Part shown: in pieces, positions 1-50,514 of the stretch | Layout of the letters: each line of letters begins with the position of its first letter | Numbering within the stretch: the stretch's first letter is position 1 | IMG/VR virus record: IMGVR_UViG_3300012920_000060 | Span: 1 to 50,514 of that record | DNA: 50,514 bases | Strand: one strand, 5' to 3' | Source: a virus | Translations under genes and position numbers: made by a program | The notes under the pieces: model-generated | What the model was told of the DNA's origin: nothing | The model's database searches: none | What the model saw: the letters and a program-made list of their open reading frames with translations, nothing else

Positions 1-1953
1 CCTGGAACATTAAATACACTTAATGAAATTGCAGCGGCTTTAAATGATGACCCAACATTTACAACTACAGTTAATAATGCTATAGCAACTAAACTGCCAC
101 TTGCTGGTGGTACCATGACAGGAAATATATCACATGCTTCTAATTTTACTGTTAGTGCTGGAGGGAATATAACACTTGATTCTGCTGGAGATATTATTCT
201 TGATGCAGATGGTGATGATTGGAAATTTCACGAAGGTGGAACTGCTGTATTCGAAATCAAGCATGAATCACATGGTGTTGATTTCTTGCTCAATACTGGC
301 AATGAAGATTGGAGTTTTAGAGGCTCTGATGATGGTACAACTATTACAGCTTTACAGCTTGATATATCAGATGCCGGTTTTGGTAAATTTAATGGCGCAT
401 TAGCAGTACAAGGTCAGTCTAGTGCTCATTTAGCCAATAGTGGAACGCTTTCTTTTGACTCAAATAGTTCTACAACGGAATTAAGTTCTTATGCAAATGA
501 TGCAACATCATTTGGAAATATAGCATTTAAAACAGGTTATGGCGGTGCTGCTCCTACTACGATGATGCAAATTCAACCTGGTGGTGTTGCTATAGGAACA
601 CATAACCCACAAAGAGAGTTGCATGTAAAATCTTCTGGCTCAGGAGTAGCAGCCTTTGAAAGTACTGGTGCAGGATTAGCTATACAAGGTAATAGTAGTA
701 CCACAGCCCTAACTGAAATTGTTGGATATAAACAGACTGGTGGTACTTATCACGACATAAACATTCGTGCGGTGAGCTCAGGTGCCCAATTATTTTTAGA
801 TACAAACGGACATGTTGGTATTGGAACTGACTCACCTACGGCTGGTTCGTCAAACACAACAACATTAGAAGTTGCGGGAGCAACAGTTGTTGGTTTTGCT
901 GCAGGCTCTCCATTCAACACTGCTGGTAGAAAATATACCTTTGAATCTCGTTATGCTGGTTCAAATCATTTATCAATAGGTTATATTGCAGATGGATCTA
1001 CTCATGCGCAGGCATTTGTTGCATCACAAAACAACCTTCCATTGTGGGTAGGGGTTGGTACTAAAAATAATATCAAAATGTTGAGTGACAGAAGTACTCA
1101 ATTAACTGGATATGTAGGTTTTGGAACTTTTAGTGCTGGTGCATCAGACGATGTTGATACTACTGTAACTAAAGGTGCAAGACTAAGGTCAATGGGTGGT
1201 CGTGGCGGACAGCCAAATGTATTAGGTTGGGACCATTTAGATAGAAGCAATTCAGCCTTTGACCATAATTCACCGATTACATCTTCTTTTGTTAGTAGCT
1301 ATAACGTGAGCTTTAGTCAACTTGATGGAACTGGAAACAATCGATGGATGTTAGGAGACGGTCCTAATGGAGGATTAACATGGATATGGCAAGGAAAGAA
1401 TTCTAATTCTAGTAACAGTGGAGGCCAAGCTGGTTGGGATTGCGGCAGTATTGGAATAGATAGTAACTATACTTACATGCTTGTTAACTATGTCAAAAGA
1501 ATGACAAGCACAGCAACAGGAACATATTATTATGGAACACAGGGTATATATGACCAAAATGGAAATAGTTTAAATAATCCATATATGACAATCACAGCGA
1601 CAAGTAATTTACCTCTTGGTGTTTGGTGTGCTGATGTACATTTCATAGTATCACATCAATATACAGGAAATGCTTCTTTGCTAAATCAGGGATTATGGAG
1701 AATGGATACAGGTGCTAGATTACAAAACTGGGCAAACCAATTTAGTGGTGTTAACCTATATAGATCCTATCCATCTTCTACGACAACGCATGGTATAGGA
1801 TTCAGAACATATTTATATTATGCAGTACCAGGTGACGGCACGACACTACATTGGGCCCAACCTGCAATTTATAAATGTGACGGCACAGAGCCAACAATAG
1901 CTGAAATAAGAGGTGGAGATAAAACTCTGGCATATAGTGTTACTGCAGCATAG
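1..1953 (+). CDS. Tail fibre / virion adhesin-like protein, 5' partial
   Basis: The reading frame is open from base 1, so the gene begins before the window; the ATG at 115 is internal. Just upstream of it is the phrase LPLAGGTMTGN, a common phage tail-fibre repeat, preceded by a cyanophage-like LNTLNEIAAALNDDP stretch. The visible part is rich in Gly, Ser, Thr and Asn with short alternating beta segments (NITLDSAGDIILDADGDDW, then HVGIGTDSP), as in trimeric beta-helical fibres. The last 250 residues are rich in aromatics and may form a receptor-binding head. A tail APC-like gene follows 8 bp downstream, as is usual after fibre genes. Fibre class is well supported; the receptor and exact T4 equivalent are unknown. 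Confidence 0.8.
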   Translation, partial: PGTLNTLNEIAAALNDDPTFTTTVNNAIATKLPLAGGTMTGNISHASNFTVSAGGNITLDSAGDIILDADGDDWKFHEGGTAVFEIKHESHGVDFLLNTGNEDWSFRGSDDGTTITALQLDISDAGFGKFNGALAVQGQSSAHLANSGTLSFDSNSSTTELSSYANDATSFGNIAFKTGYGGAAPTTMMQIQPGGVAIGTHNPQRELHVKSSGSGVAAFESTGAGLAIQGNSSTTALTEIVGYKQTGGTYHDINIRAVSSGAQLFLDTNGHVGIGTDSPTAGSSNTTTLEVAGATVVGFAAGSPFNTAGRKYTFESRYAGSNHLSIGYIADGSTHAQAFVASQNNLPLWVGVGTKNNIKMLSDRSTQLTGYVGFGTFSAGASDDVDTTVTKGARLRSMGGRGGQPNVLGWDHLDRSNSAFDHNSPITSSFVSSYNVSFSQLDGTGNNRWMLGDGPNGGLTWIWQGKNSNSSNSGGQAGWDCGSIGIDSNYTYMLVNYVKRMTSTATGTYYYGTQGIYDQNGNSLNNPYMTITATSNLPLGVWCADVHFIVSHQYTGNASLLNQGLWRMDTGARLQNWANQFSGVNLYRSYPSSTTTHGIGFRTYLYYAVPGDGTTLHWAQPAIYKCDGTEPTIAEIRGGDKTLAYSVTAA

Positions 1954-1961
1954 GAGGAATA

Positions 1962-2255
1962 ATGGCACATAGATTAGATCACGGACAACCAATTTTTCCA
2001 GGAGCTCCTGGAGAAGATGCTACTGATTTATCAGGTTCAGATAGAGAAGCTTTTTTTCAAAAAATAGAAGATGAAGGTTTAGAAATTCTAAGAGAAGAAC
2101 GGAATAAACTTTTACAGGAAAGTGATTGGACACAAAACTCTGATATACCAGAAGAAACAAGAAATGCTTGGACTACATATAGACAAGAATTAAGGGATAT
2201 AACAAAAACCTATTATAATATAGGTGAGGTAATTTGGCCTAATAAACCTAGTTAA
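1962..2255 (+). CDS. Phage tail assembly chaperone-like protein (APC family)
   Basis: A 97-residue protein with a clear ribosome site (AGGAGG about 5 nt before the ATG). The C-terminal half carries the pattern RNKLLQESDWTQ, then D-I-P, then W-x-x-YRQELRDI, the hallmark of the phage tail assembly chaperone family (Phage_tail_APC). These small proteins usually follow tail-fibre genes and are thought to help fibre folding or attachment. The N-terminal half has no recognisable domain. Position after the fibre gene and before the late promoters of gene 13 supports a virion assembly role. The family assignment is by eye from the motif. Confidence 0.7.
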   Translation: MAHRLDHGQPIFPGAPGEDATDLSGSDREAFFQKIEDEGLEILREERNKLLQESDWTQNSDIPEETRNAWTTYRQELRDITKTYYNIGEVIWPNKPS

Positions 2256-2270
2256 TCAAGGTTTTTATGT

Positions 2271-2278
2271 TATAAATA
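2271..2278 (+). promoter_or_regulatory. T4-type late promoter TATAAATA (upstream copy before gene 13)
   Basis: An exact TATAAATA lies in the 60-bp gap after the tail chaperone gene. In T4-like phages this octamer is the whole late promoter, recognised by the gp55 sigma factor encoded at 23261. It is the first of two copies before gene 13. Confidence 0.55.
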
Positions 2279-2302
2279 GAGTATATTGGAAGGTTAAGAG
2301 GG

Positions 2303-2310
2303 TATAAATA
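2303..2310 (+). promoter_or_regulatory. T4-type late promoter TATAAATA of gene 13
   Basis: An exact TATAAATA ends 5 nt before the gene 13 ATG. In T4 the late start point lies about six bases after the octamer, so transcription should begin at or next to the start codon and give a leaderless message. No Shine-Dalgarno sequence lies between the octamer and the ATG. Confidence 0.75.
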
Positions 2311-2315
2311 GTATT

Positions 2316-3293
2316 ATGGCAAAACCAAATTCAAGAGCAACATTTTTAGATTACTGTTTAAGAGCATTAGGAGCTCCTGTCATAGAGATAAATGTCGATG
2401 AAGACCAGGCTGATGATAGAATAGACGAGGCTCTACAATTTTATCAATCCTATCATATGGATGCTATAGAAAAAGTATATCTAAAGCATAAGGTTACTAA
2501 CAGTCAGTTAATATTTCAAGCGGTGACAACGGGTACATTTGTGGAAGGTGAGACTATTACGGGTGGTACATCTGGAGCAAAGGCTGTAGTTAAATCAGTA
2601 CCTACAACATCAACTCTTAGATACAATGTACTCAAGGATTCCAACGTACCTTTCCAAGCAAGTGAAACGGTGACCGGTGAAACATCCGGAGCTACTGGAG
2701 TTATCTCATCATCTGGAGGAATAGTAATAGGCGATATGGAAAATGGATTTGTACCTATTAATGATTTAGTAACTGATGTAGTACAAGTCTTACCTATTAG
2801 GGATTCAGTAACTTCTACTGATATGTTTGATATAAGATATCAGATACATTTAAATGATATTTATTCTTTAGGATTTATGGGACAATTAACTGAGTATGTC
2901 ATGTCTCAACAATTCTTATCTCTCTTAGATAGAGTTATTGATTCAGATGAAAAACATATTAGCTTTGAGAGACATATGAACAGACTGACAATTCATATGG
3001 ATTGGAATGACGAGGTTGATGTAGATGATTTCCTAGTAGTAGAATGTTATAGAATTATTGACCCAGATACATTTACTGATGTATATAATGATTACTATTT
3101 AAAAAAATATGCCACTGCATTAATTAAAAAACAATGGGGACAAAACTTACTTAAGTTTGAGGGCATGCAAATGCCAGGTGGAGTACAATTTAATGGAAGA
3201 CAATTGTATGATGATGCTGTCACTGAACTAGAACAATTAACAGAAGAAGCAAGACTTAATTGGGAACAACCAATTGACTTCATGACGGGGTAA
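2316..3293 (+). CDS. gp13: Neck protein gp13 (head completion)
   Basis: Homologue of T4 gp13, which with gp14 forms the neck joining the filled head to the tail. The N-terminus (YCLRALGAPVIEINVDEDQ, residues 13-31, then DDRIDEALQFYQSYH) is the family signature. About 325 residues, slightly longer than T4 gp13. Residues 70-135 hold an insertion with two copies of a short beta motif, ETITGGTSGA and ETVTGETSGA, absent from the T4 core and probably an exposed decoration on the neck. Gene 14 follows after 3 bp. The start is fixed by the conserved N-terminus and the adjoining late promoter. Confidence 0.93.
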   Translation: MAKPNSRATFLDYCLRALGAPVIEINVDEDQADDRIDEALQFYQSYHMDAIEKVYLKHKVTNSQLIFQAVTTGTFVEGETITGGTSGAKAVVKSVPTTSTLRYNVLKDSNVPFQASETVTGETSGATGVISSSGGIVIGDMENGFVPINDLVTDVVQVLPIRDSVTSTDMFDIRYQIHLNDIYSLGFMGQLTEYVMSQQFLSLLDRVIDSDEKHISFERHMNRLTIHMDWNDEVDVDDFLVVECYRIIDPDTFTDVYNDYYLKKYATALIKKQWGQNLLKFEGMQMPGGVQFNGRQLYDDAVTELEQLTEEARLNWEQPIDFMTG

Positions 3294-3296
3294 ACC

Positions 3297-4304
3297 ATGC
3301 CTAGGAATGTATATTTTTCTCAGGCCGTAAGATCCGAACAAAATCTATATGAAGACCTAATTATTGAATCATTAAAAATATATGGTCAAGATGTTTATTA
3401 TGTTCCAAGGATTTTAGTCAATAGAGATACAATTTTAAACGAAGACCCTGCGTCTAAGTTTGATGACGCATTCTTAATCGAAGCTTACATTGAAAACACT
3501 GAAGGTTTTGAAGGTGCAGGGGATTTATACTCTAAATTTGGTTTAGAAATTAGAGATGAAGCTCAATTTATTATTTCACGTAAGGTATGGGAAAGAAGAG
3601 TTGGTATTTTTGATACAAGAGATACTGATACAGACCCTAGACCATTAGAAGGAGACTTATTATTCCTTCCAATGACAAATAGCTTCTTTGAGATATCAAT
3701 GGTAGAAGATGATAAACCATTCTATCAATTATCTGACTTACCCGTATATAAACTTACATGCTCATTATTTGAATACTCTGAGGAAGATTTTGATACAGGT
3801 GTCGATGTCATTGATACTGAAATAAATAAAATATCATATCAAGTTGCTATGAATATAGATATACAAGATGCTCAAGGTGATACATCATTATTATTTAATG
3901 TAGGTGACACTGTAAAACAAATACATGTGGACCAAGTGTTAAATGAATCAGGAGATGTGGTGACAGCAGAAGTTGCTACAAAAGGTGAGGTTGCGAATGT
4001 AGAAATTTTAAGTTCTACATCACAGAGAGTATTTATTTCAAATGTAGGTGTTACAAACTCTACCGTAGATAGAGAATTTGTAGTTGATTCTACTAAACCA
4101 CTATTTAAATTAAATCCGGTTGATGATTCAACAACTGGAGTCATTGGTATAATAACATTTATTTATGATGAAGTCCTTGATAGTACAGGCACTGCTTTTG
4201 CTACAGATGAAGCAGCACAGAATTATGATTTTGAAGCTATTGCTGATGGGTTCATAGACTTTAGTGAGTCTAATCCATTTGGCGATCCATCGGAGACATA
4301 CTAA
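3297..4304 (+). CDS. gp14: Neck protein gp14
   Basis: Homologue of T4 gp14, the second neck protein. Family features are YFSQAVRSEQNLYEDLIIES near the start, IYGQDVYYVPR, the R-D-x-I-L-N-E-D segment, and the central FGLEIRDEAQFIISRKVW. At 335 residues it is longer than T4 gp14 (about 256); the extra length lies after residue 180 in a Val/Thr-rich, beta-rich segment. It sits directly between 13 and 15 as in T4-like genomes, and its last base is the first base of gene 15, implying translational coupling. Confidence 0.93.
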   Translation: MPRNVYFSQAVRSEQNLYEDLIIESLKIYGQDVYYVPRILVNRDTILNEDPASKFDDAFLIEAYIENTEGFEGAGDLYSKFGLEIRDEAQFIISRKVWERRVGIFDTRDTDTDPRPLEGDLLFLPMTNSFFEISMVEDDKPFYQLSDLPVYKLTCSLFEYSEEDFDTGVDVIDTEINKISYQVAMNIDIQDAQGDTSLLFNVGDTVKQIHVDQVLNESGDVVTAEVATKGEVANVEILSSTSQRVFISNVGVTNSTVDREFVVDSTKPLFKLNPVDDSTTGVIGIITFIYDEVLDSTGTAFATDEAAQNYDFEAIADGFIDFSESNPFGDPSETY

Positions 4305-5482
4305 TGTTTGGCGATCATTTCTATCATGCTACCATGAGAAAGTCAGTTGCTGTCTTTGGTACACTATTTAATAATTTAAAAGTTGTAAGAAAGTCATCTG
4401 ATGGTTCTGTATTAAATAGTCAAAGAGTACCTTTGGCTTACGGTCCAAAACAAAGATTTCTTTCTCGTATTGACCAAGAGATTGGAAGAGATGCATCAGT
4501 GGCTTTAAAGCTTCCACGTATGGGATTTGAAATCACAAGTCTTTCTCTAGACCCTACACAAAAATTACAAAAAAGAAATCCTGTGCAAGAGGTTGATACT
4601 TCCAATCCAAAAAATAAAAAAGTTATAAAACATTTTACATCATATGATATAGGTATGTCTTTATATATTATGGCAAAAAATCAAGATGATGGATTACAAA
4701 TCATGGAACAAATATTACCATATTTCCAGCCTGATTATACAGTGACTATTAAACCAGTTGATGGTTGGACAACATTAAAGCAAGATGTTCCTGTAATATT
4801 ACAAAGTGTAAATATAGATGACCAGTACGAAGGCTCATATGAAGAAAGAAGAGTTTTAATCTATCAGTTAGATTTTATTATGAAAATGAAGTTTTATGGT
4901 CCAGATAAAAGAACAGGTATTATTAGGGAGATTAACATTGACTTTAATAATGATACTGGTGGTTCACAGATATTAGAAAATATGGATTTTACTATATCAC
5001 CATCAACAGCAAGTGCTGATGATACATACTCTGTAGTGACAACAATTAGTGGTGATTCAATAATAAGTACAGAAACAAGTGGTACACAAACACAAGATGA
5101 AACTGGTATAAATTATACTAACTATGTTATGACAGTTGCAGCAAAAACAGGAGATGTAATACCTGGCCAGTCGAGCAATGCATACTATTTTGGAGGTGTA
5201 CAGCAAAAAGAATTTAATTTAATAAGAGGACAGACATACAGATTTGACCAAAGTGATTCAAGCAACGGTGGACATCCATTAAGATTATCAACAACTTCAA
5301 ATGGAACACATGCTGGAGGAACTGAATATACTGAAGGAGTAACATATGTAGGTACTCCTGGTTCGGGTACAGCTTACACTCAAATAGTTGTAAGTAATAA
5401 CACACCAGGTACTTTATATTACTATTGCACTAATCACAGTGGAATGGGAGCTAAGATAAATATATTAACGTCAGCATACTAA
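4304..5482 (+). CDS. gp15: Tail sheath stabiliser gp15 with a C-terminal cupredoxin-like domain
   Basis: The first 225 residues match T4 gp15, the ring that caps and stabilises the tail and binds the neck: MFGDHFYHATMRKSVAVFG at the start, then KLPRMGFEI and the DFIMKMKFYGP segment near 195. T4 gp15 ends at about 272 residues; this one has 392. After a Thr/Ser linker, residues about 283-388 form an added domain with GGHPLRL and, at its end, YYYCTNHSGMG. These supply His, Cys, His and Met in the order of a type 1 copper site. Similar domains occur in marine virus structural proteins. The copper role is inferred only. Confidence 0.9.
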   Translation: MFGDHFYHATMRKSVAVFGTLFNNLKVVRKSSDGSVLNSQRVPLAYGPKQRFLSRIDQEIGRDASVALKLPRMGFEITSLSLDPTQKLQKRNPVQEVDTSNPKNKKVIKHFTSYDIGMSLYIMAKNQDDGLQIMEQILPYFQPDYTVTIKPVDGWTTLKQDVPVILQSVNIDDQYEGSYEERRVLIYQLDFIMKMKFYGPDKRTGIIREINIDFNNDTGGSQILENMDFTISPSTASADDTYSVVTTISGDSIISTETSGTQTQDETGINYTNYVMTVAAKTGDVIPGQSSNAYYFGGVQQKEFNLIRGQTYRFDQSDSSNGGHPLRLSTTSNGTHAGGTEYTEGVTYVGTPGSGTAYTQIVVSNNTPGTLYYYCTNHSGMGAKINILTSAY

Positions 5483-5492
5483 TGTATATATT

Positions 5493-5900
5493 ATGGAAAA
5501 TAAGAAACAAAAGATATCAGCTAACTTAAGTAAAAATTTACCTATAAAGAAGGTAGACCGTCCTTTAACTGATAAAGATGTAAAGGATGATTACGAATTT
5601 TCAAGAAGAACTTATAAAGACTTAATAAATACTGGAGTAAGGTCTCTTGATGTATTGGCTGAACTAGCGAGAGAATCAGAGCATCCAAGAGCATTTGAAG
5701 TATTATCAAAATCTATAAAAGATATTGGTGATACTACAGAAAAATTAATGAAGCTTCAAAAAGATAAAAACGATTTAGGTAAAGAGAAAAGAGAATTAGA
5801 AAAAAAACAAATAACAAATAATAATGTTTTTGTTGGTAGTACATCTGATTTGCAACGAATGCTCCATAATAAAGATGATTATATAGATGCAGAGAATTAA
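5493..5900 (+). CDS. gp16: Terminase small subunit gp16
   Basis: A 135-residue, helix-rich, charged protein matching T4-like gp16, the small terminase that selects phage DNA and regulates gp17. The central part, DDYEFSRRTYKDLINTG followed by DVLAELARESEHPRAFEVL, is the recognisable core, and a long coiled-coil (residues about 60-110, KLMKLQKDKND...KRELEKK) would form the ring stalk. It lies directly before gene 17 and overlaps it by 14 bp, the usual arrangement. DNA modification inferred further along would mean that the terminase acts on modified DNA. Confidence 0.9.
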   Translation: MENKKQKISANLSKNLPIKKVDRPLTDKDVKDDYEFSRRTYKDLINTGVRSLDVLAELARESEHPRAFEVLSKSIKDIGDTTEKLMKLQKDKNDLGKEKRELEKKQITNNNVFVGSTSDLQRMLHNKDDYIDAEN

Positions 5901-7491
5901 GAATAATGAGTTTGGTTATTTAGGAAATCCAAATGTTAAGAGAGATGGAGTTGAAACAGGATTTACTAAGAAGCAAGTTATAGAGTATAAGAAGTGTCTT
6001 AATGACCCTGTATACTTTGCTAAAACTTATATAAAAATTATATCTCTTGATGATGGATTGATTCCATTTGAACCGTATCCATATCAAGAAGAAATGTTTA
6101 CGAGTTTTCGTGAGAATAGATTTAATATAGTACTAGCTTGTAGACAGAGTGGTAAATCCATATCATCAGTTGTTTATTTATTGTGGTATGCATGCTTTCA
6201 CCCAGAGATGACTATTGCCATCCTTGCTAATAAAGGAGCAGTGGCAAGAGAAATGTTAGCTAGGGTAACATTGGCTTTAGAGAATTTACCTTTCTTTTTA
6301 CAGCCTGGTTGCAGAACACTAAATAAAGGTAGTATAGAATTTAGTAATAACTCTAGGATAATAGCAGCTGCTACTTCTAGTAACTCAATTCGTGGATTAT
6401 CAATTAATTTATTGTTCCTAGATGAGTTTGCTTTTGTAGAAAATGATGCAACATTTTATACATCAACTTATCCTGTGGTAACTGCCGGTAAAGATACAAA
6501 AATTATAATATGTTCTACGGCAAATGGATTAGGTAATATATACCATAAGTTATGGGAAGGAGCCACTCAAGGCACCAATGAATTTGTACCTTTTAGAGTT
6601 GATTGGTGGGATGTACCAGGTAGAGATGATAAGTGGAAGCAAGAAACAATTGCTAATACTTCTGAACTACAGTTTGACCAAGAGTTTGGTAATACATTTC
6701 ACGGAAGAGGTAATACATTAATAAGTGCAGACTTTTTAATAAAACAAAAGGCTGTAGAACCGGAGGTTGTAAAAGAAAATTTATTTCTATATAAAGCCCC
6801 GATTGAAGGACATCAGTATGTAATATGTGTTGATGTTGCACAAGGAAGAGGACAGGACTATAGTACTTTTAATATTATAGATGTAAGTTCAACTCCTTTT
6901 GAACAGGTATGTGTATTTAGAGATAATGATATATCTCCTTTGCTACTACCTGATATAATCTATAAATATGCGAATATGTATAACCAAGCATATGTTATAG
7001 TTGAAAGTAATGACCACGGCGCTGTCGTATGTAATGGTTTGTATTATGAACTTGAGTATGAAAATATGTTTGTTGAATCGACCGTTAAGGCTAACGCAAT
7101 AGGTGTTAAGATGACTAAACGGGTCAAAAGGATAGGATGTTCCGGCGTAAAAGATTTGGTGGAACAATCTAAACTAAGAATATATGATGCAGAAACAATT
7201 ATTGAAATGAGTACCTTTGTAGCTAGAGGTAATTCATATATGGCAGTGCCACCTAATCATGATGACTTAATGATGAATTTAGTATTATTTGCTTGGTTCA
7301 CTACTACCGATATTTTTGAAAGTATGACTAAGATAAATATTAAAACGCATTTATATAAAGAAAGATTGAAAGCTATACAAGATGATATGTTACCCTTTGG
7401 ATTTATTGAAGATGGAAGTAAACCTCCTGAAGTAGATGAGGATGGTAATATATGGTTCGAACAGGAATGGAAACAAAATGCAAAAATTTAA
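5887..7491 (+). CDS. gp17: Terminase large subunit gp17 (packaging ATPase and nuclease)
   Basis: Packaging motor of the T4 gp17 family. Walker A is CRQSGKS (residues 85-91), Walker B and catalytic glutamate LLFLDE (175-180), and a coupling motif follows (KIIICSTANG). The C-terminal RNase H-like nuclease shows VDVAQGRGQDYSTF, then VVESNDHG, then NHDDLMMNL, providing the acidic metal ligands. Length (534) is a little below T4 gp17 (610). The ATG overlaps the end of gene 16. The next gene, an ATP-grasp/protease fusion, overlaps its 3' end, which is unusual because gene 18 normally follows. Confidence 0.96.
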   Translation: MQRIKNNEFGYLGNPNVKRDGVETGFTKKQVIEYKKCLNDPVYFAKTYIKIISLDDGLIPFEPYPYQEEMFTSFRENRFNIVLACRQSGKSISSVVYLLWYACFHPEMTIAILANKGAVAREMLARVTLALENLPFFLQPGCRTLNKGSIEFSNNSRIIAAATSSNSIRGLSINLLFLDEFAFVENDATFYTSTYPVVTAGKDTKIIICSTANGLGNIYHKLWEGATQGTNEFVPFRVDWWDVPGRDDKWKQETIANTSELQFDQEFGNTFHGRGNTLISADFLIKQKAVEPEVVKENLFLYKAPIEGHQYVICVDVAQGRGQDYSTFNIIDVSSTPFEQVCVFRDNDISPLLLPDIIYKYANMYNQAYVIVESNDHGAVVCNGLYYELEYENMFVESTVKANAIGVKMTKRVKRIGCSGVKDLVEQSKLRIYDAETIIEMSTFVARGNSYMAVPPNHDDLMMNLVLFAWFTTTDIFESMTKINIKTHLYKERLKAIQDDMLPFGFIEDGSKPPEVDEDGNIWFEQEWKQNAKI

Positions 7492-8911
7492 TGAGTATGG
7501 TACAATAACGGAAGATGTAACTCCAGCTAAGGACTTACACGTGGTAATCATGGGCCTTGGAGAAGAGGAAGGTACTTTTGCAGAAATCATGCAAAAGCTA
7601 TGTAAGAAAAGAGGTATAAAAAATACTCTTATAAACATAGAAGAAGCATACATGGGTTCAAGTGATGTTGAGATAGGTTCGGCAAGAATACGTAACATTG
7701 ATGGAAAAGACAATGAAATCGATATCACTGTTTTAAATACTATTGTATTTGTTAGAGCAGGTGCTTTAAAATCATTGACATCTCAGGCCTTGGTATCTAC
7801 TCTACAAAATATTGGATTCTTTCTTATAAATGATTTAGAAACTATGCTGCTATGTGATAATAAAATGTCATCAGCTCTTACATTAGAGAGAAATAATATT
7901 CCTGTACCTAGGACATCAATAATCAATAATGTAAAATCAATCGAAGATGCACATAAAAAAATAGGTGGTAAATTTCCAGTAATTATTAAAACACTAAGAG
8001 GTACACAGGGTATTGGAGTTTCTAAAGTAAACGATATGAGCTCCTTAGTATCTGTATGTCAATCTTTATGGAAATTTAAAGCTGACTTACTGATACAAGA
8101 ATACTTTGAATTAAAATCAGATATAAGAACACTAGTTATAAACAATAGGATTGTTGGTTCAGCTGAAAGAAAAAAGAAAGATGATAAAGAATTTAGAAAT
8201 AATGTTCATCTTGGTGCAGATACTTTACCATACAATATGTCTGAAGAAGAAAAAGAATTGGTTATAAAGGCTGCTCGATGTACTGGAGCTTCATATGTTG
8301 GAGTTGACCACTGTAAAGTTGGAGATAATTATTATATACTAGAAGTGAATGGTAGTCCAGGTATTAGGTCTCATTTCTTAGGATATGATTTAGAAACTGG
8401 TAAATCAACTAAAAAAATTGATGATGCTGAAGTATTAGACCAAATATTATTATGGTTCAGCGATGACCATAACAGAAGACCTATGATGAGGCAAGAGGTT
8501 GGTTATGTAGAAAGTATTCAGCTCGATGGTATGGAAGATAATCTTATAAGAGCAAAATTCGATACCGGCAATTCAGCATCAGCAACAATGTTACATGTTG
8601 ATAAACTAGAAGTAAATGGTGATATTGCTAAATGGAAAAAGAATGGAGTAACTTTTGAAAGCGAGATAGTAGATATATCAGAACCTAGAAGAGGCCTTAA
8701 AGAATTTGATAAAAGACCGGTTATTGAGCATGGTATTACATTCAATAATAAAAAATACACAATGGAAATAGGATTAACTGAAAAAGATACAGCATCTGAA
8801 ATGCTAGTTAATCGAAAAGATATGACAAAATTTAGGGTTAGTGTACATCCAAACCGAATGTTTATGGTTAGTGACTATGCGGGTAAAGATGACAGTACAA
8901 CTAAAGACTGA
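7478..8911 (+). CDS. RimK-type ATP-grasp ligase fused to RimB-like retropepsin
   Basis: A two-domain protein. Residues about 20-315 form a RimK-like ATP-grasp ligase: FPVIIKTLRGTQGIGVSK (nucleotide loop), IQEYF...DIRTLV, a FRNNVHLGA segment, and YYILEVNGSPGIRSH with the metal ligands. Such enzymes add amino acids, often glutamate, to protein or peptide carboxylates. Residues about 345-475 resemble the ATP-dependent protease/RimB retropepsin family, with AKFDTGNSASATMLH carrying the DTG aspartate motif and a downstream KRPVIEHGITFNNKKY block. The ATG at 7478 is preferred over 7436, which lies deep inside gene 17. The N-terminus MQKFNEYGTITE resembles a capsid-targeting peptide. Substrate unknown. 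Confidence 0.78.
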   Translation: MQKFNEYGTITEDVTPAKDLHVVIMGLGEEEGTFAEIMQKLCKKRGIKNTLINIEEAYMGSSDVEIGSARIRNIDGKDNEIDITVLNTIVFVRAGALKSLTSQALVSTLQNIGFFLINDLETMLLCDNKMSSALTLERNNIPVPRTSIINNVKSIEDAHKKIGGKFPVIIKTLRGTQGIGVSKVNDMSSLVSVCQSLWKFKADLLIQEYFELKSDIRTLVINNRIVGSAERKKKDDKEFRNNVHLGADTLPYNMSEEEKELVIKAARCTGASYVGVDHCKVGDNYYILEVNGSPGIRSHFLGYDLETGKSTKKIDDAEVLDQILLWFSDDHNRRPMMRQEVGYVESIQLDGMEDNLIRAKFDTGNSASATMLHVDKLEVNGDIAKWKKNGVTFESEIVDISEPRRGLKEFDKRPVIEHGITFNNKKYTMEIGLTEKDTASEMLVNRKDMTKFRVSVHPNRMFMVSDYAGKDDSTTKD

Positions 8912-8929
8912 TGTTAAAATAAACAATTT

Positions 8930-8937
8930 TATAAATA
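8930..8937 (+). promoter_or_regulatory. T4-type late promoter TATAAATA of the sheath/tube genes
   Basis: An exact TATAAATA in the 95-bp gap before gene 18. A start about six bases later would give a leader of roughly 60 nt, containing an AGAGGA ribosome site before the ATG at 9007. It should drive genes 18 and 19. Confidence 0.7.
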
Positions 8938-9006
8938 ATAGTACGTGAATATAAACCGTATTATGATAACTTATAAATTAACTCAATAAATATAGAGGAC
9001 AAAGCG

Positions 9007-10743
9007 ATGGCATTTCAAGTATCACCCGGTGTCGAAGTTAAAGAAATCGATGCTACGAATGTAGTCCCAGCAGTATCTACCACTATTGGTGGATTTGCAG
9101 GTGCATTCAATTGGGGTCCCGCTGACCAAATAAAATTAATTAGTTCTGAAAATGAACTAGTTGAATGTTTTGGTTCGCCAGACAACAATACTTTTAAACA
9201 CTTTTTCGTAGCTGCGTCATTCTTAAAATATGGAAACGCACTCAAAGTGGTTCGTACAGTTGGGTCAGATGCTAAGAACGCTGTAGCAGATGGCACTTCA
9301 ACTACCGTAATACAGAATGAAGAAGTTTACGATAATAATTATGCTAATGGAAGTCTGAATGAAGGGAATTGGGTTGCTAGATATCCAGGTGTACTGGGTA
9401 ATAGTATAAAGGTTGGTCTAATAACCGCTGATGTTGCAAACTTTGCTACCATTGAATACTTAACAGGACATAAATATTCTGATATATTCGATGCTGCACC
9501 AACAACATCTGAATACGGAGAAGGCCTTGGGCTAGACTCATTGAAAGATGAGATGCATATTGTGGTTCTTGATAAGGACGGTGGAATATCCGGTACTCCA
9601 GGAACAGTTTTAGAGCAATATTCATTTGTATCCCAAGCCTCTGATGCTAAAAAATCAGATGGAACTACTAACTTCTACAAAGATGTTATTAATTCTAGCT
9701 CCGAATGGATATACTGGGCTGACCATCCTACAGCATTATCAGAAGCTGGCTCAGCTGCATCAGCAGTTGGTGGAAGCTTTACAGTATCAACTTCAGCTAT
9801 CGAGGATTCACTCGGTGGTGGTGTAGATGATAATGATGGTGCTACAGACGGAGGAGGTTCTGCAGCTAAAATAAATGCTGGATTGGATTTATTATCTGAT
9901 TCAGAAACAGTAGATGTAAATTTACTATTTGCTGCACCTGATGCAAACGGGTCTAAAGTAATTGCTGATAAACTTATCGCAATTGCAGGTGCTCGTAAAG
10001 ATTGCATGTCATTTATCTCACCTCCAATCGAAGACACAGTAGGAGAATCCGACCCTGTCACTCAACTAGTCGAATATAGCGGAAATTTACAATCTACATC
10101 CTATGCAGCAATGGATTCAGGAGCACTATATATCTATGACAAATACAATGATGTATTTAGATATATTGGTGGAGCTGGACACCAGGCAGGACTATGTGCA
10201 AATGCAGCTCAAGTAGCTGATGCATGGTTCTCACCTGCAGGATTCAATAGAGGTAATCTCGTTCAAGTGACTAAATTAGCATTTAATCCTAACAAAGCAC
10301 AAAGGGATGCTTTATATAAAGCAAACATTAACCCTATAGTATCACTACCTGGACAAGGTACATTACTATTTGGTGATAAAACTTTATTAAAGAGACCTTC
10401 AGCATTTGATAGAATTAATGTTCGTAGACTATTCATTGTATTAGAGAAGGCTATAGCCACTGCGGCTAAAAGTCAACTATTCGAATTTAACGACGAATTT
10501 ACAAGAGCACAGTTCAGAAACTTAGTTGAACCGTTCTTAAGAGACGTTAAAGGTAGACGTGGATTAACAGATTTCTTAGTAATCTGTGACACCACAAATA
10601 ATACAGGTCAAGTAATTGACACTAATAGATTTGTTGCTGATATCTTTATCAAGCCAGCAAGGTCTATTAATTTCATTACGTTAAACTTTATTGCTACAAG
10701 AACAGGGGTTGAATTCTCTGAAGTAGCAGGTTCAAGCGGTTAA
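9007..10743 (+). CDS. gp18: Tail sheath protein gp18
   Basis: Contractile sheath subunit of the T4 gp18 type. The start, FQVSPGVEVKEIDATNVVPAVSTTIGGFAGAFNWGPA (residues 3-40, discontinuously conserved), and the C-terminal segments ARKDCMSFISPP, NVRRLFIVLEKAIATAAK, and FVADIFIKPARSINFITLNF are diagnostic. It has 578 residues against 659 in T4, the loss lying in the variable outer domain, which here is Gly/Ser/Asp-rich (around residues 245-285). A ribosome site AGAGGA precedes the ATG. Gene 19 follows after 13 bp with its own AAGGAGG. Confidence 0.96.
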   Translation: MAFQVSPGVEVKEIDATNVVPAVSTTIGGFAGAFNWGPADQIKLISSENELVECFGSPDNNTFKHFFVAASFLKYGNALKVVRTVGSDAKNAVADGTSTTVIQNEEVYDNNYANGSLNEGNWVARYPGVLGNSIKVGLITADVANFATIEYLTGHKYSDIFDAAPTTSEYGEGLGLDSLKDEMHIVVLDKDGGISGTPGTVLEQYSFVSQASDAKKSDGTTNFYKDVINSSSEWIYWADHPTALSEAGSAASAVGGSFTVSTSAIEDSLGGGVDDNDGATDGGGSAAKINAGLDLLSDSETVDVNLLFAAPDANGSKVIADKLIAIAGARKDCMSFISPPIEDTVGESDPVTQLVEYSGNLQSTSYAAMDSGALYIYDKYNDVFRYIGGAGHQAGLCANAAQVADAWFSPAGFNRGNLVQVTKLAFNPNKAQRDALYKANINPIVSLPGQGTLLFGDKTLLKRPSAFDRINVRRLFIVLEKAIATAAKSQLFEFNDEFTRAQFRNLVEPFLRDVKGRRGLTDFLVICDTTNNTGQVIDTNRFVADIFIKPARSINFITLNFIATRTGVEFSEVAGSSG

Positions 10744-10756
10744 GGAGGAATAACAC

Positions 10757-11284
10757 ATGGCAATTTTAGGAGTAGATGATTTTAAATCTAAACTAGTAGG
10801 CGGTGGCGCTCGTTCCAACTTATTCAAAGTAACGTTGAACTATCCAGGTTATGCACAAGGAGATGTAGAGCTTTCTTCATTTATGTGCAAAACTGCTCAG
10901 ATGCCTTCATCAGTGATCGCACCTATCCCAGTACTATTCAGGGGTAGACAGTTACAAATTGCAGGGGACAGAACTTTTGACCCTTGGACTATAACTGTAA
11001 TCAATGATGTTGGTTTTGAAGTTAGAAACGCAATGGAACGTTGGATGAACGGCATCAACAGTCATAACGAAAATACCGGACTTTCAAATCCAAGTGACTA
11101 CCAGGCAGACGCAATTGTTGAACAATTGAATAAGGCTGGAGAAACAACTAAGGAATATAACTTTAGAGGAATATTCCCTACAAATATGTCAGAGATTGAA
11201 GTCAGTTATGATTCAGAAAACACTATCGAAGAATTTACTGTTGAGTTCCAAGTACAATACTGGGAATCTAACACAACTTCATAA
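10757..11284 (+). CDS. gp19: Tail tube protein gp19
   Basis: Subunit of the inner tail tube, homologous to T4 gp19. It has the expected size (175 versus 163 residues) and the core pattern FKVTLNYPG, MCKTAQMPSSVI, FRGRQLQIAGDRTFDPWTITVINDVGFEVRNAMERW (broken family blocks), and a C-terminal EFTVEFQVQYWE strand. A strong TAAGGAGG ribosome site overlaps the end of gene 18. The gene ends at a late promoter that starts the portal-capsid block. Confidence 0.96.
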   Translation: MAILGVDDFKSKLVGGGARSNLFKVTLNYPGYAQGDVELSSFMCKTAQMPSSVIAPIPVLFRGRQLQIAGDRTFDPWTITVINDVGFEVRNAMERWMNGINSHNENTGLSNPSDYQADAIVEQLNKAGETTKEYNFRGIFPTNMSEIEVSYDSENTIEEFTVEFQVQYWESNTTS

Positions 11285-11286
11285 GG

Positions 11287-11294
11287 TATAAATA
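11287..11294 (+). promoter_or_regulatory. T4-type late promoter TATAAATA of the portal-capsid block
   Basis: An exact TATAAATA begins 3 bp after the gene 19 stop codon. The expected start point, near 11300, falls at the foot of the hairpin at 11301-11320, so the gene 20 message would begin with a stem-loop. Confidence 0.75.
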
Positions 11295-11300
11295 TATTAG

Positions 11301-11320
11301 AGGGGAGGGCAACCTCCCCG
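11301..11320 (+). other. GC-rich GNRA hairpin at the 5' end of the gene 20 message
   Basis: GGGGAGG, a GCAA tetraloop and CCTCCCC form a perfect 7-bp stem (11302-11319). There is no T-tract after it, so it is not a standard terminator. Lying directly after the predicted late start, it looks like a 5'-terminal stem that shields mRNA. It could also end readthrough from gene 19 weakly. Confidence 0.6.
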
Positions 11321-11337
11321 ATAATATGAGGTAATAT

Positions 11338-12828
11338 ATGGCAGAATTTTTTGGATTTGAAATCAATAGGAAGGGAAGCAAAGAGCCTTTAAGACCTTCT
11401 TTTGTAACTCAAACTGACCAAGATGACGGCGCTGGAGTAATACAGGCCGGTGGTCACTTTGGTGCATACATTGATATGGATGGCGATAGAGCCAAAAATG
11501 ATGTTGATTTAATAATGAAATATAGAGACATCGCATCTCAACCTGAGTGTGATGCTGCAATTGAAGATATTATTAATGAAGCTATAGTTGCAGACCATGA
11601 TGATGCACCGGTTAATATTATATTAGATGAGCTTAAAGTATCAGATAAGATTAAAGAATCAGTAAGATTGGAATTTAATCATATCTTATCTTTGTTAAAT
11701 TTTAATCAGTACGCACATGAGATATTTAGAAAGTGGTACATAGATGGTAGATTACCATATCATATCATAATAGATGAAGGCAATCCAAAGGGTGGTATAA
11801 AAGAATTAAGATATATTGACCCAACTAAACTAAGAAAAGTTAAAGAGGTAAAAGAAGAAACTGACCAAAAAACTGGAGCTAAAGTAGTTAAGAAAGTTGA
11901 CGAATACTTTATATACCAAGATAAGGAAATGGCTTCTTCTCAACAGGGTGTAAAAATATATCCGGATGCTATAGCATTCTGTACATCTGGTATAACTGAC
12001 CCGAGTAGAAAAAGAATTCTTTCTTATTTACAAAAGGCTTTAAAGCCAGTAAATCAACTAAGAATGATGGAAGACTCATTGGTTATCTACAGAATATCAA
12101 GAGCTCCAGAAAGAAGAATATTTTACATTGATGTAGGTAACTTACCGAAAGGTAAAGCTGAAGAATATCTACGTGGTATTATGAATCAATATAGAAATAA
12201 ATTGGTTTATGATGCTAAGACCGGAGATATTAAAGATGATAGAAAACATATGTCAATGCTCGAGGACTTTTTCTTACCGCGTAGGGAAGGTGGAAGAGGG
12301 ACCGAGATTACTACTCTACCTGGTGGTGAAAACTTAGGTCAGATTGATGATATCATATATTTTCAAAAGAAACTATATAAATCATTAAATGTACCAGTTA
12401 ATAGATTAGAGCAGGAAGCTCAATATAGTCTAGGTAGAACAACCGAAATTACTCGTGATGAGGTAAAATTTAAAAAGTTTGTAGATAGATGTAGAAAACG
12501 ATTCTCTGATATATTTATGCAACTAATCAAAACACAGTTATTACTGAAAGGTGTAATAACTAAAGAGGATTGGAGTCAGTGGAAAGAAAGTATTACATTT
12601 AGTTACATAGAGGATAACTACTTTTCAGAACTTAAAAAACAAGATATGCTAAGAGAAAGATTTAGTATGTTGAGTGATTTATCTGATTATGTAGGTAAAT
12701 ATGTATCACACGCCTGGGTCGTTAAAAATATTTTAAGATTTAGCGATGAAGAGGTTAAAGCTATTGGCGATGAAATAAACGCTGAAACAGAAGCTGGACT
12801 TCATGGCGGTGATGATGATGGATTCTAA
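11338..12828 (+). CDS. gp20: Portal protein gp20
   Basis: Portal vertex protein of the T4 gp20 family, the dodecameric ring through which DNA enters the head. Typical blocks are MKYRDIASQPECDAAIEDIINEA (in parts), FRKWYIDGRLPYHIIID, ELRYIDPTKLRKVKEV, RISRAPERRIFYIDVGNLPK, MSMLEDFFLPRREGGRGTEI and LNVPVNRLEQE. Length 496 is close to T4 gp20 (524). A GAGGT ribosome site precedes the ATG by about 5 nt. The order 20-[165-aa gene]-67-68-21-22-23 matches other marine T4-like phages. Confidence 0.97.
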   Translation: MAEFFGFEINRKGSKEPLRPSFVTQTDQDDGAGVIQAGGHFGAYIDMDGDRAKNDVDLIMKYRDIASQPECDAAIEDIINEAIVADHDDAPVNIILDELKVSDKIKESVRLEFNHILSLLNFNQYAHEIFRKWYIDGRLPYHIIIDEGNPKGGIKELRYIDPTKLRKVKEVKEETDQKTGAKVVKKVDEYFIYQDKEMASSQQGVKIYPDAIAFCTSGITDPSRKRILSYLQKALKPVNQLRMMEDSLVIYRISRAPERRIFYIDVGNLPKGKAEEYLRGIMNQYRNKLVYDAKTGDIKDDRKHMSMLEDFFLPRREGGRGTEITTLPGGENLGQIDDIIYFQKKLYKSLNVPVNRLEQEAQYSLGRTTEITRDEVKFKKFVDRCRKRFSDIFMQLIKTQLLLKGVITKEDWSQWKESITFSYIEDNYFSELKKQDMLRERFSMLSDLSDYVGKYVSHAWVVKNILRFSDEEVKAIGDEINAETEAGLHGGDDDGF

Positions 12829-12833
12829 AAAAG

Positions 12834-12841
12834 TATAAATA
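12834..12841 (+). promoter_or_regulatory. T4-type late promoter TATAAATA before the 165-aa core-protein candidate
   Basis: An exact TATAAATA between the gene 20 stop and the next ATG, with only 4 nt between octamer and ATG. No ribosome site fits in the gap, so this predicts a leaderless late message. Confidence 0.7.
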
Positions 12842-12845
12842 ATAA

Positions 12846-13343
12846 ATGAAAAGCTTTAAAAAATACGTCAGTTTACAGGAACAAGCGGATATACAAAGTT
12901 TGTTGCTTGAGACTTCTGATGAAGAATTTGATGCTTTAATAGAAACTCTTAACGAGAAAGAACTTATTTTTGTTGAGCAACAACTCAATGAAATACTTGG
13001 TATGCTTGGTAAATTAGCCAAGGGTGCCGGTAAATTAGCTATGAAAGGAGCTAAAGCTGCAGGTAAAGCTGCAATTAAAAAAGGTAAGGAAAAGTTTACA
13101 GCTAAAGGACAAGCTGATGCTGCTGAAAAGAAGGCAGCTAAATTAGCTCAGTTACGAAAAGATAAAGAACGTGCTCTAGCCGCTAGAGAAAAGTTAAAAG
13201 GAGAACGGGAAGCTTTGAAGAAACTGAAAGATAAAGAAGGTGAGTCTTCAGCTGTAGCTAAACTAAGAGATAAAATTAAAAAGACTGCATCAGGTATAGC
13301 TAAAGTGTTGGACACTAAAGCATCGGATGTTGCAAAAGCTTAG
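12846..13343 (+). CDS. Lys/Ala-rich prohead-associated protein, candidate internal head protein
   Basis: 165 residues with no enzyme motif. The first 12 residues, MKSFKKYVSLQE, fit the capsid-targeting pattern of T4 internal proteins (T4 style: M-K-T-x-x-E-x-I-x-E) and end in L-Q-E, a site of the kind cut by the gp21 protease. Residues about 10-55 are acidic, and residues about 58-165 are very rich in Lys and Ala (for example KGAGKLAMKGAKAAGKAAIKK), like a DNA-binding histone-like tail. It lies between portal and prohead-core genes. A DNA-condensing internal protein is the best inference; the sequence does not prove it. Confidence 0.6.
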   Translation: MKSFKKYVSLQEQADIQSLLLETSDEEFDALIETLNEKELIFVEQQLNEILGMLGKLAKGAGKLAMKGAKAAGKAAIKKGKEKFTAKGQADAAEKKAAKLAQLRKDKERALAAREKLKGEREALKKLKDKEGESSAVAKLRDKIKKTASGIAKVLDTKASDVAKA

Positions 13344-13355
13344 GAGGCTAGTGAA

Positions 13356-13523
13356 ATGGGACAATCAGTAAAAGATATTATTGATAATTTAAAAGATGGA
13401 AATAATGTGGAAGCCAATAAATCATTTGATAATGCAATGAAAGAAAAATTAGCAAATGCTTTAGATGCTGAAAAAATTAATATTGCATCTCAAATGGTTT
13501 CAAAAAAATCTGAAGAAGAATAA
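13356..13523 (+). CDS. gp67: Small prohead core protein, gp67-like
   Basis: A 55-residue gene (MGQSVKDIID...KKSEEE) with a strong TAGGAGG ribosome site. The pattern of a short acidic helix with NNVEANKSFDNAMKEKLANA followed by DAEKINIASQM resembles T4 gp67 and the small conserved protein found between genes 20 and 21 in marine T4-like phages. gp67 is a minor scaffold component of the prohead core. Its stop overlaps the next start. Identification rests on position and a short pattern. Confidence 0.6.
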   Translation: MGQSVKDIIDNLKDGNNVEANKSFDNAMKEKLANALDAEKINIASQMVSKKSEEE

Positions 13524-13750
13524 TGCAATCATTTGTAGAACTTAGACAAAACTTGCAAGAAAAGATGATGAAGGCACCTAAAGGTGAAAAGCTCATCAAA
13601 AGTTTAGGCAAGAAAAAAGAATTAAACGTCTTTCAAAAAGGACGTGAGTTTAAGTTATACATTGATGGCGAACTTGCACAGTCTTTCAAAAAGCAAAAGG
13701 ATGCTGAGAAAGAAATGCAACAGGTTGCAAAATTAATGGGGATTAGATAA
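13523..13750 (+). CDS. gp68: Small prohead core protein, gp68-like
   Basis: A 75-residue basic protein whose ATG overlaps the stop of the previous gene (TAATG). It starts MQSFVELRQNLQE, again a capsid-targeting-like peptide ending in L-Q-E, then KMMKAPKGEKLIKSL, and a small beta unit, GREFKLYIDGELAQSF, before a helix. Position directly before the gp21 protease fits T4 gp68, though T4 gp68 is longer (141). It is probably a head-core protein cleaved during maturation. Confidence 0.55.
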   Translation: MQSFVELRQNLQEKMMKAPKGEKLIKSLGKKKELNVFQKGREFKLYIDGELAQSFKKQKDAEKEMQQVAKLMGIR

Positions 13751-14410
13751 ATGAAACTAATTACAGAATACGTAGAACAGGACCTAGAAGTAATTTGTGA
13801 AGCCAAGAAAGGTGGCGAAAAGGATTACTTTATCGAAGGCGTGTTCATGCAATCAGATAAAAAGAACAAGAATGGCCGTATCTATGAGAAGAAAATACTA
13901 GCAAACGCTGTAGAAAAATATATCAAAGAACAGGTCAACACAGGTAGAGCTGTTGGAGAGTTAAATCATCCAGAAGGACCAACAGTAAACCTGGATAAAG
14001 TTTCACACAAAATCAACTCTCTGCATTGGCAGGGAAGCGATGTTGTAGGAAAGGCATCAATATTAAAAACACCAATGGGAAGAATCGTAGAAGGTTTACT
14101 CGATGGTGGAGTTAAGCTTGGTGTATCAAGTCGTGGTATGGGAAGTCTCGTGCAAAAGAATGGCGCCCAACATGTGGGAGGTGACTTTATGTTATCTACT
14201 ATAGATATTGTTCAGGACCCTAGTGCTCCAAGTGCATTTGTAAATGGAGTTATGGAAGGTGTTGAATGGGTATGGGATAATGGGTTATTCAAACAACGAG
14301 ATATTGAAGAAATTGAGACTGAAATAAAAAGTGCTTCGAGAAAAAATCTACCAGAGGTAGAGATTCGAGCTTTTAAAAATTTCCTCTCTAAATTAAATCT
14401 AAAATCGTAG
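13751..14410 (+). CDS. gp21: Prohead core protease gp21
   Basis: Serine protease that degrades the scaffold and trims capsid proteins. The herpesvirus-protease-like fold is shown by DYFIEGVFMQSDKKNKNGRIY, GELNHPEGPTVNLDKVSH with the catalytic His (residue 73), and LGVSSRGMGSL with the nucleophilic Ser (126 or 127). 219 residues is normal for the family. The start directly follows the gp68-like stop (TAA-ATG). Its expected cutting site, (L/I)-x-E, is present in gp23 and in several proteins of this window. Confidence 0.95.
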   Translation: MKLITEYVEQDLEVICEAKKGGEKDYFIEGVFMQSDKKNKNGRIYEKKILANAVEKYIKEQVNTGRAVGELNHPEGPTVNLDKVSHKINSLHWQGSDVVGKASILKTPMGRIVEGLLDGGVKLGVSSRGMGSLVQKNGAQHVGGDFMLSTIDIVQDPSAPSAFVNGVMEGVEWVWDNGLFKQRDIEEIETEIKSASRKNLPEVEIRAFKNFLSKLNLKS

Positions 14411-14419
14411 GAGATCGAT

Positions 14420-15568
14420 ATGTCAGACGACGCTATTAAAAACGAAGTGGCCGAAGATATATCTAACGGTGAAGAAGAGCAACTTCAAGAATCTGAAGAG
14501 CTCGTTGAAAATGAAGAAGTTTTAGACGAGGATTCAGAGTCAACCGAAGAGTCAATCGAGGAAGCTAAAGCTTCTAAAGTAGACGAAGAGGAAGACGAGG
14601 TTGAAGAAGAAGTTTCAGAAGCGGAAGAGAAAAAGGAAACTGTTTCTGTTCCTAAAACAAAAGCTGGAACTATTCAGGCTGCCGTAGATATTTTAAAAGC
14701 TGCTAGAAAAGAAGACGCGCAGAAAATGTTTGCAAAGATGGTTTCTATTGATGGTGAAGAAGAGTCAATCAAATCAGCTGATGCTGCCATGAAAGGTGGT
14801 AAGAAAGCACAAGACCCTAAAGCTAAAGCTAAGGTCGAAGCTGTTGATTTTGATGAAGACTTAGATATACTAATCAATGAAGAAGCAACACTTTCAGATG
14901 GATTCCGTGAAAAGGCTGGTTCAATCTTCGAAGCTGTTTTAACATCTAAGTTATCACAGGAAGTCGACAGATTAGAGTCAGAATACGCGCAAAACCTAGA
15001 AGATGAGGTATCAGAAGTTCAGTCAGGACTTGTAGAAAAAGTAGATTCATACTTAAACTATGTAGTTGAAAACTGGATGAAAGAAAATGAACTCGCAGTT
15101 CAACAAGGTCTTAGGACTGAAATTGCTGAAGAGTTTATGACATCTTTACAACAAGTGTTTAAAGAACACTATATCGAAGTACCAGAAGGCAAAGTGGACT
15201 TAGTTGATGAACTCAACGAGTCAGTAACTGAGCTAGAGGCTTCTTTAAATAAATCCACAGAAGAGAATATCGAAATGCATCAAAAAATTCAAGACTTTGA
15301 AAAGGCTGATGTAGTTAGAGAACAATCTTCAGGGCTTGCAGATACTGAAGCTGAGAAGTTACAATCTTTAGTAGAAGATATTGAATTTGATAACAAAGAA
15401 AACTTTGAAATGAAAGTTAAAACTGTTAAAGAATCATATTTTACTAGTGAAGTAACTGAAACGGCTGATGATGTAGATAGTTTATTAGCAGACGGTGAAG
15501 CTGATGAGAAAGTTTCATCCGAGTTAATGAGCCAATACACTCAAGCTATAACTAAACACACTAATTAA
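14420..15568 (+). CDS. gp22: Prohead scaffold core protein gp22
   Basis: A highly acidic, helix- and coiled-coil-rich protein of 382 residues, located between protease and capsid genes as T4 gp22. The N-terminal third is nearly all Glu/Asp/Ser. A conserved core around residues 145-290 (VDFDEDLDILINEEATLSDGF, then VDSYLNYVVENWMKENELAVQ) marks the family. gp22 is the main scaffold and is cut to small peptides by gp21. A TAGGAG site lies before the ATG. Confidence 0.93.
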   Translation: MSDDAIKNEVAEDISNGEEEQLQESEELVENEEVLDEDSESTEESIEEAKASKVDEEEDEVEEEVSEAEEKKETVSVPKTKAGTIQAAVDILKAARKEDAQKMFAKMVSIDGEEESIKSADAAMKGGKKAQDPKAKAKVEAVDFDEDLDILINEEATLSDGFREKAGSIFEAVLTSKLSQEVDRLESEYAQNLEDEVSEVQSGLVEKVDSYLNYVVENWMKENELAVQQGLRTEIAEEFMTSLQQVFKEHYIEVPEGKVDLVDELNESVTELEASLNKSTEENIEMHQKIQDFEKADVVREQSSGLADTEAEKLQSLVEDIEFDNKENFEMKVKTVKESYFTSEVTETADDVDSLLADGEADEKVSSELMSQYTQAITKHTN

Positions 15569-15597
15569 TTTAGTACAAAAAAAAGGGAAACAATAAA

Positions 15598-16935
15598 ATG
15601 TTTAACGCAGATAAAAACTTAATTGAAAAATGGTCCCCAGTACTAGACCACGAAAGTGCTCCAAGTATTGACGATCGTTACAAAAAAGCTGTTACCGCTA
15701 GATTGTTAGAAAACCAAGAAGTTGCAATGCAAGAAGAGCGTGCACAAGTCCAAGGAAATTTCATTTCTGAGGCTGCTGCTGCTAACAATATTGGTTCTGG
15801 TTCCGCTCCAAACAATATCGGAACTTTTGACCCAGTATTAATTAGCTTAGTTCGAAGAGCTATGCCTAATCTTATTGCATACGACATCGCAGGTGTTCAA
15901 CCAATGTCTGGCCCAACAGGCTTAATCTTCGCAATGAAGTCTAAGTTCAGTTCACAAAGTGGAACTGAAGCTTTATTTGACGAAGCTGATACTGACTTCT
16001 CAGGAACAGGAACTCACCAAGCTGAACCAACAGGTTTAGGTGGTGTTACTGATGCTGATACAGACGGTACAATTGCTGACGAAGCTGACACTGTCTCAAC
16101 ATTCGGTTCTGGTTTATCCACAGCCGCTGCTGAGAGATTAGGTGTTGGTGAATCAGGGGATGGATCTTTTGGCGAGATGGCATTCACTATTGAGAAATCA
16201 ACAGTGACAGCTAAGTCAAGAGCTCTAAAAGCTGAATACACAATGGAGCTTGCTCAAGACCTTAAAGCAATTCATGGTCTTGACGCTGAAGGCGAATTGG
16301 CTAACATTCTTTCTGCTGAAATCTTAGCTGAAATCAACAGAGAAGTCGTTAGAACAATTTTAACAAAAGCAAAAATTGGTGCTTTACAAGCTTCAGTTGC
16401 TCTTAAAGGTGTATTTGATGTTAACACTGACTCAGACGGTAGATGGATGGTTGAGAGATTCAAAGGCTTAATCATGCAAATCGAAAGAGAAGCTAACGTA
16501 ATCGCTAAAGAAACAAGAAGAGGTAAAGGTAACTTTATCCTATGTTCTTCAGATGTTGCTTCAGCACTAGCTGCTGCTGGAATGTTAGATTACACACCAG
16601 CTTTATCAGTTAACTTAAATGTTGATGACACAGGTAATACTTTTGCTGGTGTTCTTAACGGAAGAGTTAAAGTTTACATCGATCCTTATGCAACAATTGA
16701 CTTTGTTTGTGTTGGTTACAGAGGTTCAAATCCATATGACGCAGGACTATTCTACTGTCCATACGTTCCTTTAACAATGGTTAAAGCAGTTGGTGAGAAT
16801 GATTTCCAACCAAGAATGGGCTTTAAAACAAGGTATGGCATGATTGCTAACCCATTTGTTGCTCGTGACGGTTTAGGAAACAACAGAGAAAACCAATACT
16901 TCAGAATATTCAGAGTTGACGACATAATGGTGTAA
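15598..16935 (+). CDS. gp23: Major capsid protein gp23
   Basis: T4-type major head protein, 445 residues. Family blocks include NLIEKWSPVLDHE, IGTFDPVLISLVRRAMPNL, PTGLIFAMKSKF, TVTAKSRALKAEYTMELAQDLKAIHGLDAE (in parts) and the ending NPFVARDGLGN. The N-terminal propeptide has a clear gp21 site: FISE-AAAAN, predicting cleavage after Glu58, close to the T4 cut after residue 65. An AAGGGAAA site lies before the ATG. A strong terminator follows at 16958, as expected for the most highly expressed late gene. Confidence 0.97.
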   Translation: MFNADKNLIEKWSPVLDHESAPSIDDRYKKAVTARLLENQEVAMQEERAQVQGNFISEAAAANNIGSGSAPNNIGTFDPVLISLVRRAMPNLIAYDIAGVQPMSGPTGLIFAMKSKFSSQSGTEALFDEADTDFSGTGTHQAEPTGLGGVTDADTDGTIADEADTVSTFGSGLSTAAAERLGVGESGDGSFGEMAFTIEKSTVTAKSRALKAEYTMELAQDLKAIHGLDAEGELANILSAEILAEINREVVRTILTKAKIGALQASVALKGVFDVNTDSDGRWMVERFKGLIMQIEREANVIAKETRRGKGNFILCSSDVASALAAAGMLDYTPALSVNLNVDDTGNTFAGVLNGRVKVYIDPYATIDFVCVGYRGSNPYDAGLFYCPYVPLTMVKAVGENDFQPRMGFKTRYGMIANPFVARDGLGNNRENQYFRIFRVDDIMV

Positions 16936-16957
16936 ACCTAGTCAATAGACTGTTCGG

Positions 16958-16983
16958 AAAGGGGCCTTCGGGCCCCTTTTTTT
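16958..16983 (+). terminator. Rho-independent terminator after gene 23
   Basis: GGGGCC, a TTCG tetraloop, GGCCCC and a run of seven T form a textbook terminator; the A-run before the stem can pair with the T-run, extending it. It lies about 22 bp after the gene 23 stop. Confidence 0.95.
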
Positions 16984-16984
16984 A

Positions 16985-16992
16985 TATAAATA
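16985..16992 (+). promoter_or_regulatory. T4-type late promoter TATAAATA after the capsid terminator
   Basis: An exact octamer directly following the terminator T-run, about 115 bp before the CobT-like gene. It would give that gene a late message in addition to its early promoter. Confidence 0.5.
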
Positions 16993-17003
16993 ATATAGTA
17001 ATG

Positions 17004-17073
17004 TTACAGATATGTAAATTTTACTAAAATAATAAAAATAATTGTTTACATTTGTAAAACAACGTGGTATAAT
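17004..17073 (+). promoter_or_regulatory. Early promoter with upstream palindromic operator (copy A)
   Basis: The promoter is TTTACA (17045-17050), 17 bp, TATAAT (17068-17073) with TGG adjoining the -10 box. Upstream lies TTACA-GATA-TGTAA (17004-17017), a perfect palindrome with a 4-nt centre; a second palindrome, TTTACA-TT-TGTAAA, covers the -35 box. Two other promoters (26932 and 47178) share this design. An AAGGAG ribosome site follows before the ATG at 17109. Confidence 0.8.
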
Positions 17074-17108
17074 AGCTATATTAAATTTAAAAAATAAGGA
17101 GTTTTTTA

Positions 17109-19349
17109 ATGAATAGCAAATCAACATTAGCCAAATTATTAGCTACAGAAAATATTACTGTGCAATACGGTAATTATAAAACTGCATGGTTTGATATAAA
17201 AAATAGAGTATTAGCTTTACCATTATGGAAAGATTTAAGTAATGATGTTACTGACCTATTGATTGGCCATGAAGTTGGTCATGCTTTAGAGACTCCATAC
17301 GAAGGATGGCACGATAGCCCTAAAAAATTAGAAGGTTGCCCAAGAACATATATTAATGTTGTAGAAGATGCTAGGATAGAAAGAAAAATTAAAGATAAAT
17401 ATCCTGGCTTAGTTCGTTCTTTCCAAAAAGGTTATGCAAGATTATTTGAAGAAGGTATGTTTGGTAACCAAGATTTAGATTGGGACGAAGTAAAACTAAT
17501 CGATAAAATTAATCTAAAAGCTAAAGTAGGTGCTCATTTAGATGTTCCTTTAAATGATGAAGAGATTGATTTATATAATCAGACAATGAAAACTGATACA
17601 TTTGCTGATGTGTTAGATGTTGTTAGAAAAATCCTAGCTTATACAAAAGAGAACCAAGAAGATTTACTTACACCTCCAGCAACACCTCAAAATCAAAATG
17701 AACAAGGTGAAGATAATACAGATAATGACCCTTTACCACAAGGCCATGATGACATGGATCCTATGAGTGATGATGATGAAGAGCAAGAAGCTCAAACTGA
17801 AGGTGAAGAATCTGATGAGTCAGAAGTAGAGAATGAAAGTACATCAGATGATTCTGAGGATACAAATGAATCTGAAGAAAAAGAAGCTCAGGCTCAAACT
17901 GAACCTGCCGATGAAGATACTTCTTTAACTGATGAGATGTTTAGAAAATCAGAGCATAAACTTTTAGATATGAATGAAGATGGTACTCAAACTACTGTTG
18001 GTAACGAGATGCCTAAAGAACTTAGAGATAAAGCCATTATCCCTTATAAAACATTAGCTGCTTCAAGAAAGAAAACAATTCAAAATAATTTATATTTGTA
18101 TGAATCAGATGACTATATCCAAGAGAAGAGAGCTTTCTATGATTATGAAGAAGATTTCAAAACTTATATGAAAGAAGTTAAAAAGAATGTTAACTTTGCT
18201 GTTAGAGAATTTGAAATGAGAAAAGCTGCATACAGATATACCAGAGCTCAAACAGCAAGAACTGGTTCTATCGATGTTAATAAGTTATGGTCATACAAAA
18301 CTGATGATGATATCTTTAGTAGAGTCACTAGGCTAGCTGATGCAAAAAATCATGGAATGTATATGCTTATTGATTACTCTGGTTCTATGGCAGTAACAAT
18401 GCCACAAGTTCTTGCACAGTTAATCCATTGTGTTACTTTCTGTAAAGCAGTGAATATACCATTTGATGTTTATGCATTCACTACTCAAAACCCTAGATTA
18501 TATGATAAGAGAGATGAAGATGGTAACTACACAAGATTAAGTAAGCCTGGTGAATTGGCACACTCAGGACTATCCTTACCACAACTTGTTTCATCTACTT
18601 TAAGTAAAGCTGAATATGAAGAAGCTATGTATCATATGTATGTAAGAATGCAATATGCTGAAGGTTACTGGAGCAGTGAAAGAAACATAATATCAGCATA
18701 TGAAGATTATGGTTCTACACCATTAAATGAAGCACTTATAGTTAGTACTCACAATATCAAAAAGTTTAAGAGAGTAAATAATATTGATAAAATGAATCTT
18801 ATAGTAATATCAGATGGTGATGCTAATACTTTTCATATTTCTCAAGACCATTCTGATGAACATAAAGATAGACTAGTAGATACTGGTCGTTGGTACCAAA
18901 GTAAAGTTATTATGACTATTGATGGTAAGAAGATTGAGTTAGCTAGTGCTGGTAGAAAAGGTACTAAAGATTTACTTAAGAACCTAGAAAAAAGATATGG
19001 TATTAAAACATTAGGTTTCTTTATAGCTGATGGTGCACATCAATGGAGAGGTAAGCTAGAGCATGTGTACTATGAAAATAACAAGGATGCTTATTACATG
19101 GATGATGATTTTAGAAAAGGTGTTCAAAAAGAATACACTAGAAATAAGTGTGTTCAGTTTACTGAAGCTTTAGGTTATAACGAATTCTTTTTAATTAAAG
19201 CAGGTAAAACATTAGATACTGATGCTGAAGAATTTTCTCCAGATGCAGATGCAACTAAAGGACAACTTAGTCAACAGTTCAGAAAGTTTAGTAAGTCAAA
19301 GAAAAATAACAAAGTACTTCTTACAAAGTTCGGTAAAGCCGTAGCATAA
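17109..19349 (+). CDS. CobT/VrlC-like protein: zinc metalloprotease motif plus VWA domain
   Basis: 746 residues in three parts. Residues 1-180 carry HEVGH (54-58) and YINVVEDARIE (81-91), the ligands of a gluzincin-like metalloprotease and also a CobT-like signature. Residues about 195-275 are an acidic linker. Residues about 415-700 form a von Willebrand A domain with the MIDAS motif DYSGS (422-426), later T-x-L-N-E-A and ISDGDAN. Marine T4-like phages have a VrlC-like peptidase gene directly after gene 23. A MoxR/CobS-like AAA+ partner at 27038 shares the same operator-promoter. They probably form an ATP-driven VWA machine; real cobalt chelation is unlikely without other cobalamin genes. 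Confidence 0.75.
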   Translation: MNSKSTLAKLLATENITVQYGNYKTAWFDIKNRVLALPLWKDLSNDVTDLLIGHEVGHALETPYEGWHDSPKKLEGCPRTYINVVEDARIERKIKDKYPGLVRSFQKGYARLFEEGMFGNQDLDWDEVKLIDKINLKAKVGAHLDVPLNDEEIDLYNQTMKTDTFADVLDVVRKILAYTKENQEDLLTPPATPQNQNEQGEDNTDNDPLPQGHDDMDPMSDDDEEQEAQTEGEESDESEVENESTSDDSEDTNESEEKEAQAQTEPADEDTSLTDEMFRKSEHKLLDMNEDGTQTTVGNEMPKELRDKAIIPYKTLAASRKKTIQNNLYLYESDDYIQEKRAFYDYEEDFKTYMKEVKKNVNFAVREFEMRKAAYRYTRAQTARTGSIDVNKLWSYKTDDDIFSRVTRLADAKNHGMYMLIDYSGSMAVTMPQVLAQLIHCVTFCKAVNIPFDVYAFTTQNPRLYDKRDEDGNYTRLSKPGELAHSGLSLPQLVSSTLSKAEYEEAMYHMYVRMQYAEGYWSSERNIISAYEDYGSTPLNEALIVSTHNIKKFKRVNNIDKMNLIVISDGDANTFHISQDHSDEHKDRLVDTGRWYQSKVIMTIDGKKIELASAGRKGTKDLLKNLEKRYGIKTLGFFIADGAHQWRGKLEHVYYENNKDAYYMDDDFRKGVQKEYTRNKCVQFTEALGYNEFFLIKAGKTLDTDAEEFSPDADATKGQLSQQFRKFSKSKKNNKVLLTKFGKAVA

Positions 19350-19353
19350 TATG

Positions 19354-19361
19354 TATAAATA
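19354..19361 (+). promoter_or_regulatory. T4-type late promoter TATAAATA, leaderless type
   Basis: An exact TATAAATA ends 5 nt before the ATG of the 156-aa virion protein, the same geometry as at gene 13. No ribosome site is present between them. Confidence 0.75.
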
Positions 19362-19366
19362 CTATT

Positions 19367-19837
19367 ATGGCTACATTAACTACAAACAAAAACTTTCTTA
19401 GCCCAGTAGGGTTCTCATTTAAGATTGATAGCACAACATATCCAAACCTGGAATATTTTTGTGTTGGTGCTACTTTACCAAGTTTGAGTTTATCATCAGT
19501 ACCTGCTCCTTATCGTGGAGTTAATTTAGATTTCACTGGTGATAGATTAGCTTTTGAAGATTTATCTATCCGAGCAAATATAACAGAAAATATGGAAAAC
19601 TATATTGAAACATTTGATTGGATGCATAACCTATCTCAAACAACTAATGCTGAAGGCTTTAAAGCTGATGCTACTTTACTTGTACTCACATCGCATAATA
19701 ATGTTATAAAAGAAATTAGATTTAAAGATGTGTTTCCAACAAGCTTAAGTACTGTTGAGTTTGATGCTCAAGCTGAGTCGGTAGAGTATGTACAAATGGA
19801 TATATCTTTCGCTTATACAAATTTTGAATTTAATTAA
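19367..19837 (+). CDS. Tail-tube-fold virion protein (possible gp3 or tube paralogue)
   Basis: 156 residues. NFLSPVGFSFKID, YPNLEYFCVGATLPSLSL, APYRGVNLDFTGDRLAFEDLSI and NYIETFDWMHNL follow the strand order of T4 gp19 (N-terminal strand, C-x-A-x-x-P loop, GDR-F-D-W strand, helix with W), so a tube-like fold is likely. In marine T4-like phages the slot between the VrlC-like gene and uvsY is often called gene 3 (tail completion). Its own late promoter supports a virion role. Which tail component it is remains open. Confidence 0.6.
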   Translation: MATLTTNKNFLSPVGFSFKIDSTTYPNLEYFCVGATLPSLSLSSVPAPYRGVNLDFTGDRLAFEDLSIRANITENMENYIETFDWMHNLSQTTNAEGFKADATLLVLTSHNNVIKEIRFKDVFPTSLSTVEFDAQAESVEYVQMDISFAYTNFEFN

Positions 19838-19839
19838 AT

Positions 19840-19868
19840 TTTACATATACCCAAAAATGTGGTATAAT
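19840..19868 (+). promoter_or_regulatory. Early promoter of uvsY (TTTACA-17-TATAAT)
   Basis: TTTACA (19840-19845), 17 bp, TATAAT (19863-19868), with TGTGG before the -10. The spacer begins TATACCC, shared with the promoters at 28855 and (as TGTACCC) 37271. The predicted start is 1-3 nt before the uvsY ATG, so the message is almost leaderless. Confidence 0.85.
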
Positions 19869-19876
19869 ATTATATT

Positions 19877-20323
19877 ATGAATAATTTACAGCAAATCTTA
19901 GAAATGTGGAAAAAGGATTCCGTCATCGATGAATTAAAACTCGATGACTCCTCACGAAACTCCGCAAAGCTCCATGGTAAATACTTAGAAATATTATCAG
20001 TAAATCGTATGAAACTTAAAAAAGCTGAGAATGAATTTAAGGTACTACTTAAGAACAAATGGCTGCACTATAATGGTAAATTAAGCCAAGAAGAAATTGA
20101 TGAATTAGGTTGGAACTATGACCCTCTTAATGGATTAACTATCCTTAAAGGTGATATGGATAGATTTTATGATTCCGACCCTCTTATCCAAGAACATAAA
20201 GGTAAGATACAATACCTAGAAGAAGTATGTGATACTTTAAAAGAGATACTTGAGAATATAAAATGGCGACACCAAACTATAAAGAATATGATTGAGTGGC
20301 GCAAATTTACTAGTGGAATATAA
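19877..20323 (+). CDS. uvsY: Recombination mediator UvsY
   Basis: 148 residues matching T4 UvsY (137), which loads UvsX recombinase onto gp32-coated single strands. Conserved parts are the N-terminal LQQILEMWKKDSVID, the KLHGKYLEILSVNRMKLKKAE helix (in parts), DMDRFYDSDP, and the C-terminal IKWRHQTIKNMIEWRKFTSG. Highly charged and helical, as expected for the hexameric mediator. Recombination genes uvsW, 47 and 46 follow; uvsX is 24 kb away. Confidence 0.92.
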   Translation: MNNLQQILEMWKKDSVIDELKLDDSSRNSAKLHGKYLEILSVNRMKLKKAENEFKVLLKNKWLHYNGKLSQEEIDELGWNYDPLNGLTILKGDMDRFYDSDPLIQEHKGKIQYLEEVCDTLKEILENIKWRHQTIKNMIEWRKFTSGI

Positions 20324-21215
20324 AGTACATAAATACCGATACGATAACTTTCATAAATTCGAAGAAATAATAAAACAATCTTTGGAGTCCTTAGGTTATA
20401 CCGATTCAGATAAATCATCTAAAAAACATATACCTACTGTAAATGTATATAACCATTGTCACGTTACAGAAGTAAGTAATCCAAATAGACCTATTATATT
20501 CAAACCCACTGGACCAACATCAAAACATTTTGCACTAGATACTTTAGGATACGCAAATGCTTCTACATTAGCATTTGAAAAGCCGGATTTAAATCCTGAT
20601 ATAGAACAAATGGATTGGGCTAGTATTATTGATTTAAAAAATTCTAGGTGTAATAAGTGGGATGATTCAATACTATTAAAATGGAAAGTTGGTAAAGATA
20701 TACCAGATAATCATATACTTATAATATGTCAAATGCCAGATGATGAAACTGTTAAAGGCTTTGGCTTTGGTAGACATTTTGAAAAAGTACATGATATAGT
20801 AATGAAGCTCTATAGTTTAAAAGAAAACTTTGTAGTTAAAATGCATCCTAGATGGAAAGCAAGAACTAAGTATGAAATAGACCTTTTGAAAAATTGGAAA
20901 TCTAAAGAGATAGATGTAAGAATGGGTTACGATTCTATACACGATTATTTAAGAAAAGCCAGGATGGTAATAGTAGATAATAGTACTTCTGGTATAGAAG
21001 CTCTAATGCATGAGGTACCAGTAATATCTTACGGTTGGCCTGAGTATCATTGGGCAACAAAAAAGCTTCAAACACTTACACAGCTCGAAAGATTAGTAGA
21101 TGATACTTCATGGTGGAAACAAATATATGCAAGACAGTTTACTGAATGGTATATAAATCATTATCTTTGTACTGATATAAATAATACTGTAAGAAGATTG
21201 AAAGAATTATTGTAA
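20313..21215 (+). CDS. Capsule-synthesis-like glycosyltransferase (GT-B, KpsS/LipB type)
   Basis: About 300 residues. The GTG at 20313, overlapping the uvsY stop, is taken as start; a TTG at 20292 is the alternative, and neither has a strong ribosome site. The C-terminal half has the GT-B nucleotide-sugar pattern: NFVVKMHPRWK, then YDSIHDYLRKARMVIVDNSTSG, IEALMHEVPVISYGWPEYHW. This resembles capsule polysaccharide export/synthesis proteins and CDP-glycerol transferases. Its insertion between uvsY and uvsW is unusual, since these are normally close neighbours. It might glycosylate phage DNA or virion proteins, or alter host surface; none is shown. The ATG of uvsW overlaps its stop. Confidence 0.6.
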   Translation: MEYKVHKYRYDNFHKFEEIIKQSLESLGYTDSDKSSKKHIPTVNVYNHCHVTEVSNPNRPIIFKPTGPTSKHFALDTLGYANASTLAFEKPDLNPDIEQMDWASIIDLKNSRCNKWDDSILLKWKVGKDIPDNHILIICQMPDDETVKGFGFGRHFEKVHDIVMKLYSLKENFVVKMHPRWKARTKYEIDLLKNWKSKEIDVRMGYDSIHDYLRKARMVIVDNSTSGIEALMHEVPVISYGWPEYHWATKKLQTLTQLERLVDDTSWWKQIYARQFTEWYINHYLCTDINNTVRRLKELL

Positions 21216-22711
21216 TGGAAACATTAAAAGTAAAAAAGCTCAATGAAGTGTTTATGCGTATAGATTGCGAAGCTAGTGTAGAGCGTGAATTATCAGACCA
21301 CTTTTGTTTCTTTGTTCCCGGATATAAATTTATGCCCGCATATAAAAATCGTATGTGGGATGGAAAAATTAGATTATATGATGCTAGAAGAAAGACTTTA
21401 TATGGTGGATTATATAATTATTTAGCTGAGTTTTGTGAACTGCGGGATTATACCCTAAATGAAGAAATTGGCAAAGGACAAACCCCTATAAACAAAGGGT
21501 TTCAAGCTGACATAAAACCACTTTTATCACAAATAAGCCTTTCTGTGAATGGAACTGATATATTACCCAGGGATTACCAATTAGGAGCACTCTCGCAGTG
21601 TTTATCGACTAGGAAACAGCTATTATTGTCTCCAACAGGGTCCGGTAAGAGTTTAATCATATATTTATTGATGCGACATTACCTTGAAACTGACCCTAGT
21701 AAAAAAATACTTATTATAGTTCCAACAGTCTCTCTTGTAGAACAAATGTATTCAGATTTTAGTGACTATAGTTCTAAAGAAGAAGATTGGCATACAGATG
21801 AATGGTGTAGAAGAATACACGGTGGTACTGAAAAGGGTCCTATGTTAGAAAGATGTATTATATCGACATGGCAATCAATATATAAAAAACCAGCAAATTG
21901 GTTCCAACATTTTGGTATGGTAATCGGAGATGAGGCTCACCAGTTTAAAGCTAAATCATTAACTTCTATTATGGAGAAATGTGTTAATGCTGAATATAGA
22001 TTTGGAACTACTGGTACATTGGATGGTACACAAACACATCAGTTAGTATTGGAAGGATTGTTTGGTCCAGTTTTTAAAGTCACAACTACAAAGGAACTTA
22101 TAGATAAAGAGACTCTAAGTAAGTTAGATATAGACATACTTCTTTTAAAGTACAAAGATGAAATATGTAAAGATGTATCGCAAAGAAAATACCAAGATGA
22201 ATTAGATTTTATAGTAAAATATCAACCTAGAAATAATTTCATATCTAATCTTGCTTTGGACCAAAAAGGAAATACATTAGTTTTATTTAATTATGTTGAG
22301 AAACATGGTAAGCCACTTCATAGTTTACTACAGGAAAAAATTACAGGTGATAGAAAATTATTTTATGTATCGGGTGAAACAGATGTTGATACCAGAGAAC
22401 AGGTTAGAAGTATTACCGAGAGAGAAAAAAATGCAATCATAGTTGCAAGCATAGGTACATTTTCAACAGGGATAAATATCAAAAGATTACACAATATAAT
22501 ATTTGCTTCGCCCTCAAAGAGTCAGATTCGTGTTTTACAATCGATTGGACGAGGGCTTAGGAAATCTGATAGAGATACAAAGATTTATGATATAGCTGAT
22601 GATTTACACTGGAAAAGTAAAAAGAATTATACATTGAATCATGCAGCTGAAAGAATTAAAATTTATTCTAAAGAAAAGTTCAATTACAAACTTTGGGATA
22701 TAAATATATAG
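21215..22711 (+). CDS. uvsW: DNA/RNA helicase UvsW
   Basis: Superfamily 2 helicase of the T4 UvsW type, which branch-migrates recombination intermediates and unwinds R-loops at origins to end origin-dependent replication. The N-terminal DNA-binding domain includes YKNRMWDGKIRLYD. Walker A is SPTGSGKS (139-146), DEAH is at 239-242, STWQSIYK is motif Ib-like, and QSIGRGLRK is motif VI. 498 residues compares with about 503 in T4. Its ATG overlaps the upstream stop (TAATG). Confidence 0.95.
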   Translation: METLKVKKLNEVFMRIDCEASVERELSDHFCFFVPGYKFMPAYKNRMWDGKIRLYDARRKTLYGGLYNYLAEFCELRDYTLNEEIGKGQTPINKGFQADIKPLLSQISLSVNGTDILPRDYQLGALSQCLSTRKQLLLSPTGSGKSLIIYLLMRHYLETDPSKKILIIVPTVSLVEQMYSDFSDYSSKEEDWHTDEWCRRIHGGTEKGPMLERCIISTWQSIYKKPANWFQHFGMVIGDEAHQFKAKSLTSIMEKCVNAEYRFGTTGTLDGTQTHQLVLEGLFGPVFKVTTTKELIDKETLSKLDIDILLLKYKDEICKDVSQRKYQDELDFIVKYQPRNNFISNLALDQKGNTLVLFNYVEKHGKPLHSLLQEKITGDRKLFYVSGETDVDTREQVRSITEREKNAIIVASIGTFSTGINIKRLHNIIFASPSKSQIRVLQSIGRGLRKSDRDTKIYDIADDLHWKSKKNYTLNHAAERIKIYSKEKFNYKLWDINI

Positions 22712-22716
22712 TAGAT

Positions 22717-23112
22717 ATGAAAGAATTAGACATCAGACATTTTAAGCTTATAAACGGAGATGATATCATTGGCCTAGTAGCAGATAGGAATGATGATAAC
22801 ATTATAGTAGAAAGACCTTTGGTAGTTAGTGCAACTCTCTTGGGAGGGTTTCAGTTTCAACCGTGGTTTCCATTCTCCGATAATAAAAACTTTAAGATTA
22901 TGAAATCTAATATAATAGAGCATGTTGGTGTAGCAGATGATGTGAAAGAAACCTATGTACAATTTGCTCTTAAAATAAAAGAAAAAATAACAGCGCCAAC
23001 TAAGTTTAAATCAGACGAAGAAATCCTTGCTGATTACGAGGATCGTTTAATTAATCAAATGGCAGAAGAGGGTATTATTCCTGAGGACTCGACTAAAAAG
23101 ACTATACACTAA
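22717..23112 (+). CDS. Conserved marine T4-like protein, LSm-like N-terminus
   Basis: 131 residues from the ATG at 22717 (an ATG at 22693 lies inside uvsW). The N-terminal 30 residues, FKLINGDDIIGLVAD and NIIVERPLVV, have the strand-turn pattern of small LSm/Hfq-like barrels, followed by QFQPWFPFSD. A paralogue with the same order of motifs is at 35673. The C-terminal 50 residues are acidic. Function unknown; an RNA- or ribosome-associated role is speculation. A chance or real TATAAATA (22699-22706) lies just before it. Confidence 0.6.
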   Translation: MKELDIRHFKLINGDDIIGLVADRNDDNIIVERPLVVSATLLGGFQFQPWFPFSDNKNFKIMKSNIIEHVGVADDVKETYVQFALKIKEKITAPTKFKSDEEILADYEDRLINQMAEEGIIPEDSTKKTIH

Positions 23113-23139
23113 ATTGTATATTCCCCTCCTCCGGGATAC
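23095..23139 (-). ncRNA. Candidate minus-strand small RNA (about 45 nt)
   Basis: The minus-strand promoter at 23146-23174 should start RNA near 23139. The first hairpin is UCCC/GGGA with a GGAGGAG loop, exposing a Shine-Dalgarno-like or CsrA-like GGA sequence. It is followed by the perfect stem TATACA/TGTATA (23103-23120) and then, on the minus strand, GTCTTTTT, a weak intrinsic terminator. The RNA overlaps only the last codons of the gene on the other strand. All plus-strand genes here point the other way. Existence is predicted, not shown. Confidence 0.45.
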
Positions 23140-23145
23140 TATAAT

Positions 23146-23174
23146 ATTATACCATATAAAATGCTTCGTGTAAA
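23146..23174 (-). promoter_or_regulatory. Early-type promoter on the minus strand
   Basis: Read on the minus strand: TTTACA (23174-23169), exactly 17 bp, TATAAT (23151-23146), with TGG adjoining the -10. This is the same consensus as all ten plus-strand early promoters. No minus-strand gene follows, only the small RNA candidate. Confidence 0.75.
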
Positions 23175-23210
23175 CAACTTTTTTCATATTTAAGAAAAAA
23201 AAAATAATTG

Positions 23211-23239
23211 TTTACTTTGAGTGAAAACTGTGGTATAAT
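23211..23239 (+). promoter_or_regulatory. Early promoter of gene 55
   Basis: TTTACT (23211-23216), 17 bp, TATAAT (23234-23239), preceded by CTGTGG. A short leader with GGAG precedes the ATG at 23261. It should express the late sigma factor early or in mid-infection. Confidence 0.85.
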
Positions 23240-23260
23240 AATACATTATGGAGAATATAA

Positions 23261-23830
23261 ATGACTAAAGCAAAAAACAAAGCACACTATGTCAACAACA
23301 AAGAGTTTTCTGAAGCGGTGTTCGATTATGCCATCCAGGTAAAAGAAGCTAGAGAAAACAATTCCTCAATTCCTAAAGTTACAGATTACATTGCAAGATG
23401 TTTTATTAAGATAGCCGAAGGCTTATCCCACCGACCTAACTTTGTCCGGTATACGTACAGGGAAGAAATGGTAATGGATGCAGTAGAAAATTGTTTAAGA
23501 GCCATAGGTAATTACAATATAGAAACTGCTACAAGGACAGGTAGACCAAATGCCTTTAGTTACTTTACTCAAATTTGTTACTATGCATTCATCAGAAGAA
23601 TAACAAAAGAGAAAAAGCAACAGGATATTAAATTTAAGTTTATAGAAAAAATGGGCATAGAAGATTTTACAGCCCTTGGCATGGACGAAGCTGGAGCAGC
23701 CGAAACTATGCAATATGTTGATACATTAAGACAAAGGATTAGCCAGGTCAGAGTTAAAGATACTGCTATAAAGGACTTTGCAAAAAAAGAAAAGGAGAGA
23801 GAAAAATTAGAGCTCTTTATGAAACCATGA
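23261..23830 (+). CDS. gp55: Late-transcription sigma factor gp55
   Basis: 189 residues, homologous to T4 gp55, a minimal sigma factor that recognises TATAAATA late promoters. Recognisable regions are DYIARCFIKIAEGLSHRPNF and YREEMVMDAVENCLRAIGNYN (region 2-like), then AFSYFTQICYYAFIRRITKEKKQ. The many TATAAATA sites before virion genes are its expected targets. Its gene comes directly after the early promoter at 23211. The sliding clamp (28908) and clamp loader are also encoded, the partners for clamp-activated late transcription. Confidence 0.94.
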   Translation: MTKAKNKAHYVNNKEFSEAVFDYAIQVKEARENNSSIPKVTDYIARCFIKIAEGLSHRPNFVRYTYREEMVMDAVENCLRAIGNYNIETATRTGRPNAFSYFTQICYYAFIRRITKEKKQQDIKFKFIEKMGIEDFTALGMDEAGAAETMQYVDTLRQRISQVRVKDTAIKDFAKKEKEREKLELFMKP

Positions 23831-24159
23831 AAAGAATCAAAAAAGGAATCTTTATAATTTTATTTTGGATAATAGATTGTTGGCGTATAATTATGGATAA
23901 TAGATACAATCCTTTAAGACATATTAAGGACCCATCTATACAAGGATATTTTACAATAGCACTATTCATAATGTGGTCAGGTTATTTTGGAATAGTTGCT
24001 GCATACTACATGTCTTGGCTAGGTTATAGTATCGTTACTTCTATATGGGTACACCTAGCTGTGGTTATACCAATTATGATAACTAATGGTGTGTTTAGAC
24101 AGGCTGAAGCACAAGGTGGAAACTGGATTAGCGATTATCGCAAAGAACAAAATAAATGA
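23827..24159 (+). CDS. Membrane protein of unknown function
   Basis: 110 residues with three hydrophobic segments: residues about 7-20 (GIFIILFWIIDCW), 40-62 (YFTIALFIMWSGYFGIVAAYY) and 66-88. The ATG overlaps the gene 55 stop (ATGA) and its own stop overlaps gene 47, so it is translated within the 55-47-46 operon. No motif was recognised. Possibly an inner-membrane factor acting on the host; unproven. Confidence 0.6.
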   Translation: MKRIKKGIFIILFWIIDCWRIIMDNRYNPLRHIKDPSIQGYFTIALFIMWSGYFGIVAAYYMSWLGYSIVTSIWVHLAVVIPIMITNGVFRQAEAQGGNWISDYRKEQNK

Positions 24160-25217
24160 AAGTAGCAATATTAAACGACACACATTGTGGTGTGAGAAAT
24201 TCTAGTGATATTTTTTTAAACTATCAGGATAGATTTTATACAAAGATATTTTTTCCATACCTAAAGAAAAATAACATTACACAAATATTACATCTAGGAG
24301 ATTACTATGAGCATAGGAAGTTTGTTAATTTCAAAGCGCTCAATGCTAACCGTAAACACTTCCTTGAACCGATGCGTGAGCTTGGTATTACTATGGATAT
24401 TATTCCCGGAAACCATGATGTATATTTTAAGAACACTAACGAGCTCTGTTCTCTCAAAGAACTTCTCGGACACTTTACATCAAACGTTAATATCTGTATG
24501 GAACCAACTGTATTGGATTATGATGGACTTGGAGTTGCTGTTATTCCCTGGATAAACAATAGTAACTATGAAGATTACATTAAGTTTGCCCAAACGTGTG
24601 GTGCACCAATTCTTGGAGCTCACCTGGAGTTAAAAGGATTTGATATGATGGCGGGTATGCCTAATCCACACGGTATGAATGCTGATATCTTTTCAAGATT
24701 TGAAATGGTATTATCAGGGCACTTTCATACAAAGTCATCTCAAGGTAATGTACATTATTTAGGAGCTCAGTTTGAAATGACTTGGGCTGATGTAGATGAC
24801 CCTAAGTATTTTCATATATTAGATACTGAAACCAGAGAGATTACACCAGTAAGAAATCCTCTAACGATGTTTAAGAAAGTTGTATATGATGATAGTAAAA
24901 CTGATTATGATAAAGTAGATATATCGCAATATGCGAATAAATTTATAAAATTAATTGTCTTAAAGAAAGACAACTTATATATGTTTGATAAGTTTATTGA
25001 TAGGTTGCAAAACATTGATACATATGAATTGAAAATAGCTGAAAGCTTTGAAGAGTATCTGGGAGAAAGCGTAGAAGACGAGAAAATATCCCTGGAAGAT
25101 ACTACTGTACTTTTGGATTCTTATGTAGAAGCTGTTGACACAGACCTAGATAAAGAACATATCAAGGTGGAATTGAGAAAGCTATATACTGAAGCACAAA
25201 ACTTGGAAGTAGTATGA
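24156..25217 (+). CDS. gp47: Recombination endonuclease subunit gp47 (SbcD/Mre11-like)
   Basis: Metallophosphoesterase nuclease that with gp46 resects DNA ends for recombination-dependent replication. Metal-site motifs in order: LNDTHCG (residues 6-12), HLGDYYEHRKF, IPGNHDVYF, and SGHFHTKS. 353 residues compares with 339 in T4. It overlaps the upstream membrane-protein gene and gene 46 by 4 bp each, so subunits are made together. Confidence 0.96.
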   Translation: MKVAILNDTHCGVRNSSDIFLNYQDRFYTKIFFPYLKKNNITQILHLGDYYEHRKFVNFKALNANRKHFLEPMRELGITMDIIPGNHDVYFKNTNELCSLKELLGHFTSNVNICMEPTVLDYDGLGVAVIPWINNSNYEDYIKFAQTCGAPILGAHLELKGFDMMAGMPNPHGMNADIFSRFEMVLSGHFHTKSSQGNVHYLGAQFEMTWADVDDPKYFHILDTETREITPVRNPLTMFKKVVYDDSKTDYDKVDISQYANKFIKLIVLKKDNLYMFDKFIDRLQNIDTYELKIAESFEEYLGESVEDEKISLEDTTVLLDSYVEAVDTDLDKEHIKVELRKLYTEAQNLEVV

Positions 25218-26929
25218 TATATTTTAAATCATGTGAGTGGAAGAATTTCCTCTCTACTGGTAATGACCCTATAAAAGTTCAATTAGATAAAAATCCAACA
25301 ACACTAATCGTTGGTCAAAATGGAGCAGGTAAATCTACATTATTAGATGCATTATCTTTTGCTATATTTGGTAAACCACATAGAGATATTAAGAAGGACC
25401 AAATGATTAACAGCATCAATAAGAAAGGTGCTGTAGTCGAAGTTGAGTTTACCGTAGGAGTTGCAGACTTTAAAATTGTCAGAGGAATCAAACCAAATAA
25501 GTTTGAGATTTGGCAAAATGGTAATTTAATCAATCAGTCATCAAATGTTAGGGATTATCAAAAGTTCCTAGAACAAAATATACTTAAGCTTAACCATAAA
25601 TCTTTTCACCAGGTTGTAGTTCTTGGTAGTAGTTCATTCATTCCATTTATGCAGTTACCAGCATGGTCAAGAAGAAATATAGTTGAGGACCTTTTAGATA
25701 TAAGCATATTTGCTAAGATGAATATGTTGTTAAAGGAAAGAAACAATAAGATAAGAGACCAGCTGGCTGATATAAACCATCAGATTGATATTGCTAAAAC
25801 CAAGATTGATGCACAAACAAAATACATAAAAGGTTTGCAAGAACTAAATGATGACCAAATTGAAAAGAAGAAAGATAGTATCGAAGTTCATAAGATAGAG
25901 ATTAACAACTTATTTGAAGAAAGCAAAAAGCTAGGTAAGAATCTTTCAGCCTCAATATCTGCGGAAGAAAAACAAAGTAATCAACTGGTTAAGAAGATAT
26001 CACAGTTAGATTCCTATGACATATCATTTAACCAAAAGATAAAAGACATGGTTACTGAAAGTAGGTTCTATGAAGAGAATGATAATTGTCCAACGTGTGA
26101 ACAGGATATTGATGATGAATTGAAAAAGACTAAGATAGAGTTTATAAAGAATAAAGCTCAAGAGATTCAAAAAGCCAAGAGTGACCTTCAGAAAAACATA
26201 AAAGAAATAAAGGCTGAGCAATCACAATCATCTAATAATTTAAATAAGCTTAGGCAAAAGCAACAAAGAATCAACAGCAATAATGACTCAATTGCTTTAC
26301 TTCAAAAAGAAGTGGATAGAATTCAAAATGAGATTAATGTATTACAGGGTCAGTCGGGCGATATCTCTAAAGCAAAGAGAGAATTAAATTCTTTTAGAAA
26401 AAAGAAAGACAAATCAACTGAAACAAAACTTTCTTATGTAGAGGAAAGAACATACAATGAAGTAATCGGTGAAATGTTAAAAGACACTGGTATTAAAACT
26501 AAAGTTATAAAACAATACTTACCTGTTATGAATAGATTAATTAATCAGTATCTCCAGGTATTAGACTTTTTTGTATCATTCCACCTTGATGAAAATTTTA
26601 ATGAAACTATTCGTTCTAGGCATCGTGATAGTTTTAACTATGCTTCATTTTCAGAAGGAGAAAAACAAAGAATTGATTTATCATTACTATTTACATGGAG
26701 GCAAATTGCTAAAATGAAAAACAGTGCCTCATCAAACTTATTAATATTAGATGAAACTTTTGACTCAAGTTTAGATTTTGATGGGATTGATAATTTAACA
26801 AAGATATTAGATACGATGGACGACGGAAGCAATGTTTTCATCATATCACATAAAGGAGATGTTTTAGAGAATAAGTTTAGGAACAAAATTGAGTTCTTTA
26901 AAGATAGAAACTTTTCCAAGATTAAGTAA
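25214..26929 (+). CDS. gp46: Recombination endonuclease subunit gp46 (SbcC/Rad50-like)
   Basis: SMC-like ATPase. Walker A GQNGAGKST (residues 34-42), a long coiled coil interrupted near residue 295 by the zinc hook NCPTCEQ, then the ABC signature SFSEGEKQRIDLSLLF and Walker B LLILDETFDSSLD. 571 residues is normal (T4: 560). Partner of gp47. The gene ends 2 bp before the palindromic operator of the AAA+ gene. Confidence 0.96.
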   Translation: MIYFKSCEWKNFLSTGNDPIKVQLDKNPTTLIVGQNGAGKSTLLDALSFAIFGKPHRDIKKDQMINSINKKGAVVEVEFTVGVADFKIVRGIKPNKFEIWQNGNLINQSSNVRDYQKFLEQNILKLNHKSFHQVVVLGSSSFIPFMQLPAWSRRNIVEDLLDISIFAKMNMLLKERNNKIRDQLADINHQIDIAKTKIDAQTKYIKGLQELNDDQIEKKKDSIEVHKIEINNLFEESKKLGKNLSASISAEEKQSNQLVKKISQLDSYDISFNQKIKDMVTESRFYEENDNCPTCEQDIDDELKKTKIEFIKNKAQEIQKAKSDLQKNIKEIKAEQSQSSNNLNKLRQKQQRINSNNDSIALLQKEVDRIQNEINVLQGQSGDISKAKRELNSFRKKKDKSTETKLSYVEERTYNEVIGEMLKDTGIKTKVIKQYLPVMNRLINQYLQVLDFFVSFHLDENFNETIRSRHRDSFNYASFSEGEKQRIDLSLLFTWRQIAKMKNSASSNLLILDETFDSSLDFDGIDNLTKILDTMDDGSNVFIISHKGDVLENKFRNKIEFFKDRNFSKIK

Positions 26930-26931
26930 TG

Positions 26932-27001
26932 TTACAGTTATGTAAATTTTTTCATAAATATGAAAATAATTGTTTACATTTGGAAAACAACATGGTATAA
27001 T
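26932..27001 (+). promoter_or_regulatory. Early promoter with upstream palindromic operator (copy B)
   Basis: Palindrome TTACA-GTTA-TGTAA (26932-26945), then TTTACA (26973-26978), 17 bp, TATAAT (26996-27001). The distance from palindrome to -35 is 27 bp, as in copy A. After the -10, the run AGATAGTATAAATTAATG, then ATAAGGAGTA, is repeated almost exactly in copy C at 47236-47265. Confidence 0.8.
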
Positions 27002-27037
27002 AGATAGTATAAATTAATGATAAGGAGTATTTATATT

Positions 27038-28207
27038 ATGAAAATATCATCTAAAATGATCTTAACTGAATTGGTAAAAAGATATCCCGACCAAACTCAG
27101 TTTCGTAAACAACAAATTGTGGATACAGGAAAATCATTAGGTTACACTGGTAAAGACTGGTACCCTTTAATGACTAAAGAAAATAGAGTCAAAATTGGTA
27201 CCTATGATTTAGCTGGTCTGATTGAGCCAATCATGGCTACACAGGCACCAATTAGTAATACGGTGGTTACACCTAAGGAAACTACTACTATGCAATCAAT
27301 AGTGAATGAAGAAAAAACATTTGCTGAAGCCGACCCAAGCTTTGTACCTTGGGGTTCATACCATGATATCGTAAAGATTGTAAAATCTGGTATGTTCTAT
27401 CCTACTTACATATCTGGTTTATCAGGTAATGGTAAAACATTTATGGTTGAGCAAGCCTGTGCTAAGCTTAAAAGAGAATTCATAAGAGTTCAAATTAACC
27501 CTGAAACTGATGAGGATGATTTGCTCGGTGGGTTCAGATTAATCAATGGTGAAACTGTGTTCTCTAAAGGACCAGTTCTTAAAGCCATGGAAAACGGAGC
27601 AATCCTTTTACTAGATGAGATTGATAGAGCAACTAATAAAATTATGTGTCTTCAAGGGATCCTAGAAGGTAAGCCTGTTTTGGTTAAGAAAACTGGTGAG
27701 GTTGTAAAACCAACCGAAGGATTTAATGTTATAGCTACAGCTAACACTAAAGGTAAAGGTTCTGATGATGGAAGATTTACTGCAGCTTCTATAATTGATG
27801 ATGCTTTCCTAGAAAGATTTACAGTATCAGTTGACCAAAAGTTCCCTACCGTGGTTACTGAAAAGAAAATTGTTTTAAAGCATATGGATAAGTTTGGTAA
27901 AACAGATGAAGACTTTGCTGATAAACTAGTTAACTGGGCTGACATCATAAGAAAAACTTTCTATGATGATGGTGTTGATGAAGTCATCTCAACAAGAAGA
28001 CTATGCCACATATCACAAACTTTCTCAATCTTTGACAACAAAGAGAAAGCAATAGATTTATGTATCTCTAGATTTGATGAAGATACTAAAGCAGCTTTCT
28101 TGGATTTATACTCTAAGATTGATGCTGACCCACAGGTCTTCAACAAACCAGATGTTGAAGAAGTAACTGACCAACCGGAGGATTTACAAGATGAATTTGA
28201 ATCTTAA
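27038..28207 (+). CDS. cobS: MoxR/CobS-like AAA+ ATPase
   Basis: 389 residues from the ATG at 27038, which has an AAGGAG site about 10 nt upstream; the ATG at 27017 precedes that site. Walker A is GLSGNGKT (127-134), Walker B ILLLDEID (189-196), with CobS-like PETDEDDLLGGFRLING between, and ATANTKG as sensor 1. The N-terminal 70 residues resemble a small DNA- or partner-binding domain. Cyanophage homologues are named CobS, but MoxR-type ATPases commonly work with VWA proteins, and one with a matching promoter is at 17109. A joint remodelling role is the likelier one. Confidence 0.82.
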   Translation: MKISSKMILTELVKRYPDQTQFRKQQIVDTGKSLGYTGKDWYPLMTKENRVKIGTYDLAGLIEPIMATQAPISNTVVTPKETTTMQSIVNEEKTFAEADPSFVPWGSYHDIVKIVKSGMFYPTYISGLSGNGKTFMVEQACAKLKREFIRVQINPETDEDDLLGGFRLINGETVFSKGPVLKAMENGAILLLDEIDRATNKIMCLQGILEGKPVLVKKTGEVVKPTEGFNVIATANTKGKGSDDGRFTAASIIDDAFLERFTVSVDQKFPTVVTEKKIVLKHMDKFGKTDEDFADKLVNWADIIRKTFYDDGVDEVISTRRLCHISQTFSIFDNKEKAIDLCISRFDEDTKAAFLDLYSKIDADPQVFNKPDVEEVTDQPEDLQDEFES

Positions 28208-28583
28208 GGATTTATCTTCCGTACAAATCATAGACGAAAAACCATTTCTATTTCATAGGAATGGTTTCGTTATTGATGGTAAAACTATGAAAAGGTGCGG
28301 TTGGAAAAATAAGAATGGTTATACTTTCTTTGGTAATCAACAGTCACTACATAGGTGGATGATACGAGTATTTACTGACTGGGGTAAACAACCTACGCCA
28401 AAAAACTTTCCTGGTGGTTATAAAGCCTGGAAACAATTAAATGGTGAAGAAAGAATGAATTTCTATTGGGACTGGGGTGTAGCCGACCATGTACGTGGTT
28501 TGTCCAATGGAAATGGTATTGATAATTTACAATTTTTATCAGGAAAAGAAAACTCTAAAAAAGGTAATAAAATAGATGAATAA
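28191..28583 (+). CDS. HNH-like endonuclease or derivative
   Basis: 130 residues; GGAGG lies 10 nt before the ATG, inside the end of the AAA+ gene. The C-terminus, VADHVRGLSNGNGIDNLQFL followed by SGKENSKKGNK, matches the second half of HNH homing-type nucleases (D-H, then N-x-I-x-N-L, then K-E-N). The first catalytic His would be H100. The N-terminal part is rich in Trp and aromatic residues (FFGNQQSLHRWMIRVF). It is encoded in line with the operon rather than inside another gene. It could be an active nicking enzyme or a domesticated DNA-binding protein. Confidence 0.55.
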   Translation: MNLNLKDLSSVQIIDEKPFLFHRNGFVIDGKTMKRCGWKNKNGYTFFGNQQSLHRWMIRVFTDWGKQPTPKNFPGGYKAWKQLNGEERMNFYWDWGVADHVRGLSNGNGIDNLQFLSGKENSKKGNKIDE

Positions 28584-28851
28584 ACCAAACTACAAGTTTA
28601 GCGAAGGAGCAATTATAAAAGAGCTCCAGACCTATATTGATAAAACTTATGATGGACATTACTCTAAAAATAAGTTTCAATCAACTGAATTTATTTCTGA
28701 CTGTGGTCATGGTATCGGTTTCTCTATCGGAAACATACTTAAGTATGCTCAACGATACGGGAAAAAAGGTACCAGAGAAGACCATCGAAAAGATTTAATG
28801 AAGGTATTGCATTATGCAATTATTGCTTTACACGAGCATGACAAAAAATAA
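28576..28851 (+). CDS. DUF3310-like phage protein
   Basis: 91 residues overlapping the previous gene by 8 bp. The pattern GFSIGNILKYAQRYGKKG, then DHRKDLMKVLHYAIIAL, is the DUF3310 signature, found in many phages and related to part of T7 gp1.7, which is a nucleotide kinase. The N-terminal half has DKTYDGHYSKN. Role in nucleotide metabolism is a family-level guess. The next promoter (28855) begins immediately after the stop codon. Confidence 0.65.
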   Translation: MNKPNYKFSEGAIIKELQTYIDKTYDGHYSKNKFQSTEFISDCGHGIGFSIGNILKYAQRYGKKGTREDHRKDLMKVLHYAIIALHEHDKK

Positions 28852-28854
28852 TTG

Positions 28855-28883
28855 TTTACATATACCCGAATGTGTGGTATAAT
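28855..28883 (+). promoter_or_regulatory. Early promoter of gene 45
   Basis: TTTACA (28855-28860), 17 bp, TATAAT (28878-28883) with TGTGG before it. The spacer opens TATACCC as at uvsY. A short leader contains AAAAGGAAA before the ATG at 28908. Confidence 0.85.
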
Positions 28884-28907
28884 ATACAATAAAGAAAAGG
28901 AAATATT

Positions 28908-29603
28908 ATGATTATATCTGAAGAAACTTTAGAAGTTCTAAAGAACTTTGCAACAATTAATCCTAACATTGTATTTAAACCTGGATTTGAAATTAAGACT
29001 ATATCGGAAGCTAAAACTATTCTTGCATCGTCAAAGATAGTAGAAGATTTTCAAAAAGAGTTTGGAGTCTATGACTTAAACGAATTCTTATCAGTATATA
29101 ATCTTATTGAAACTCCTCAACTGGACTTTGAAGAAAAGGCAGTGGTTATTAAAAATAATGTTGCTGGAGCTAAGGTACCAATTCAACAGTCGGTTAGATA
29201 TTTTTTCTCCGACCCAGAAATACTTACAACTCCGCAAAAGGATATTCAAATGCCTAATGCAGAACTTGGCGTCAATATTGAAGAAGATGTTTTAAATCAA
29301 ATTCGTAGAGCCGCATCTGTACTAGGACACAATGAACTTTCAATCAAAGGTGATAATGGTGTTGTCACAGCATCAGTTGTAGATACTAAAGATGCTACAT
29401 CTAATCATTTTGAGATTGAGTTAGACAGAGATAATTCATGTAAGAATGAATTTAACTTTGTTGTTAGTATTCCTAACCTTAAATTACTACCAGGTGATTA
29501 CTTTGTAAGTATATCTTCTAAGCTAATCTCTAACTGGACTAATAGTAATTATCCGGTGGAATATTTCATTGCACTTGAGAAAAACTCAGTGTTCAATGTA
29601 TAA
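28908..29603 (+). CDS. gp45: Sliding clamp gp45
   Basis: 231 residues matching T4 gp45 (228), the trimeric processivity clamp that also activates late transcription. Family segments are LEVLKNFATINPNIVFKPG near the start, FGVYDLNEFLSVYNL, and the C-terminal LLPGDYFVSISSKLISNW with YPVEYFIALE. It heads a group with clamp loader genes 44 and 62 and regA, in the T4 order 45-44-62-regA-43. Confidence 0.95.
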   Translation: MIISEETLEVLKNFATINPNIVFKPGFEIKTISEAKTILASSKIVEDFQKEFGVYDLNEFLSVYNLIETPQLDFEEKAVVIKNNVAGAKVPIQQSVRYFFSDPEILTTPQKDIQMPNAELGVNIEEDVLNQIRRAASVLGHNELSIKGDNGVVTASVVDTKDATSNHFEIELDRDNSCKNEFNFVVSIPNLKLLPGDYFVSISSKLISNWTNSNYPVEYFIALEKNSVFNV

Positions 29604-29606
29604 ATA
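29599..29606 (+). promoter_or_regulatory. T4-type late promoter TATAAATA before the 86-aa gene
   Basis: An exact TATAAATA overlapping the gene 45 stop codon. A start near 29612 leaves a leader of about 25 nt with GGGAG before the ATG at 29637, so this small gene can be expressed late, separately from its replication neighbours. Confidence 0.65.
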
Positions 29607-29636
29607 TAATTACTTAAACATGCATGGGAGTAAATT

Positions 29637-29897
29637 ATGGCAGAAGAAGTGAATAACGCTGAACCAGTTCAACCAGAACCAGTTCAACTATCACTGCAGG
29701 ATATTGCAACTTGTGTACAAATTGTCGACTTATGTTCGAAGAGAGGTTCTTTTGAAGGACCTGAACTAGAAGTTGTCGGTGGTTTACGTACAAGGTTAGT
29801 AAATTTTGTACAGGCTAATCAGCCTGCTGAAGAACCTGCAGCCGAAGGTCAAGTACCTGAAGTTGAAGCTGAGCCTGTTGAAGAAGACAGCAAGTAA
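29637..29897 (+). CDS. Conserved small acidic protein of unknown function
   Basis: 86 residues. A conserved core, SLQDIATCVQIVDLCSKRGSF followed by EGPELEVVGGLRTRLVNFV (residues about 18-56), is flanked by Pro/Glu/Val-rich, probably disordered ends. Homologues seem common in marine T4-like phages, but no function is known to me. It has a late promoter and lies between clamp and clamp-loader genes, unlike T4, where 45 and 44 are adjacent. Confidence 0.6.
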   Translation: MAEEVNNAEPVQPEPVQLSLQDIATCVQIVDLCSKRGSFEGPELEVVGGLRTRLVNFVQANQPAEEPAAEGQVPEVEAEPVEEDSK

Positions 29898-29902
29898 ACC
29901 TG

Positions 29903-29923
29903 GAGAGGGAGCAATTCCCTCTC
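29903..29923 (+). other. Hairpin between the 86-aa gene and gene 44
   Basis: GAGAGGGA and TCCCTCTC form an 8-bp stem around a GCAAT loop, directly after the stop codon. The following bases, TAATTATT, are not a proper T-run, so it is either a weak terminator or an mRNA 3'-end barrier or processing signal limiting readthrough into gene 44. Confidence 0.5.
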
Positions 29924-29944
29924 TAATTATTGAGATTTTATATT

Positions 29945-30880
29945 ATGAAAGAATACCTATGGGTAGAAAAGTATAGACCACATAAAATACAAGATTGTGT
30001 TCTATCACCAGAACTGTTAAAAACATTTAACAAAATTATTGCAACCAGGGAAATCCAAAACATGCTTTTTACTGGTACAGCTGGAGTCGGTAAGACAACA
30101 GTTGCCAAAGCATTATGCAATGAACTAGACCTTGATTATTTAATCATCAATGGTTCCGAAGAAGGTAACATTGATACATTAAGAAACAAGATAAAACAAT
30201 TTGCTAGCACTGTATCTCTACAGGGTGGCTATAAAGTTGTCATATTAGATGAGGCTGATTATCTTAATCCTCAATCAACACAACCCGCTTTACGTGGATT
30301 CATAGAGGAATTCTCGGCTAACTGTAGGTTTATATTTACATGCAACTTTAAAAATAGAATTATAGAGCCATTACATTCAAGATGTTCTGTTATTGAGTTC
30401 CTTATTCCTAAAGCCTTAAAACAAAAAATGGCTGCAAAGATGATGGAGCGACTTGGCTTTATACTTACCAATGAAAGTGTAACCTATGAAGAACCAGTTC
30501 TTGCTGAACTGATTATGAAACACTTTCCAGATTTCAGAAGAACAATTAATGAATTACAAAGATATGGTACATCGGGTACTATTGATTCAGGTATACTAAT
30601 AAATGTATCAGATATCTCAATCAATTCATTAATGAATGCTCTAAAGATTAAAGATTTTAAAAAGATGCGTCAATGGGTTGCTGATAATATTGACATTGAA
30701 CCAGCATCAATGTTCAGAAGCATATATGATAATATGAATGAACATGTAGAACCGGCCAGTGTGCCTCAGCTTGTTTTAATACTTGCTGATTATCAGTATA
30801 AGAATAGTTTTGTAGCTGACCATGAACTTAACATGGTTGCGTGTTTAACCGAAGTTATGGCAGGAGTCAAATTTAAATGA
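29945..30880 (+). CDS. gp44: Clamp loader large subunit gp44
   Basis: AAA+ subunit that with gp62 loads the gp45 clamp. 311 residues from the ATG at 29945 (T4: 319). The N-terminus KEYLWVEKYRPHKIQDCVL is diagnostic. Walker A GTAGVGKT (44-51), Walker B VVILDEADYL, and the SRC motif LHSRCSVIEF follow. Initiation at 29945 rather than the TTG at 29930 agrees with the family start. The stop overlaps the next small gene (ATGA). Confidence 0.96.
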   Translation: MKEYLWVEKYRPHKIQDCVLSPELLKTFNKIIATREIQNMLFTGTAGVGKTTVAKALCNELDLDYLIINGSEEGNIDTLRNKIKQFASTVSLQGGYKVVILDEADYLNPQSTQPALRGFIEEFSANCRFIFTCNFKNRIIEPLHSRCSVIEFLIPKALKQKMAAKMMERLGFILTNESVTYEEPVLAELIMKHFPDFRRTINELQRYGTSGTIDSGILINVSDISINSLMNALKIKDFKKMRQWVADNIDIEPASMFRSIYDNMNEHVEPASVPQLVLILADYQYKNSFVADHELNMVACLTEVMAGVKFK

Positions 30881-31023
30881 CCCACGAATTGATAGAAAAA
30901 CATTTTAACGATAGAACAGAATATCACGTAGTTTTTATGGAAAATAAAATCATAAAAGCAAGTAAGGTATTTTTAATTAAAAAAGAAGCTGAGAGATACT
31001 TAAATTCTTTAGAGAAACCATGA
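30877..31023 (+). CDS. 48-aa protein between 44 and 62, unknown function
   Basis: A short gene (MTHELIEKHF...YLNSLEKP) joined by ATGA overlaps to gene 44 before it and gene 62 after it, so it is almost certainly translated. It is charged, with a predicted beta strand (YHVVFMENKIIKASKVFLI) and a helix with EAERYL. No family recognised. Confidence 0.6.
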   Translation: MTHELIEKHFNDRTEYHVVFMENKIIKASKVFLIKKEAERYLNSLEKP

Positions 31024-31400
31024 GTCCATTTGATTACTTAAACGCAATAAATCTAACCAAGAAAGATATCATGGTTGATGATATTGCAGAGAAAGAATAT
31101 AATTCATTTATAATAAATCGTGGATTATCATTCTTTACTGATACAGTATTGTATGCAAATGAAATGAATAGAAACCATCATATAGATAATCGTCTTCAAT
31201 TTGATTTTTTTATAAATATAATTAGAAAGAAAAAAAGATTCACGAAGTGGATTAAACCGCAAGAGATAAGTAACTTAGAACTTATCAAAGAATATTATGG
31301 GTATAGCAATCAAAAAGCTAAGTCCGTTTTATCATTATTAAGTGATGTTCAAATTGAAGAAATGAAACAAAGGATTAACAAAGGTGGACACAGAAAATAA
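31020..31400 (+). CDS. gp62: Clamp loader small subunit gp62
   Basis: 126 residues, shorter than T4 gp62 (187) but typical for marine relatives. SPFDYLNAINLTKKDIM at the start, then NSFIINRGLSFFTDTVLYANEMN, and KRFTKWIKPQE mark the family. It lies between 44 and regA as in T4. The ATG overlaps the upstream stop, keeping production tied to gp44. Confidence 0.92.
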   Translation: MSPFDYLNAINLTKKDIMVDDIAEKEYNSFIINRGLSFFTDTVLYANEMNRNHHIDNRLQFDFFINIIRKKKRFTKWIKPQEISNLELIKEYYGYSNQKAKSVLSLLSDVQIEEMKQRINKGGHRK

Positions 31401-31821
31401 CTCAGTAGCCAGTTGGCAACCAAACCAAATGCTTGAGGTGGTTCTTAACGAACCAGATGATTTCTTAAAGATTAGAGAAACTCTTACACGTATCGGTGTA
31501 GCATCAAGAAAAGACCAAAAACTTTTTCAATCTTGTCATATATTACACAAACAAGGTAGATACTTTATAGTTCATTTTAAAGAACTATTTTTATTAGATG
31601 GAAAGCCATCTAATTTATTAGAGAACGACCTACAACGTCGAAACACAATTGCTACATTACTAGCCGACTGGGGATTAGTAAACATTATTGAACCCGATAA
31701 TGCAAAAGACTTAGCTCCTCTGAGACAGATAAAGGTTATACCTTTTAAAGAAAAGTCTCAGTGGGAACTGTGCCCCAAATATAATATTGGAAATAGTAAT
31801 AATGCAGAAAAAAGTAAGTAA
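31384..31821 (+). CDS. regA: Translational repressor RegA
   Basis: RNA-binding repressor that blocks ribosome sites of many early phage messages. The body, LEVVLNEPDDFLKIRETLTRIG, SCHILHKQGRYFIVHFKELF, DWGLVNIIEP and WELCPKYNIGN, is very close to T4 RegA. A GTG at 31384 with AAGGA 8 nt upstream is taken as start and gives 145 residues; the T4 protein starts at the position of the ATG at 31429, which has no ribosome site here. The gene overlaps gene 62 by 17 bp. Confidence 0.93.
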   Translation: MDTENNSVASWQPNQMLEVVLNEPDDFLKIRETLTRIGVASRKDQKLFQSCHILHKQGRYFIVHFKELFLLDGKPSNLLENDLQRRNTIATLLADWGLVNIIEPDNAKDLAPLRQIKVIPFKEKSQWELCPKYNIGNSNNAEKSK

Positions 31822-31921
31822 ATATTTTAATGTATTTCATAAGTTTATGAAGTCTGGTAGATTACATAAAGTAATGAAAGTATCAGGATTAACTGAAAAA
31901 GAAAAACATCAATATGCTTAA
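31802..31921 (+). CDS. 39-aa basic protein overlapping regA, unknown function
   Basis: A short frame (MQKKVSKYFNVFHKFMK...HQYA) starting inside the last codons of regA and ending before the hsp20 late promoter. It is basic, with repeated short phrases (HKFMKSG and HKVMKVSG). No ribosome site is obvious and no relative was recognised, so it may not be real. Confidence 0.35.
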   Translation: MQKKVSKYFNVFHKFMKSGRLHKVMKVSGLTEKEKHQYA

Positions 31922-31938
31922 AGTAGCATATTAATATG

Positions 31939-31946
31939 TATAAATA
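31939..31946 (+). promoter_or_regulatory. T4-type late promoter TATAAATA of hsp20
   Basis: An exact TATAAATA; the start is expected near 31952, directly before the first leader hairpin, giving a leader of about 62 nt that consists of the two stem-loops and the ribosome site. Confidence 0.75.
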
Positions 31947-31954
31947 ATAGTTGA

Positions 31955-32005
31955 GAAATGCCGCATTGGGCGGGTTTCCACATAACCTTGCTATTTAATA
32001 GGAGG
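31955..32005 (+). promoter_or_regulatory. ROSE-like RNA thermometer candidate in the hsp20 leader
   Basis: Hairpin 1 (31955-31978): GAAAT pairs with GTTTC and CCGC with GCGG, with a bulged G and the loop ATTGG. Hairpin 2 (31986-32005): CCTT-G-CTAT, loop TTA, ATAG-GAGG. It pairs all of the AGGAGG ribosome site and leaves one bulged G in TTGCT. A TTGCT strand with a bulged G opposite the ribosome site is the defining feature of ROSE thermometers, which control small heat-shock genes in proteobacteria, including many alphaproteobacteria. Here it lies before a small heat-shock gene. Temperature response is inferred. Confidence 0.6.
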
Positions 32006-32013
32006 AAAATAAA

Positions 32014-32469
32014 ATGGTAAGAAATACTTTGAACGTTCCACGTTCACTATTCGTAGGCTTTGAGCCTTTATTAGACGAGCTAGAGAGAATTCACTCTGCT
32101 GGTAAATCAACCGAAAATAACTATCCACCTCACAATGTTGTGAAGATTGACGAGGAGAAGTTCTTGATAGAAATGGCTTTGGCCGGTTTCAAACAAGAAG
32201 ACATCTCGGTCGAGGTCAAGGACGGGATATTAAAGGTTAAAGGTGAAATGCCTAAAGACGAACGGGAATTTGCTTATAAAGGTATATCGTCCCGCAAATT
32301 TGAGAAGAGCTTCCGCCTCTCAGAATTTGTCGTAATAGACGGTGCTGACCTTCAGGATGGAATACTCGTGGTGTATGCCAGAGTTGAACTCCCAGAAGAG
32401 AAGCGTCCTAGGAAGATCAAAATAGGGTCTGCTGGGGCATCAACGAAGAAACAATTCCTTAAGGGGTAA
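32014..32469 (+). CDS. hsp20: Small heat-shock protein Hsp20 (IbpA-like)
   Basis: 151 residues with an alpha-crystallin domain: YPPHNVVKIDEEKFLIEMALAGF (in parts), DISVEVKDGILKVKG, FAYKGISSRKFEKSFRLSEF and ADLQDGILVVYARVELPEE. A C-terminal I-K-I provides the I-x-I motif that docks neighbouring subunits. sHsps hold unfolding proteins; marine T4-like phages often carry one, perhaps to help virion assembly. It is expressed from a late promoter with a thermosensor-like leader. Its codons (CGT, GTC, GAG, CTC) are richer in G+C than neighbours, suggesting later acquisition or strong expression. Confidence 0.95.
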   Translation: MVRNTLNVPRSLFVGFEPLLDELERIHSAGKSTENNYPPHNVVKIDEEKFLIEMALAGFKQEDISVEVKDGILKVKGEMPKDEREFAYKGISSRKFEKSFRLSEFVVIDGADLQDGILVVYARVELPEEKRPRKIKIGSAGASTKKQFLKG

Positions 32470-32525
32470 TTGTCAATTAGCGACACTCAGTAGATAGTTG
32501 GAACACTTTTTACTGGAGATAAATC

Positions 32526-32669
32526 ATGGCAGAACTACGTGCTTTACTAGCAAAACATGATGATATTGCTAAGACCTTAATAGAGATGATAGAAATGATA
32601 GTAATAATGGGAGCGATTGTCGGGTTAGCACCCGCCCTAATATGGCTATCAAGCTATGGTTCTTTATAG
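32526..32669 (+). CDS. 47-aa single-span membrane protein
   Basis: MAELRALLAKHDDIAK, then one hydrophobic helix (residues about 24-43, MIVIMGAIVGLAPALIWL). ACTGGAG lies 8 nt before the ATG. It follows hsp20 by 56 bp, has no promoter of its own and is closed by a strong terminator, so it is probably co-transcribed late with hsp20. Holin-like or membrane-modulating roles are possible but unsupported. Confidence 0.5.
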   Translation: MAELRALLAKHDDIAKTLIEMIEMIVIMGAIVGLAPALIWLSSYGSL

Positions 32670-32681
32670 GTCCTAAGTTTA

Positions 32682-32711
32682 GAGGGGGGTATTTTCCCCC
32701 CTCATTTTTTT
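32682..32711 (+). terminator. Rho-independent terminator after hsp20 unit
   Basis: GAGGGGGG, loop TATTTT, CCCCCCTC, then A and seven T. The T-run continues directly into the -35 box region of the gene 43 promoter, so the hsp20 unit ends exactly where the polymerase unit begins. Confidence 0.95.
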
Positions 32712-32712
32712 G

Positions 32713-32741
32713 TTTACATTATGAAAAAAGTGTGGTATAAT
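32713..32741 (+). promoter_or_regulatory. Early promoter of DNA polymerase gene 43
   Basis: TTTACA (32713-32718), 17 bp, TATAAT (32736-32741), with AAAAAGTGTGG before the -10, the same spacer end as at 35624. The start is expected at 32748 or so and the ATG is at 32749, so the polymerase message should be leaderless. Confidence 0.85.
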
Positions 32742-32748
32742 ATATAGT

Positions 32749-35277
32749 ATGTTGAATTTTTATACTAATGTCTCAAGATATGGTAATATGATTCTTTTAC
32801 GTGGCTATGAAAATGGCAAGCGTATTGAAAAAAGAATCAAGTATGAACCTATTCTCTTTACTTCAACAAATCTCCCTACCAAATGGAAAGCATTGGATGG
32901 TACTCCTGTCGGTGTAGCAAATGCAGGGAAAAGATTTGAATCTATGCGTTCAGCAAATGAATATGTACAAGCAAACAAACATGTTGCAGGTAAAAAGCTT
33001 TATGGTAATACTAAGTATATACCTGCCTTTATAAATGATTACTATCCTGGTAAGATAGAGTTTGACAGAAATAAAATTAATGTTACTACTATTGATATCG
33101 AGGTTGCATCAGATGATGGTTTCCCAGAGCCTGATAAAGCTGACCATAAAATTATTTCTATTGCATTAAAGAACAGCATAAGTGATAGCTACTTTATATG
33201 GGGACTAGGTGATTATGATGTAGAGAAATCTATTATGAAATCTCATAGAGTTATATATCGTAAGTTCGATAGAGAAGACGACCTTCTTATTAATTTCGTT
33301 ACTCATTGGTCCCAGGCATCAAACTCACCAGATGTTGTCACAGGATGGAATACTAGGTTCTTTGATATTCCTTACCTTGTAAATCGTATTAACAGAATGC
33401 TAGGTGAGTCATATGTCAAAAGATTAAGCCCATGGGGTATGATTGAAAAACATGACATTACAAAAATGGGTAGAAGTCAACAAGCGTTTGAGCTCAAAGG
33501 TATTGCTCAATTGGATTACCTGGACTTATTTCAAAAGTTTGGTTATTCCTACGGTCCACAAGAATCATACAAGTTGGACCATATTGCAAGTGTTGTCTTA
33601 GGAGAAAAGAAACTATCTTACGAAGAGTATAGTAATCTTCATACCTTATACAAACATAATCATCAAAAGTTTATTGATTATAATATTAAAGATGTAGAGT
33701 TAGTTGATAGGATTGAGGATAAGCTTGGTCTTATTACCTTATGTATGACTATGGCATATCAAGGTGGTGTAAATTACAATGATACGTTTGGCACAACAAT
33801 GATATGGGATACGATTATATTCAGAAGATTGTTTGCAAACAATATTGTAGTTCCTTTCCAAGAAGATAAAACAAAAACATTCTATCCGGGTGGCTTTGTA
33901 AAAGAACCACATATAGGATTGCATGATAACATAGTTTCTTTTGATTTAAACTCTCTGTATCCTTCCATCATTATGCAATACAATATGTCACCAGAGACAA
34001 TTGCTAATGGAGATGTTACACAATTCAACATAGAAAACGTACTTAATAAATCAGAAAGACCAGACAAAAAAGATAAAGCTCTAGCAGCAAATGGACAATA
34101 TTTCAACATAAATAAACAAGGGATAGTTCCTTACATAGTCGATGAAATGTACAAAGACCGTGTTGAGATTAAGAAGAGTATGATATCGGCTCAAAAGGAA
34201 CTTCAGAAGGTAGATAAAAATGACAAACAAAAACTATACCAAATTGAACGGGATATTGCCATCAGAGAAAACCAACAAATGGCTATTAAGATTCTCCTTA
34301 ATTCTCTTTACGGTGCTCTTGGTAACAAGTATTTTCGTTTCTTCGACCAACGAATTGCCGAGGCCATTACACTCACTGGACAGCTTACAATACGATGGGC
34401 CGAATATGCGCTCAATCGATATCTTAATCGAGTTATGCGAACAGAGAAGTGGAAGGACTACGTCGTTGCCATTGACACAGACTCGCTGTATGTTAGCCTA
34501 GATGATATTATAAAACAATTCAATCCTGATAATCCAATAAACTTTATGGATAAGATTTGCAATGAAGCATTGGAAGCAGAGTTGGCAAAGTCATATGATG
34601 AACTATATGATATGCTAGGTGGTATTGATAATCGTATGGTTATGAAACGTGAAGCAATTGCTGATAGAGGATTATGGACAGCAAAGAAAAGATACATACT
34701 TAATGTCCATGATAATGAAGGTGTAAGATACAGAAAACCAAAGCTCAAGATTATGGGTATTGAAGCAATTAAGTCTTCAACTCCAGCTCCATGTAGAGAT
34801 GCGCTAAAACAAATATTTAAAGTTATCATGGAGAAAGATGAAAAGGAAGTCCAAGGTTCTATTGAACAATTTAAAAATTACTTTAAAACATTACCTCCTG
34901 ACGAGATAGCTTTTCCAAGAGGTGTATCCAAAGTTAAAGATTACCAAGATAGAAATACTGTCTATAAAAAAGGTACACCTATACATGTCAGAGGTTCTAT
35001 ATTACACAATAAACTAATTAATGATTTAGCTTTAAATAAAAAATACACACCAATCAATAACGGTGATAAGATTAAGTTTATGTATCTAAGGAAACCTAAT
35101 CCTATACACGAAAATGTTATTGCCTTTACTGATTACTTACCTGAGGAATTTGGTCTTAGTAAATATATTGACCATGAAACTCAATTTCAGAAAACTTTCC
35201 TAGACCCTATTGAACCAGTACTAGATGCTGTAGGTTGGTCATCTAAGGAAGTTGCTAGTTTGGAGGATTTCTTTTGA
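32749..35277 (+). CDS. gp43: DNA polymerase gp43 (family B)
   Basis: Replicative polymerase with proofreading exonuclease, 842 residues (T4: 898). Exo I is TTIDIEVAS (113-121), Exo II includes TGWNTRFFDIPYL, and Exo III has YNIKDVELVDRIE. Polymerase motif A is SFDLNSLYPSIIMQYN (397-412), motif B KILLNSLYGALGNKY, and motif C IDTDSLYVS. No intein or intron interrupts it. The C-terminus ends in a likely clamp-binding SLEDFF. Its stop overlaps the TTG of the UDG-like gene. Confidence 0.98.
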   Translation: MLNFYTNVSRYGNMILLRGYENGKRIEKRIKYEPILFTSTNLPTKWKALDGTPVGVANAGKRFESMRSANEYVQANKHVAGKKLYGNTKYIPAFINDYYPGKIEFDRNKINVTTIDIEVASDDGFPEPDKADHKIISIALKNSISDSYFIWGLGDYDVEKSIMKSHRVIYRKFDREDDLLINFVTHWSQASNSPDVVTGWNTRFFDIPYLVNRINRMLGESYVKRLSPWGMIEKHDITKMGRSQQAFELKGIAQLDYLDLFQKFGYSYGPQESYKLDHIASVVLGEKKLSYEEYSNLHTLYKHNHQKFIDYNIKDVELVDRIEDKLGLITLCMTMAYQGGVNYNDTFGTTMIWDTIIFRRLFANNIVVPFQEDKTKTFYPGGFVKEPHIGLHDNIVSFDLNSLYPSIIMQYNMSPETIANGDVTQFNIENVLNKSERPDKKDKALAANGQYFNINKQGIVPYIVDEMYKDRVEIKKSMISAQKELQKVDKNDKQKLYQIERDIAIRENQQMAIKILLNSLYGALGNKYFRFFDQRIAEAITLTGQLTIRWAEYALNRYLNRVMRTEKWKDYVVAIDTDSLYVSLDDIIKQFNPDNPINFMDKICNEALEAELAKSYDELYDMLGGIDNRMVMKREAIADRGLWTAKKRYILNVHDNEGVRYRKPKLKIMGIEAIKSSTPAPCRDALKQIFKVIMEKDEKEVQGSIEQFKNYFKTLPPDEIAFPRGVSKVKDYQDRNTVYKKGTPIHVRGSILHNKLINDLALNKKYTPINNGDKIKFMYLRKPNPIHENVIAFTDYLPEEFGLSKYIDHETQFQKTFLDPIEPVLDAVGWSSKEVASLEDFF

Positions 35278-35651
35278 TTAAAAAAAATCTTATAGTTATT
35301 GGTCATTCTCCAGGACCGGGAATAGTAAGTAATAGAAAAACATCCACTTTGAATAGAGTAAGAAAATGGATTAATGAAGATTATACTTATGAATGGAAAA
35401 ACTTGGTTAATTACCATGCACCTACTTTAAGAATGAGTGATGTAAGCTTAGATGAAAACTATGTTAAAACATTTGATTATGTTATTGCCCTAGGTAATAT
35501 GGCATCAAACTGGTTAACTAAAAGGAATATAAATCATCTAAAAGTTCCACACCCTAGTGGATTAAATAGAATGTGGAATAATCCACAAACGGAGATAGAT
35601 ACTATAGATAGTATAAAAAAATATTTACATACTGCAAAAAGTGTGGTATAA
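35274..35651 (+). CDS. Uracil-DNA-glycosylase-fold protein coupled to gene 43
   Basis: 125 residues starting at TTG, with GGAGG 7 nt upstream inside gene 43. NLIVIGHSPGPG (5-16) resembles the first UDG-superfamily motif, DYVIALGNMASNWL the central strand, and VPHPSGLNRMW (91-101) the H-P-S motif that grips the base or strand. It lacks the catalytic acidic residue of family 1 (motif A has no Asp after Gly) and is short (UDGs have about 200). It may excise or bind modified bases, or be a related phage protein. Coupling to the polymerase suggests a role at the fork. Confidence 0.5.
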   Translation: MIKKNLIVIGHSPGPGIVSNRKTSTLNRVRKWINEDYTYEWKNLVNYHAPTLRMSDVSLDENYVKTFDYVIALGNMASNWLTKRNINHLKVPHPSGLNRMWNNPQTEIDTIDSIKKYLHTAKSVV

Positions 35652-35652
35652 T
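35624..35652 (+). promoter_or_regulatory. Early promoter of the second LSm-like gene
   Basis: TTTACA (35624-35629), 17 bp, TATAAT (35647-35652), with AAAAAGTGTGG before the -10. It lies inside the last codons of the UDG-like gene. Confidence 0.8.
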
Positions 35653-35672
35653 ATAACATTATGGAGAAAAAT

Positions 35673-35960
35673 ATGGATTATAAATTAGTAAGGTTAAGCA
35701 ATGGAGAAGAAGTCATTGGTAGAGTTGAAGTAAACGAAGAAAACAACAACATTACAATTACAGATGGTCATGCTCTCTTTGCACCAGAACCTGGTAAGAT
35801 TGGATTTATTCCTTTCATGCCATATACTAAAGCAAAAGATGGAGTAACTATTGATATGAAATTTGTTATGTTTATAGTGGATCCTTTGGATTCTTTAGTA
35901 GACCAAGTAAGGTCAGTTAATTCTGGATTGGAAATACCTGATAGGAAAATAATGACATGA
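35673..35960 (+). CDS. Small LSm-like conserved protein (paralogue of 22717 gene)
   Basis: 95 residues from the ATG at 35673, which has GGAG 6 nt upstream; the earlier ATG at 35661 contains that site. YKLVRLSNGEEVIGRVEV and NNITITDGHAL have the same pattern as FKLINGDDIIGLVAD in the 22717 gene, and IGFIPFMPYTKA matches QFQPWFPFSD. Function unknown. It opens an operon with a MazG-fold enzyme and a PrimPol-like protein (ATGA overlap). Confidence 0.6.
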   Translation: MDYKLVRLSNGEEVIGRVEVNEENNNITITDGHALFAPEPGKIGFIPFMPYTKAKDGVTIDMKFVMFIVDPLDSLVDQVRSVNSGLEIPDRKIMT

Positions 35961-36358
35961 GCAAAGACTGGGTAAAAGACATTCATTTAATGCAAGGCAA
36001 ATATCAAACACGGCATTGGGTTGAAAATAATCCAGATGATTTACGAAGATTCCTTGAATTTAGAGTAGATTTTTTAAGAGAAGAATTAGAGGAAACCGAG
36101 TCAGCACTTATTAATATGGATGCTGAAGAAATAGTTGACGGTTTGATTGATTTATGTGTTGTAGCGATTGGTACACTAGATGCATTTGGTGTTGACCCAT
36201 ATAAAGCATGGGACGAGGTATTAAGAGCAAACATGGATAAACAGGTTGGTAAGAAACCATCAAGACCGAATCCACTTGGAGTTCCAGATTTAGTAAAACC
36301 AGATAATTGGGAGGCACCTAACCACACAGGTAATCATGGTAAGTTTAACGATATTTGA
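35957..36358 (+). CDS. MazG/HisE-fold nucleotide pyrophosphohydrolase
   Basis: 133 residues, all-alpha. FRVDFLREELEETESALINM, then DAEEIVDGLIDLCVVAIGTL with the E-x-x-E and D-x-x-D metal ligands, then DPYKAWDEVLRANMDK, is the phosphoribosyl-ATP pyrophosphohydrolase-like pattern. Such phage enzymes remove unwanted dNTPs. Near a dCMP hydroxymethylase, a dCTPase role like T4 gp56 is an attractive inference, since dCTP must be removed for modified cytosine to replace it. Overlaps its neighbours by 4 and 23 bp. Confidence 0.65.
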   Translation: MSKDWVKDIHLMQGKYQTRHWVENNPDDLRRFLEFRVDFLREELEETESALINMDAEEIVDGLIDLCVVAIGTLDAFGVDPYKAWDEVLRANMDKQVGKKPSRPNPLGVPDLVKPDNWEAPNHTGNHGKFNDI

Positions 36359-37253
36359 TAGTATATACGATAACAAAACTCATAAGAGAATGGATTATAA
36401 TGACTTCTCTGAGTTTGCAAATGTATTATTTAAGCTAGCAAAGTCTAATAAGTATCCTACAAAACACGATGCTCCTTTAATTAGTCCAGCAATATACAAA
36501 CCAAATACCACAAGAGCAAATGATAATGTGACAGGTTGGGGTTCTTGGGCTGCTTTAGATGTTGATGATTTCAAAGGAGACATAACAGATATAGAAAAGA
36601 AATACGAAAAGTATAGATATGTTTGTTATTCAACTGCATCATCTACTAAAGAATCTCCTAAGTTTAGGTTAGTATTTCCACTTAAAGAAATGGTACTTAA
36701 AAGTAATATAAAACACTTTTGGTTTGCTCTTAATAAAGAGATTGGAGATATAGCTGATGCTCAAACAAAAGATTTAAGTCGTATGTATTATGTACCAGCT
36801 TCATATAAGAATGCATTTAATTTTATATTTACACATGATGGTGAAGTAATGGACCCAGTTACTCTTATGCAAAACCATCCTTATGTTGAACCTAACCAAA
36901 CAATGTTTGATAGATTTCCAAAAGCAATACAAGAAGCTTTAGTACAAAGAAAGAAAGAACAGTTAAATAATACCAACTATAAATGGACATCATATAGAGA
37001 TTGCCCGTTTGTTAATAAAAATCAAGTTAATGAATATAAATCTATTACAGGAACCGGATGGTATGCAAAGATGTATCAGATTATGGTGTCAACTGCAGGT
37101 AATGCAATGTCCAGAGGTTATCCTATAACTTCAAAAGAAATAGAGTTTATATGTAGAGACCTAGATAATGATACCGGTAATTGGTATGCAAAAAGAGATA
37201 TCGGTAAAGAAGCTGAAAGAGCCATTGAATTTGTATTTAAAAATAATTTGTAA
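36336..37253 (+). CDS. Archaeo-eukaryotic primase (PrimPol)-like protein
   Basis: 305 residues. WGSWAALDVDDFKGD (68-82) gives the D-x-D pair, STASSTKESPKFRLVFPL (99-116) is the conserved phage/plasmid primase segment, and DLSRMYYVPASYKNAF (147-161) the third block. The C-terminal 110 residues may be a helical primase-linked domain. T4 uses a DnaG-type primase (gp61); none lies in this window. Whether this protein replaces or supplements it cannot be told. The ATG lies within the end of the MazG gene. Confidence 0.6.
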   Translation: MVSLTIFDSIYDNKTHKRMDYNDFSEFANVLFKLAKSNKYPTKHDAPLISPAIYKPNTTRANDNVTGWGSWAALDVDDFKGDITDIEKKYEKYRYVCYSTASSTKESPKFRLVFPLKEMVLKSNIKHFWFALNKEIGDIADAQTKDLSRMYYVPASYKNAFNFIFTHDGEVMDPVTLMQNHPYVEPNQTMFDRFPKAIQEALVQRKKEQLNNTNYKWTSYRDCPFVNKNQVNEYKSITGTGWYAKMYQIMVSTAGNAMSRGYPITSKEIEFICRDLDNDTGNWYAKRDIGKEAERAIEFVFKNNL

Positions 37254-37270
37254 AAAAAGACAATTAACTA

Positions 37271-37299
37271 TTTACATGTACCCTAAACTGTGGTATAAT
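37271..37299 (+). promoter_or_regulatory. Early promoter of the base-modification genes
   Basis: TTTACA (37271-37276), 17 bp beginning TGTACCC, TATAAT (37294-37299) after CTGTGG. GGAGGTGA follows before the TTG start at 37323. It probably drives the genes down to the promoter at 43880. Confidence 0.85.
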
Positions 37300-37322
37300 A
37301 GTATATTATTTGGAGGTGACCA

Positions 37323-37655
37323 TTGAAAGAATCATTAAGAGTCTTGCAAGAATGCGCAGAGCTACAGACTAAAAAGTCTCAAGACTATCAAAACAAACAA
37401 TCAAATGTAACACAGATGATGCATTACCGTAGAGGTGTTGATACTGTTCATGATATTATACATGGTAAAGTATTAAGAGCTCAATCATTACTAGAATCCC
37501 AAGGTGATCCAAACTTTGAATCCCTTGAAGATACTTACAAAGATTTAATTAATTATTGTAGTTTTGCAGTATCTTTACTGAGAGGTAAGATGGAGGGTCA
37601 AACACCAGACCGTGATATATTTAATAATAAGATAGATGTACCAGAACACGACTAA
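37323..37655 (+). CDS. Nucleotide modification-associated protein (Nmad1/DUF1599-like)
   Basis: 110 residues beginning at TTG with GGAGGTGA 4-6 nt upstream. ECAELQTKKSQDYQN, then GVDTVHDIIHGKVLRAQSLLE, then FESLEDTYKDLINYCSFAVSL, is the DUF1599 pattern, a family named for its association with phage base-modification operons. The next gene, overlapping by 20 bp, is a dCMP hydroxymethylase, consistent with that. It is thought to be an all-alpha nucleotide-binding protein; the reaction is not known. Confidence 0.65.
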   Translation: MKESLRVLQECAELQTKKSQDYQNKQSNVTQMMHYRRGVDTVHDIIHGKVLRAQSLLESQGDPNFESLEDTYKDLINYCSFAVSLLRGKMEGQTPDRDIFNNKIDVPEHD

Positions 37656-38319
37656 AGACATAGCTGAAATATTTGTCAATGCTCTTGAGAATAAAGAGTT
37701 TACAAATGATAGAACTGGCTCAAAGACAATAGAAATTATTGGTGCGTGTTTTGTTGCTGATAAGCCAGCAATATTTGGCACTCCTAATAAAGAATATATT
37801 GATGCTGAAATAGAATGGTACAATTCTATGTCAACTAATATTACTGACATATATCCTGAAGGAGATAAAGAACCTCCACAGGCTTGGCAATATACAGCAA
37901 ATATACACGGTGAAATAAATTCCAATTATGGTTATCTTATATTTAGTAAAAAGTATCATCAGCAATATAAACAAGTTATTAAAGAATTATGTGAAGTAAA
38001 TCCTGACTCTCGTAGAGCTTCAATGATATATCAAAGACCAAGTATTTGGAGTGAATATAAAGAAAATGGTAAAAATGATTTTATATGTACCAATGCAGTA
38101 ACATATTATATTAGAGATAATCAATTACATTGTGTAGTTCAAATGAGAAGTAATGATGTAATATTTGGTTATAGAAATGATTATGCTTGGCAAAAATATG
38201 TGCAAGAAAAATTACAAAATGATTTATACTATGAAGGTATGAAAGTAGAGTTAGGTGATATACATTGGCAGGTTCAAAACTTACATGTATATGAAAGACA
38301 TTTCGATTTAGTTAAATGA
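37636..38319 (+). CDS. gp42: dCMP hydroxymethylase (T4 gp42-like)
   Basis: Makes 5-hydroxymethyl-dCMP from dCMP and methylene-tetrahydrofolate. It is very like T4 gp42 as I recall it: SKTIEIIGACFVADKPAIFG, EINSNYGY, NPDSRRASMIYQRPS, DFICTNAVTYYIRD, MRSNDVIFGYRNDYAWQKYV and LHVYERHF. The catalytic Cys is C151 (T4 C148). D182 (T4 D179) stands where thymidylate synthases have Asn, marking cytosine rather than uracil as substrate. Length is 227 against 246 in T4. This predicts that phage DNA contains hydroxymethylcytosine or a derivative. Confidence 0.9.
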   Translation: MYQNTTKDIAEIFVNALENKEFTNDRTGSKTIEIIGACFVADKPAIFGTPNKEYIDAEIEWYNSMSTNITDIYPEGDKEPPQAWQYTANIHGEINSNYGYLIFSKKYHQQYKQVIKELCEVNPDSRRASMIYQRPSIWSEYKENGKNDFICTNAVTYYIRDNQLHCVVQMRSNDVIFGYRNDYAWQKYVQEKLQNDLYYEGMKVELGDIHWQVQNLHVYERHFDLVK

Positions 38320-38516
38320 TTAATGTATATAATGGAAAACAATACAGAATTTTTAAAGATAAAATATTATTTTTTCCCTATTATATTTTAGAAGATAGTA
38401 CTAAAGCCGTACAAAAACAAGGTGTATGGTATGGGATTAAAATTACTAATTATTATTTTAAAACTTTAAATTATGTAAAAAAACAAATGAGTGAAATAGA
38501 ACATGCAAACATCTAA
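38316..38516 (+). CDS. 66-aa protein of unknown function
   Basis: Joined by ATGA to the hydroxymethylase gene and overlapping the next gene by 14 bp. Aromatic-rich (FFPYYILEDS, VWYGIKITNYYF), with a short beta-like start (INVYNGKQYRIF) and a C-terminal helix. Coupling on both sides supports expression. No family recognised. Confidence 0.5.
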   Translation: MINVYNGKQYRIFKDKILFFPYYILEDSTKAVQKQGVWYGIKITNYYFKTLNYVKKQMSEIEHANI

Positions 38517-38853
38517 ACACATAGGCTACCCTATGCCTTCAGAAATGTTTAATGGAATAAAAAAAGAAGATATTGATGAAGTATTTGATAAGCACAAAAA
38601 TAATATGACACAAAGAGAAGAAGCTTTAGTAATTCTTATGGAAGAATGTGGAGAATTAATCCAAGCTTGCAGTAAAATGATAAGAAGTGATGGTGCTACT
38701 AAATATGAAAGGGAATTGCAAGATGAAGTTGGAGATGTTCTTACATTAATAGAACTGTTAAAAAATAGTGGTCTTGTTACTGATAAACAAATTGAAGATA
38801 GAATGAAAATTAAAAAAGAAAAATTAATGAAGTGGAGTTTATTGTACAAATGA
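38503..38853 (+). CDS. mazG: MazG-like NTP pyrophosphohydrolase
   Basis: 116 residues. EALVILMEECGELIQACSKMIR has the E-E-x-x-E ligands and ELQDEVGDVLTLIELL the E-x-x-D ligands of MazG-type enzymes; KIKKEKLMKW is the usual ending. It is more MazG-like than the paralogue at 35957. It may hydrolyse dCTP, dUTP or ppGpp; with a dCMP hydroxymethylase and dCMP deaminase on either side, pool cleansing is likely. The tRNA-Ala begins 2 bp after its stop. Confidence 0.75.
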   Translation: MQTSKHIGYPMPSEMFNGIKKEDIDEVFDKHKNNMTQREEALVILMEECGELIQACSKMIRSDGATKYERELQDEVGDVLTLIELLKNSGLVTDKQIEDRMKIKKEKLMKWSLLYK

Positions 38854-38855
38854 TT

Positions 38856-38931
38856 GGGGCTGTAGCTCAGTTGGGAGAGCGCTTGGTTTGCATCCAGGAG
38901 GTCGTAGGTTCGAACCCTATCAGCTCCACCA
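38856..38931 (+). tRNA. tRNA-Ala (anticodon UGC)
   Basis: A 76-nt cloverleaf: acceptor GGGGCTG with CAGCTCC (one G-T pair), D arm GCTC...GAGC, anticodon arm CTTGG-TTTGCAT-CCAGG with anticodon TGC, T arm GTAGG-TTCGAAC-CCTAT, and an encoded CCA. It is the only tRNA seen in the window and lies between mazG and the dCMP deaminase gene, in the same direction. GCA/GCT alanine codons are common in these genes. Confidence 0.97.
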
Positions 38932-38938
38932 TAATATT

Positions 38939-39382
38939 ATGATTGATAAATGGGACCAAAGATTTTTAGAGATAGCATCTACTGTAAGCAGGTGGTCAAA
39001 AGACCCTAGTAGAAAAATAGGTGCTGTTGCTGTAAGAGATAGAAAGATATTAGCAACAGGATATAATGGATTTCCTAAAGGTATTGAAGATTTAAAAGTT
39101 AGGTATGACAATAGAGAAGAGAAATATAAGTTTGTTGTACATGCTGAAATGAATTGCATATATAATGCAGCTGAAAATGGTATATCATTAAAAGATTCAA
39201 CCCTTTACATAGTCGGATTACCGGTATGTAGTGATTGTGCAAAAGGTATAATACAATCTGGTATAAGTAGAGTTGTAGCTCACTCAAGTGGCACACCTGA
39301 TAGATGGATAGAAGCTATAAAAAATACTAAAGAAATATTGCTTGAGGCGGGAGTAGATTATGAATTCACCGAAATTCACTAA
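38939..39382 (+). CDS. cd: dCMP deaminase
   Basis: 147 residues from the ATG at 38939; an earlier in-frame ATG lies inside the tRNA. Zinc ligands and catalytic Glu are in FVVHAEMNCIYNA (H68, E70) and LPVCSDCAKGIIQSGI (C97, C100). KDPSRKIGAVAV and GYNGFPKG are typical of phage and bacterial dCMP deaminases, which convert dCMP to dUMP for dTMP synthesis. With dCMP hydroxymethylase it would compete for dCMP, as in T4. Overlaps the next gene by 23 bp. Confidence 0.93.
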   Translation: MIDKWDQRFLEIASTVSRWSKDPSRKIGAVAVRDRKILATGYNGFPKGIEDLKVRYDNREEKYKFVVHAEMNCIYNAAENGISLKDSTLYIVGLPVCSDCAKGIIQSGISRVVAHSSGTPDRWIEAIKNTKEILLEAGVDYEFTEIH

Positions 39383-39659
39383 AGAAGAAATAGAAAATTC
39401 AAATAGGATTTTTAAAAGTGCTACACCAAAGTATGATATTACATGGTATGTGAAATGGGTATCATCAATTATAATTGTTGTAGCTATGAGTATGAGAGGA
39501 ATTGAAGGATTACATTTATATGACTTATCATTAAGTTTGGTTGGTGTATGTGGATGGTTATATGTTGGAATAATGTGGAAAGATAGAGCACTAGTAGGAT
39601 TAAATGCAATAGGATTGTTTTTCTTACTAAGAAACTTTATTGAAGCCGTAGTATTATGA
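39360..39659 (+). CDS. Small membrane protein, unknown function
   Basis: 99 residues with hydrophobic segments at about 34-48 (SSIIIVVAMSM), 54-72 (DLSLSLVGVCGWLYVGI) and 79-97. The phrase YVKWVSSI, then YDLSLSLVGVCGWLYVGIMW, then KDRALVGLNAIGL, is one I associate with widespread marine phage proteins of unknown role. Its stop overlaps the glycosyltransferase ATG (ATGA). Confidence 0.55.
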   Translation: MNSPKFTKEEIENSNRIFKSATPKYDITWYVKWVSSIIIVVAMSMRGIEGLHLYDLSLSLVGVCGWLYVGIMWKDRALVGLNAIGLFFLLRNFIEAVVL

Positions 39660-40903
39660 GAATAGGAATAGGTAAATTAGGTAAGTCAGTATTATTTAAT
39701 AGTAATAACTGGGGTGCTATAGGTGGAGATAACGAAGCACCTATTCTATTTGAAAATTTAATACATTTAAATCCAGAGCATGAGTTTGTTTTTATTGGTG
39801 TTACTGATTACGATAGACTAACTCCTGCTGAAAGACAAAGAATCAATTATCACGGTAATGTTATTAATCCATGGGAAGGATTCTCAGAATGGAAAAAACA
39901 AACATATAAATCTGGAGACAATAAATCTGGTGATAGACAAAGATATATGGAAGAACATATTATTCCTAATTATAAAGTTGATAAAGCAATATTCTTAATG
40001 GGAAATGCATCATCGTTAAATGTAAGAGGTCATGTTTACAAGATAAAAGAACCAGATAAATTAGCATCTCCATTAGATATGCATGCAAAGTATGCTGGTC
40101 CAGTAATACATTACCTAAACAAAACTGATGTAAATTGGATTATGATACTAAATGACCCTAGATTGTTTCCTGGAAATATGAAGGATTTATTTAACAGACC
40201 AAAAAAAGTATTATCACAGTTTAATGAAATGATAACTCATAAGAATCATTTATCTTACACTGACCATACTGTAAATGAACAGGTTATTGTTGGTCAGTAC
40301 GCAAACATGGAAACAATATTCTTAATAGGAAAGGAAAGAGGAAAGGCAATAGATGAAGCTCCTAGCTGTTTAGATGAATTCTTTGAGGATGCTCCTGAGA
40401 AAACAACTGAAAAAAATATTAAGTTTATGATTGTTTGTAATGAAGGTAGACCATCAAGATATAAAGATTTAAAAAAATATATTTTAGATAATGTTGATGA
40501 TGTAGACATATATGGAAAGTGGGACGATGAGATATTACAAAATGATGAAAGATTTAAAGGTCCAAAAAAGTTTAATGAATTACAAGCAATGCTACCCAAT
40601 GTAAAGTATACTTTTTGTATACCAATCAAAAAAGGTTGGTGTACAGCTAAGTTCTGGGAAATGGCACATTATGGCATAATACCATTCTTACATCCAACTT
40701 ATGATGAACAAAATAATTTAAATTGTCCACATATGTTAAGGATAAAAGATTCTAAAGATTTATTTGATAAAATAAATAAATTAGAAAATGATGAAGAATT
40801 ATATAATGAGTTAAGAACTCAATTAGATAAAATGTTAAAAGATGAGTATTATGATGGTACTTTTTTAAGTGATAGGATAATGAATGAAGTCGATAGTATT
40901 TGA
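39656..40903 (+). CDS. GT-B glycosyltransferase, candidate hydroxymethyl-dC glycosyltransferase (BGT-like)
   Basis: 415 residues. The C-terminal domain has DVDIYGKWDDEI, GPKKFNELQAML, then GWCTAKFWEMAHYGIIPF, RIKDSKDLFDKINKL and ELRTQLDKML. These follow in order the C-terminal half of T4 beta-glucosyltransferase (F-F-G, R-V-W-E-T-M, a surface D-E, then a final helix pair). The N-terminus (MRIGIGKLGKS) also suits GT-B. Placed after dCMP hydroxymethylase and directly before sugar-activating enzymes, it is a good candidate for glycosylating DNA. Similarity to BGT is by eye and distant; protein or lipid targets are possible. Overlaps both neighbours. Confidence 0.6.
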   Translation: MRIGIGKLGKSVLFNSNNWGAIGGDNEAPILFENLIHLNPEHEFVFIGVTDYDRLTPAERQRINYHGNVINPWEGFSEWKKQTYKSGDNKSGDRQRYMEEHIIPNYKVDKAIFLMGNASSLNVRGHVYKIKEPDKLASPLDMHAKYAGPVIHYLNKTDVNWIMILNDPRLFPGNMKDLFNRPKKVLSQFNEMITHKNHLSYTDHTVNEQVIVGQYANMETIFLIGKERGKAIDEAPSCLDEFFEDAPEKTTEKNIKFMIVCNEGRPSRYKDLKKYILDNVDDVDIYGKWDDEILQNDERFKGPKKFNELQAMLPNVKYTFCIPIKKGWCTAKFWEMAHYGIIPFLHPTYDEQNNLNCPHMLRIKDSKDLFDKINKLENDEELYNELRTQLDKMLKDEYYDGTFLSDRIMNEVDSI

Positions 40904-41243
40904 TTTAGATGATACGATTTGTTTTACAAATCACCACGCAAGAGATACTGAAAGTAAGTATGGTAAGGCCATGCCTAACGATAAAGTAATCAAAAGAATG
41001 CGTGTTTTAAAAGAACATGGATTTCATATAACTATATTAACAGCTAGAAGAATGCTAACACATAATGGTGATTTAGAAAAAATAATAGCTGATGTAGGAA
41101 AAACAACAGAAGATTGGCTAGAAAAGCATAAAGTTCCTTATGATGAATTAGTGTTCGGTAAACCATATTGCACACACTATTATGTAGATGATAAGGCTAT
41201 GGATTTAGACCGTTTTTATAATTGGATAGATAATGTCAAGTAA
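40884..41243 (+). CDS. HAD-superfamily phosphatase
   Basis: 119 residues. FDLDDTICFTNHHARD (6-21) is HAD motif I with nucleophile D7 and acid D9, TILTARR is motif II, and HYYVDDKAMDLDRF motif IV. No cap domain. It resembles small phosphatases of capsule-sugar operons. It overlaps the glycosyltransferase gene by 20 bp and the nucleotidyltransferase-kinase gene by 11 bp, so it probably acts on a sugar phosphate in the same pathway. Confidence 0.75.
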   Translation: MKSIVFDLDDTICFTNHHARDTESKYGKAMPNDKVIKRMRVLKEHGFHITILTARRMLTHNGDLEKIIADVGKTTEDWLEKHKVPYDELVFGKPYCTHYYVDDKAMDLDRFYNWIDNVK

Positions 41244-42711
41244 ATTTAATTTAGTAATACCAGCAGCAGGTGATGCAACAAGACTAAGACCTCTATCGTC
41301 CGGCACGTCGAAAGTTATGGTACGTGTAAATGGCAAACCTTGCCTTGATTATATCATAGAGGCAGTCAACGGCAGTGTTGATGAAATAATCATAGTGGAT
41401 GGAAAGTATTCTGACATAAGAGAATACTGTGCTGTCAGACATCCAAAGGTAAGGTTCGCCAATCAGCCATCTTTAGATGGACCAAGAGATGCAATATCAA
41501 TAGGAATGAACAACTTAAGTAATCCACTTAATCCAGTTGTTGTGTGGTTAGGTGATGCTATCATATTAGAAAAAGATATGCCTTTAGGTACAAACTTTTT
41601 ACTTACTAAAGAAGTTGACAATCAATCAGCCTGGTGTATGTGGGATGGTAATAATTATTATAATAAACCAGACAAACCTATACAAGGAGCCAATGCTTTA
41701 GTTGGATTATATTCTTTTGAAGAAGGATTAAGAGCTAAGCAAGCTTTTAATCAGACTCAGTCTTATGATATATCTGGAGCACTAGAACTTTATGGAAACT
41801 TTAAAGAAATAATTACCAGAGAATGGTATGATATAGGTGACTTACCTACATATTATAAAACATGTGCATCATTACTTAACAGAAAAGCAAGAGCATTCAA
41901 TAACTTAAAGTTTGATTCTGACTTAGGTACAATAACTAAAGTACCAGATTTCCATGATGAACATTCAAGAAAAACACTAGAACATGAAAAGTGGTGGTAT
42001 GAATCTTTAACACCAGAGCAGTCAATGTTTGCACCAAGAATATTATCTCACCCAACACAATTAATTATGTCTTATGAGAGTGGTACTTTACTAAGTGATT
42101 TAATGTTATATGAAAATATGCCCGACTCACATTGGGATTATATTATGGATAGAGTATTTAACATTAAGCTCAAGTATTTTAATTTTGCATGTGAAGATAG
42201 AGATGACCTTATAACATTTAGTAAATATTCAGAAGAAATGTGGATTGGTAAATCTGAAGATAGATTAGCAACCACAAATTATTTTAGCGATGAAAATGTA
42301 AAAAAGATAATCCAACTTGCTTATGATGTACAAAGACAAACATCACCAATTCAAGGTATGCACGGCGACTTACACTTTGCAAATATTTTATATAATCAAC
42401 AAACTGACCAGTTTAAATTCCTCGACCCTCGTGGCCAATATGGACCAAGAGGAGGAACATTCGGAGATGATATATATGATTGGTCTAAGTTAGCACATGA
42501 TTGTTATTATGGATATAATGCTATTGTTGCAGATGTACCAGAAAATGAATATGTAAAAGAATTGTTTATAAAGAAACTAAAGGAACATAATCTACCAGTA
42601 GAAACAATATTAAAAGGTGGATTGCTCTTGTTAGCAACATGTATTCCTTTACATTATGATGATAAGCAAAGACAAAAAAGAATGATTGAAAAAGTGGAGA
42701 ATAATTTATGA
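41233..42711 (+). CDS. Fused sugar nucleotidyltransferase and APH-fold kinase
   Basis: 492 residues. Residues 1-220 are a nucleotidyltransferase: VIPAAGDATRLRPLSSGTSK (signature), VVVWLGDAII, and EWYDIGDLPTYYK near the end. Residues about 240-480 are a phosphotransferase of the aminoglycoside/choline kinase fold: LIMSYESGTLLSDL (hinge), MHGDLHFANILY with catalytic D379 and N384, and KFLDPRGQYG with metal ligand D398. Kinase plus nucleotidyltransferase is the chemistry of salvage routes such as AmgK-MurU, making an NDP-sugar from a free sugar. It probably supplies the neighbouring glycosyltransferase. The sugar is unknown. Confidence 0.72.
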   Translation: MSSKFNLVIPAAGDATRLRPLSSGTSKVMVRVNGKPCLDYIIEAVNGSVDEIIIVDGKYSDIREYCAVRHPKVRFANQPSLDGPRDAISIGMNNLSNPLNPVVVWLGDAIILEKDMPLGTNFLLTKEVDNQSAWCMWDGNNYYNKPDKPIQGANALVGLYSFEEGLRAKQAFNQTQSYDISGALELYGNFKEIITREWYDIGDLPTYYKTCASLLNRKARAFNNLKFDSDLGTITKVPDFHDEHSRKTLEHEKWWYESLTPEQSMFAPRILSHPTQLIMSYESGTLLSDLMLYENMPDSHWDYIMDRVFNIKLKYFNFACEDRDDLITFSKYSEEMWIGKSEDRLATTNYFSDENVKKIIQLAYDVQRQTSPIQGMHGDLHFANILYNQQTDQFKFLDPRGQYGPRGGTFGDDIYDWSKLAHDCYYGYNAIVADVPENEYVKELFIKKLKEHNLPVETILKGGLLLLATCIPLHYDDKQRQKRMIEKVENNL

Positions 42712-43907
42712 TTAGTTATGGTTCTATAGTACCTTTGATAGGTGGAGAAAGTTTAGGTATACAAGAATCCCTAGGTGGGACAACACCTGAGTGGGTATTA
42801 TCTTATAAAGATTTTGAAGCAAACGATGCTCACTATATAAACTATCTACGTAAAAAAGGTTGGGAAGGTGATTATGTTTTCCTAGATGAAAATAAAAAAT
42901 ATAAAGCCAAAAAGGTAGATGTAGTAAATACAGTTTGTCCTTGTGCAGGTCTATCAACTCTAAGTGCAGGCTCTAGTGGTTCTAATCCTGTAAATAATTG
43001 GATGTATGAAACTGCAGAATATGTATTAGGAACATTAAAGCCTAAAGTATTTTGGGGAGAGAATGCACCAAGACTAGCTCAAAAAACTGGTATTCCTGTA
43101 GTTAAAAAACTTAGAGAAATAGGTAAAGAAAATGGATATTCATTATCTATTTACAAAACTAAATCTTTAGTACAAGGATTCTCACAAATCAGAGATAGAA
43201 CATTTTACTTTTTTTGGAAAGGAGATAAGGTACCATTATTCAATTATATTGGAAGACCTAATCAAAAGATTGAAGATTTAATAACATCAGTACCAAGGAA
43301 TCCTAAGGATCCTATGAATGTACTTTTGAATAAAGATAAGCCATCAGACTTTCCATTATACAAATATATTTTAGAAGTTATTCATGATGGTATATCTCAT
43401 AAAGAATTTATAGAACAACTAGATAAATCAATTAATGCATTTGAATACATTGAAAAGCACGATTCATTTGATAATCTATTACCATGGCTTAAGGAAAGAG
43501 AGCATACAAGATGTTATGGTATGATAGACAGAATGAACACTAAGCTAAAAGCCGGATTAAATGTAATGAGAAGAACAACTACATTTCCTAAAGATTACAT
43601 AGGTGCCTTTGTAGGTCATTTACCAAAATTACTTACCCACCCTGTGGAAGATAGATATCTTACAGTAAGAGAAGCTATGGAGATAATGTACTTGCCTAGA
43701 GATATGGATTTACTGAATGTATCACAGTATAATCATATATGTCAAAATGTTCCACTAAAGTCTGCCAAGGATATGATGGACCAAGTAAAAAAATATTTTG
43801 ATAACCAATTAGATTTAATTGATACACCTTACTTATTACAAGATAATAAAAGAAGAGTATATGAATATGAAAAAAATTGTTTACAACTTGATGAATTTAT
43901 GGTATAA
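42708..43907 (+). CDS. Divergent DNA cytosine-C5 methyltransferase-like protein
   Basis: 399 residues. Motif IV is VVNTVCPCAGLS with catalytic C79, motif VI WGENAPRL (117-123), motif VIII QIRDRTFYFF (160-169), and a late RYLTVREAMEIMYLP plus HICQNVPLKSAKDM stand for motifs IX-X. The usual F-A-G-x-G-G of motif I is replaced by PLIGGESLGIQE near residue 10. CPC-A-GLS in place of PPC-Q-GFS is also unusual. It may methylate DNA or act on cytosine in another way linked to the modification pathway. Overlaps the previous gene by 4 bp. Confidence 0.75.
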   Translation: MISYGSIVPLIGGESLGIQESLGGTTPEWVLSYKDFEANDAHYINYLRKKGWEGDYVFLDENKKYKAKKVDVVNTVCPCAGLSTLSAGSSGSNPVNNWMYETAEYVLGTLKPKVFWGENAPRLAQKTGIPVVKKLREIGKENGYSLSIYKTKSLVQGFSQIRDRTFYFFWKGDKVPLFNYIGRPNQKIEDLITSVPRNPKDPMNVLLNKDKPSDFPLYKYILEVIHDGISHKEFIEQLDKSINAFEYIEKHDSFDNLLPWLKEREHTRCYGMIDRMNTKLKAGLNVMRRTTTFPKDYIGAFVGHLPKLLTHPVEDRYLTVREAMEIMYLPRDMDLLNVSQYNHICQNVPLKSAKDMMDQVKKYFDNQLDLIDTPYLLQDNKRRVYEYEKNCLQLDEFMV

Positions 43908-43908
43908 T
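43880..43908 (+). promoter_or_regulatory. Early promoter of the bS21-uvsX-41 operon
   Basis: TTTACA (43880-43885), 17 bp, TATAAT (43903-43908) with ATGG before it, inside the last codons of the methyltransferase-like gene. The start is expected near 43915, about 5 nt before the bS21 ATG, leaving no room for a ribosome site. Confidence 0.8.
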
Positions 43909-43919
43909 ATACAATTAAT

Positions 43920-44189
43920 ATGCCAAGTATAGATTTAAGACCAAAGAAAAGACATCCTAAGGACAGAAGGCCAGCTAAGCCTATGCCCTTTGATGTTGCT
44001 TTACGAAAGTTTAGAAAAGCCTGTGAAAGAGCAGGAATAGTACAAGAAGTACGTAAAAGAGAATTTTATGAAAAGCCAAACCAAAAGCGTAAGCGTAAAA
44101 AGGCTGAAGCTAGAGCAAGGCATCTTAAAAAACTAAGAATAGAAAAACAACAAAATTTACCACCGAGAGGTTATGGAGGAAAAAGATAA
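43920..44189 (+). CDS. rpsU: Ribosomal protein bS21, phage-encoded
   Basis: 89 residues. [20 protein letters not shown], then [20 protein letters not shown] and ARARHLKKL, is bS21 throughout, with basic extensions at both ends. bS21 sits at the 30S platform near the anti-Shine-Dalgarno end of 16S rRNA and assists initiation. Phage copies are known in marine T4-like phages and are thought to enter host ribosomes and shift translation to phage messages. It heads the uvsX-41 operon and has almost no leader, so it does not itself depend on a ribosome site. Confidence 0.96.
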
Positions 44190-45244
44190 TGTCAATAATG
44201 GATAAACTAAAAAAGAATAGCAAGATTAAAAGTACTGATGTACTAGCTGACTCTCCGCTGTTCGCAGAGAAGGATATGATTCCTACAGATGTACCAATGG
44301 TTAATGTAGCTCTATCTGGTGATATGGACGGAGGTCTATCATCTGGGCTAACAGTATTAGCTGGACCATCTAAACACTTTAAGACAAGTTTTGCATTACT
44401 TATGGGTGCAGCTTATCTTAATAAGTATGAAGATGCTGTAATGTTATTTTATGATTCAGAATTTGGTTCACCACAAAAGTATTTTGAGTCTTTTGGTATT
44501 GACACAAACAGAGTATTACATACACCAATCACAGATGTTGAACAATTAAAATTTGATTTAGTCGGTCAATTAGAAAATATTGAGAGAGGAGATAAGGTTG
44601 TCATAGTTATTGATTCTATAGGTAATTTAGCTTCTAAGAAAGAATTAGAAGATGCACTCAATGAAAAGTCAGTTGCTGATATGTCAAGAGCAAAAGCTTT
44701 AAAGGGACTGTTCCGAATGGTCACTCCTTATCTTACTATGAAGAACGTCCCTTTACTTGCTGTTAATCATACTTATCAAGAGATTGGATTATTTCCTAAA
44801 GCCATTGTGTCGGGTGGTACAGGTATTTATTACTCAGCCGATAATATATGGATTATTGGAAGAAGACAACAGAAAAAAGGTACTGATGTAACCGGTTATC
44901 ATTTTATTGTTAATGTAGAGAAATCAAGATTTGTAAAAGAAAAATCTAAAATCCCAGTTGAGGTTACTTGGGAAGGTGGTATTGCTACCTATGGTGGATT
45001 ACTTGATGTTGCTCTAGCCGGTGGATATGTAACCAAACCAACAATAGGATGGTATGCTAGAGTTGATAAAGATACTGGTGCAATTGAAGATGGTAAGGTA
45101 AGAGAAAAGGATACTAAGACTAAAAAGTTTTGGGAACCAATCTTTAATGAAACTGATTTTAAAGAGTTTGTAAAAACATACTATTCCATAGGACATAGAC
45201 CATTACTTGATATCGATTTAGATATTCCGATGGAAGGTGAGTAA
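44189..45244 (+). CDS. uvsX: Recombinase UvsX
   Basis: RecA-family strand-exchange protein, 351 residues (T4: 391). The P-loop is the phage-type GPSKHFKTS (59-67), followed by MLFYDSEFGSP, VVIVIDSIGNLASKKE (Walker B) and LLAVNHTYQEIGLFPK with the Q-containing switch. The start overlaps the bS21 stop by one base and its stop overlaps the next gene by one base (TAATG), giving a tight operon. Confidence 0.96.
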   Translation: MSIMDKLKKNSKIKSTDVLADSPLFAEKDMIPTDVPMVNVALSGDMDGGLSSGLTVLAGPSKHFKTSFALLMGAAYLNKYEDAVMLFYDSEFGSPQKYFESFGIDTNRVLHTPITDVEQLKFDLVGQLENIERGDKVVIVIDSIGNLASKKELEDALNEKSVADMSRAKALKGLFRMVTPYLTMKNVPLLAVNHTYQEIGLFPKAIVSGGTGIYYSADNIWIIGRRQQKKGTDVTGYHFIVNVEKSRFVKEKSKIPVEVTWEGGIATYGGLLDVALAGGYVTKPTIGWYARVDKDTGAIEDGKVREKDTKTKKFWEPIFNETDFKEFVKTYYSIGHRPLLDIDLDIPMEGE

Positions 45245-45606
45245 TGTTTGATATTAGTGAAAAGGATTATTCAATTATGGAAAATCCAAACAGTGCTTTT
45301 CATGCAGTTAAATTAAAAACAGGACAATGGAAAGGCGTCATGGTTACTTATGGCCAGGTAGGTGTAAAGGAAAGCCCAGAGTTAGATATTGCAACATTAA
45401 GCTTTAACTATCATGTAAATGACCCAGGTGAATTTAATGTAGATGAATTAAATGAAGATGAAGCATTTAAAAATTATCTAGGTGCAGTACTACAATATAT
45501 AATAACAGATTCCCTTGAATGGGGTGAACAGAATAACATAGCGAGGATAGGAATTGGAAATAACGAACCAACTACAGACACATATACTGAATCATCTTCT
45601 GAATAA
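45244..45606 (+). CDS. Conserved protein between uvsX and gene 41, unknown function
   Basis: 120 residues, acidic. DYSIMENPNSAFHAVKLKTGQWKGVMVTYG (in parts) has repeated beta strands, and a helical middle (DEAFKNYLGAVLQYIITDSL) precedes a disordered tail. Genes of similar size occupy this slot in marine T4-like phages. Position suggests a replication/recombination accessory. The last 53 bp overlap the helicase gene in another frame. Confidence 0.6.
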   Translation: MFDISEKDYSIMENPNSAFHAVKLKTGQWKGVMVTYGQVGVKESPELDIATLSFNYHVNDPGEFNVDELNEDEAFKNYLGAVLQYIITDSLEWGEQNNIARIGIGNNEPTTDTYTESSSE

Positions 45607-46945
45607 TGAAGAGTATTGCAGACGTGTCATACCATATTTAAAGAAAGAATATTTTGAAGGTCCACATAATACTGTATTTGACCTTATAGTTGGATTTGTA
45701 AGTAAGCATAATAAATTACCTACATCTAAAGTACTTAACCTAGAGCTTAAAAAATTAAATCAACCGGCTGAAGTCTTACAACCAATATCAGCTCTTATAG
45801 CTGAAATAGAAAGTAAGTCTGATATTGATACAAATTACCTAATAACTGAATCAGAGAATTGGTGTAGGGAAAGGTCAGTATATCTTGCAATCATGGACTC
45901 TATACAAATTATTGATGGTAAAGATACAACTAGAAGTGAAGGTGCAATCCCTGACATATTATCCAAAGCATTAGGTGTATCATTTGACCAAGCTATCGGT
46001 CATGATTATATTGATAACTCTGAAGAAAGATTTGATTTTTATAATCATACAGAGGACCGTATTCCATTTGATTTGGATTATTTTAATAAAATTACAAAAG
46101 GTGGATTACCAAACAAAACATTAAACATTGCTCTTGCAGGAACTGGTGTAGGTAAATCATTATTTATGTGTCATTGTGCTGCATCAGTTCTACAGCAAGG
46201 AAAAAATGTTTTATACATTACATTAGAAATGGCAGAAGAAAGAATAGCAGAAAGAATAGATGCTAATCTTATGAACTTACCAATACAACAATTATCAACT
46301 TTACCTAAAGATGTATTTAATGATAAGATTGGTAAGATAGCAAAGTCGTCTGTAGGTAAGTTAATAGTAAAAGAATATCCTACGGGTGCTGCTCACACAG
46401 GACACTTCAGGGCTCTACTTAATGAGTTAAAACTTAAAAAGGATTTTAATCCTGATATAATTTATATTGATTATTTAAATATTTGTTCATCTAGCCGTAT
46501 GCGTGGTCTAGGTGGAAGTATAAATAGTTATTCGTATATTAAAGCTATAGCGGAAGAACTTCGTGGATTAGCTGTGGAATTCAATGTTCCTATAGTATCG
46601 GCAACACAGACTACAAGGTCTGGGTATAGTAATACCGATGTCGGTCTAGAAGATACATCTGAATCATTTGGTTTGCCAGCAACTGCTGACCTTATGTTCG
46701 CTCTTATTACAACAGAAGAACTTGAGGAACTAGGGCAGATGTTAGTAAAACAATTGAAAAACCGTTATAATGATCCGACCAAGTACAGAAGATTTGTAAT
46801 TGGAATCGATCGCTCCCGTATGAAACTATATGATGTTGAGGAATCAGCGCAATCTGATATTATGTCAGATATGGCTCCAGATAAGCCAGTGAGTACATGG
46901 GGAGATAACGAAACAAAAGATACTTTTGCAGACTTTAAAGTATAG
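45554..46945 (+). CDS. gp41: Replicative DNA helicase gp41
   Basis: DnaB-type hexameric helicase, 463 residues (T4: 475). The start is a TTG with GAGG 7 nt upstream, inside the previous gene. Walker A is ALAGTGVGKS, followed by VLYITLEMAEERIAERIDAN, DIIYIDYLNIC (Walker B), and VPIVSATQTTRSG, all typical. The start region LQTHILNHLLNNEEYCRRVIPYL matches the family, which supports the TTG. It works with a primase, here perhaps the PrimPol-like protein. Confidence 0.95.
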   Translation: MEITNQLQTHILNHLLNNEEYCRRVIPYLKKEYFEGPHNTVFDLIVGFVSKHNKLPTSKVLNLELKKLNQPAEVLQPISALIAEIESKSDIDTNYLITESENWCRERSVYLAIMDSIQIIDGKDTTRSEGAIPDILSKALGVSFDQAIGHDYIDNSEERFDFYNHTEDRIPFDLDYFNKITKGGLPNKTLNIALAGTGVGKSLFMCHCAASVLQQGKNVLYITLEMAEERIAERIDANLMNLPIQQLSTLPKDVFNDKIGKIAKSSVGKLIVKEYPTGAAHTGHFRALLNELKLKKDFNPDIIYIDYLNICSSSRMRGLGGSINSYSYIKAIAEELRGLAVEFNVPIVSATQTTRSGYSNTDVGLEDTSESFGLPATADLMFALITTEELEELGQMLVKQLKNRYNDPTKYRRFVIGIDRSRMKLYDVEESAQSDIMSDMAPDKPVSTWGDNETKDTFADFKV

Positions 46946-46956
46946 GAGAAAAATAT

Positions 46957-47136
46957 ATGTTAGATACAGCAAGAGATTGGATTATGGATAGATGGTCTGA
47001 AAGGACTACTTGGGATGGTGGTGTAATCATCGCTGTCAGTTTGTCAATAATTCTTTTCGGTGGACTAGTAAAGTGGTTAGCATGGGTCGCTCTGGCTTAT
47101 GGTATATACACCTTTGTCAAATCTGAACTTGACTAA
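46957..47136 (+). CDS. 59-aa membrane protein
   Basis: MLDTARDWIMDRWSERTTWDGG followed by one hydrophobic stretch (residues about 23-53, VIIAVSLSIILFGGLVKW then LAWVALAYGIYTF), probably a hairpin of two short spans. TAGGAG overlaps the gene 41 stop 6-9 nt upstream. It is the last gene before a strong terminator. Similar tiny Trp-rich membrane proteins occur in marine phages; function unknown. Confidence 0.6.
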   Translation: MLDTARDWIMDRWSERTTWDGGVIIAVSLSIILFGGLVKWLAWVALAYGIYTFVKSELD

Positions 47137-47146
47137 TACAGAATGT

Positions 47147-47173
47147 GGGGAGTTTCGGCTCCCCTTTTCTTTT
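47147..47173 (+). terminator. Rho-independent terminator of the bS21-uvsX-41 operon
   Basis: GGGGAG, loop TTTCGG, CTCCCC, then TTTTCTTTT. It lies 10 bp after the stop of the membrane-protein gene and directly before operator copy C. Confidence 0.93.
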
Positions 47174-47177
47174 AATG

Positions 47178-47236
47178 TTACAATTGTGTAAATTATGAAA
47201 ATATTCCTTTACATTTGTAGAACAACGTGGTATAAT
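47178..47236 (+). promoter_or_regulatory. Early promoter with upstream palindromic operator (copy C)
   Basis: Palindrome TTACA-ATTG-TGTAA (47178-47191), TTTACA (47208-47213), 17 bp, TATAAT (47231-47236). The palindrome is 16 bp from the -35, 11 bp (about one helical turn) closer than in copies A and B, so it faces the same side. The leader after the -10 matches copy B almost base for base through AAGGAG. Confidence 0.8.
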
Positions 47237-47267
47237 AGATAGTATAAATTAATGATAAGGAGTAAAT

Positions 47268-47552
47268 ATGTTAAATAAAACATTAATCAAAGAAATCTCA
47301 AAAATCAGTAATTCCACTGATATGAATGAGTTAATCAAATTGGTCAAAGCTCAAAGAAGCATAGTACAATCATCCGAAGCTATCCAAGCTAGAGCAACCT
47401 TTTCAAAAGGTGATAAAGTTAGTTTTACAGCGTCTAGAACAGGTGTGACTAAAACTGGTATTTTAACAAAAGTTAAAATCAAAAGAGCTTTAGTCATGGT
47501 TGAAGGTGAAGGAAACTGGGATGTTCCTTTATCAATGTTGGAGGTTGCATAA
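47268..47552 (+). CDS. Small SH3/KOW-like protein of unknown function
   Basis: 94 residues. An N-terminal helical half (IKEISKISNSTDMNELIKLVK) is followed by a small beta barrel-like unit, FSKGDKVSFTASRTGVTKTG, ILTKVKIKRALVMVEG and WDVPLSMLEVA, which resembles KOW/SH3 nucleic-acid-binding modules. AAGGAG lies 7 nt before the ATG. It shares its operator-promoter with the VWA and AAA+ genes, hinting at a joint role. The stop overlaps the next ATG. Confidence 0.6.
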   Translation: MLNKTLIKEISKISNSTDMNELIKLVKAQRSIVQSSEAIQARATFSKGDKVSFTASRTGVTKTGILTKVKIKRALVMVEGEGNWDVPLSMLEVA

Positions 47553-47722
47553 TGGGTTTTGTAGATTATGAAAATCTAACTGAAGAGCAACAAGCTCATC
47601 AAGATGCAACTTGGGATTATCAACAACAGTTGGAAGAAGAAGCCCAAAGAAAAGAAAACGAGTGTGTATGTGGAACTATAAACTGTTCTACAGAATACTT
47701 ATGTTATACAAGTGGATATTAA
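47552..47722 (+). CDS. 56-aa Cys-containing acidic protein
   Basis: MGFVDYENLTEEQQAHQDA..., a Gln/Glu-rich helix, then CVCGTINCSTEYLC at the end, whose four cysteines could bind zinc. The ATG overlaps the previous stop (TAATG), so coupled translation is likely. No family recognised. Confidence 0.5.
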   Translation: MGFVDYENLTEEQQAHQDATWDYQQQLEEEAQRKENECVCGTINCSTEYLCYTSGY

Positions 47723-47726
47723 TATA

Positions 47727-48014
47727 ATGAAAGAAAGATATAGTGAAAATTATGTAATGACAGCTTACACAAAAAGTGCAGGCGATATGCTAGAACTCGA
47801 AAGAATTCGTAAAGCTGTTAGAGTAATAAATAAAGAACTGAGGGTCAGGAGCTACAACAGCTCCCTAGGGAGTACTCAGTTCCGTGTTAAGTGTCAGGGT
47901 AGAGGACCTCGTAGTAGAGCTGCTTTACGTGATGGTAGGCATCCTAGGAGTTACGACCAATCCTTACCTCTTAGACATGCTGTTGCACTTGACGTTTATA
48001 TATACCAGACTTAA
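47727..48014 (+). CDS. Conserved basic protein of unknown function
   Basis: 95 residues from the ATG at 47727. The second half, TQFRVKCQGRGPRSRAALRD followed by GRHPRSYDQSLPLRHAVALD, is Arg-rich and appears strongly conserved, with codons much richer in G+C than the surroundings. The first half is a helix (AGDMLELERIRKAVRVINKEL). An RNA- or DNA-binding role is plausible but unproven. A folded RNA element lies inside the coding region at 47835. Confidence 0.55.
   Translation: MKERYSENYVMTAYTKSAGDMLELERIRKAVRVINKELRVRSYNSSLGSTQFRVKCQGRGPRSRAALRDGRHPRSYDQSLPLRHAVALDVYIYQT
47835..47882 (+). other. Nested stem-loop inside the 95-aa gene
   Basis: GAACTGAG (47835-47842) pairs perfectly with CTCAGTTC (47875-47882). 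Inside, GGAGCT (47848-47853) pairs with AGCTCC (47859-47864) around ACAAC. GC-rich pairing of this kind stands out in AT-rich DNA. It could be a regulatory fold, or a by-product of conserved codons. Confidence 0.4.
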
Positions 48015-48040
48015 TTTAAATAATAGGGGCTTAGAGCTCG

Positions 48041-48125
48041 GGCAAGGGAAGGAACGACCAATTCAAAAAAGAACACGTTATTTTAGCTTTTAATTGTTAA
48101 CTGTTCCTTACCCCGCCAGATTTTT
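48041..48125 (+). ncRNA. Long structured intergenic RNA or complex terminator
   Basis: GGC, AA, GGG, AAGGAAC (48041-48055) pairs with GTTCCTT, bulged A, CCC, C, GCC (48103-48117). Within the loop CAATT, bulged C, AAAA pairs with TTTTAATTG, making a second stem. AGATTTTT follows. It fills most of the 122-bp gap between two genes. It may be a terminator with a large head or a small stable RNA; no known RNA family was recognised. Confidence 0.4.
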
Positions 48126-48136
48126 ATGGATATATT

Positions 48137-48301
48137 ATGAAAAAGAAAAACGGAATTAATTCATTTAAAGTAAAAGCATTCGATGGAAAAGGTAAAGTTG
48201 TTGCTGAATATCTTTTTGCATCAATGAAAGAAGCTATTAAATTTGAATGTCACATGAGAAATCAAAAGTATAAAACCTTAATGGAAAGGATATTAGTTTG
48301 A
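48137..48301 (+). CDS. 54-aa protein of unknown function
   Basis: MKKKNGINSFKVKAF, then GKGKVVAEYLFASMKEAIKFECHM: a beta-beta-alpha unit common in tiny phage proteins, here basic. Its stop overlaps the TTG of the next gene, with AAGGA shared near its end. No relative recognised. Confidence 0.5.
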   Translation: MKKKNGINSFKVKAFDGKGKVVAEYLFASMKEAIKFECHMRNQKYKTLMERILV

Positions 48302-48471
48302 TTATAGAATTTACTATATTTGTAGTATGTCTAGTTCTTTCATCATACCAATCATATAAGATTGGAGTAAGAAATGCTACTGAAATTACACTAGACAAAT
48401 TACGAGAAAATAAAATTATTACTATTGATGATAAAGGAAATATAGTACCTAATCCATTCTTTGATGCATAA
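48298..48471 (+). CDS. 57-aa membrane-anchored protein (TTG start)
   Basis: Starts at TTG with AAGGA 7 nt upstream. Residues 2-17 (IIEFTIFVVCLVLSSY) form an N-terminal anchor, then a charged cytoplasmic part, SYKIGVRNATEITLDKLREN, ends in PNPFFDA. The form is common in marine phages; function unknown. Confidence 0.5.
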   Translation: MIIEFTIFVVCLVLSSYQSYKIGVRNATEITLDKLRENKIITIDDKGNIVPNPFFDA

Positions 48472-48477
48472 AAGCTA

Positions 48478-48506
48478 TATACTTTTTTTTATTTCTGTTG
48501 TATAAT
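48478..48506 (+). promoter_or_regulatory. Weak early-type promoter before the 467-aa gene
   Basis: TATACT (48478-48483), 17 bp, TATAAT (48501-48506) with TTG before it: a worn copy of the early consensus. A late octamer follows 14 bp on, so the gene may be served by both. Confidence 0.35.
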
Positions 48507-48520
48507 AGGTATTAAAAAAG

Positions 48521-48528
48521 TATAAATA
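48521..48528 (+). promoter_or_regulatory. T4-type late promoter TATAAATA, leaderless type
   Basis: An exact TATAAATA ends 5 nt before the ATG at 48534, as at gene 13 and at 19354. It implies late, virion-associated expression of the two genes that follow. Confidence 0.72.
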
Positions 48529-48533
48529 GAATT

Positions 48534-49937
48534 ATGCAATTTAAAGATTATCTAAATTTAAGTAAAGAATCTCTAATATCAGAGGGTACAGCTCTTACAC
48601 CAGCAAATCTTGGTGAAAAAAATTCAAAAACCGGCGAGGAAAGGATTGATATCCTCAGAGACTTAGTCAGAGGTAGTAAACCTTTACAATTAAAAAAAGG
48701 TGGTTCGGTTGTTGTAGTCAATATAGATGATGCTCTTCATCATATTAAAAATTTCAAAAAAAATAATAATCATTATGGAAGACAAGGATTTCCACTAGAA
48801 ACTAATGGTGGTACCATAATGTCTAATGATTTGTTAAAATCAAAAGTATTTGGTGGACAAGTCGGTGGTGCAGGCGGAGGTAGTACAGATACTAGAAGAA
48901 ATGAATCTCATAATGCTGTAATGCTTCATGCAATGTTAGAACACGGCCATAAAAACCCTTTAGAGTTTTTTACCAATGATATACTAAAGGCTGCATATAA
49001 GTCTGCTGATGTTGATGCTAAATGGAATGAAATAGAAAGTATGCCAGATGAATGGATGCTATCATCATATAATATATCAAAAGAATTAATTCAATTAGGA
49101 TATGTAAAAAAAGGTCATACTATTCATAGGGGCAGTAAAACCATGAATGCTATATATAAGAAAAAGAATGAAGCATATGCTAAAATGGGAAGTAAAGCTC
49201 TTAAAGATGATAAGTGGAATCCTGGTGATGTATGGGCTGTAAGTAAAGGATTTGATATTAGTTCATGGAATTCAAATACAATAGATGAACTTAACGTTGA
49301 TATATTAAAATCTTTCCTAGATAGAACATGTGTAGCCATATCTTTAAAAGGTCCAATGACAAAAGATGTTCCTATTGCTGAATATAATATTGACCAATCC
49401 ATACTGAAAGAATATAAGTTTGTTGATTTTAGATTAGAATCAAAAGGTGGAAACTACTGGTCATCTAAAATGGGACACCTTGATTTTTCTGGTGGAACTT
49501 TAGATATAAAAGACGGTAAACATTTTGGTTCTATCAAAGCTGAAAAGAAAGGAAAGAAAGCAAGAGGTGGTGGTATAGGTTGGTCAGAGATGAGTGGATA
49601 TCTTGGAAGATATGGCCGTAAGTTTGAGCTCAAGCCAATATCACGACATGCGAAACCTTTAGCAAAAGCTATAGAGAAAAAACAAGATGAAAGGTCAATC
49701 AAAGAATTCTTTAAATACTATAACTATTTTTATAAGAATGATAAGTATGAAACTTTTAAAGAAAATCTTATAAAAATGCCAGGTCATTGGATATCAGCTA
49801 AGTTTGCTATTACACAGCTAGGATATCATATAAATCACATACCTAGGAATAAATTGCATGAGCTTACAACAAATTTTGTTAACTATGCTGGTTCAGAAGT
49901 AGCTGAATCTAGTGCTTACGTTAAGGCAGGAAAATGA
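48534..49937 (+). CDS. Late protein of unknown function with capsid-targeting-like N-terminus
   Basis: 467 residues. MQFKDYLNLSKESLISE resembles an internal-head-protein targeting peptide and ends in I-S-E, the same tripeptide cut in gp23. The middle has KWNPGDVWAVSKGFDISSW and LDRTCVAISLKGPMTKDV, a pattern reminiscent of PD-(D/E)xK-like folds, and a later MGHLDFSGGTLDIKDG. No family could be assigned. Late promoter, targeting-like start and overlap with a PAP2-like gene suggest a protein packaged in the head and delivered into the cell. Confidence 0.55.
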   Translation: MQFKDYLNLSKESLISEGTALTPANLGEKNSKTGEERIDILRDLVRGSKPLQLKKGGSVVVVNIDDALHHIKNFKKNNNHYGRQGFPLETNGGTIMSNDLLKSKVFGGQVGGAGGGSTDTRRNESHNAVMLHAMLEHGHKNPLEFFTNDILKAAYKSADVDAKWNEIESMPDEWMLSSYNISKELIQLGYVKKGHTIHRGSKTMNAIYKKKNEAYAKMGSKALKDDKWNPGDVWAVSKGFDISSWNSNTIDELNVDILKSFLDRTCVAISLKGPMTKDVPIAEYNIDQSILKEYKFVDFRLESKGGNYWSSKMGHLDFSGGTLDIKDGKHFGSIKAEKKGKKARGGGIGWSEMSGYLGRYGRKFELKPISRHAKPLAKAIEKKQDERSIKEFFKYYNYFYKNDKYETFKENLIKMPGHWISAKFAITQLGYHINHIPRNKLHELTTNFVNYAGSEVAESSAYVKAGK

Positions 49938-50514
49938 TTAGATTCAAAACATATATAGAAGAAAAAGGAAAAGGTCTCTGGCATAACATACATCAGAAAA
50001 GAAAGCGTGGAGAAAAGATGCGAAAGAAAGGTGAAAAAGGTGCACCTACTCAACAAGCTATGGACAGAGCTAAAGCAGCATCGGAAGCACGACTTGATGA
50101 TAGGCCTGATAGTAAACTTAAGAATTTAGTTTTTAAAGACCAGGATGATTTAAAGCAGCCAGATTATGATAGCATGCAAATATGGAAAGATGGTTGGCAG
50201 AGAATAGTGCTACCATCACCACCTAGAGAAGATAGAGAATTAGATGCAGTAATAACAGCAGTTGATAATGCTACTGAACAACAAAAGATTGATTATAAGA
50301 ACTGTGACCAGGATGCATCTTACTATATCAAAGAGTATATGAAAAAGAACAATTTAGATTTTACTGAAAGTGTTATGGAGTATATAGAGAAACAATGCTC
50401 ACCTATTATAAGACATTATAAGAATGCTTTTAACAGACCAAGACCATACCAAGTTGCAGATTTATATAATAAAAAATTAAATAGGTATGTATCTAACACT
50501 GCAAAGACTCCAGC
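49934..50514 (+). CDS. PAP2-like phosphatase with internal-protein N-terminus, 3' partial
   Basis: ATGA overlap with the previous gene; open to the window end, so the C-terminus is missing. MIRFKTYIEEKGKGLWHNIH, then KRKRGEKMRKKGEKGAPTQQA, is a start I associate with several marine T4-like late proteins and again looks like a targeting peptide. Later, IIRHYKNAFNRPRPYQVADLY and SNTAKTPA match the K-x6-R-P and the region before P-S-G-H of PAP2/class A acid phosphatases; the P-S-G-H itself would lie beyond the end. Confidence 0.6.
   Translation, partial: MIRFKTYIEEKGKGLWHNIHQKRKRGEKMRKKGEKGAPTQQAMDRAKAASEARLDDRPDSKLKNLVFKDQDDLKQPDYDSMQIWKDGWQRIVLPSPPREDRELDAVITAVDNATEQQKIDYKNCDQDASYYIKEYMKKNNLDFTESVMEYIEKQCSPIIRHYKNAFNRPRPYQVADLYNKKLNRYVSNTAKTP

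Follow-up and report, generated by a model that had tools for sequence, protein, structure and literature searches.

In phages several systems are known that resemble, in part, the locus described here. The T4-like cyanophage S-PM2 produces CfrI, a non-coding transcript of about 225 nt whose antisense target comprises a homing endonuclease gene and psbA (PMC2984593, PMC5931967). In T4, the origins oriF(uvsY) and oriG have a promoter whose transcript serves DNA metabolism and are associated with the uvsY/uvsW neighbourhood; they consist of MotA middle promoters together with an AT-rich unwinding element (PMC3016281). Divergent and antisense phage promoters are also intergenic promoters placed backward, with a transcript antisense to the neighbouring gene. 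The early and middle transcription modes of cyanomyoviruses are noted to be unresolved (PMC2984593).

The element described here is a backward promoter in front of gene 55 which shares these likenesses and differs from all three. Unlike CfrI it is a family-wide promoter upstream of gene 55, and unlike the T4 origins it carries a start-site repeat and a purine tract, neither of which is mentioned in their description (PMC3016281). From the divergent and antisense promoters it is set apart by its family-wide occurrence and by the covarying structure of its start region. A search of the open literature found no report of a promoter or an RNA upstream of gene 55.

The locus and its backward promoter

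The window, that is, the whole stretch of DNA analysed, is a 50.5-kb virus record from a T4-like ocean phage. The nearest annotated record to its gp55 in the phages collection is that of Phage C48C1 (59% identity), which is listed as Kyanoviridae. The gap of interest lies downstream of uvsY, uvsW and the gene of a small Sm-fold protein, and is followed by genes 55, 47 and 46 (Table 1). The window's real genes all lie on the plus strand, as the original prediction had stated.

Table 1. Features of the gene 55 region, and the RegA gene, in the window
Feature	Position	Strand	Basis or remark
Sm-like protein gene; 3' end overlapped by the predicted minus transcript	22717..23112	+	phmmer 3by7, E 2.5e-4
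Proposed terminator, TATACA/TGTATA then GUCUUUUU	23095..23120	-	judged not a conserved terminator
Purine tract GGAGGAGGGGAA then TATAC	23116..23132	-	column counts; GGAG/GAGG enrichment
5' hairpin UCCC-GGAGGAG-GGGA	23122..23136	-	stem covaries in the window's clade; loop sequence varies
Presumed transcription start, G, 7 nt past the -10	23139	-	predicted from the -10 position
Sigma-70-type early promoter, TTTACA-N17-TATAAT with extended TGG	23146..23174	-	motif match
Gene 55 own promoter, TTTACT-N17-TATAAT, divergent from the minus promoter	23211..23239	+	motif match
Gene 55, late sigma factor	23261..23830	+	phrog_234, 5e-52
RegA gene	31384-31821		RegA encoded in the window

The protein encoded immediately upstream of the gap has, by prediction, an Sm fold (AlphaFold pLDDT 86; Foldseek match to 3by7 with a target TM of 0.89 and an rmsd of 1.3). 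Two proteins of the window, this one and that of 35661-35960, are Sm-like and resemble 3by7, whose structure carries the description Sm/LSm-like RNA-binding. The C-terminus of the upstream protein is Thr-Ile-His, and the His is nearly invariant among its relatives. Elsewhere in the window strong GC-rich stem-loops are found 3' of the major capsid gene (16952-16980, GGGGCCTTCGGGCCCC-T7) and 5' of the DNA polymerase (about 32683-32705, GGGGGGTATTTTCCCCCC), and these look like genuine plus-strand terminators.

On the minus strand of the gap, the -35 hexamer TTTACA (23174-23169) is separated by 17 bp from an extended -10, TGGTATAAT, which ends at 23146; both hexamers and the spacer, for which 16-18 bp is expected, fit a sigma-70-type early promoter. 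The window holds 10 copies of the motif TTTACA-N15-19-TATAAT, where shuffles predict 0.34; nine copies are on the plus strand, each just 5' of genes, and the one at 23174-23146 is the sole minus-strand copy. The minus-strand early promoter that had been proposed in front of gene 55 is real, with the same motif as the nine plus-strand promoters, and no gene follows it. The spacer is 17 in all copies compared, both in the window's clade (38/38) and in cyanophages (75/75), and a GU at the presumed start site is common to the relatives. The RNA predicted from G23139 begins GUAUCCCGGAGGAGGGGAAUAUAC.

Its orientation is exceptional among the strong intergenic promoters, of which one in 10 is antisense to genes in the window and 1/20, 1/14 and 1/5 in three contigs of relatives (113, 135 and 60 kb). 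In the window and in each of the three contigs that single antisense promoter is the backward element, and all the remaining ones are co-directional with the genes. The 6 bases 5' of the -35 (23160-23220 and the corresponding regions of relatives) are more alike between the backward promoter and the gene 55 promoter of one phage than between phages (2.82 vs 2.28 +- 0.16 in the window's group), so that the two promoters form an inverted repeat. AATTGTTTAC is common to several early promoters of the window, which suggests a phage-specific promoter flavour.

Conservation among relatives

Regions upstream of gene 55 were collected from IMG/VR with four gp55 queries and from named isolates, giving 287 distinct regions. 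The search for the element in related phages, put forward with the original prediction as a check, found it in 79-99% of the four main groups: a minus promoter with a score of at least 10 was present in 95% of the window group, 79% of the group of locus L069, 81% of the HTVC008M group and 99% of the cyanophage group. Among dinucleotide shuffles 4-6% had one.

The score was at least 10 in 227 of the 234 loci that have the Sm-like gene upstream. With an unrelated gene at least 60 nt upstream it was at least 10 in 14 of 22 and at least 9 in 21 of 22, the latter score being also reached by 23-38% of shuffles. In most of these loci the purine tract and TATAC are retained, and the element ends near the stop codon of that gene, about 30 nt from the -10. 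An exclusive tie to the Sm-like gene was rejected, as the element also persists beside other upstream genes. Whichever gene adjoins, the conserved segment stops at its stop codon, some 25 nt beyond the presumed start. Since the segment is kept with unrelated upstream genes, the self-contained unit comprises the -35 and everything from there to this point. A transcript extending beyond this point would be antisense to any gene located there.

Gene 55 itself is able to do without the element, as shown by the many short-gap copies that lack it (17 of the 27 loci classed as "other" with a gap below 60 nt). The distance between the -35 hexamers of the minus and gene 55 promoters ranges from nearly overlapping up to about 60 bp, and simple promoter competition is therefore not constant. 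The element is shared by phages infecting cyanobacteria, SAR11 and Methylophilales, and this speaks for a role intrinsic to the phage and not for one host-specific partner. Given that a backward promoter with a structured, G-rich start recurs in almost all of several hundred relatives, it is almost certainly functional.

The start region

In the window's clade a hairpin spans about 15 nt after the start. Its stem has a mean of 3.63 bp, compared with 2.26 +- 0.29 after swapping arms between relatives, a control which preserves column composition and not relatedness, so that the significance is approximate. Compensated stems include UCCC/GGGA, UGGC/GCCA, UGUC/GACA, CACC/GGUG, GUCC/GGAC and AACC/GGUU. 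The hairpin originally predicted is present in the letters and its stem covaries in the clade, but the GGAGGAG loop is not fixed, being replaced by GGGG, AGGG, UGG or GGGA.

HTVC008M-like and L069-like phages have an inverted repeat which adjoins the -10 and has the start at its centre (GGTCTATGTAGACC, AACGGTGTCCGTT and CCGGTATGTCCGG are examples). Stems of at least 5 bp were found in 11 of 40 HTVC008M-like and Melnitz-like copies, where arm swapping predicts 1.9 +- 1.3, and in 16 of 57 L069-like copies (3.0 +- 1.5 expected). The start region of cyanophages reads AACC-NTGTAAG-GGTT, with too little arm variation for a strong covariation test. In these and in the HTVC008M-like phages the repeat spans the start site and differs in sequence from the GGAGGAG hairpin. 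As the 5' arm precedes the presumed start in the clades with a start-centred repeat, either the repeat would act as DNA or opposite-strand RNA, or transcription would start nearer the -10 than is usual. The choice of strand by G-U vs A-C pairs was not decisive once swapping controlled composition, and strand-specific folding energies of the element were weak on both strands. The gene 55 plus promoters gave no inverted-repeat excess of this kind in any group, and a start-site repeat as a general feature of these promoters was rejected.

The start region of the window's clade is further characterised by a purine tract and GTATAC. In 69 relatives, window-like or neighbouring, purines predominate at positions 14-26 past the -10, and among 57 distinct tracts GGAG is found in 36 and GAGG in 42, with 20 in shuffles for each. 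The pairing predicted between the tract and the anti-Shine-Dalgarno is -9.4 kcal/mol, vs -7.6 in shuffles. This enrichment of Shine-Dalgarno-like words is judged to be real but clade-limited, several HTVC008M-like copies having no GG at all; the specific GGAGGAG loop that had been likened to a Shine-Dalgarno is unsupported. No targets complementary to the tract were found above chance elsewhere in the window.

Copies away from gene 55

Most loci were fetched through gp55, and a constant position beside gene 55 can be claimed only within the reach of three pattern scans. In these, exact patterns of the L069, window and cyanophage types were run against all IMG/VR independently of gp55, and the matches lay beside gene 55 in 33 of 33, 51 of 71 testable and 50 of 66 cases, respectively; an exclusive tie to gene 55 was thereby rejected. 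The remaining window-type matches are backward as well and separate a head-closure gene (phrog_218) from one that has a late promoter. This second backward copy is found in L369, L371, L384, L400, L402, L408 and others, which are part of the window's clade, and is flanked by a gp4-like head-closure gene and a TATAAATA late-promoter gene (MASLFDTLQ...). Locus L550 has no element at this site.

The remaining cyanophage-type matches are mostly sense-oriented into a CpeT-like gene (phrog_488). In L445, L454, L478, L485 and L498 the promoter is TTGACA-17-TAGAAT-AACCATGTAAGGGTTCA, sense-oriented before the CpeT-like gene and directly 3' of a phrog_627 gene whose stop overlaps the -35. Whole-record scans gave two further copies (L509, L514), sense-oriented before small ORFs, and in L531, of the L069 clade, GTATACC is followed directly by a gene starting with ATG, into which the copy reads. 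Since the cyanophage start motif is also sense-oriented before cpeT and other genes, the element is not purely an antisense device.

Possible roles of the element

The reading that we favour, with a probability of roughly 0.4, is that of a dedicated backward early promoter which, with its start region, acts in cis on the level or timing of the following gene. A cis role seems most likely because only the promoter and about 25 nt are kept, because the orientation is backward at both the gene 55 and the head-gene site, and because the hosts are unrelated. Host sigma-70 RNA polymerase would read the promoter backwards from the front of gene 55, and selection retains the promoter and about 25 bp of start region (the inverted repeat or 5' hairpin, the purine tract and GTATAC) and nothing further. 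The structured, G-rich start perhaps causes promoter-proximal pausing. Backward initiation would oppose polymerases arriving from upstream genes, possibly as a roadblock, and would in this way determine the level or timing of the gene that follows, which is gene 55 here and a head-region late gene in some relatives. Transcription, pausing and cis action on gene 55 are inferred. A broader proposal, possible but rather doubtful, is that these are members of a family-wide promoter class of Kyanoviridae-type phages in which the region from the -10 to about +9 must be able to pair with itself through covarying arms, and which serves, backward beside gene 55, as a built-in regulator; the self-pairing structure would then act during initiation, as single-stranded DNA of the bubble or as nascent RNA.

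It is unlikely that the product is a trans-acting small RNA with a purine-rich loop that pairs with the 16S rRNA anti-Shine-Dalgarno or is recognised by an RNA-binding protein, perhaps the Sm-like protein of the neighbouring gene. The covarying 5' hairpin of the window's clade, the enrichment of GGAG and GAGG with its stronger predicted pairing, and the predicted Sm fold of the adjoining gene product are consistent with such an RNA, but the conserved body is only about 25 nt, and less in cyanophages. The discrete RNA of about 45 nt that had been predicted is unsupported, as terminator-like hairpins are found downstream in 27 of 245 loci (11% vs 9% in shuffles), which is no enrichment, and the fold of the 46-nt RNA is ordinary (z = -1.14; 28 of 200 shuffles equally good). 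The proposed terminator can be read in the letters yet is neither conserved nor enriched; its stem is nearly all A-U/G-U (-2.4 kcal/mol) and, like the U-rich end, lies for the most part opposite the final codons of the Sm-like gene (KKTIH-stop). HTVC008M-like and several cyanophage copies are moreover without the purine tract, the repeat straddles the start in those phages so that the RNA would be unable to form it, and the element is retained away from the Sm-like gene. Rfam, searched at gathering and permissive thresholds, gave no small-RNA or cis-regulatory family for the element, and 20 relatives likewise had no match at gathering level. As for the binding of CsrA or RegA, the single hairpin, with loops that are often GGGG, AGGG or UGG, does not resemble a CsrA-sequestering RNA of the CsrB/RsmZ type, in which ANGGA stands in the loops of several hairpins, and the known sites of RegA are AU-rich leader sequences. 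Translation of a small minus-strand gene, with the purine tract as Shine-Dalgarno and an RTG start at the His-stop end of the upstream gene, is very improbable. An RTG does lie 6-12 nt past GGAG/GAGG in many window-like relatives, and the copy in L531 leads straight into a gene. However, the antisense ORF from the His-stop was rejected, as it has one codon in six relatives (L006, L008, L033, L037, L072, L079), reaches up to 90 codons elsewhere without similarity, and is not conserved in sequence. HTVC008M-like phages keep the His-stop but not the RTG spacing, cyanophages have no start codon, and no conserved ORF following a Shine-Dalgarno and start codon was found.

The element might also serve replication, its purine-rich transcript start staying in an R-loop and priming leading-strand synthesis as at oriF and oriG. 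T4 origins do prime from promoter transcripts, and UvsW dissolves R-loops (PMC3016281); the element is part of the uvsY-uvsW-55-47-46 cluster and yields no mRNA, and its G-rich start gives way to A/T in the window's clade. We nonetheless consider this role decidedly unlikely, because the GC/AT skew at four-fold sites shows no switch at the element (23.1 kb), the HTVC008M-like start is not purine-rich, and copies are found elsewhere and before cpeT; of the features of a T4-type R-loop origin only the promoter was recognised. An operator is similarly improbable. A dimeric phage regulator would bind the start-site inverted repeat and switch promoters, the arms co-evolving with the regulator, and it fits this idea that the symmetric repeat exactly abuts the -10, that in some cyanophage genomes two or three promoters share the motif, and that AACACTGTAAGGGTT is identical in both copies of one of them. 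Against it, the arms are anywhere from 2 to 7 nt or more apart and differ even between close relatives, which is unusual for a protein site, and the repeat is displaced downstream in the window's clade.

The product of gene 55 is the sigma factor which switches on the late genes, and the T4-like phages of the ocean time these genes without the MotA/AsiA of T4. The backward promoter fixed next to gene 55 in phages infecting cyanobacteria, SAR11 and Methylophilales is an overlooked, directly testable candidate for late-gene timing, and its covarying start-site repeat would constrain a bacterial promoter in an unusual way.

Follow-up and report, generated by a model that had tools for sequence, protein, structure and literature searches.

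A two-hairpin ROSE-type leader in front of a phage hsp20 gene and its relatives

Our analyses showed that the hsp20 gene of the window, by which we mean the whole 50.5-kb viral contig studied here, follows a leader with two predicted hairpins, the second of which pairs the complete Shine–Dalgarno (SD) sequence. By features and homology, this leader is a short ROSE element of the Pseudomonas type, accompanying class A hsp20 genes in phages. We consider it likely, with a probability of roughly 80%, that it is homologous to the two-hairpin ROSE leaders that proteobacteria have on hsp20 genes of class A (ibpA), that it is carried together with hsp20 and that temperature opens it. ROSE elements as a kind are known; what appears to be new is their near-universal pairing with phage hsp20. 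Our searches of the open-access literature turned up neither a phage ROSE element nor a thermometer of any kind attached to a phage hsp20, consistent with the sequence-only reading of this DNA, to which a ROSE element in T4-like phages was not known. Nor did the literature searched yield an account of how phages control hsp20, which belongs to the core genes shared by the full set of 16 T4-like cyanophages in a 2010 comparison (PMC3037559).

The element covers 75 bases of the plus strand (31939–32013). A T4-type late promoter box, TATAAATA, stands at its start (31939–31946, plus strand), and the hsp20 ATG at 32014 follows right after its end. The gene (32014–32469, plus strand) encodes a class A (IbpA-like) small heat-shock protein of 151 aa (PF00011, E 3.4e-16). 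It is flanked by regA and the gene of gp43 DNA polymerase, for which the nearest records are those of phage C48C1 (51% identity) and of cyanophages. The box would set the mRNA start just 5' of hairpin I. By itself its occurrence is poor support for a promoter, with 17 copies observed in the window and 11 expected; it is found, however, before all 54 distinct leaders of close relatives that reach far enough, and several structural-type genes of the window lie directly downstream of TATAAATA. A ROSE-type element is absent behind the other late promoters of the window. We hence rejected a role of the motif as a leader of late genes in general in this phage: it occurs once in the window and is specific for hsp20. 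The window also holds a tRNA gene at 38856–38928 (Rfam RF00005, 66.7 bits).

Folded without coding sequence, the leader has the two hairpins as its predicted minimum, placed between the predicted late start and the ATG as the sequence-only reading had described. Hairpin I (31955–31978, plus strand; GAAA-U-[G]-CCGC / GCGG-G-UUUC) comprises an outer stem GAAA/UUUC, a U.G pair, the bulged G31960, an inner stem CCGC/GCGG and the loop AUUGG, and is backed by the RNAalifold consensus, by changes on both sides of its pairs and by the layout of the Rfam model ROSE_3. Hairpin II (31986–32005, plus strand), the SD-sequestering stem-loop and putative thermosensor, reads CCUU-[G31990]-CUAU / AUAGGAGG with a UUA loop; folding, RNAalifold and covariation of the pair N1:SD6 point to it. 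Its 5' side is the anti-SD strand CCUU-[G31990]-CUA (31986–31993, plus strand), which contains the ROSE motif UUGCU conserved before hsp20. All bases of the SD AGGAGG (32000–32005, plus strand) are paired in this fold, and the earlier claim that the entire SD pairs around a bulged G within TTGCT was thus confirmed. The combination CCTTGCT-N(2-14)-AGGAGG occurred a single time in the window, compared with 0.01 expected from shuffles. We also considered the fourU class, which is defined by four consecutive U against the SD, and rejected it, as the anti-SD reads CCUUGCUA. The features of ROSE elements, i.e., U(U/C)GCU with a bulged G opposite the SD, a small heat-shock gene 5'UTR and an upstream hairpin, are all present.

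Relatives were searched with single Hsp20 proteins as queries. The close-relative set comprised 80 related viral loci, with 54 distinct leaders reaching far enough for comparison. CUUGCU and the SD were retained in all 54, and unguided RNAalifold recovered both hairpins from them. The covariation score amounted to 0.369, compared with 0.139 in shuffles (0/500) and at most 0.117 when the pairing was slid. In hairpin I, both sides had changed at seven of the nine pairs. Hairpin II is nearly invariant among the close relatives and hence owes its covariation mainly to one compensated pair, seen in locus L029, where AGGAGG became AGGAGA and the anti-SD C became U (UCUUGCU). The initial reading had named a lack of compensatory changes in relatives as the finding that would speak against it; such changes are there, at most pairs of hairpin I and at one of the SD helix. 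In a wider leader set both sides had changed at 13 of 16 pairs, although this alignment was fitted to the model and leans towards structure. The leader architecture, which all 54 distinct close relatives preserve, is not a product of chance.

A scan against Rfam, which had been proposed as a check, gave a divided answer. For the window leader itself the ROSE models yielded no match even at E ≤ 10, the ROSE_3 cut-off of 43 bits remaining out of reach, and other families, e.g., freshwater-2 and SAM-III, appeared as sub-threshold chance matches only. Homologous phage hsp20 leaders, however, were matched by ROSE_3 (RF02523), above the gathering cut-off for L331 (44.1 bits) and below it for L231 (39.9), L099 (34.8) and L084 (Melnitz; 34.1 bits). 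These alignments extend over the two hairpins and include the G that bulges from hairpin I, and in the whole phage genomes matched by ROSE_3 the top match was the hsp20 leader. Phage leaders and ROSE_3 have in common the hairpin II layout and a hairpin I with a Y-[G]-C bulge, although most phage leaders score under the cut-off. The link of the window leader to ROSE therefore rests on homology and on shared features, of which the motif with its bulged G opposite the SD, the upstream hairpin and the hsp20 context support the ROSE-like assignment made initially.

We also built a covariance model, R1, from the window's phage group alone. R1 had one match in the whole window (4e-22), and it found the leaders of Melnitz (3e-9), L331 (2.6e-6) and C48C1 (1.5e-5) as well as many SAR11 chromosomal leaders (down to 1.6e-8). 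R1 thereby ties the window leader to L331, the leader that exceeds the ROSE_3 cut-off. In nearly all matched whole phage records the best match was the hsp20 leader; the exception was Atu_ph07. The extra matches in this phage, at 333027 and 224479, were discarded: one lies before a hypothetical gene, the other is antisense to its neighbours, and the one that was read showed no recognisable UYGCU/SD core.

Beyond the close relatives, we compared 197 distinct leaders, five from bacterial-genome contigs and about 98% from phages, and U(U/C)GCU-loop-AGGAG preceded hsp20 in 189 of them. Among SD-bearing ORF starts used as controls, it was present in 6 of 641. Being related, the sequences do not count independently of one another, and relatedness inflates these counts. 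Four of the six control matches were hsp20 leaders themselves or belonged to L221 and L230. These two loci were at first taken as exceptions, but here the ROSE element heads a two-gene unit (L221:1200–1962, L230:1190–1977), in which the motif is followed by an ORF of 71–79 aa, phasin-like by eye, and then by hsp20 with a plain SD of its own. Of the named phages, 19 of 20 have the motif before hsp20, and the leader is present in C48C1, HTVC115P, Melnitz-3, Atu_ph07, P-SSM4 and S-CRM01. It was found in 13 of 14 further named phages, including P-TIM40, S-RIM8, S-ShM2, S-T4, S-PM2, P-HM1, S-SSM7 and HTVC104P. In Pseudomonas phage Paride the motif reads UUGCG and hairpin I is similar, and L218, L222, L225 and L247 have ACGCT where others have TYGCT. 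Hairpin I in the form YGC/GG with at least six further pairs was seen in 155 of 203 leaders but in 0.7% of shuffles. Many cyanophage leaders (L399–L412, L086, L087) have a UUCG-capped hairpin I (GCC-UUCG-GGG) and mostly a UCGCU core.

Over all leaders, the closing pair N1:SD6 beside the motif is C-G in 53, A-U in 46 and U-A in 43 cases. It is coupled to the core: leaders with UUGCU form the pair in 145 cases and leave it unpaired in 16, whereas among those with UCGCU it is absent in 40 and present in 2. Correspondingly, the energy spread of hairpin II was 1.52, compared with 2.26 when the core base was shuffled among leaders (0/300). A weaker UUGCU core with the closing pair, a stronger UCGCU core without it and the narrow energy spread look like conserved stability, with counts that relatedness inflates.

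Among known systems, the short ROSE-like leader of Pseudomonas ibpA is closest to that of the window, as both consist of two hairpins only, about 62 nt, conserve hairpin I, place U(U/C)GCU across from the SD within hairpin II and precede an hsp20 of the IbpA class (PMC3669281). In Pseudomonas, experiments established this two-hairpin form as a thermometer, in which melting affects hairpin II but not hairpin I (PMC3669281); for the window leader, a temperature response is suggested by this likeness. In contrast to its Pseudomonas counterpart, the window leader is phage-borne, AT-rich and located behind a phage late promoter, and the start codon may be a second target of its anti-SD. Bradyrhizobium ROSE1 and E. 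coli ibpA share with it U(U/C)GCU, the SD occlusion and the hsp20 gene, but have three to four hairpins (PMC3669281). The known phage thermometers, lambda cIII and the fourU of SPbeta blyA, are likewise temperature-responsive leaders in phage genomes, with architectures and genes that differ from those of the window; a paper of 2023 counted only one earlier phage RNA thermometer (PMC10586365).

Chromosomal hsp20 leaders of SAR11 (Pelagibacteraceae; L337–L366) have two hairpins as in the window, and most share its AACCTTGCTA...AGGAGG. The motif was present in 26 of 26 parsed SAR11 leaders and in 27 of 27 from other proteobacteria, a set limited to genomes with an Hsp20 resembling that used as query. 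A full-text literature search returned no title on an RNA thermometer in Pelagibacter. Unlike the window leader, these SAR11 leaders are bacterial, and in the tree the proteins of SAR11 do not form the sister group of the window Hsp20. A direct SAR11 origin of the window gene thus finds no support, its sister being the Hsp20 of phage C48C1 (98/92). The closing pair is A-U in C48C1 and C-G in the window, a compensatory difference between the two sister groups. The phage proteins L318 and L321 do nest among those of SAR11 (99/92), and each of their genes has the leader. Previous work showed that cyanophage small heat-shock proteins group with bacterial class A, unlike those of their cyanobacterial hosts (PMC3827213). 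In the simplest reading, hsp20 and its ROSE leader travel together between genomes. A further hsp20 locus, L336, carries a ROSE leader along with a late promoter box of phage type and has a tRNA close by. It was assigned to a "Bacteroidetes" genome bin; it probably is a misplaced phage contig, and its Hsp20 groups with phages.

How might the leader work? Late in infection, the mRNA would start at hairpin I and thus carry a stable 5' hairpin, which might guard the 5' end or the fold. Hairpin II would pair the entire SD with the UUGCU strand around the bulged G, and with the SD hidden in this way little Hsp20 would be made. Warming would loosen hairpin II at its core of non-canonical U.G and bulged G. 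The freed SD would then allow translation of Hsp20, which could protect phage or host proteins. For the window leader, the predicted opening of the SD was shallow from 10 to 50 °C (melting in silico was tried over 10–60 °C). Motif-carrying hsp20 leaders of proteobacteria gave profiles just as shallow, so that such melting has no diagnostic value. Nor is it evident what a phage would gain from a thermometer, since marine hosts experience small temperature swings. A ROSE leader would couple the late-phase chaperone supply of a phage to temperature or proteostasis, and if present on virtually all phage hsp20 genes, ROSE leaders could rank among the most numerous RNA thermometers of the sea. The leader would also be a case of a cis-regulatory RNA that accompanies its gene on transfers between bacteria and phages, and it offers a testable handle on possible effects of warming on infection.

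Alternatively, the leader might chiefly serve autoregulation, a reading we take seriously without expecting it to prevail. Phage Hsp20 would bind the leader and repress its own translation until it is drawn onto aggregates, so that protein damage more than heat would be sensed. In E. coli, IbpA acts as a repressor of the ROSE-bearing mRNA that encodes it, for which R93 and an aromatic residue at Y34 are required (PMC10474464). The window Hsp20 retains the equivalents, Arg in KGISSRKF and Tyr in YPP, and in distinct phage Hsp20s the R93 position is Arg in 175 and Lys in 48, the Y34 position aromatic in 224 of 224. However, such residues are common in class A small heat-shock proteins, with positive charges at this position even in human ones, and their conservation is therefore not specific to self-repression; IbpA K98, moreover, is not retained in the window Hsp20. 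Hairpin I is conserved tightly around its bulged G, beyond the needs of a simple 5' clamp, which fits a protein ligand, although leader binding by phage Hsp20 is putative, by analogy with IbpA. As the repression residues are kept and a pairing of the anti-SD with the start codon is possible (see below), protein feedback deserves serious consideration, in place of the thermometer or on top of it. It is compatible with thermometer action, and temperature sensing and Hsp20 feedback may act together. The roughly 48 distinct phage Hsp20s with Lys at the Arg93 position, seemingly mostly of the C48C1 group (L082, L088–L167), provide a natural test case for a loss of feedback. We may tentatively speculate further that phages of many unrelated hosts inherit class A hsp20 packaged with its ROSE leader, whose two bulged-G hairpins would be recognised by phage Hsp20 in addition to responding to temperature. 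As a protein-damage sensor, this package would time the late chaperone supply even in cyanobacterial hosts with small heat-shock proteins of a different class.

A second alternative, which we regard as unlikely, concerns the window's phage group, in which the UUGCU strand might cover the start codon and codons 2–3 (AAAUGGUAAG) instead of the SD, or both pairings might compete. When 17–30 nt of coding sequence were added, the predicted minimum of the window leader had the anti-SD paired with AUGGUAAG. This possible pairing of CUUGCUAUUU (31987–31996) with AAAUGGUAAG (about 32012–32021; overall 31987–32021, plus strand) is predicted to occlude the AUG and to free the SD. The duplex amounts to −10.0 kcal/mol in the window and to −6 or lower in 86% of the window's phage group. 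It is disrupted, however, in the ATGGTTAG members of this same group (L035, L057), and it may simply stem from the Met-Val-Arg codons; in addition, nearest-neighbour energies perhaps model the ROSE core poorly. Strong start-codon pairing is confined to the window's group and rare in other phage leaders, whereas SD pairing is kept everywhere. We hence rejected it as a conserved structure of phages at large and return to SD occlusion as the preferred reading.

That the hairpins merely protect the mRNA 5' end and fix a low, constant translation rate seems very improbable: hairpin I does lie at the predicted 5' end, and stabilisation by 5' hairpins was discussed for Pseudomonas ibpA (PMC3669281), but the other late promoters of the window lack such an element, hairpin II is nearly exclusive to hsp20, and very distant phages and bacteria retain U(U/C)GCU as well as the bulged G.

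One related locus, L034, contains a copy-like second element (L034:707–771; R1 E 2.8e-5) in front of a gene for 84 aa, which is flanked by those of the sliding clamp and the clamp loader. The homologous gene of the window, starting near 29637, has a late promoter without a hairpin. In L034, the second element features a ROSE-type hairpin I (GGAGATGCCGGATGGTCCGGGTCTCT) and a degenerate anti-SD (CTACTTGCAAGGAG).

Follow-up and report, generated by a model that had tools for sequence, protein, structure and literature searches.

Known systems

The described systems closest to the locus analysed here include those of phage T4 (gp42, gp56, cd, b-gt and a-gt) and the arabinosylation module of RB69/Mosigvirus (ORF048c-055c). 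In RB69-type phages, the base that receives arabinose is now reported to be 5-hydroxy-dC and not 5-hydroxymethylcytosine (hmC) (PMC13390438). The deoxypentose-cytosine pathway of Shewanella phage Thanatos comprises a thymidylate synthase (TS) homologue and a nucleotidyltransferase (NTase)/phosphotransferase fusion, TH1_060 (PMC12838424).

Gene block between gp43 and uvsX

The window, a stretch of 50,514 nucleotides from a marine T4-like virus covering positions 1 to 50,514 of the IMG/VR virus record IMGVR_UViG_3300012920_000060, carries a single compact gene block between gp43 and UvsX (35957-43907). Probably it encodes a pathway of T4 type that hypermodifies cytosine, provides the sugar for this itself and is coupled to replication; all readings of it are predictions from sequence and models. 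The gp43-uvsX slot is that of T4 b-gt and of the RB69 arabinose module. The following features border the block or lie within it outside the pathway:

32749..35277, + strand, DNA polymerase gp43, C-terminus VASLEDFF, like the T4 gp43 tail SLDFLFG (sequence, tail alignment)
38856..38931, + strand, tRNA-Ala(TGC), outside the pathway (ARAGORN)
44189..45244, + strand, UvsX recombinase, bounding the block downstream (phrog_97, 2e-89)

A primase-like protein encoded at 36336-37253 likewise has no part in the modification chemistry. Every gene named in the initial annotation was recovered at its position and backed by profile matches, or by a fold match for the BGT-like protein, and the overlaps described there proved genuine (4-23 bp between adjacent genes). 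Gene order and content were repeated in dozens of independent marine contigs, far beyond chance. Three features had previously been overlooked: a C5-methyltransferase-like protein, peptides of clamp type and the exchange of the cassette as a module. Protein families, key residues, folds, peptides, co-occurrence and modular replacement were read directly from sequence or model.

Nucleotide genes

The nucleotide-level genes of the block are the following:

35957..36358, + strand, MazG-fold nucleotide pyrophosphohydrolase 1 (PF01503, 2e-10; phrog_671, 7e-22)
37323..37655, + strand, Nmad1/DUF1599 nucleotide-modification-associated protein (PF07659, 2.7e-6, above cut-off)
37636..38319, + strand, dCMP hydroxymethylase (PF00303, 1e-14; T4 dCMP hydroxymethylase 1b49, 5e-68)
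38503..38853, + strand, MazG-fold pyrophosphohydrolase 2 (PF03819, 8e-5, above cut-off; phrog_4856, 2e-20)
38939..39382, + strand, dCMP deaminase, corrected start (PF00383, 1e-20; phrog_174, 7e-47)

The hydroxymethylase belongs to the thymidylate synthase fold and family (PF00303, 1b49) and is 52.7% identical to T4 gp42, near the highest identity to gp42 among the homologues in this analysis, and 32.0% identical to RB69 ORF048c. In the alignments, the Cys of DFICTN and the Asp of GYRND fall on T4 Cys148 and Asp179, so that the catalytic Cys is present and Asp stands where Asn177 is otherwise found. The T4-type Cys and cytosine-specific Asp claimed earlier are thus both in register with 1b49, and cytosine hydroxymethylation by the phage is supported at the dCMP level by a gp42-type enzyme with its key residues kept. 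MazG-fold protein 1 is possibly a dCTPase. The start of the deaminase gene was set at 38939, the first in-frame ATG, because tRNA-Ala(TGC) fills 38856-38931.

No hm-dCMP kinase (T4 gp1) was found in the window; a weak homologue is encoded elsewhere in the genomes of two relatives. The route had been called complete-looking; lacking this kinase, it is not complete within the window. TET/JBP dioxygenases gave no match in the window or in six relatives, in a search whose control matched nowhere either.

Glycosyltransferase

39656..40903, + strand, DNA glycosyltransferase with BGT-like GT-B fold (AlphaFold model, Foldseek, motifs)

Structure prediction for this protein, proposed in the initial annotation as a check, gave an AlphaFold model with a pLDDT of 79.9 and a pTM of 0.81. 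T4 BGT ranked first when the model was compared with the PDB by Foldseek (E 7e-8, probability 1.00; 1j39 and 1qkj lead the list), at TM-scores to BGT of only about 0.5. The invariant D167-P-R and W334-E335 resemble D100-I-R and W271-E272 of BGT, a likeness of motifs made without residue-level 3D alignment; by this resemblance, the catalytic (Asp100) and UDP-binding (Glu272) motifs of BGT are recognisable. At the sequence level, the comparison with T4 BGT reached E 1e-3 (phrog_7922) and was not significant with hhalign. The protein had no match in Pfam, and a PDB sequence search with its alignment returned none. Direct sequence links to BGT, RB69 ORF003c and RB69 ORF050c were rejected, profile comparison being not significant.

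In relatives, the same slot is occupied by AGT (PF11440) or TAGT (PF20691), known DNA-hmC transferases. Together with the fold match, this supports the earlier proposal of a BGT-like GT-B transferase, which is predicted to act on DNA. The decoration cassette is exchanged between phages and the core is retained; swapped cassettes bring different nucleotidyltransferases, epimerases or inositol-phosphate synthase, as a unit. One locus with a constant hmC core and exchangeable decoration cassettes would amount to a natural library of base modifications, and hypermodification of cytosine would extend to a large marine T4-like clade.

Clamp-type peptides

40370..40384, + strand, clamp-type peptide LDEFF (aa 239-243) in a disordered loop of the glycosyltransferase (orthologue conservation; low pLDDT)

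LDEFF is kept in nearly all orthologues although it lies within a variable loop, and pLDDT is below 50 at residues 234-250 of the model. The C5-methyltransferase-like protein ends in LQLDEFMV, also of clamp type. These peptides resemble the T4 tails of gp43 (SLDFLFG) and gp55 (SLDFLYEAND), as expected of gp45 clients; the window's own gp45 is encoded at 28908-29603. Clamp-type tails were present in 183/192 proteins of six families (polymerase, C5-methyltransferase-like protein and, from relatives, four decoration families) and in 6/1167 others, with an internal background of the pattern of 0.27%; these contrasts are descriptive, without a pre-set test, because the pattern was defined only after the first tails had been seen. 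They were used in place of tail shuffling across families, which is weak since tagged families dominate the pool.

T4 pull-downs found gp45 bound by AGT and not by BGT (PMC13216743); T4 AGT has no obvious copy of the peptide. The clamp-type peptides suggest that modification takes place at the replication fork, and by sequence alone they set predicted DNA-acting enzymes apart from nucleotide- or sugar-acting ones.

C5-methyltransferase-like protein

42708..43907, + strand, protein resembling C5 cytosine methyltransferases, its SAM-binding motifs altered (PF00145, 3e-12; C5-MTase fold)

This ORF, the last in the range, had been left unnamed in the initial annotation. The fold and the catalytic motifs IV, VI and VIII are those of C5-methyltransferases, with catalytic residues invariant in motif counts over 90 members. 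Motif I FxGxG is changed to [VI]PLIG and the motif II Glu to Ser or Thr in all aligned members; across about 85-90 of them, the Phe and Gly of motif I, the Glu of motif II and the Gly-Asn of motif X are replaced without exception. By these alignments, the cofactor site usual in such enzymes appears to be missing from the protein. The protein and the hydroxymethylase stood together at 40/40 distinct loci; Asp-type TS homologues are also encoded by three unrelated phage lineages that bear a homologue of this protein. A cultured relative, Pseudoalteromonas phage XG4, encodes a C5-methyltransferase-like protein besides a hydroxymethylase, HAD, NTase-kinase and glycosyltransferase; a search of viral contigs for the XG4-type protein gave no match.

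An ordinary SAM-dependent solitary methyltransferase that shields residual unmodified cytosines is a serious possibility, if short of probable: the fold and every catalytic motif are retained, and T4 too has an extra methyltransferase, Dam. The uniform replacement of the SAM motifs speaks against it, as do a TRD region that is not hypervariable and the lack in hmC of a free C5 for methylation. As a tentative alternative, the family may have been repurposed, keeping the covalent Cys chemistry on cytosine and abandoning the usual use of SAM. Its substrate would then be 5-hydroxymethylcytosine in DNA, met at the replication clamp, where the hydroxymethyl group might for instance be removed, exchanged or substituted; the family would accompany dCMP hydroxymethylases in general, whichever decoration follows. 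Such a partner could represent new cytosine chemistry.

Predicted sugar activation

40884..41243, + strand, HAD phosphatase (phrog_1238, 2e-19; RB69 ORF051c homologue)
41233..42711, + strand, N-terminal sugar-phosphate nucleotidyltransferase fused to a C-terminal APH-fold kinase (PF00483, PF12804)

The HAD protein, predicted to remove phosphate in sugar activation, is 30% identical to RB69 ORF051c (single-comparison E 6e-8). The NTase-kinase is homologous to RB69 ORF053c/052c, carries the invariant APH motif HGDxHxxN...DPR and matches LicC and GalU-type NTases (N-terminal) and ribulosamine kinase (C-terminal) in the PDB. Homologues of the HAD, NTase and kinase of the RB69 arabinosylation module are therefore all present, at distant homology. 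Among the loci, two fusion layouts occur, HAD plus NTase-APH or HAD-APH plus a TagD-like NTase; because these alternative fusions tie them, the three activities were placed in one pathway. Across loci, HAD and NTase-kinase co-occur with BGT-like or AGT/TAGT transferases. The trio ties the block to pathways of RB69-type phages.

These genes support the earlier suggestion that the phage makes its own NDP-sugar, and the donor therefore need not be host UDP-glucose; the sugar may be other than glucose, as had also been suggested. No source of the sugar was found, and bacterial homologues of the NTase-kinase, sought for sugar context, came to one match, on a 28-kb contig in a Flavobacteriaceae genome bin that is probably phage DNA, its length being equal to that of a viral contig in the set.

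Arabinose is doubtful. Kinase, phosphatase and nucleotidyltransferase would make UDP-arabinose as in RB69, to be placed on hmC instead of 5-hydroxy-dC, and all three are RB69-module homologues in the same slot; against this, the homology is distant, the glycosyltransferase matches neither ORF003c nor ORF050c, and the SIS-type sugar-phosphate isomerase (PF01380) is absent from the window (a fragment), six relatives, XG4 and Enterococcus phage 9183, in a search that matched RB69. Equally unlikely is glucose or another common hexose, with the NTase-kinase merely making more of a nucleotide sugar that the host already has: BGT gives the closest fold and the NTase domain resembles the GalU and LicC families, but UDP-glucose would not require a kinase plus a HAD phosphatase, and other NTases, epimerases or inositol-phosphate synthase come with the cassette when it is exchanged as a whole. 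It is very improbable that the transferase and NDP-sugar genes work on host surface polysaccharide or on the glycosylation of proteins rather than on DNA, even though NTase, kinase and HAD families are known from capsule pathways too, in view of the clamp-type peptide, the replacement of the transferase at this position by AGT/TAGT, the constant association with the hydroxymethylase and BGT as best fold match.

Proposed pathway

The gp42-like hydroxymethylase, the BGT-matching glycosyltransferase, the RB69-homologous HAD and NTase-kinase and the AGT/TAGT of relatives in the slot make hmC decorated with a phage-activated sugar well supported. Weighing against this reading are the non-significant sequence similarity of the glycosyltransferase to BGT, the TM-scores of about 0.5, the failure of T4 BGT to bind gp45, the lack of an obvious peptide copy in T4 AGT, the missing hm-dCMP kinase and the absence of a sugar source or isomerase. 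Individual reactions, the nature of the sugar, binding to the clamp and the sequence of events are inferred, and the proposed scheme is as follows. MazG proteins would lower dCTP, yielding dCMP, which the hydroxymethylase would turn into 5-hydroxymethyl-dCMP; surplus dCMP would be deaminated to dUMP. Kinases encoded outside the window would raise 5-hydroxymethyl-dCMP to the triphosphate for insertion by the polymerase. In parallel, APH kinase, HAD phosphatase and nucleotidyltransferase would turn a sugar phosphate taken from the host into an NDP-sugar. The transferase of BGT-like fold, kept at the fork by its gp45-type clamp peptide, would move the sugar onto hmC in DNA, and the clamp-tagged C5-methyltransferase-like protein may act on the same cytosines.

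Comparison with known systems

The RB69/Mosigvirus module shares the slot and homologous HAD, NTase and APH kinase; here, however, the SIS isomerase is absent, the glycosyltransferase is unrelated in sequence and the TS homologue is of the T4-hydroxymethylase type, not the ORF048c type. Identity of the whole pathway with that of RB69 was rejected on these grounds. Thanatos is alike by description in its TS homologue and NTase/phosphotransferase fusion, whereas no counterpart of its UDP-xylose pyrophosphorylase, TH1_063, was identified here. In Enterococcus phages 9183 and Planchet, which are of another phage type, HAD, NTase-kinase and a full-length glycosyltransferase (29% identity) adjoin an Asp-type TS homologue, but the cassette has no neighbouring C5-methyltransferase-like gene and the transferase no clamp-type peptide. 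The DNA C5-cytosine methyltransferases M.HhaI and M.HaeIII have the fold, catalytic Cys, Glu-Asn and QxRxR in common with the C5-methyltransferase-like protein, which differs in its replaced SAM motifs I, II and X, clamp-type tail and linkage to hmC synthesis. With T4, the phage shares key residues of dCMP hydroxymethylase, dCMP deaminase, a BGT-fold transferase, the gp43-uvsX slot and a clamp-type tail on gp43; unlike T4, it has MazG proteins in place of an identified gp56, a clamp-type peptide on its glycosyltransferase, its own sugar-activation genes and an added C5-methyltransferase-like protein.

Modification block and neighbouring genes

The record (50.5 kb) is from a marine T4-like myovirus, with genes mostly on the + strand. 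Region 35957-43907 had been read in the initial annotation as a pathway to glycosylated hydroxymethylcytosine (hmC) in DNA with a phage-activated sugar. Every gene named there was recovered by sequence and profile searches, and the core reading was well supported by a T4-type hydroxymethylase, a BGT-fold glycosyltransferase and RB69-homologous HAD and NTase-kinase proteins; the reactions and the identity of the sugar are inferred. Three elements are new: a C5-methyltransferase-like (C5MT-like) partner, peptides of the clamp type, and cassettes that vary as modules.

32749-35277, DNA polymerase gp43, upstream border of the modification block
36336-37253, primase-like protein inside the block (phrog_9765, 2e-48), conserved in relatives
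37636-38319, TS-family dCMP hydroxymethylase
38856-38931, tRNA-Ala(TGC) inside the block, between MazG2 and dCMP deaminase
39656-40903, BGT-like GT-B glycosyltransferase
40884-41243, HAD phosphatase
41233-42711, NTase-APH kinase fusion
42708-43907, C5MT-like protein
44189-45244, UvsX, downstream border of the block

The dCMP deaminase start was corrected to 38939 because of the tRNA gene. At the block edge, 35274-35651 encodes a small protein resembling the uracil-DNA-glycosylase superfamily, with a PF03167 match (E 1e-3) that falls below the cut-off; several relatives have comparable ORFs close to the glycosyltransferase or NTase-kinase. Amid the structural genes, 7436-8911 encodes a RimK-like ATP-grasp protein that also includes a putative zinc-protease domain.

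dCMP hydroxymethylase

The hydroxymethylase was matched to its T4 counterpart over nearly the whole length (5e-68), and its catalytic Cys (in DFICTN) and GYRND Asp line up with the T4 residues; the D179N mutant chain 6l18 differed at exactly that Asp. Identity was 52.7% to T4 gp42 and 32.0% to RB69 ORF048c, a contrast that matters because RB69-type phages are reported to make 5-hydroxy-dC via a TS homologue before arabinosylation (PMC13390438). Judged by sequence, the window enzyme is of the T4 kind rather than that of the 5-hydroxy-dC makers. RB69 ORF050c (L045, the RB69 locus, 4493-5662), in the arabinose module, is annotated as a peptidase; we take it to have a U32/RlhA-type look and to be a candidate for 5-hydroxycytosine chemistry.

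Glycosyltransferase and sugar activation

The Pfam search gave no match for the 39656 protein, and its PHROG match to beta-glucosyltransferase was weak. Structure prediction, proposed at initial annotation, was performed from 20 orthologues (pLDDT 79.9, pTM 0.81), and the predicted fold was closest in the PDB to T4 BGT (1j39, E 6.8e-8, probability 1.00), with BshA and other GT-B enzymes ranking below. TM-scores were near 0.5, so the likeness is fold-level evidence. The invariant D167-P-R and W334-E335 resemble BGT D100-I-R and W271-E272.

The 41233 protein combines an N-terminal LicC- and GalU-like NTP transferase domain with a C-terminal APH-fold kinase (HGDxHxxN and DPR motifs invariant). 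Its RB69 homologues are ORF053c/052c, with probabilities of 96.6 and 93.7 in hhalign. The HAD protein is homologous to RB69 ORF051c (30% identity, E 6e-8, single comparison). Relatives carry either HAD plus an NTase-APH fusion or a HAD-APH fusion plus a TagD-like cytidylyltransferase; these alternative fusions suggest that phosphatase, kinase and nucleotidyltransferase belong to one pathway. NDP-heptose pathways (GmhB/HddC/HldE) proceed from sugar n-phosphate through sugar 1-phosphate to NDP-sugar, and by likeness the predicted cassette would probably follow the same logic. A search of the window and six relatives for an SIS isomerase gave no match.

C5-methyltransferase-like protein

The C5-METHYLTRANSFERASE-like protein was modelled with a C5-MTase fold (pLDDT 87.8). 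In all aligned members Cys79, Glu118-Asn119 and Q160xR162xR164 are invariant, and the M.HhaI positions F18, G20, E40 and G303-N304, which we take to be the SAM-holding site of canonical enzymes, are replaced by V/I, L, S/T and C-Q, respectively. The family covers over 600 viral stretches. Beyond the marine clade, homologues were found in phages XG4 and S-TIM5 and in Bacillus phage G, whose genomes all encode an Asp-type TS homologue as well. The S-TIM5 protein annotated ThyA (L047, complement of 6769-7605) is probably dCMP-specific, since it has Asp at the Asn177 position. Phage G (L048, L134) has, besides a normal Asn-type TS homologue, a second one of the Asp type, which lies no more than about 15 kb from the C5MT-like gp301, alpha-glucosyltransferase gp306, nucleotidyltransferase gp309 and HAD gp310. 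Given the co-occurrence with hydroxymethylases and the altered cofactor site, the C5MT-like protein may be a hydroxymethylase partner acting on hmC itself. Alternatively, it may perform ordinary SAM-dependent methylation through a cofactor pocket that could have been remodelled.

Clamp-type peptides

In T4, the C-terminal tails are SLDFLFG for gp43 and SLDFLYEAND for gp55. The corresponding window C-termini are VASLEDFF (gp43), LQLDEFMV (C5MT-like) and KLELFMKP (late sigma factor); the glycosyltransferase carries SCLDEFF in a loop modelled with pLDDT below 50, and this motif is conserved within the variable loop of its orthologues except in the L023/L034 group of loci. Among 1359 ORFs from relatives' loci, the C-terminal motif was present in 183/192 proteins of six families with ten or more members (polymerase, C5MT-like, AGT-like, TAGT-like, hmdU-kinase-like and an unknown 314-aa family) versus 6/1167 other proteins, a descriptive contrast because the pattern was chosen after inspection of the tails. 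Nucleotide- and sugar-level enzymes of these loci were without it. No obvious copy was seen in the T4 AGT sequence. The putative clamp coupling of an hmC transferase has a precedent in T4, since in pull-downs AGT binds gp45 and BGT does not (PMC13216743).

Decoration cassettes and comparison with T4 and RB69

All 40 distinct loci that extend 7.5 kb or more upstream of the C5MT-like gene contained a hydroxymethylase, and the content between deaminase and C5MT-like gene varied. Some loci combine a BGT-like glycosyltransferase with one or the other activation cassette; some have transferases of the AGT (PF11440) type, the TAGT (PF20691) type or both, in some cases accompanied by cassettes; others pair an inositol-1-phosphate-synthase-like protein and a 5-hmdU-DNA-kinase-like helical domain protein. 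The last pair, with a 330-aa clamp-tagged protein, occupies the decoration slot in three relatives' loci (L072:5150-10004, L084 and L087), which may point to an inositol-type modification of cytosine. Among the comparative arguments for the window glycosyltransferase acting on DNA, the strongest is that relatives have known DNA-hmC transferases in this slot. The interval between gp43 and UvsX is occupied in T4 by gene 42 and b-gt, and in RB69 by the arabinose module, a region described as highly plastic (PMC6024577).
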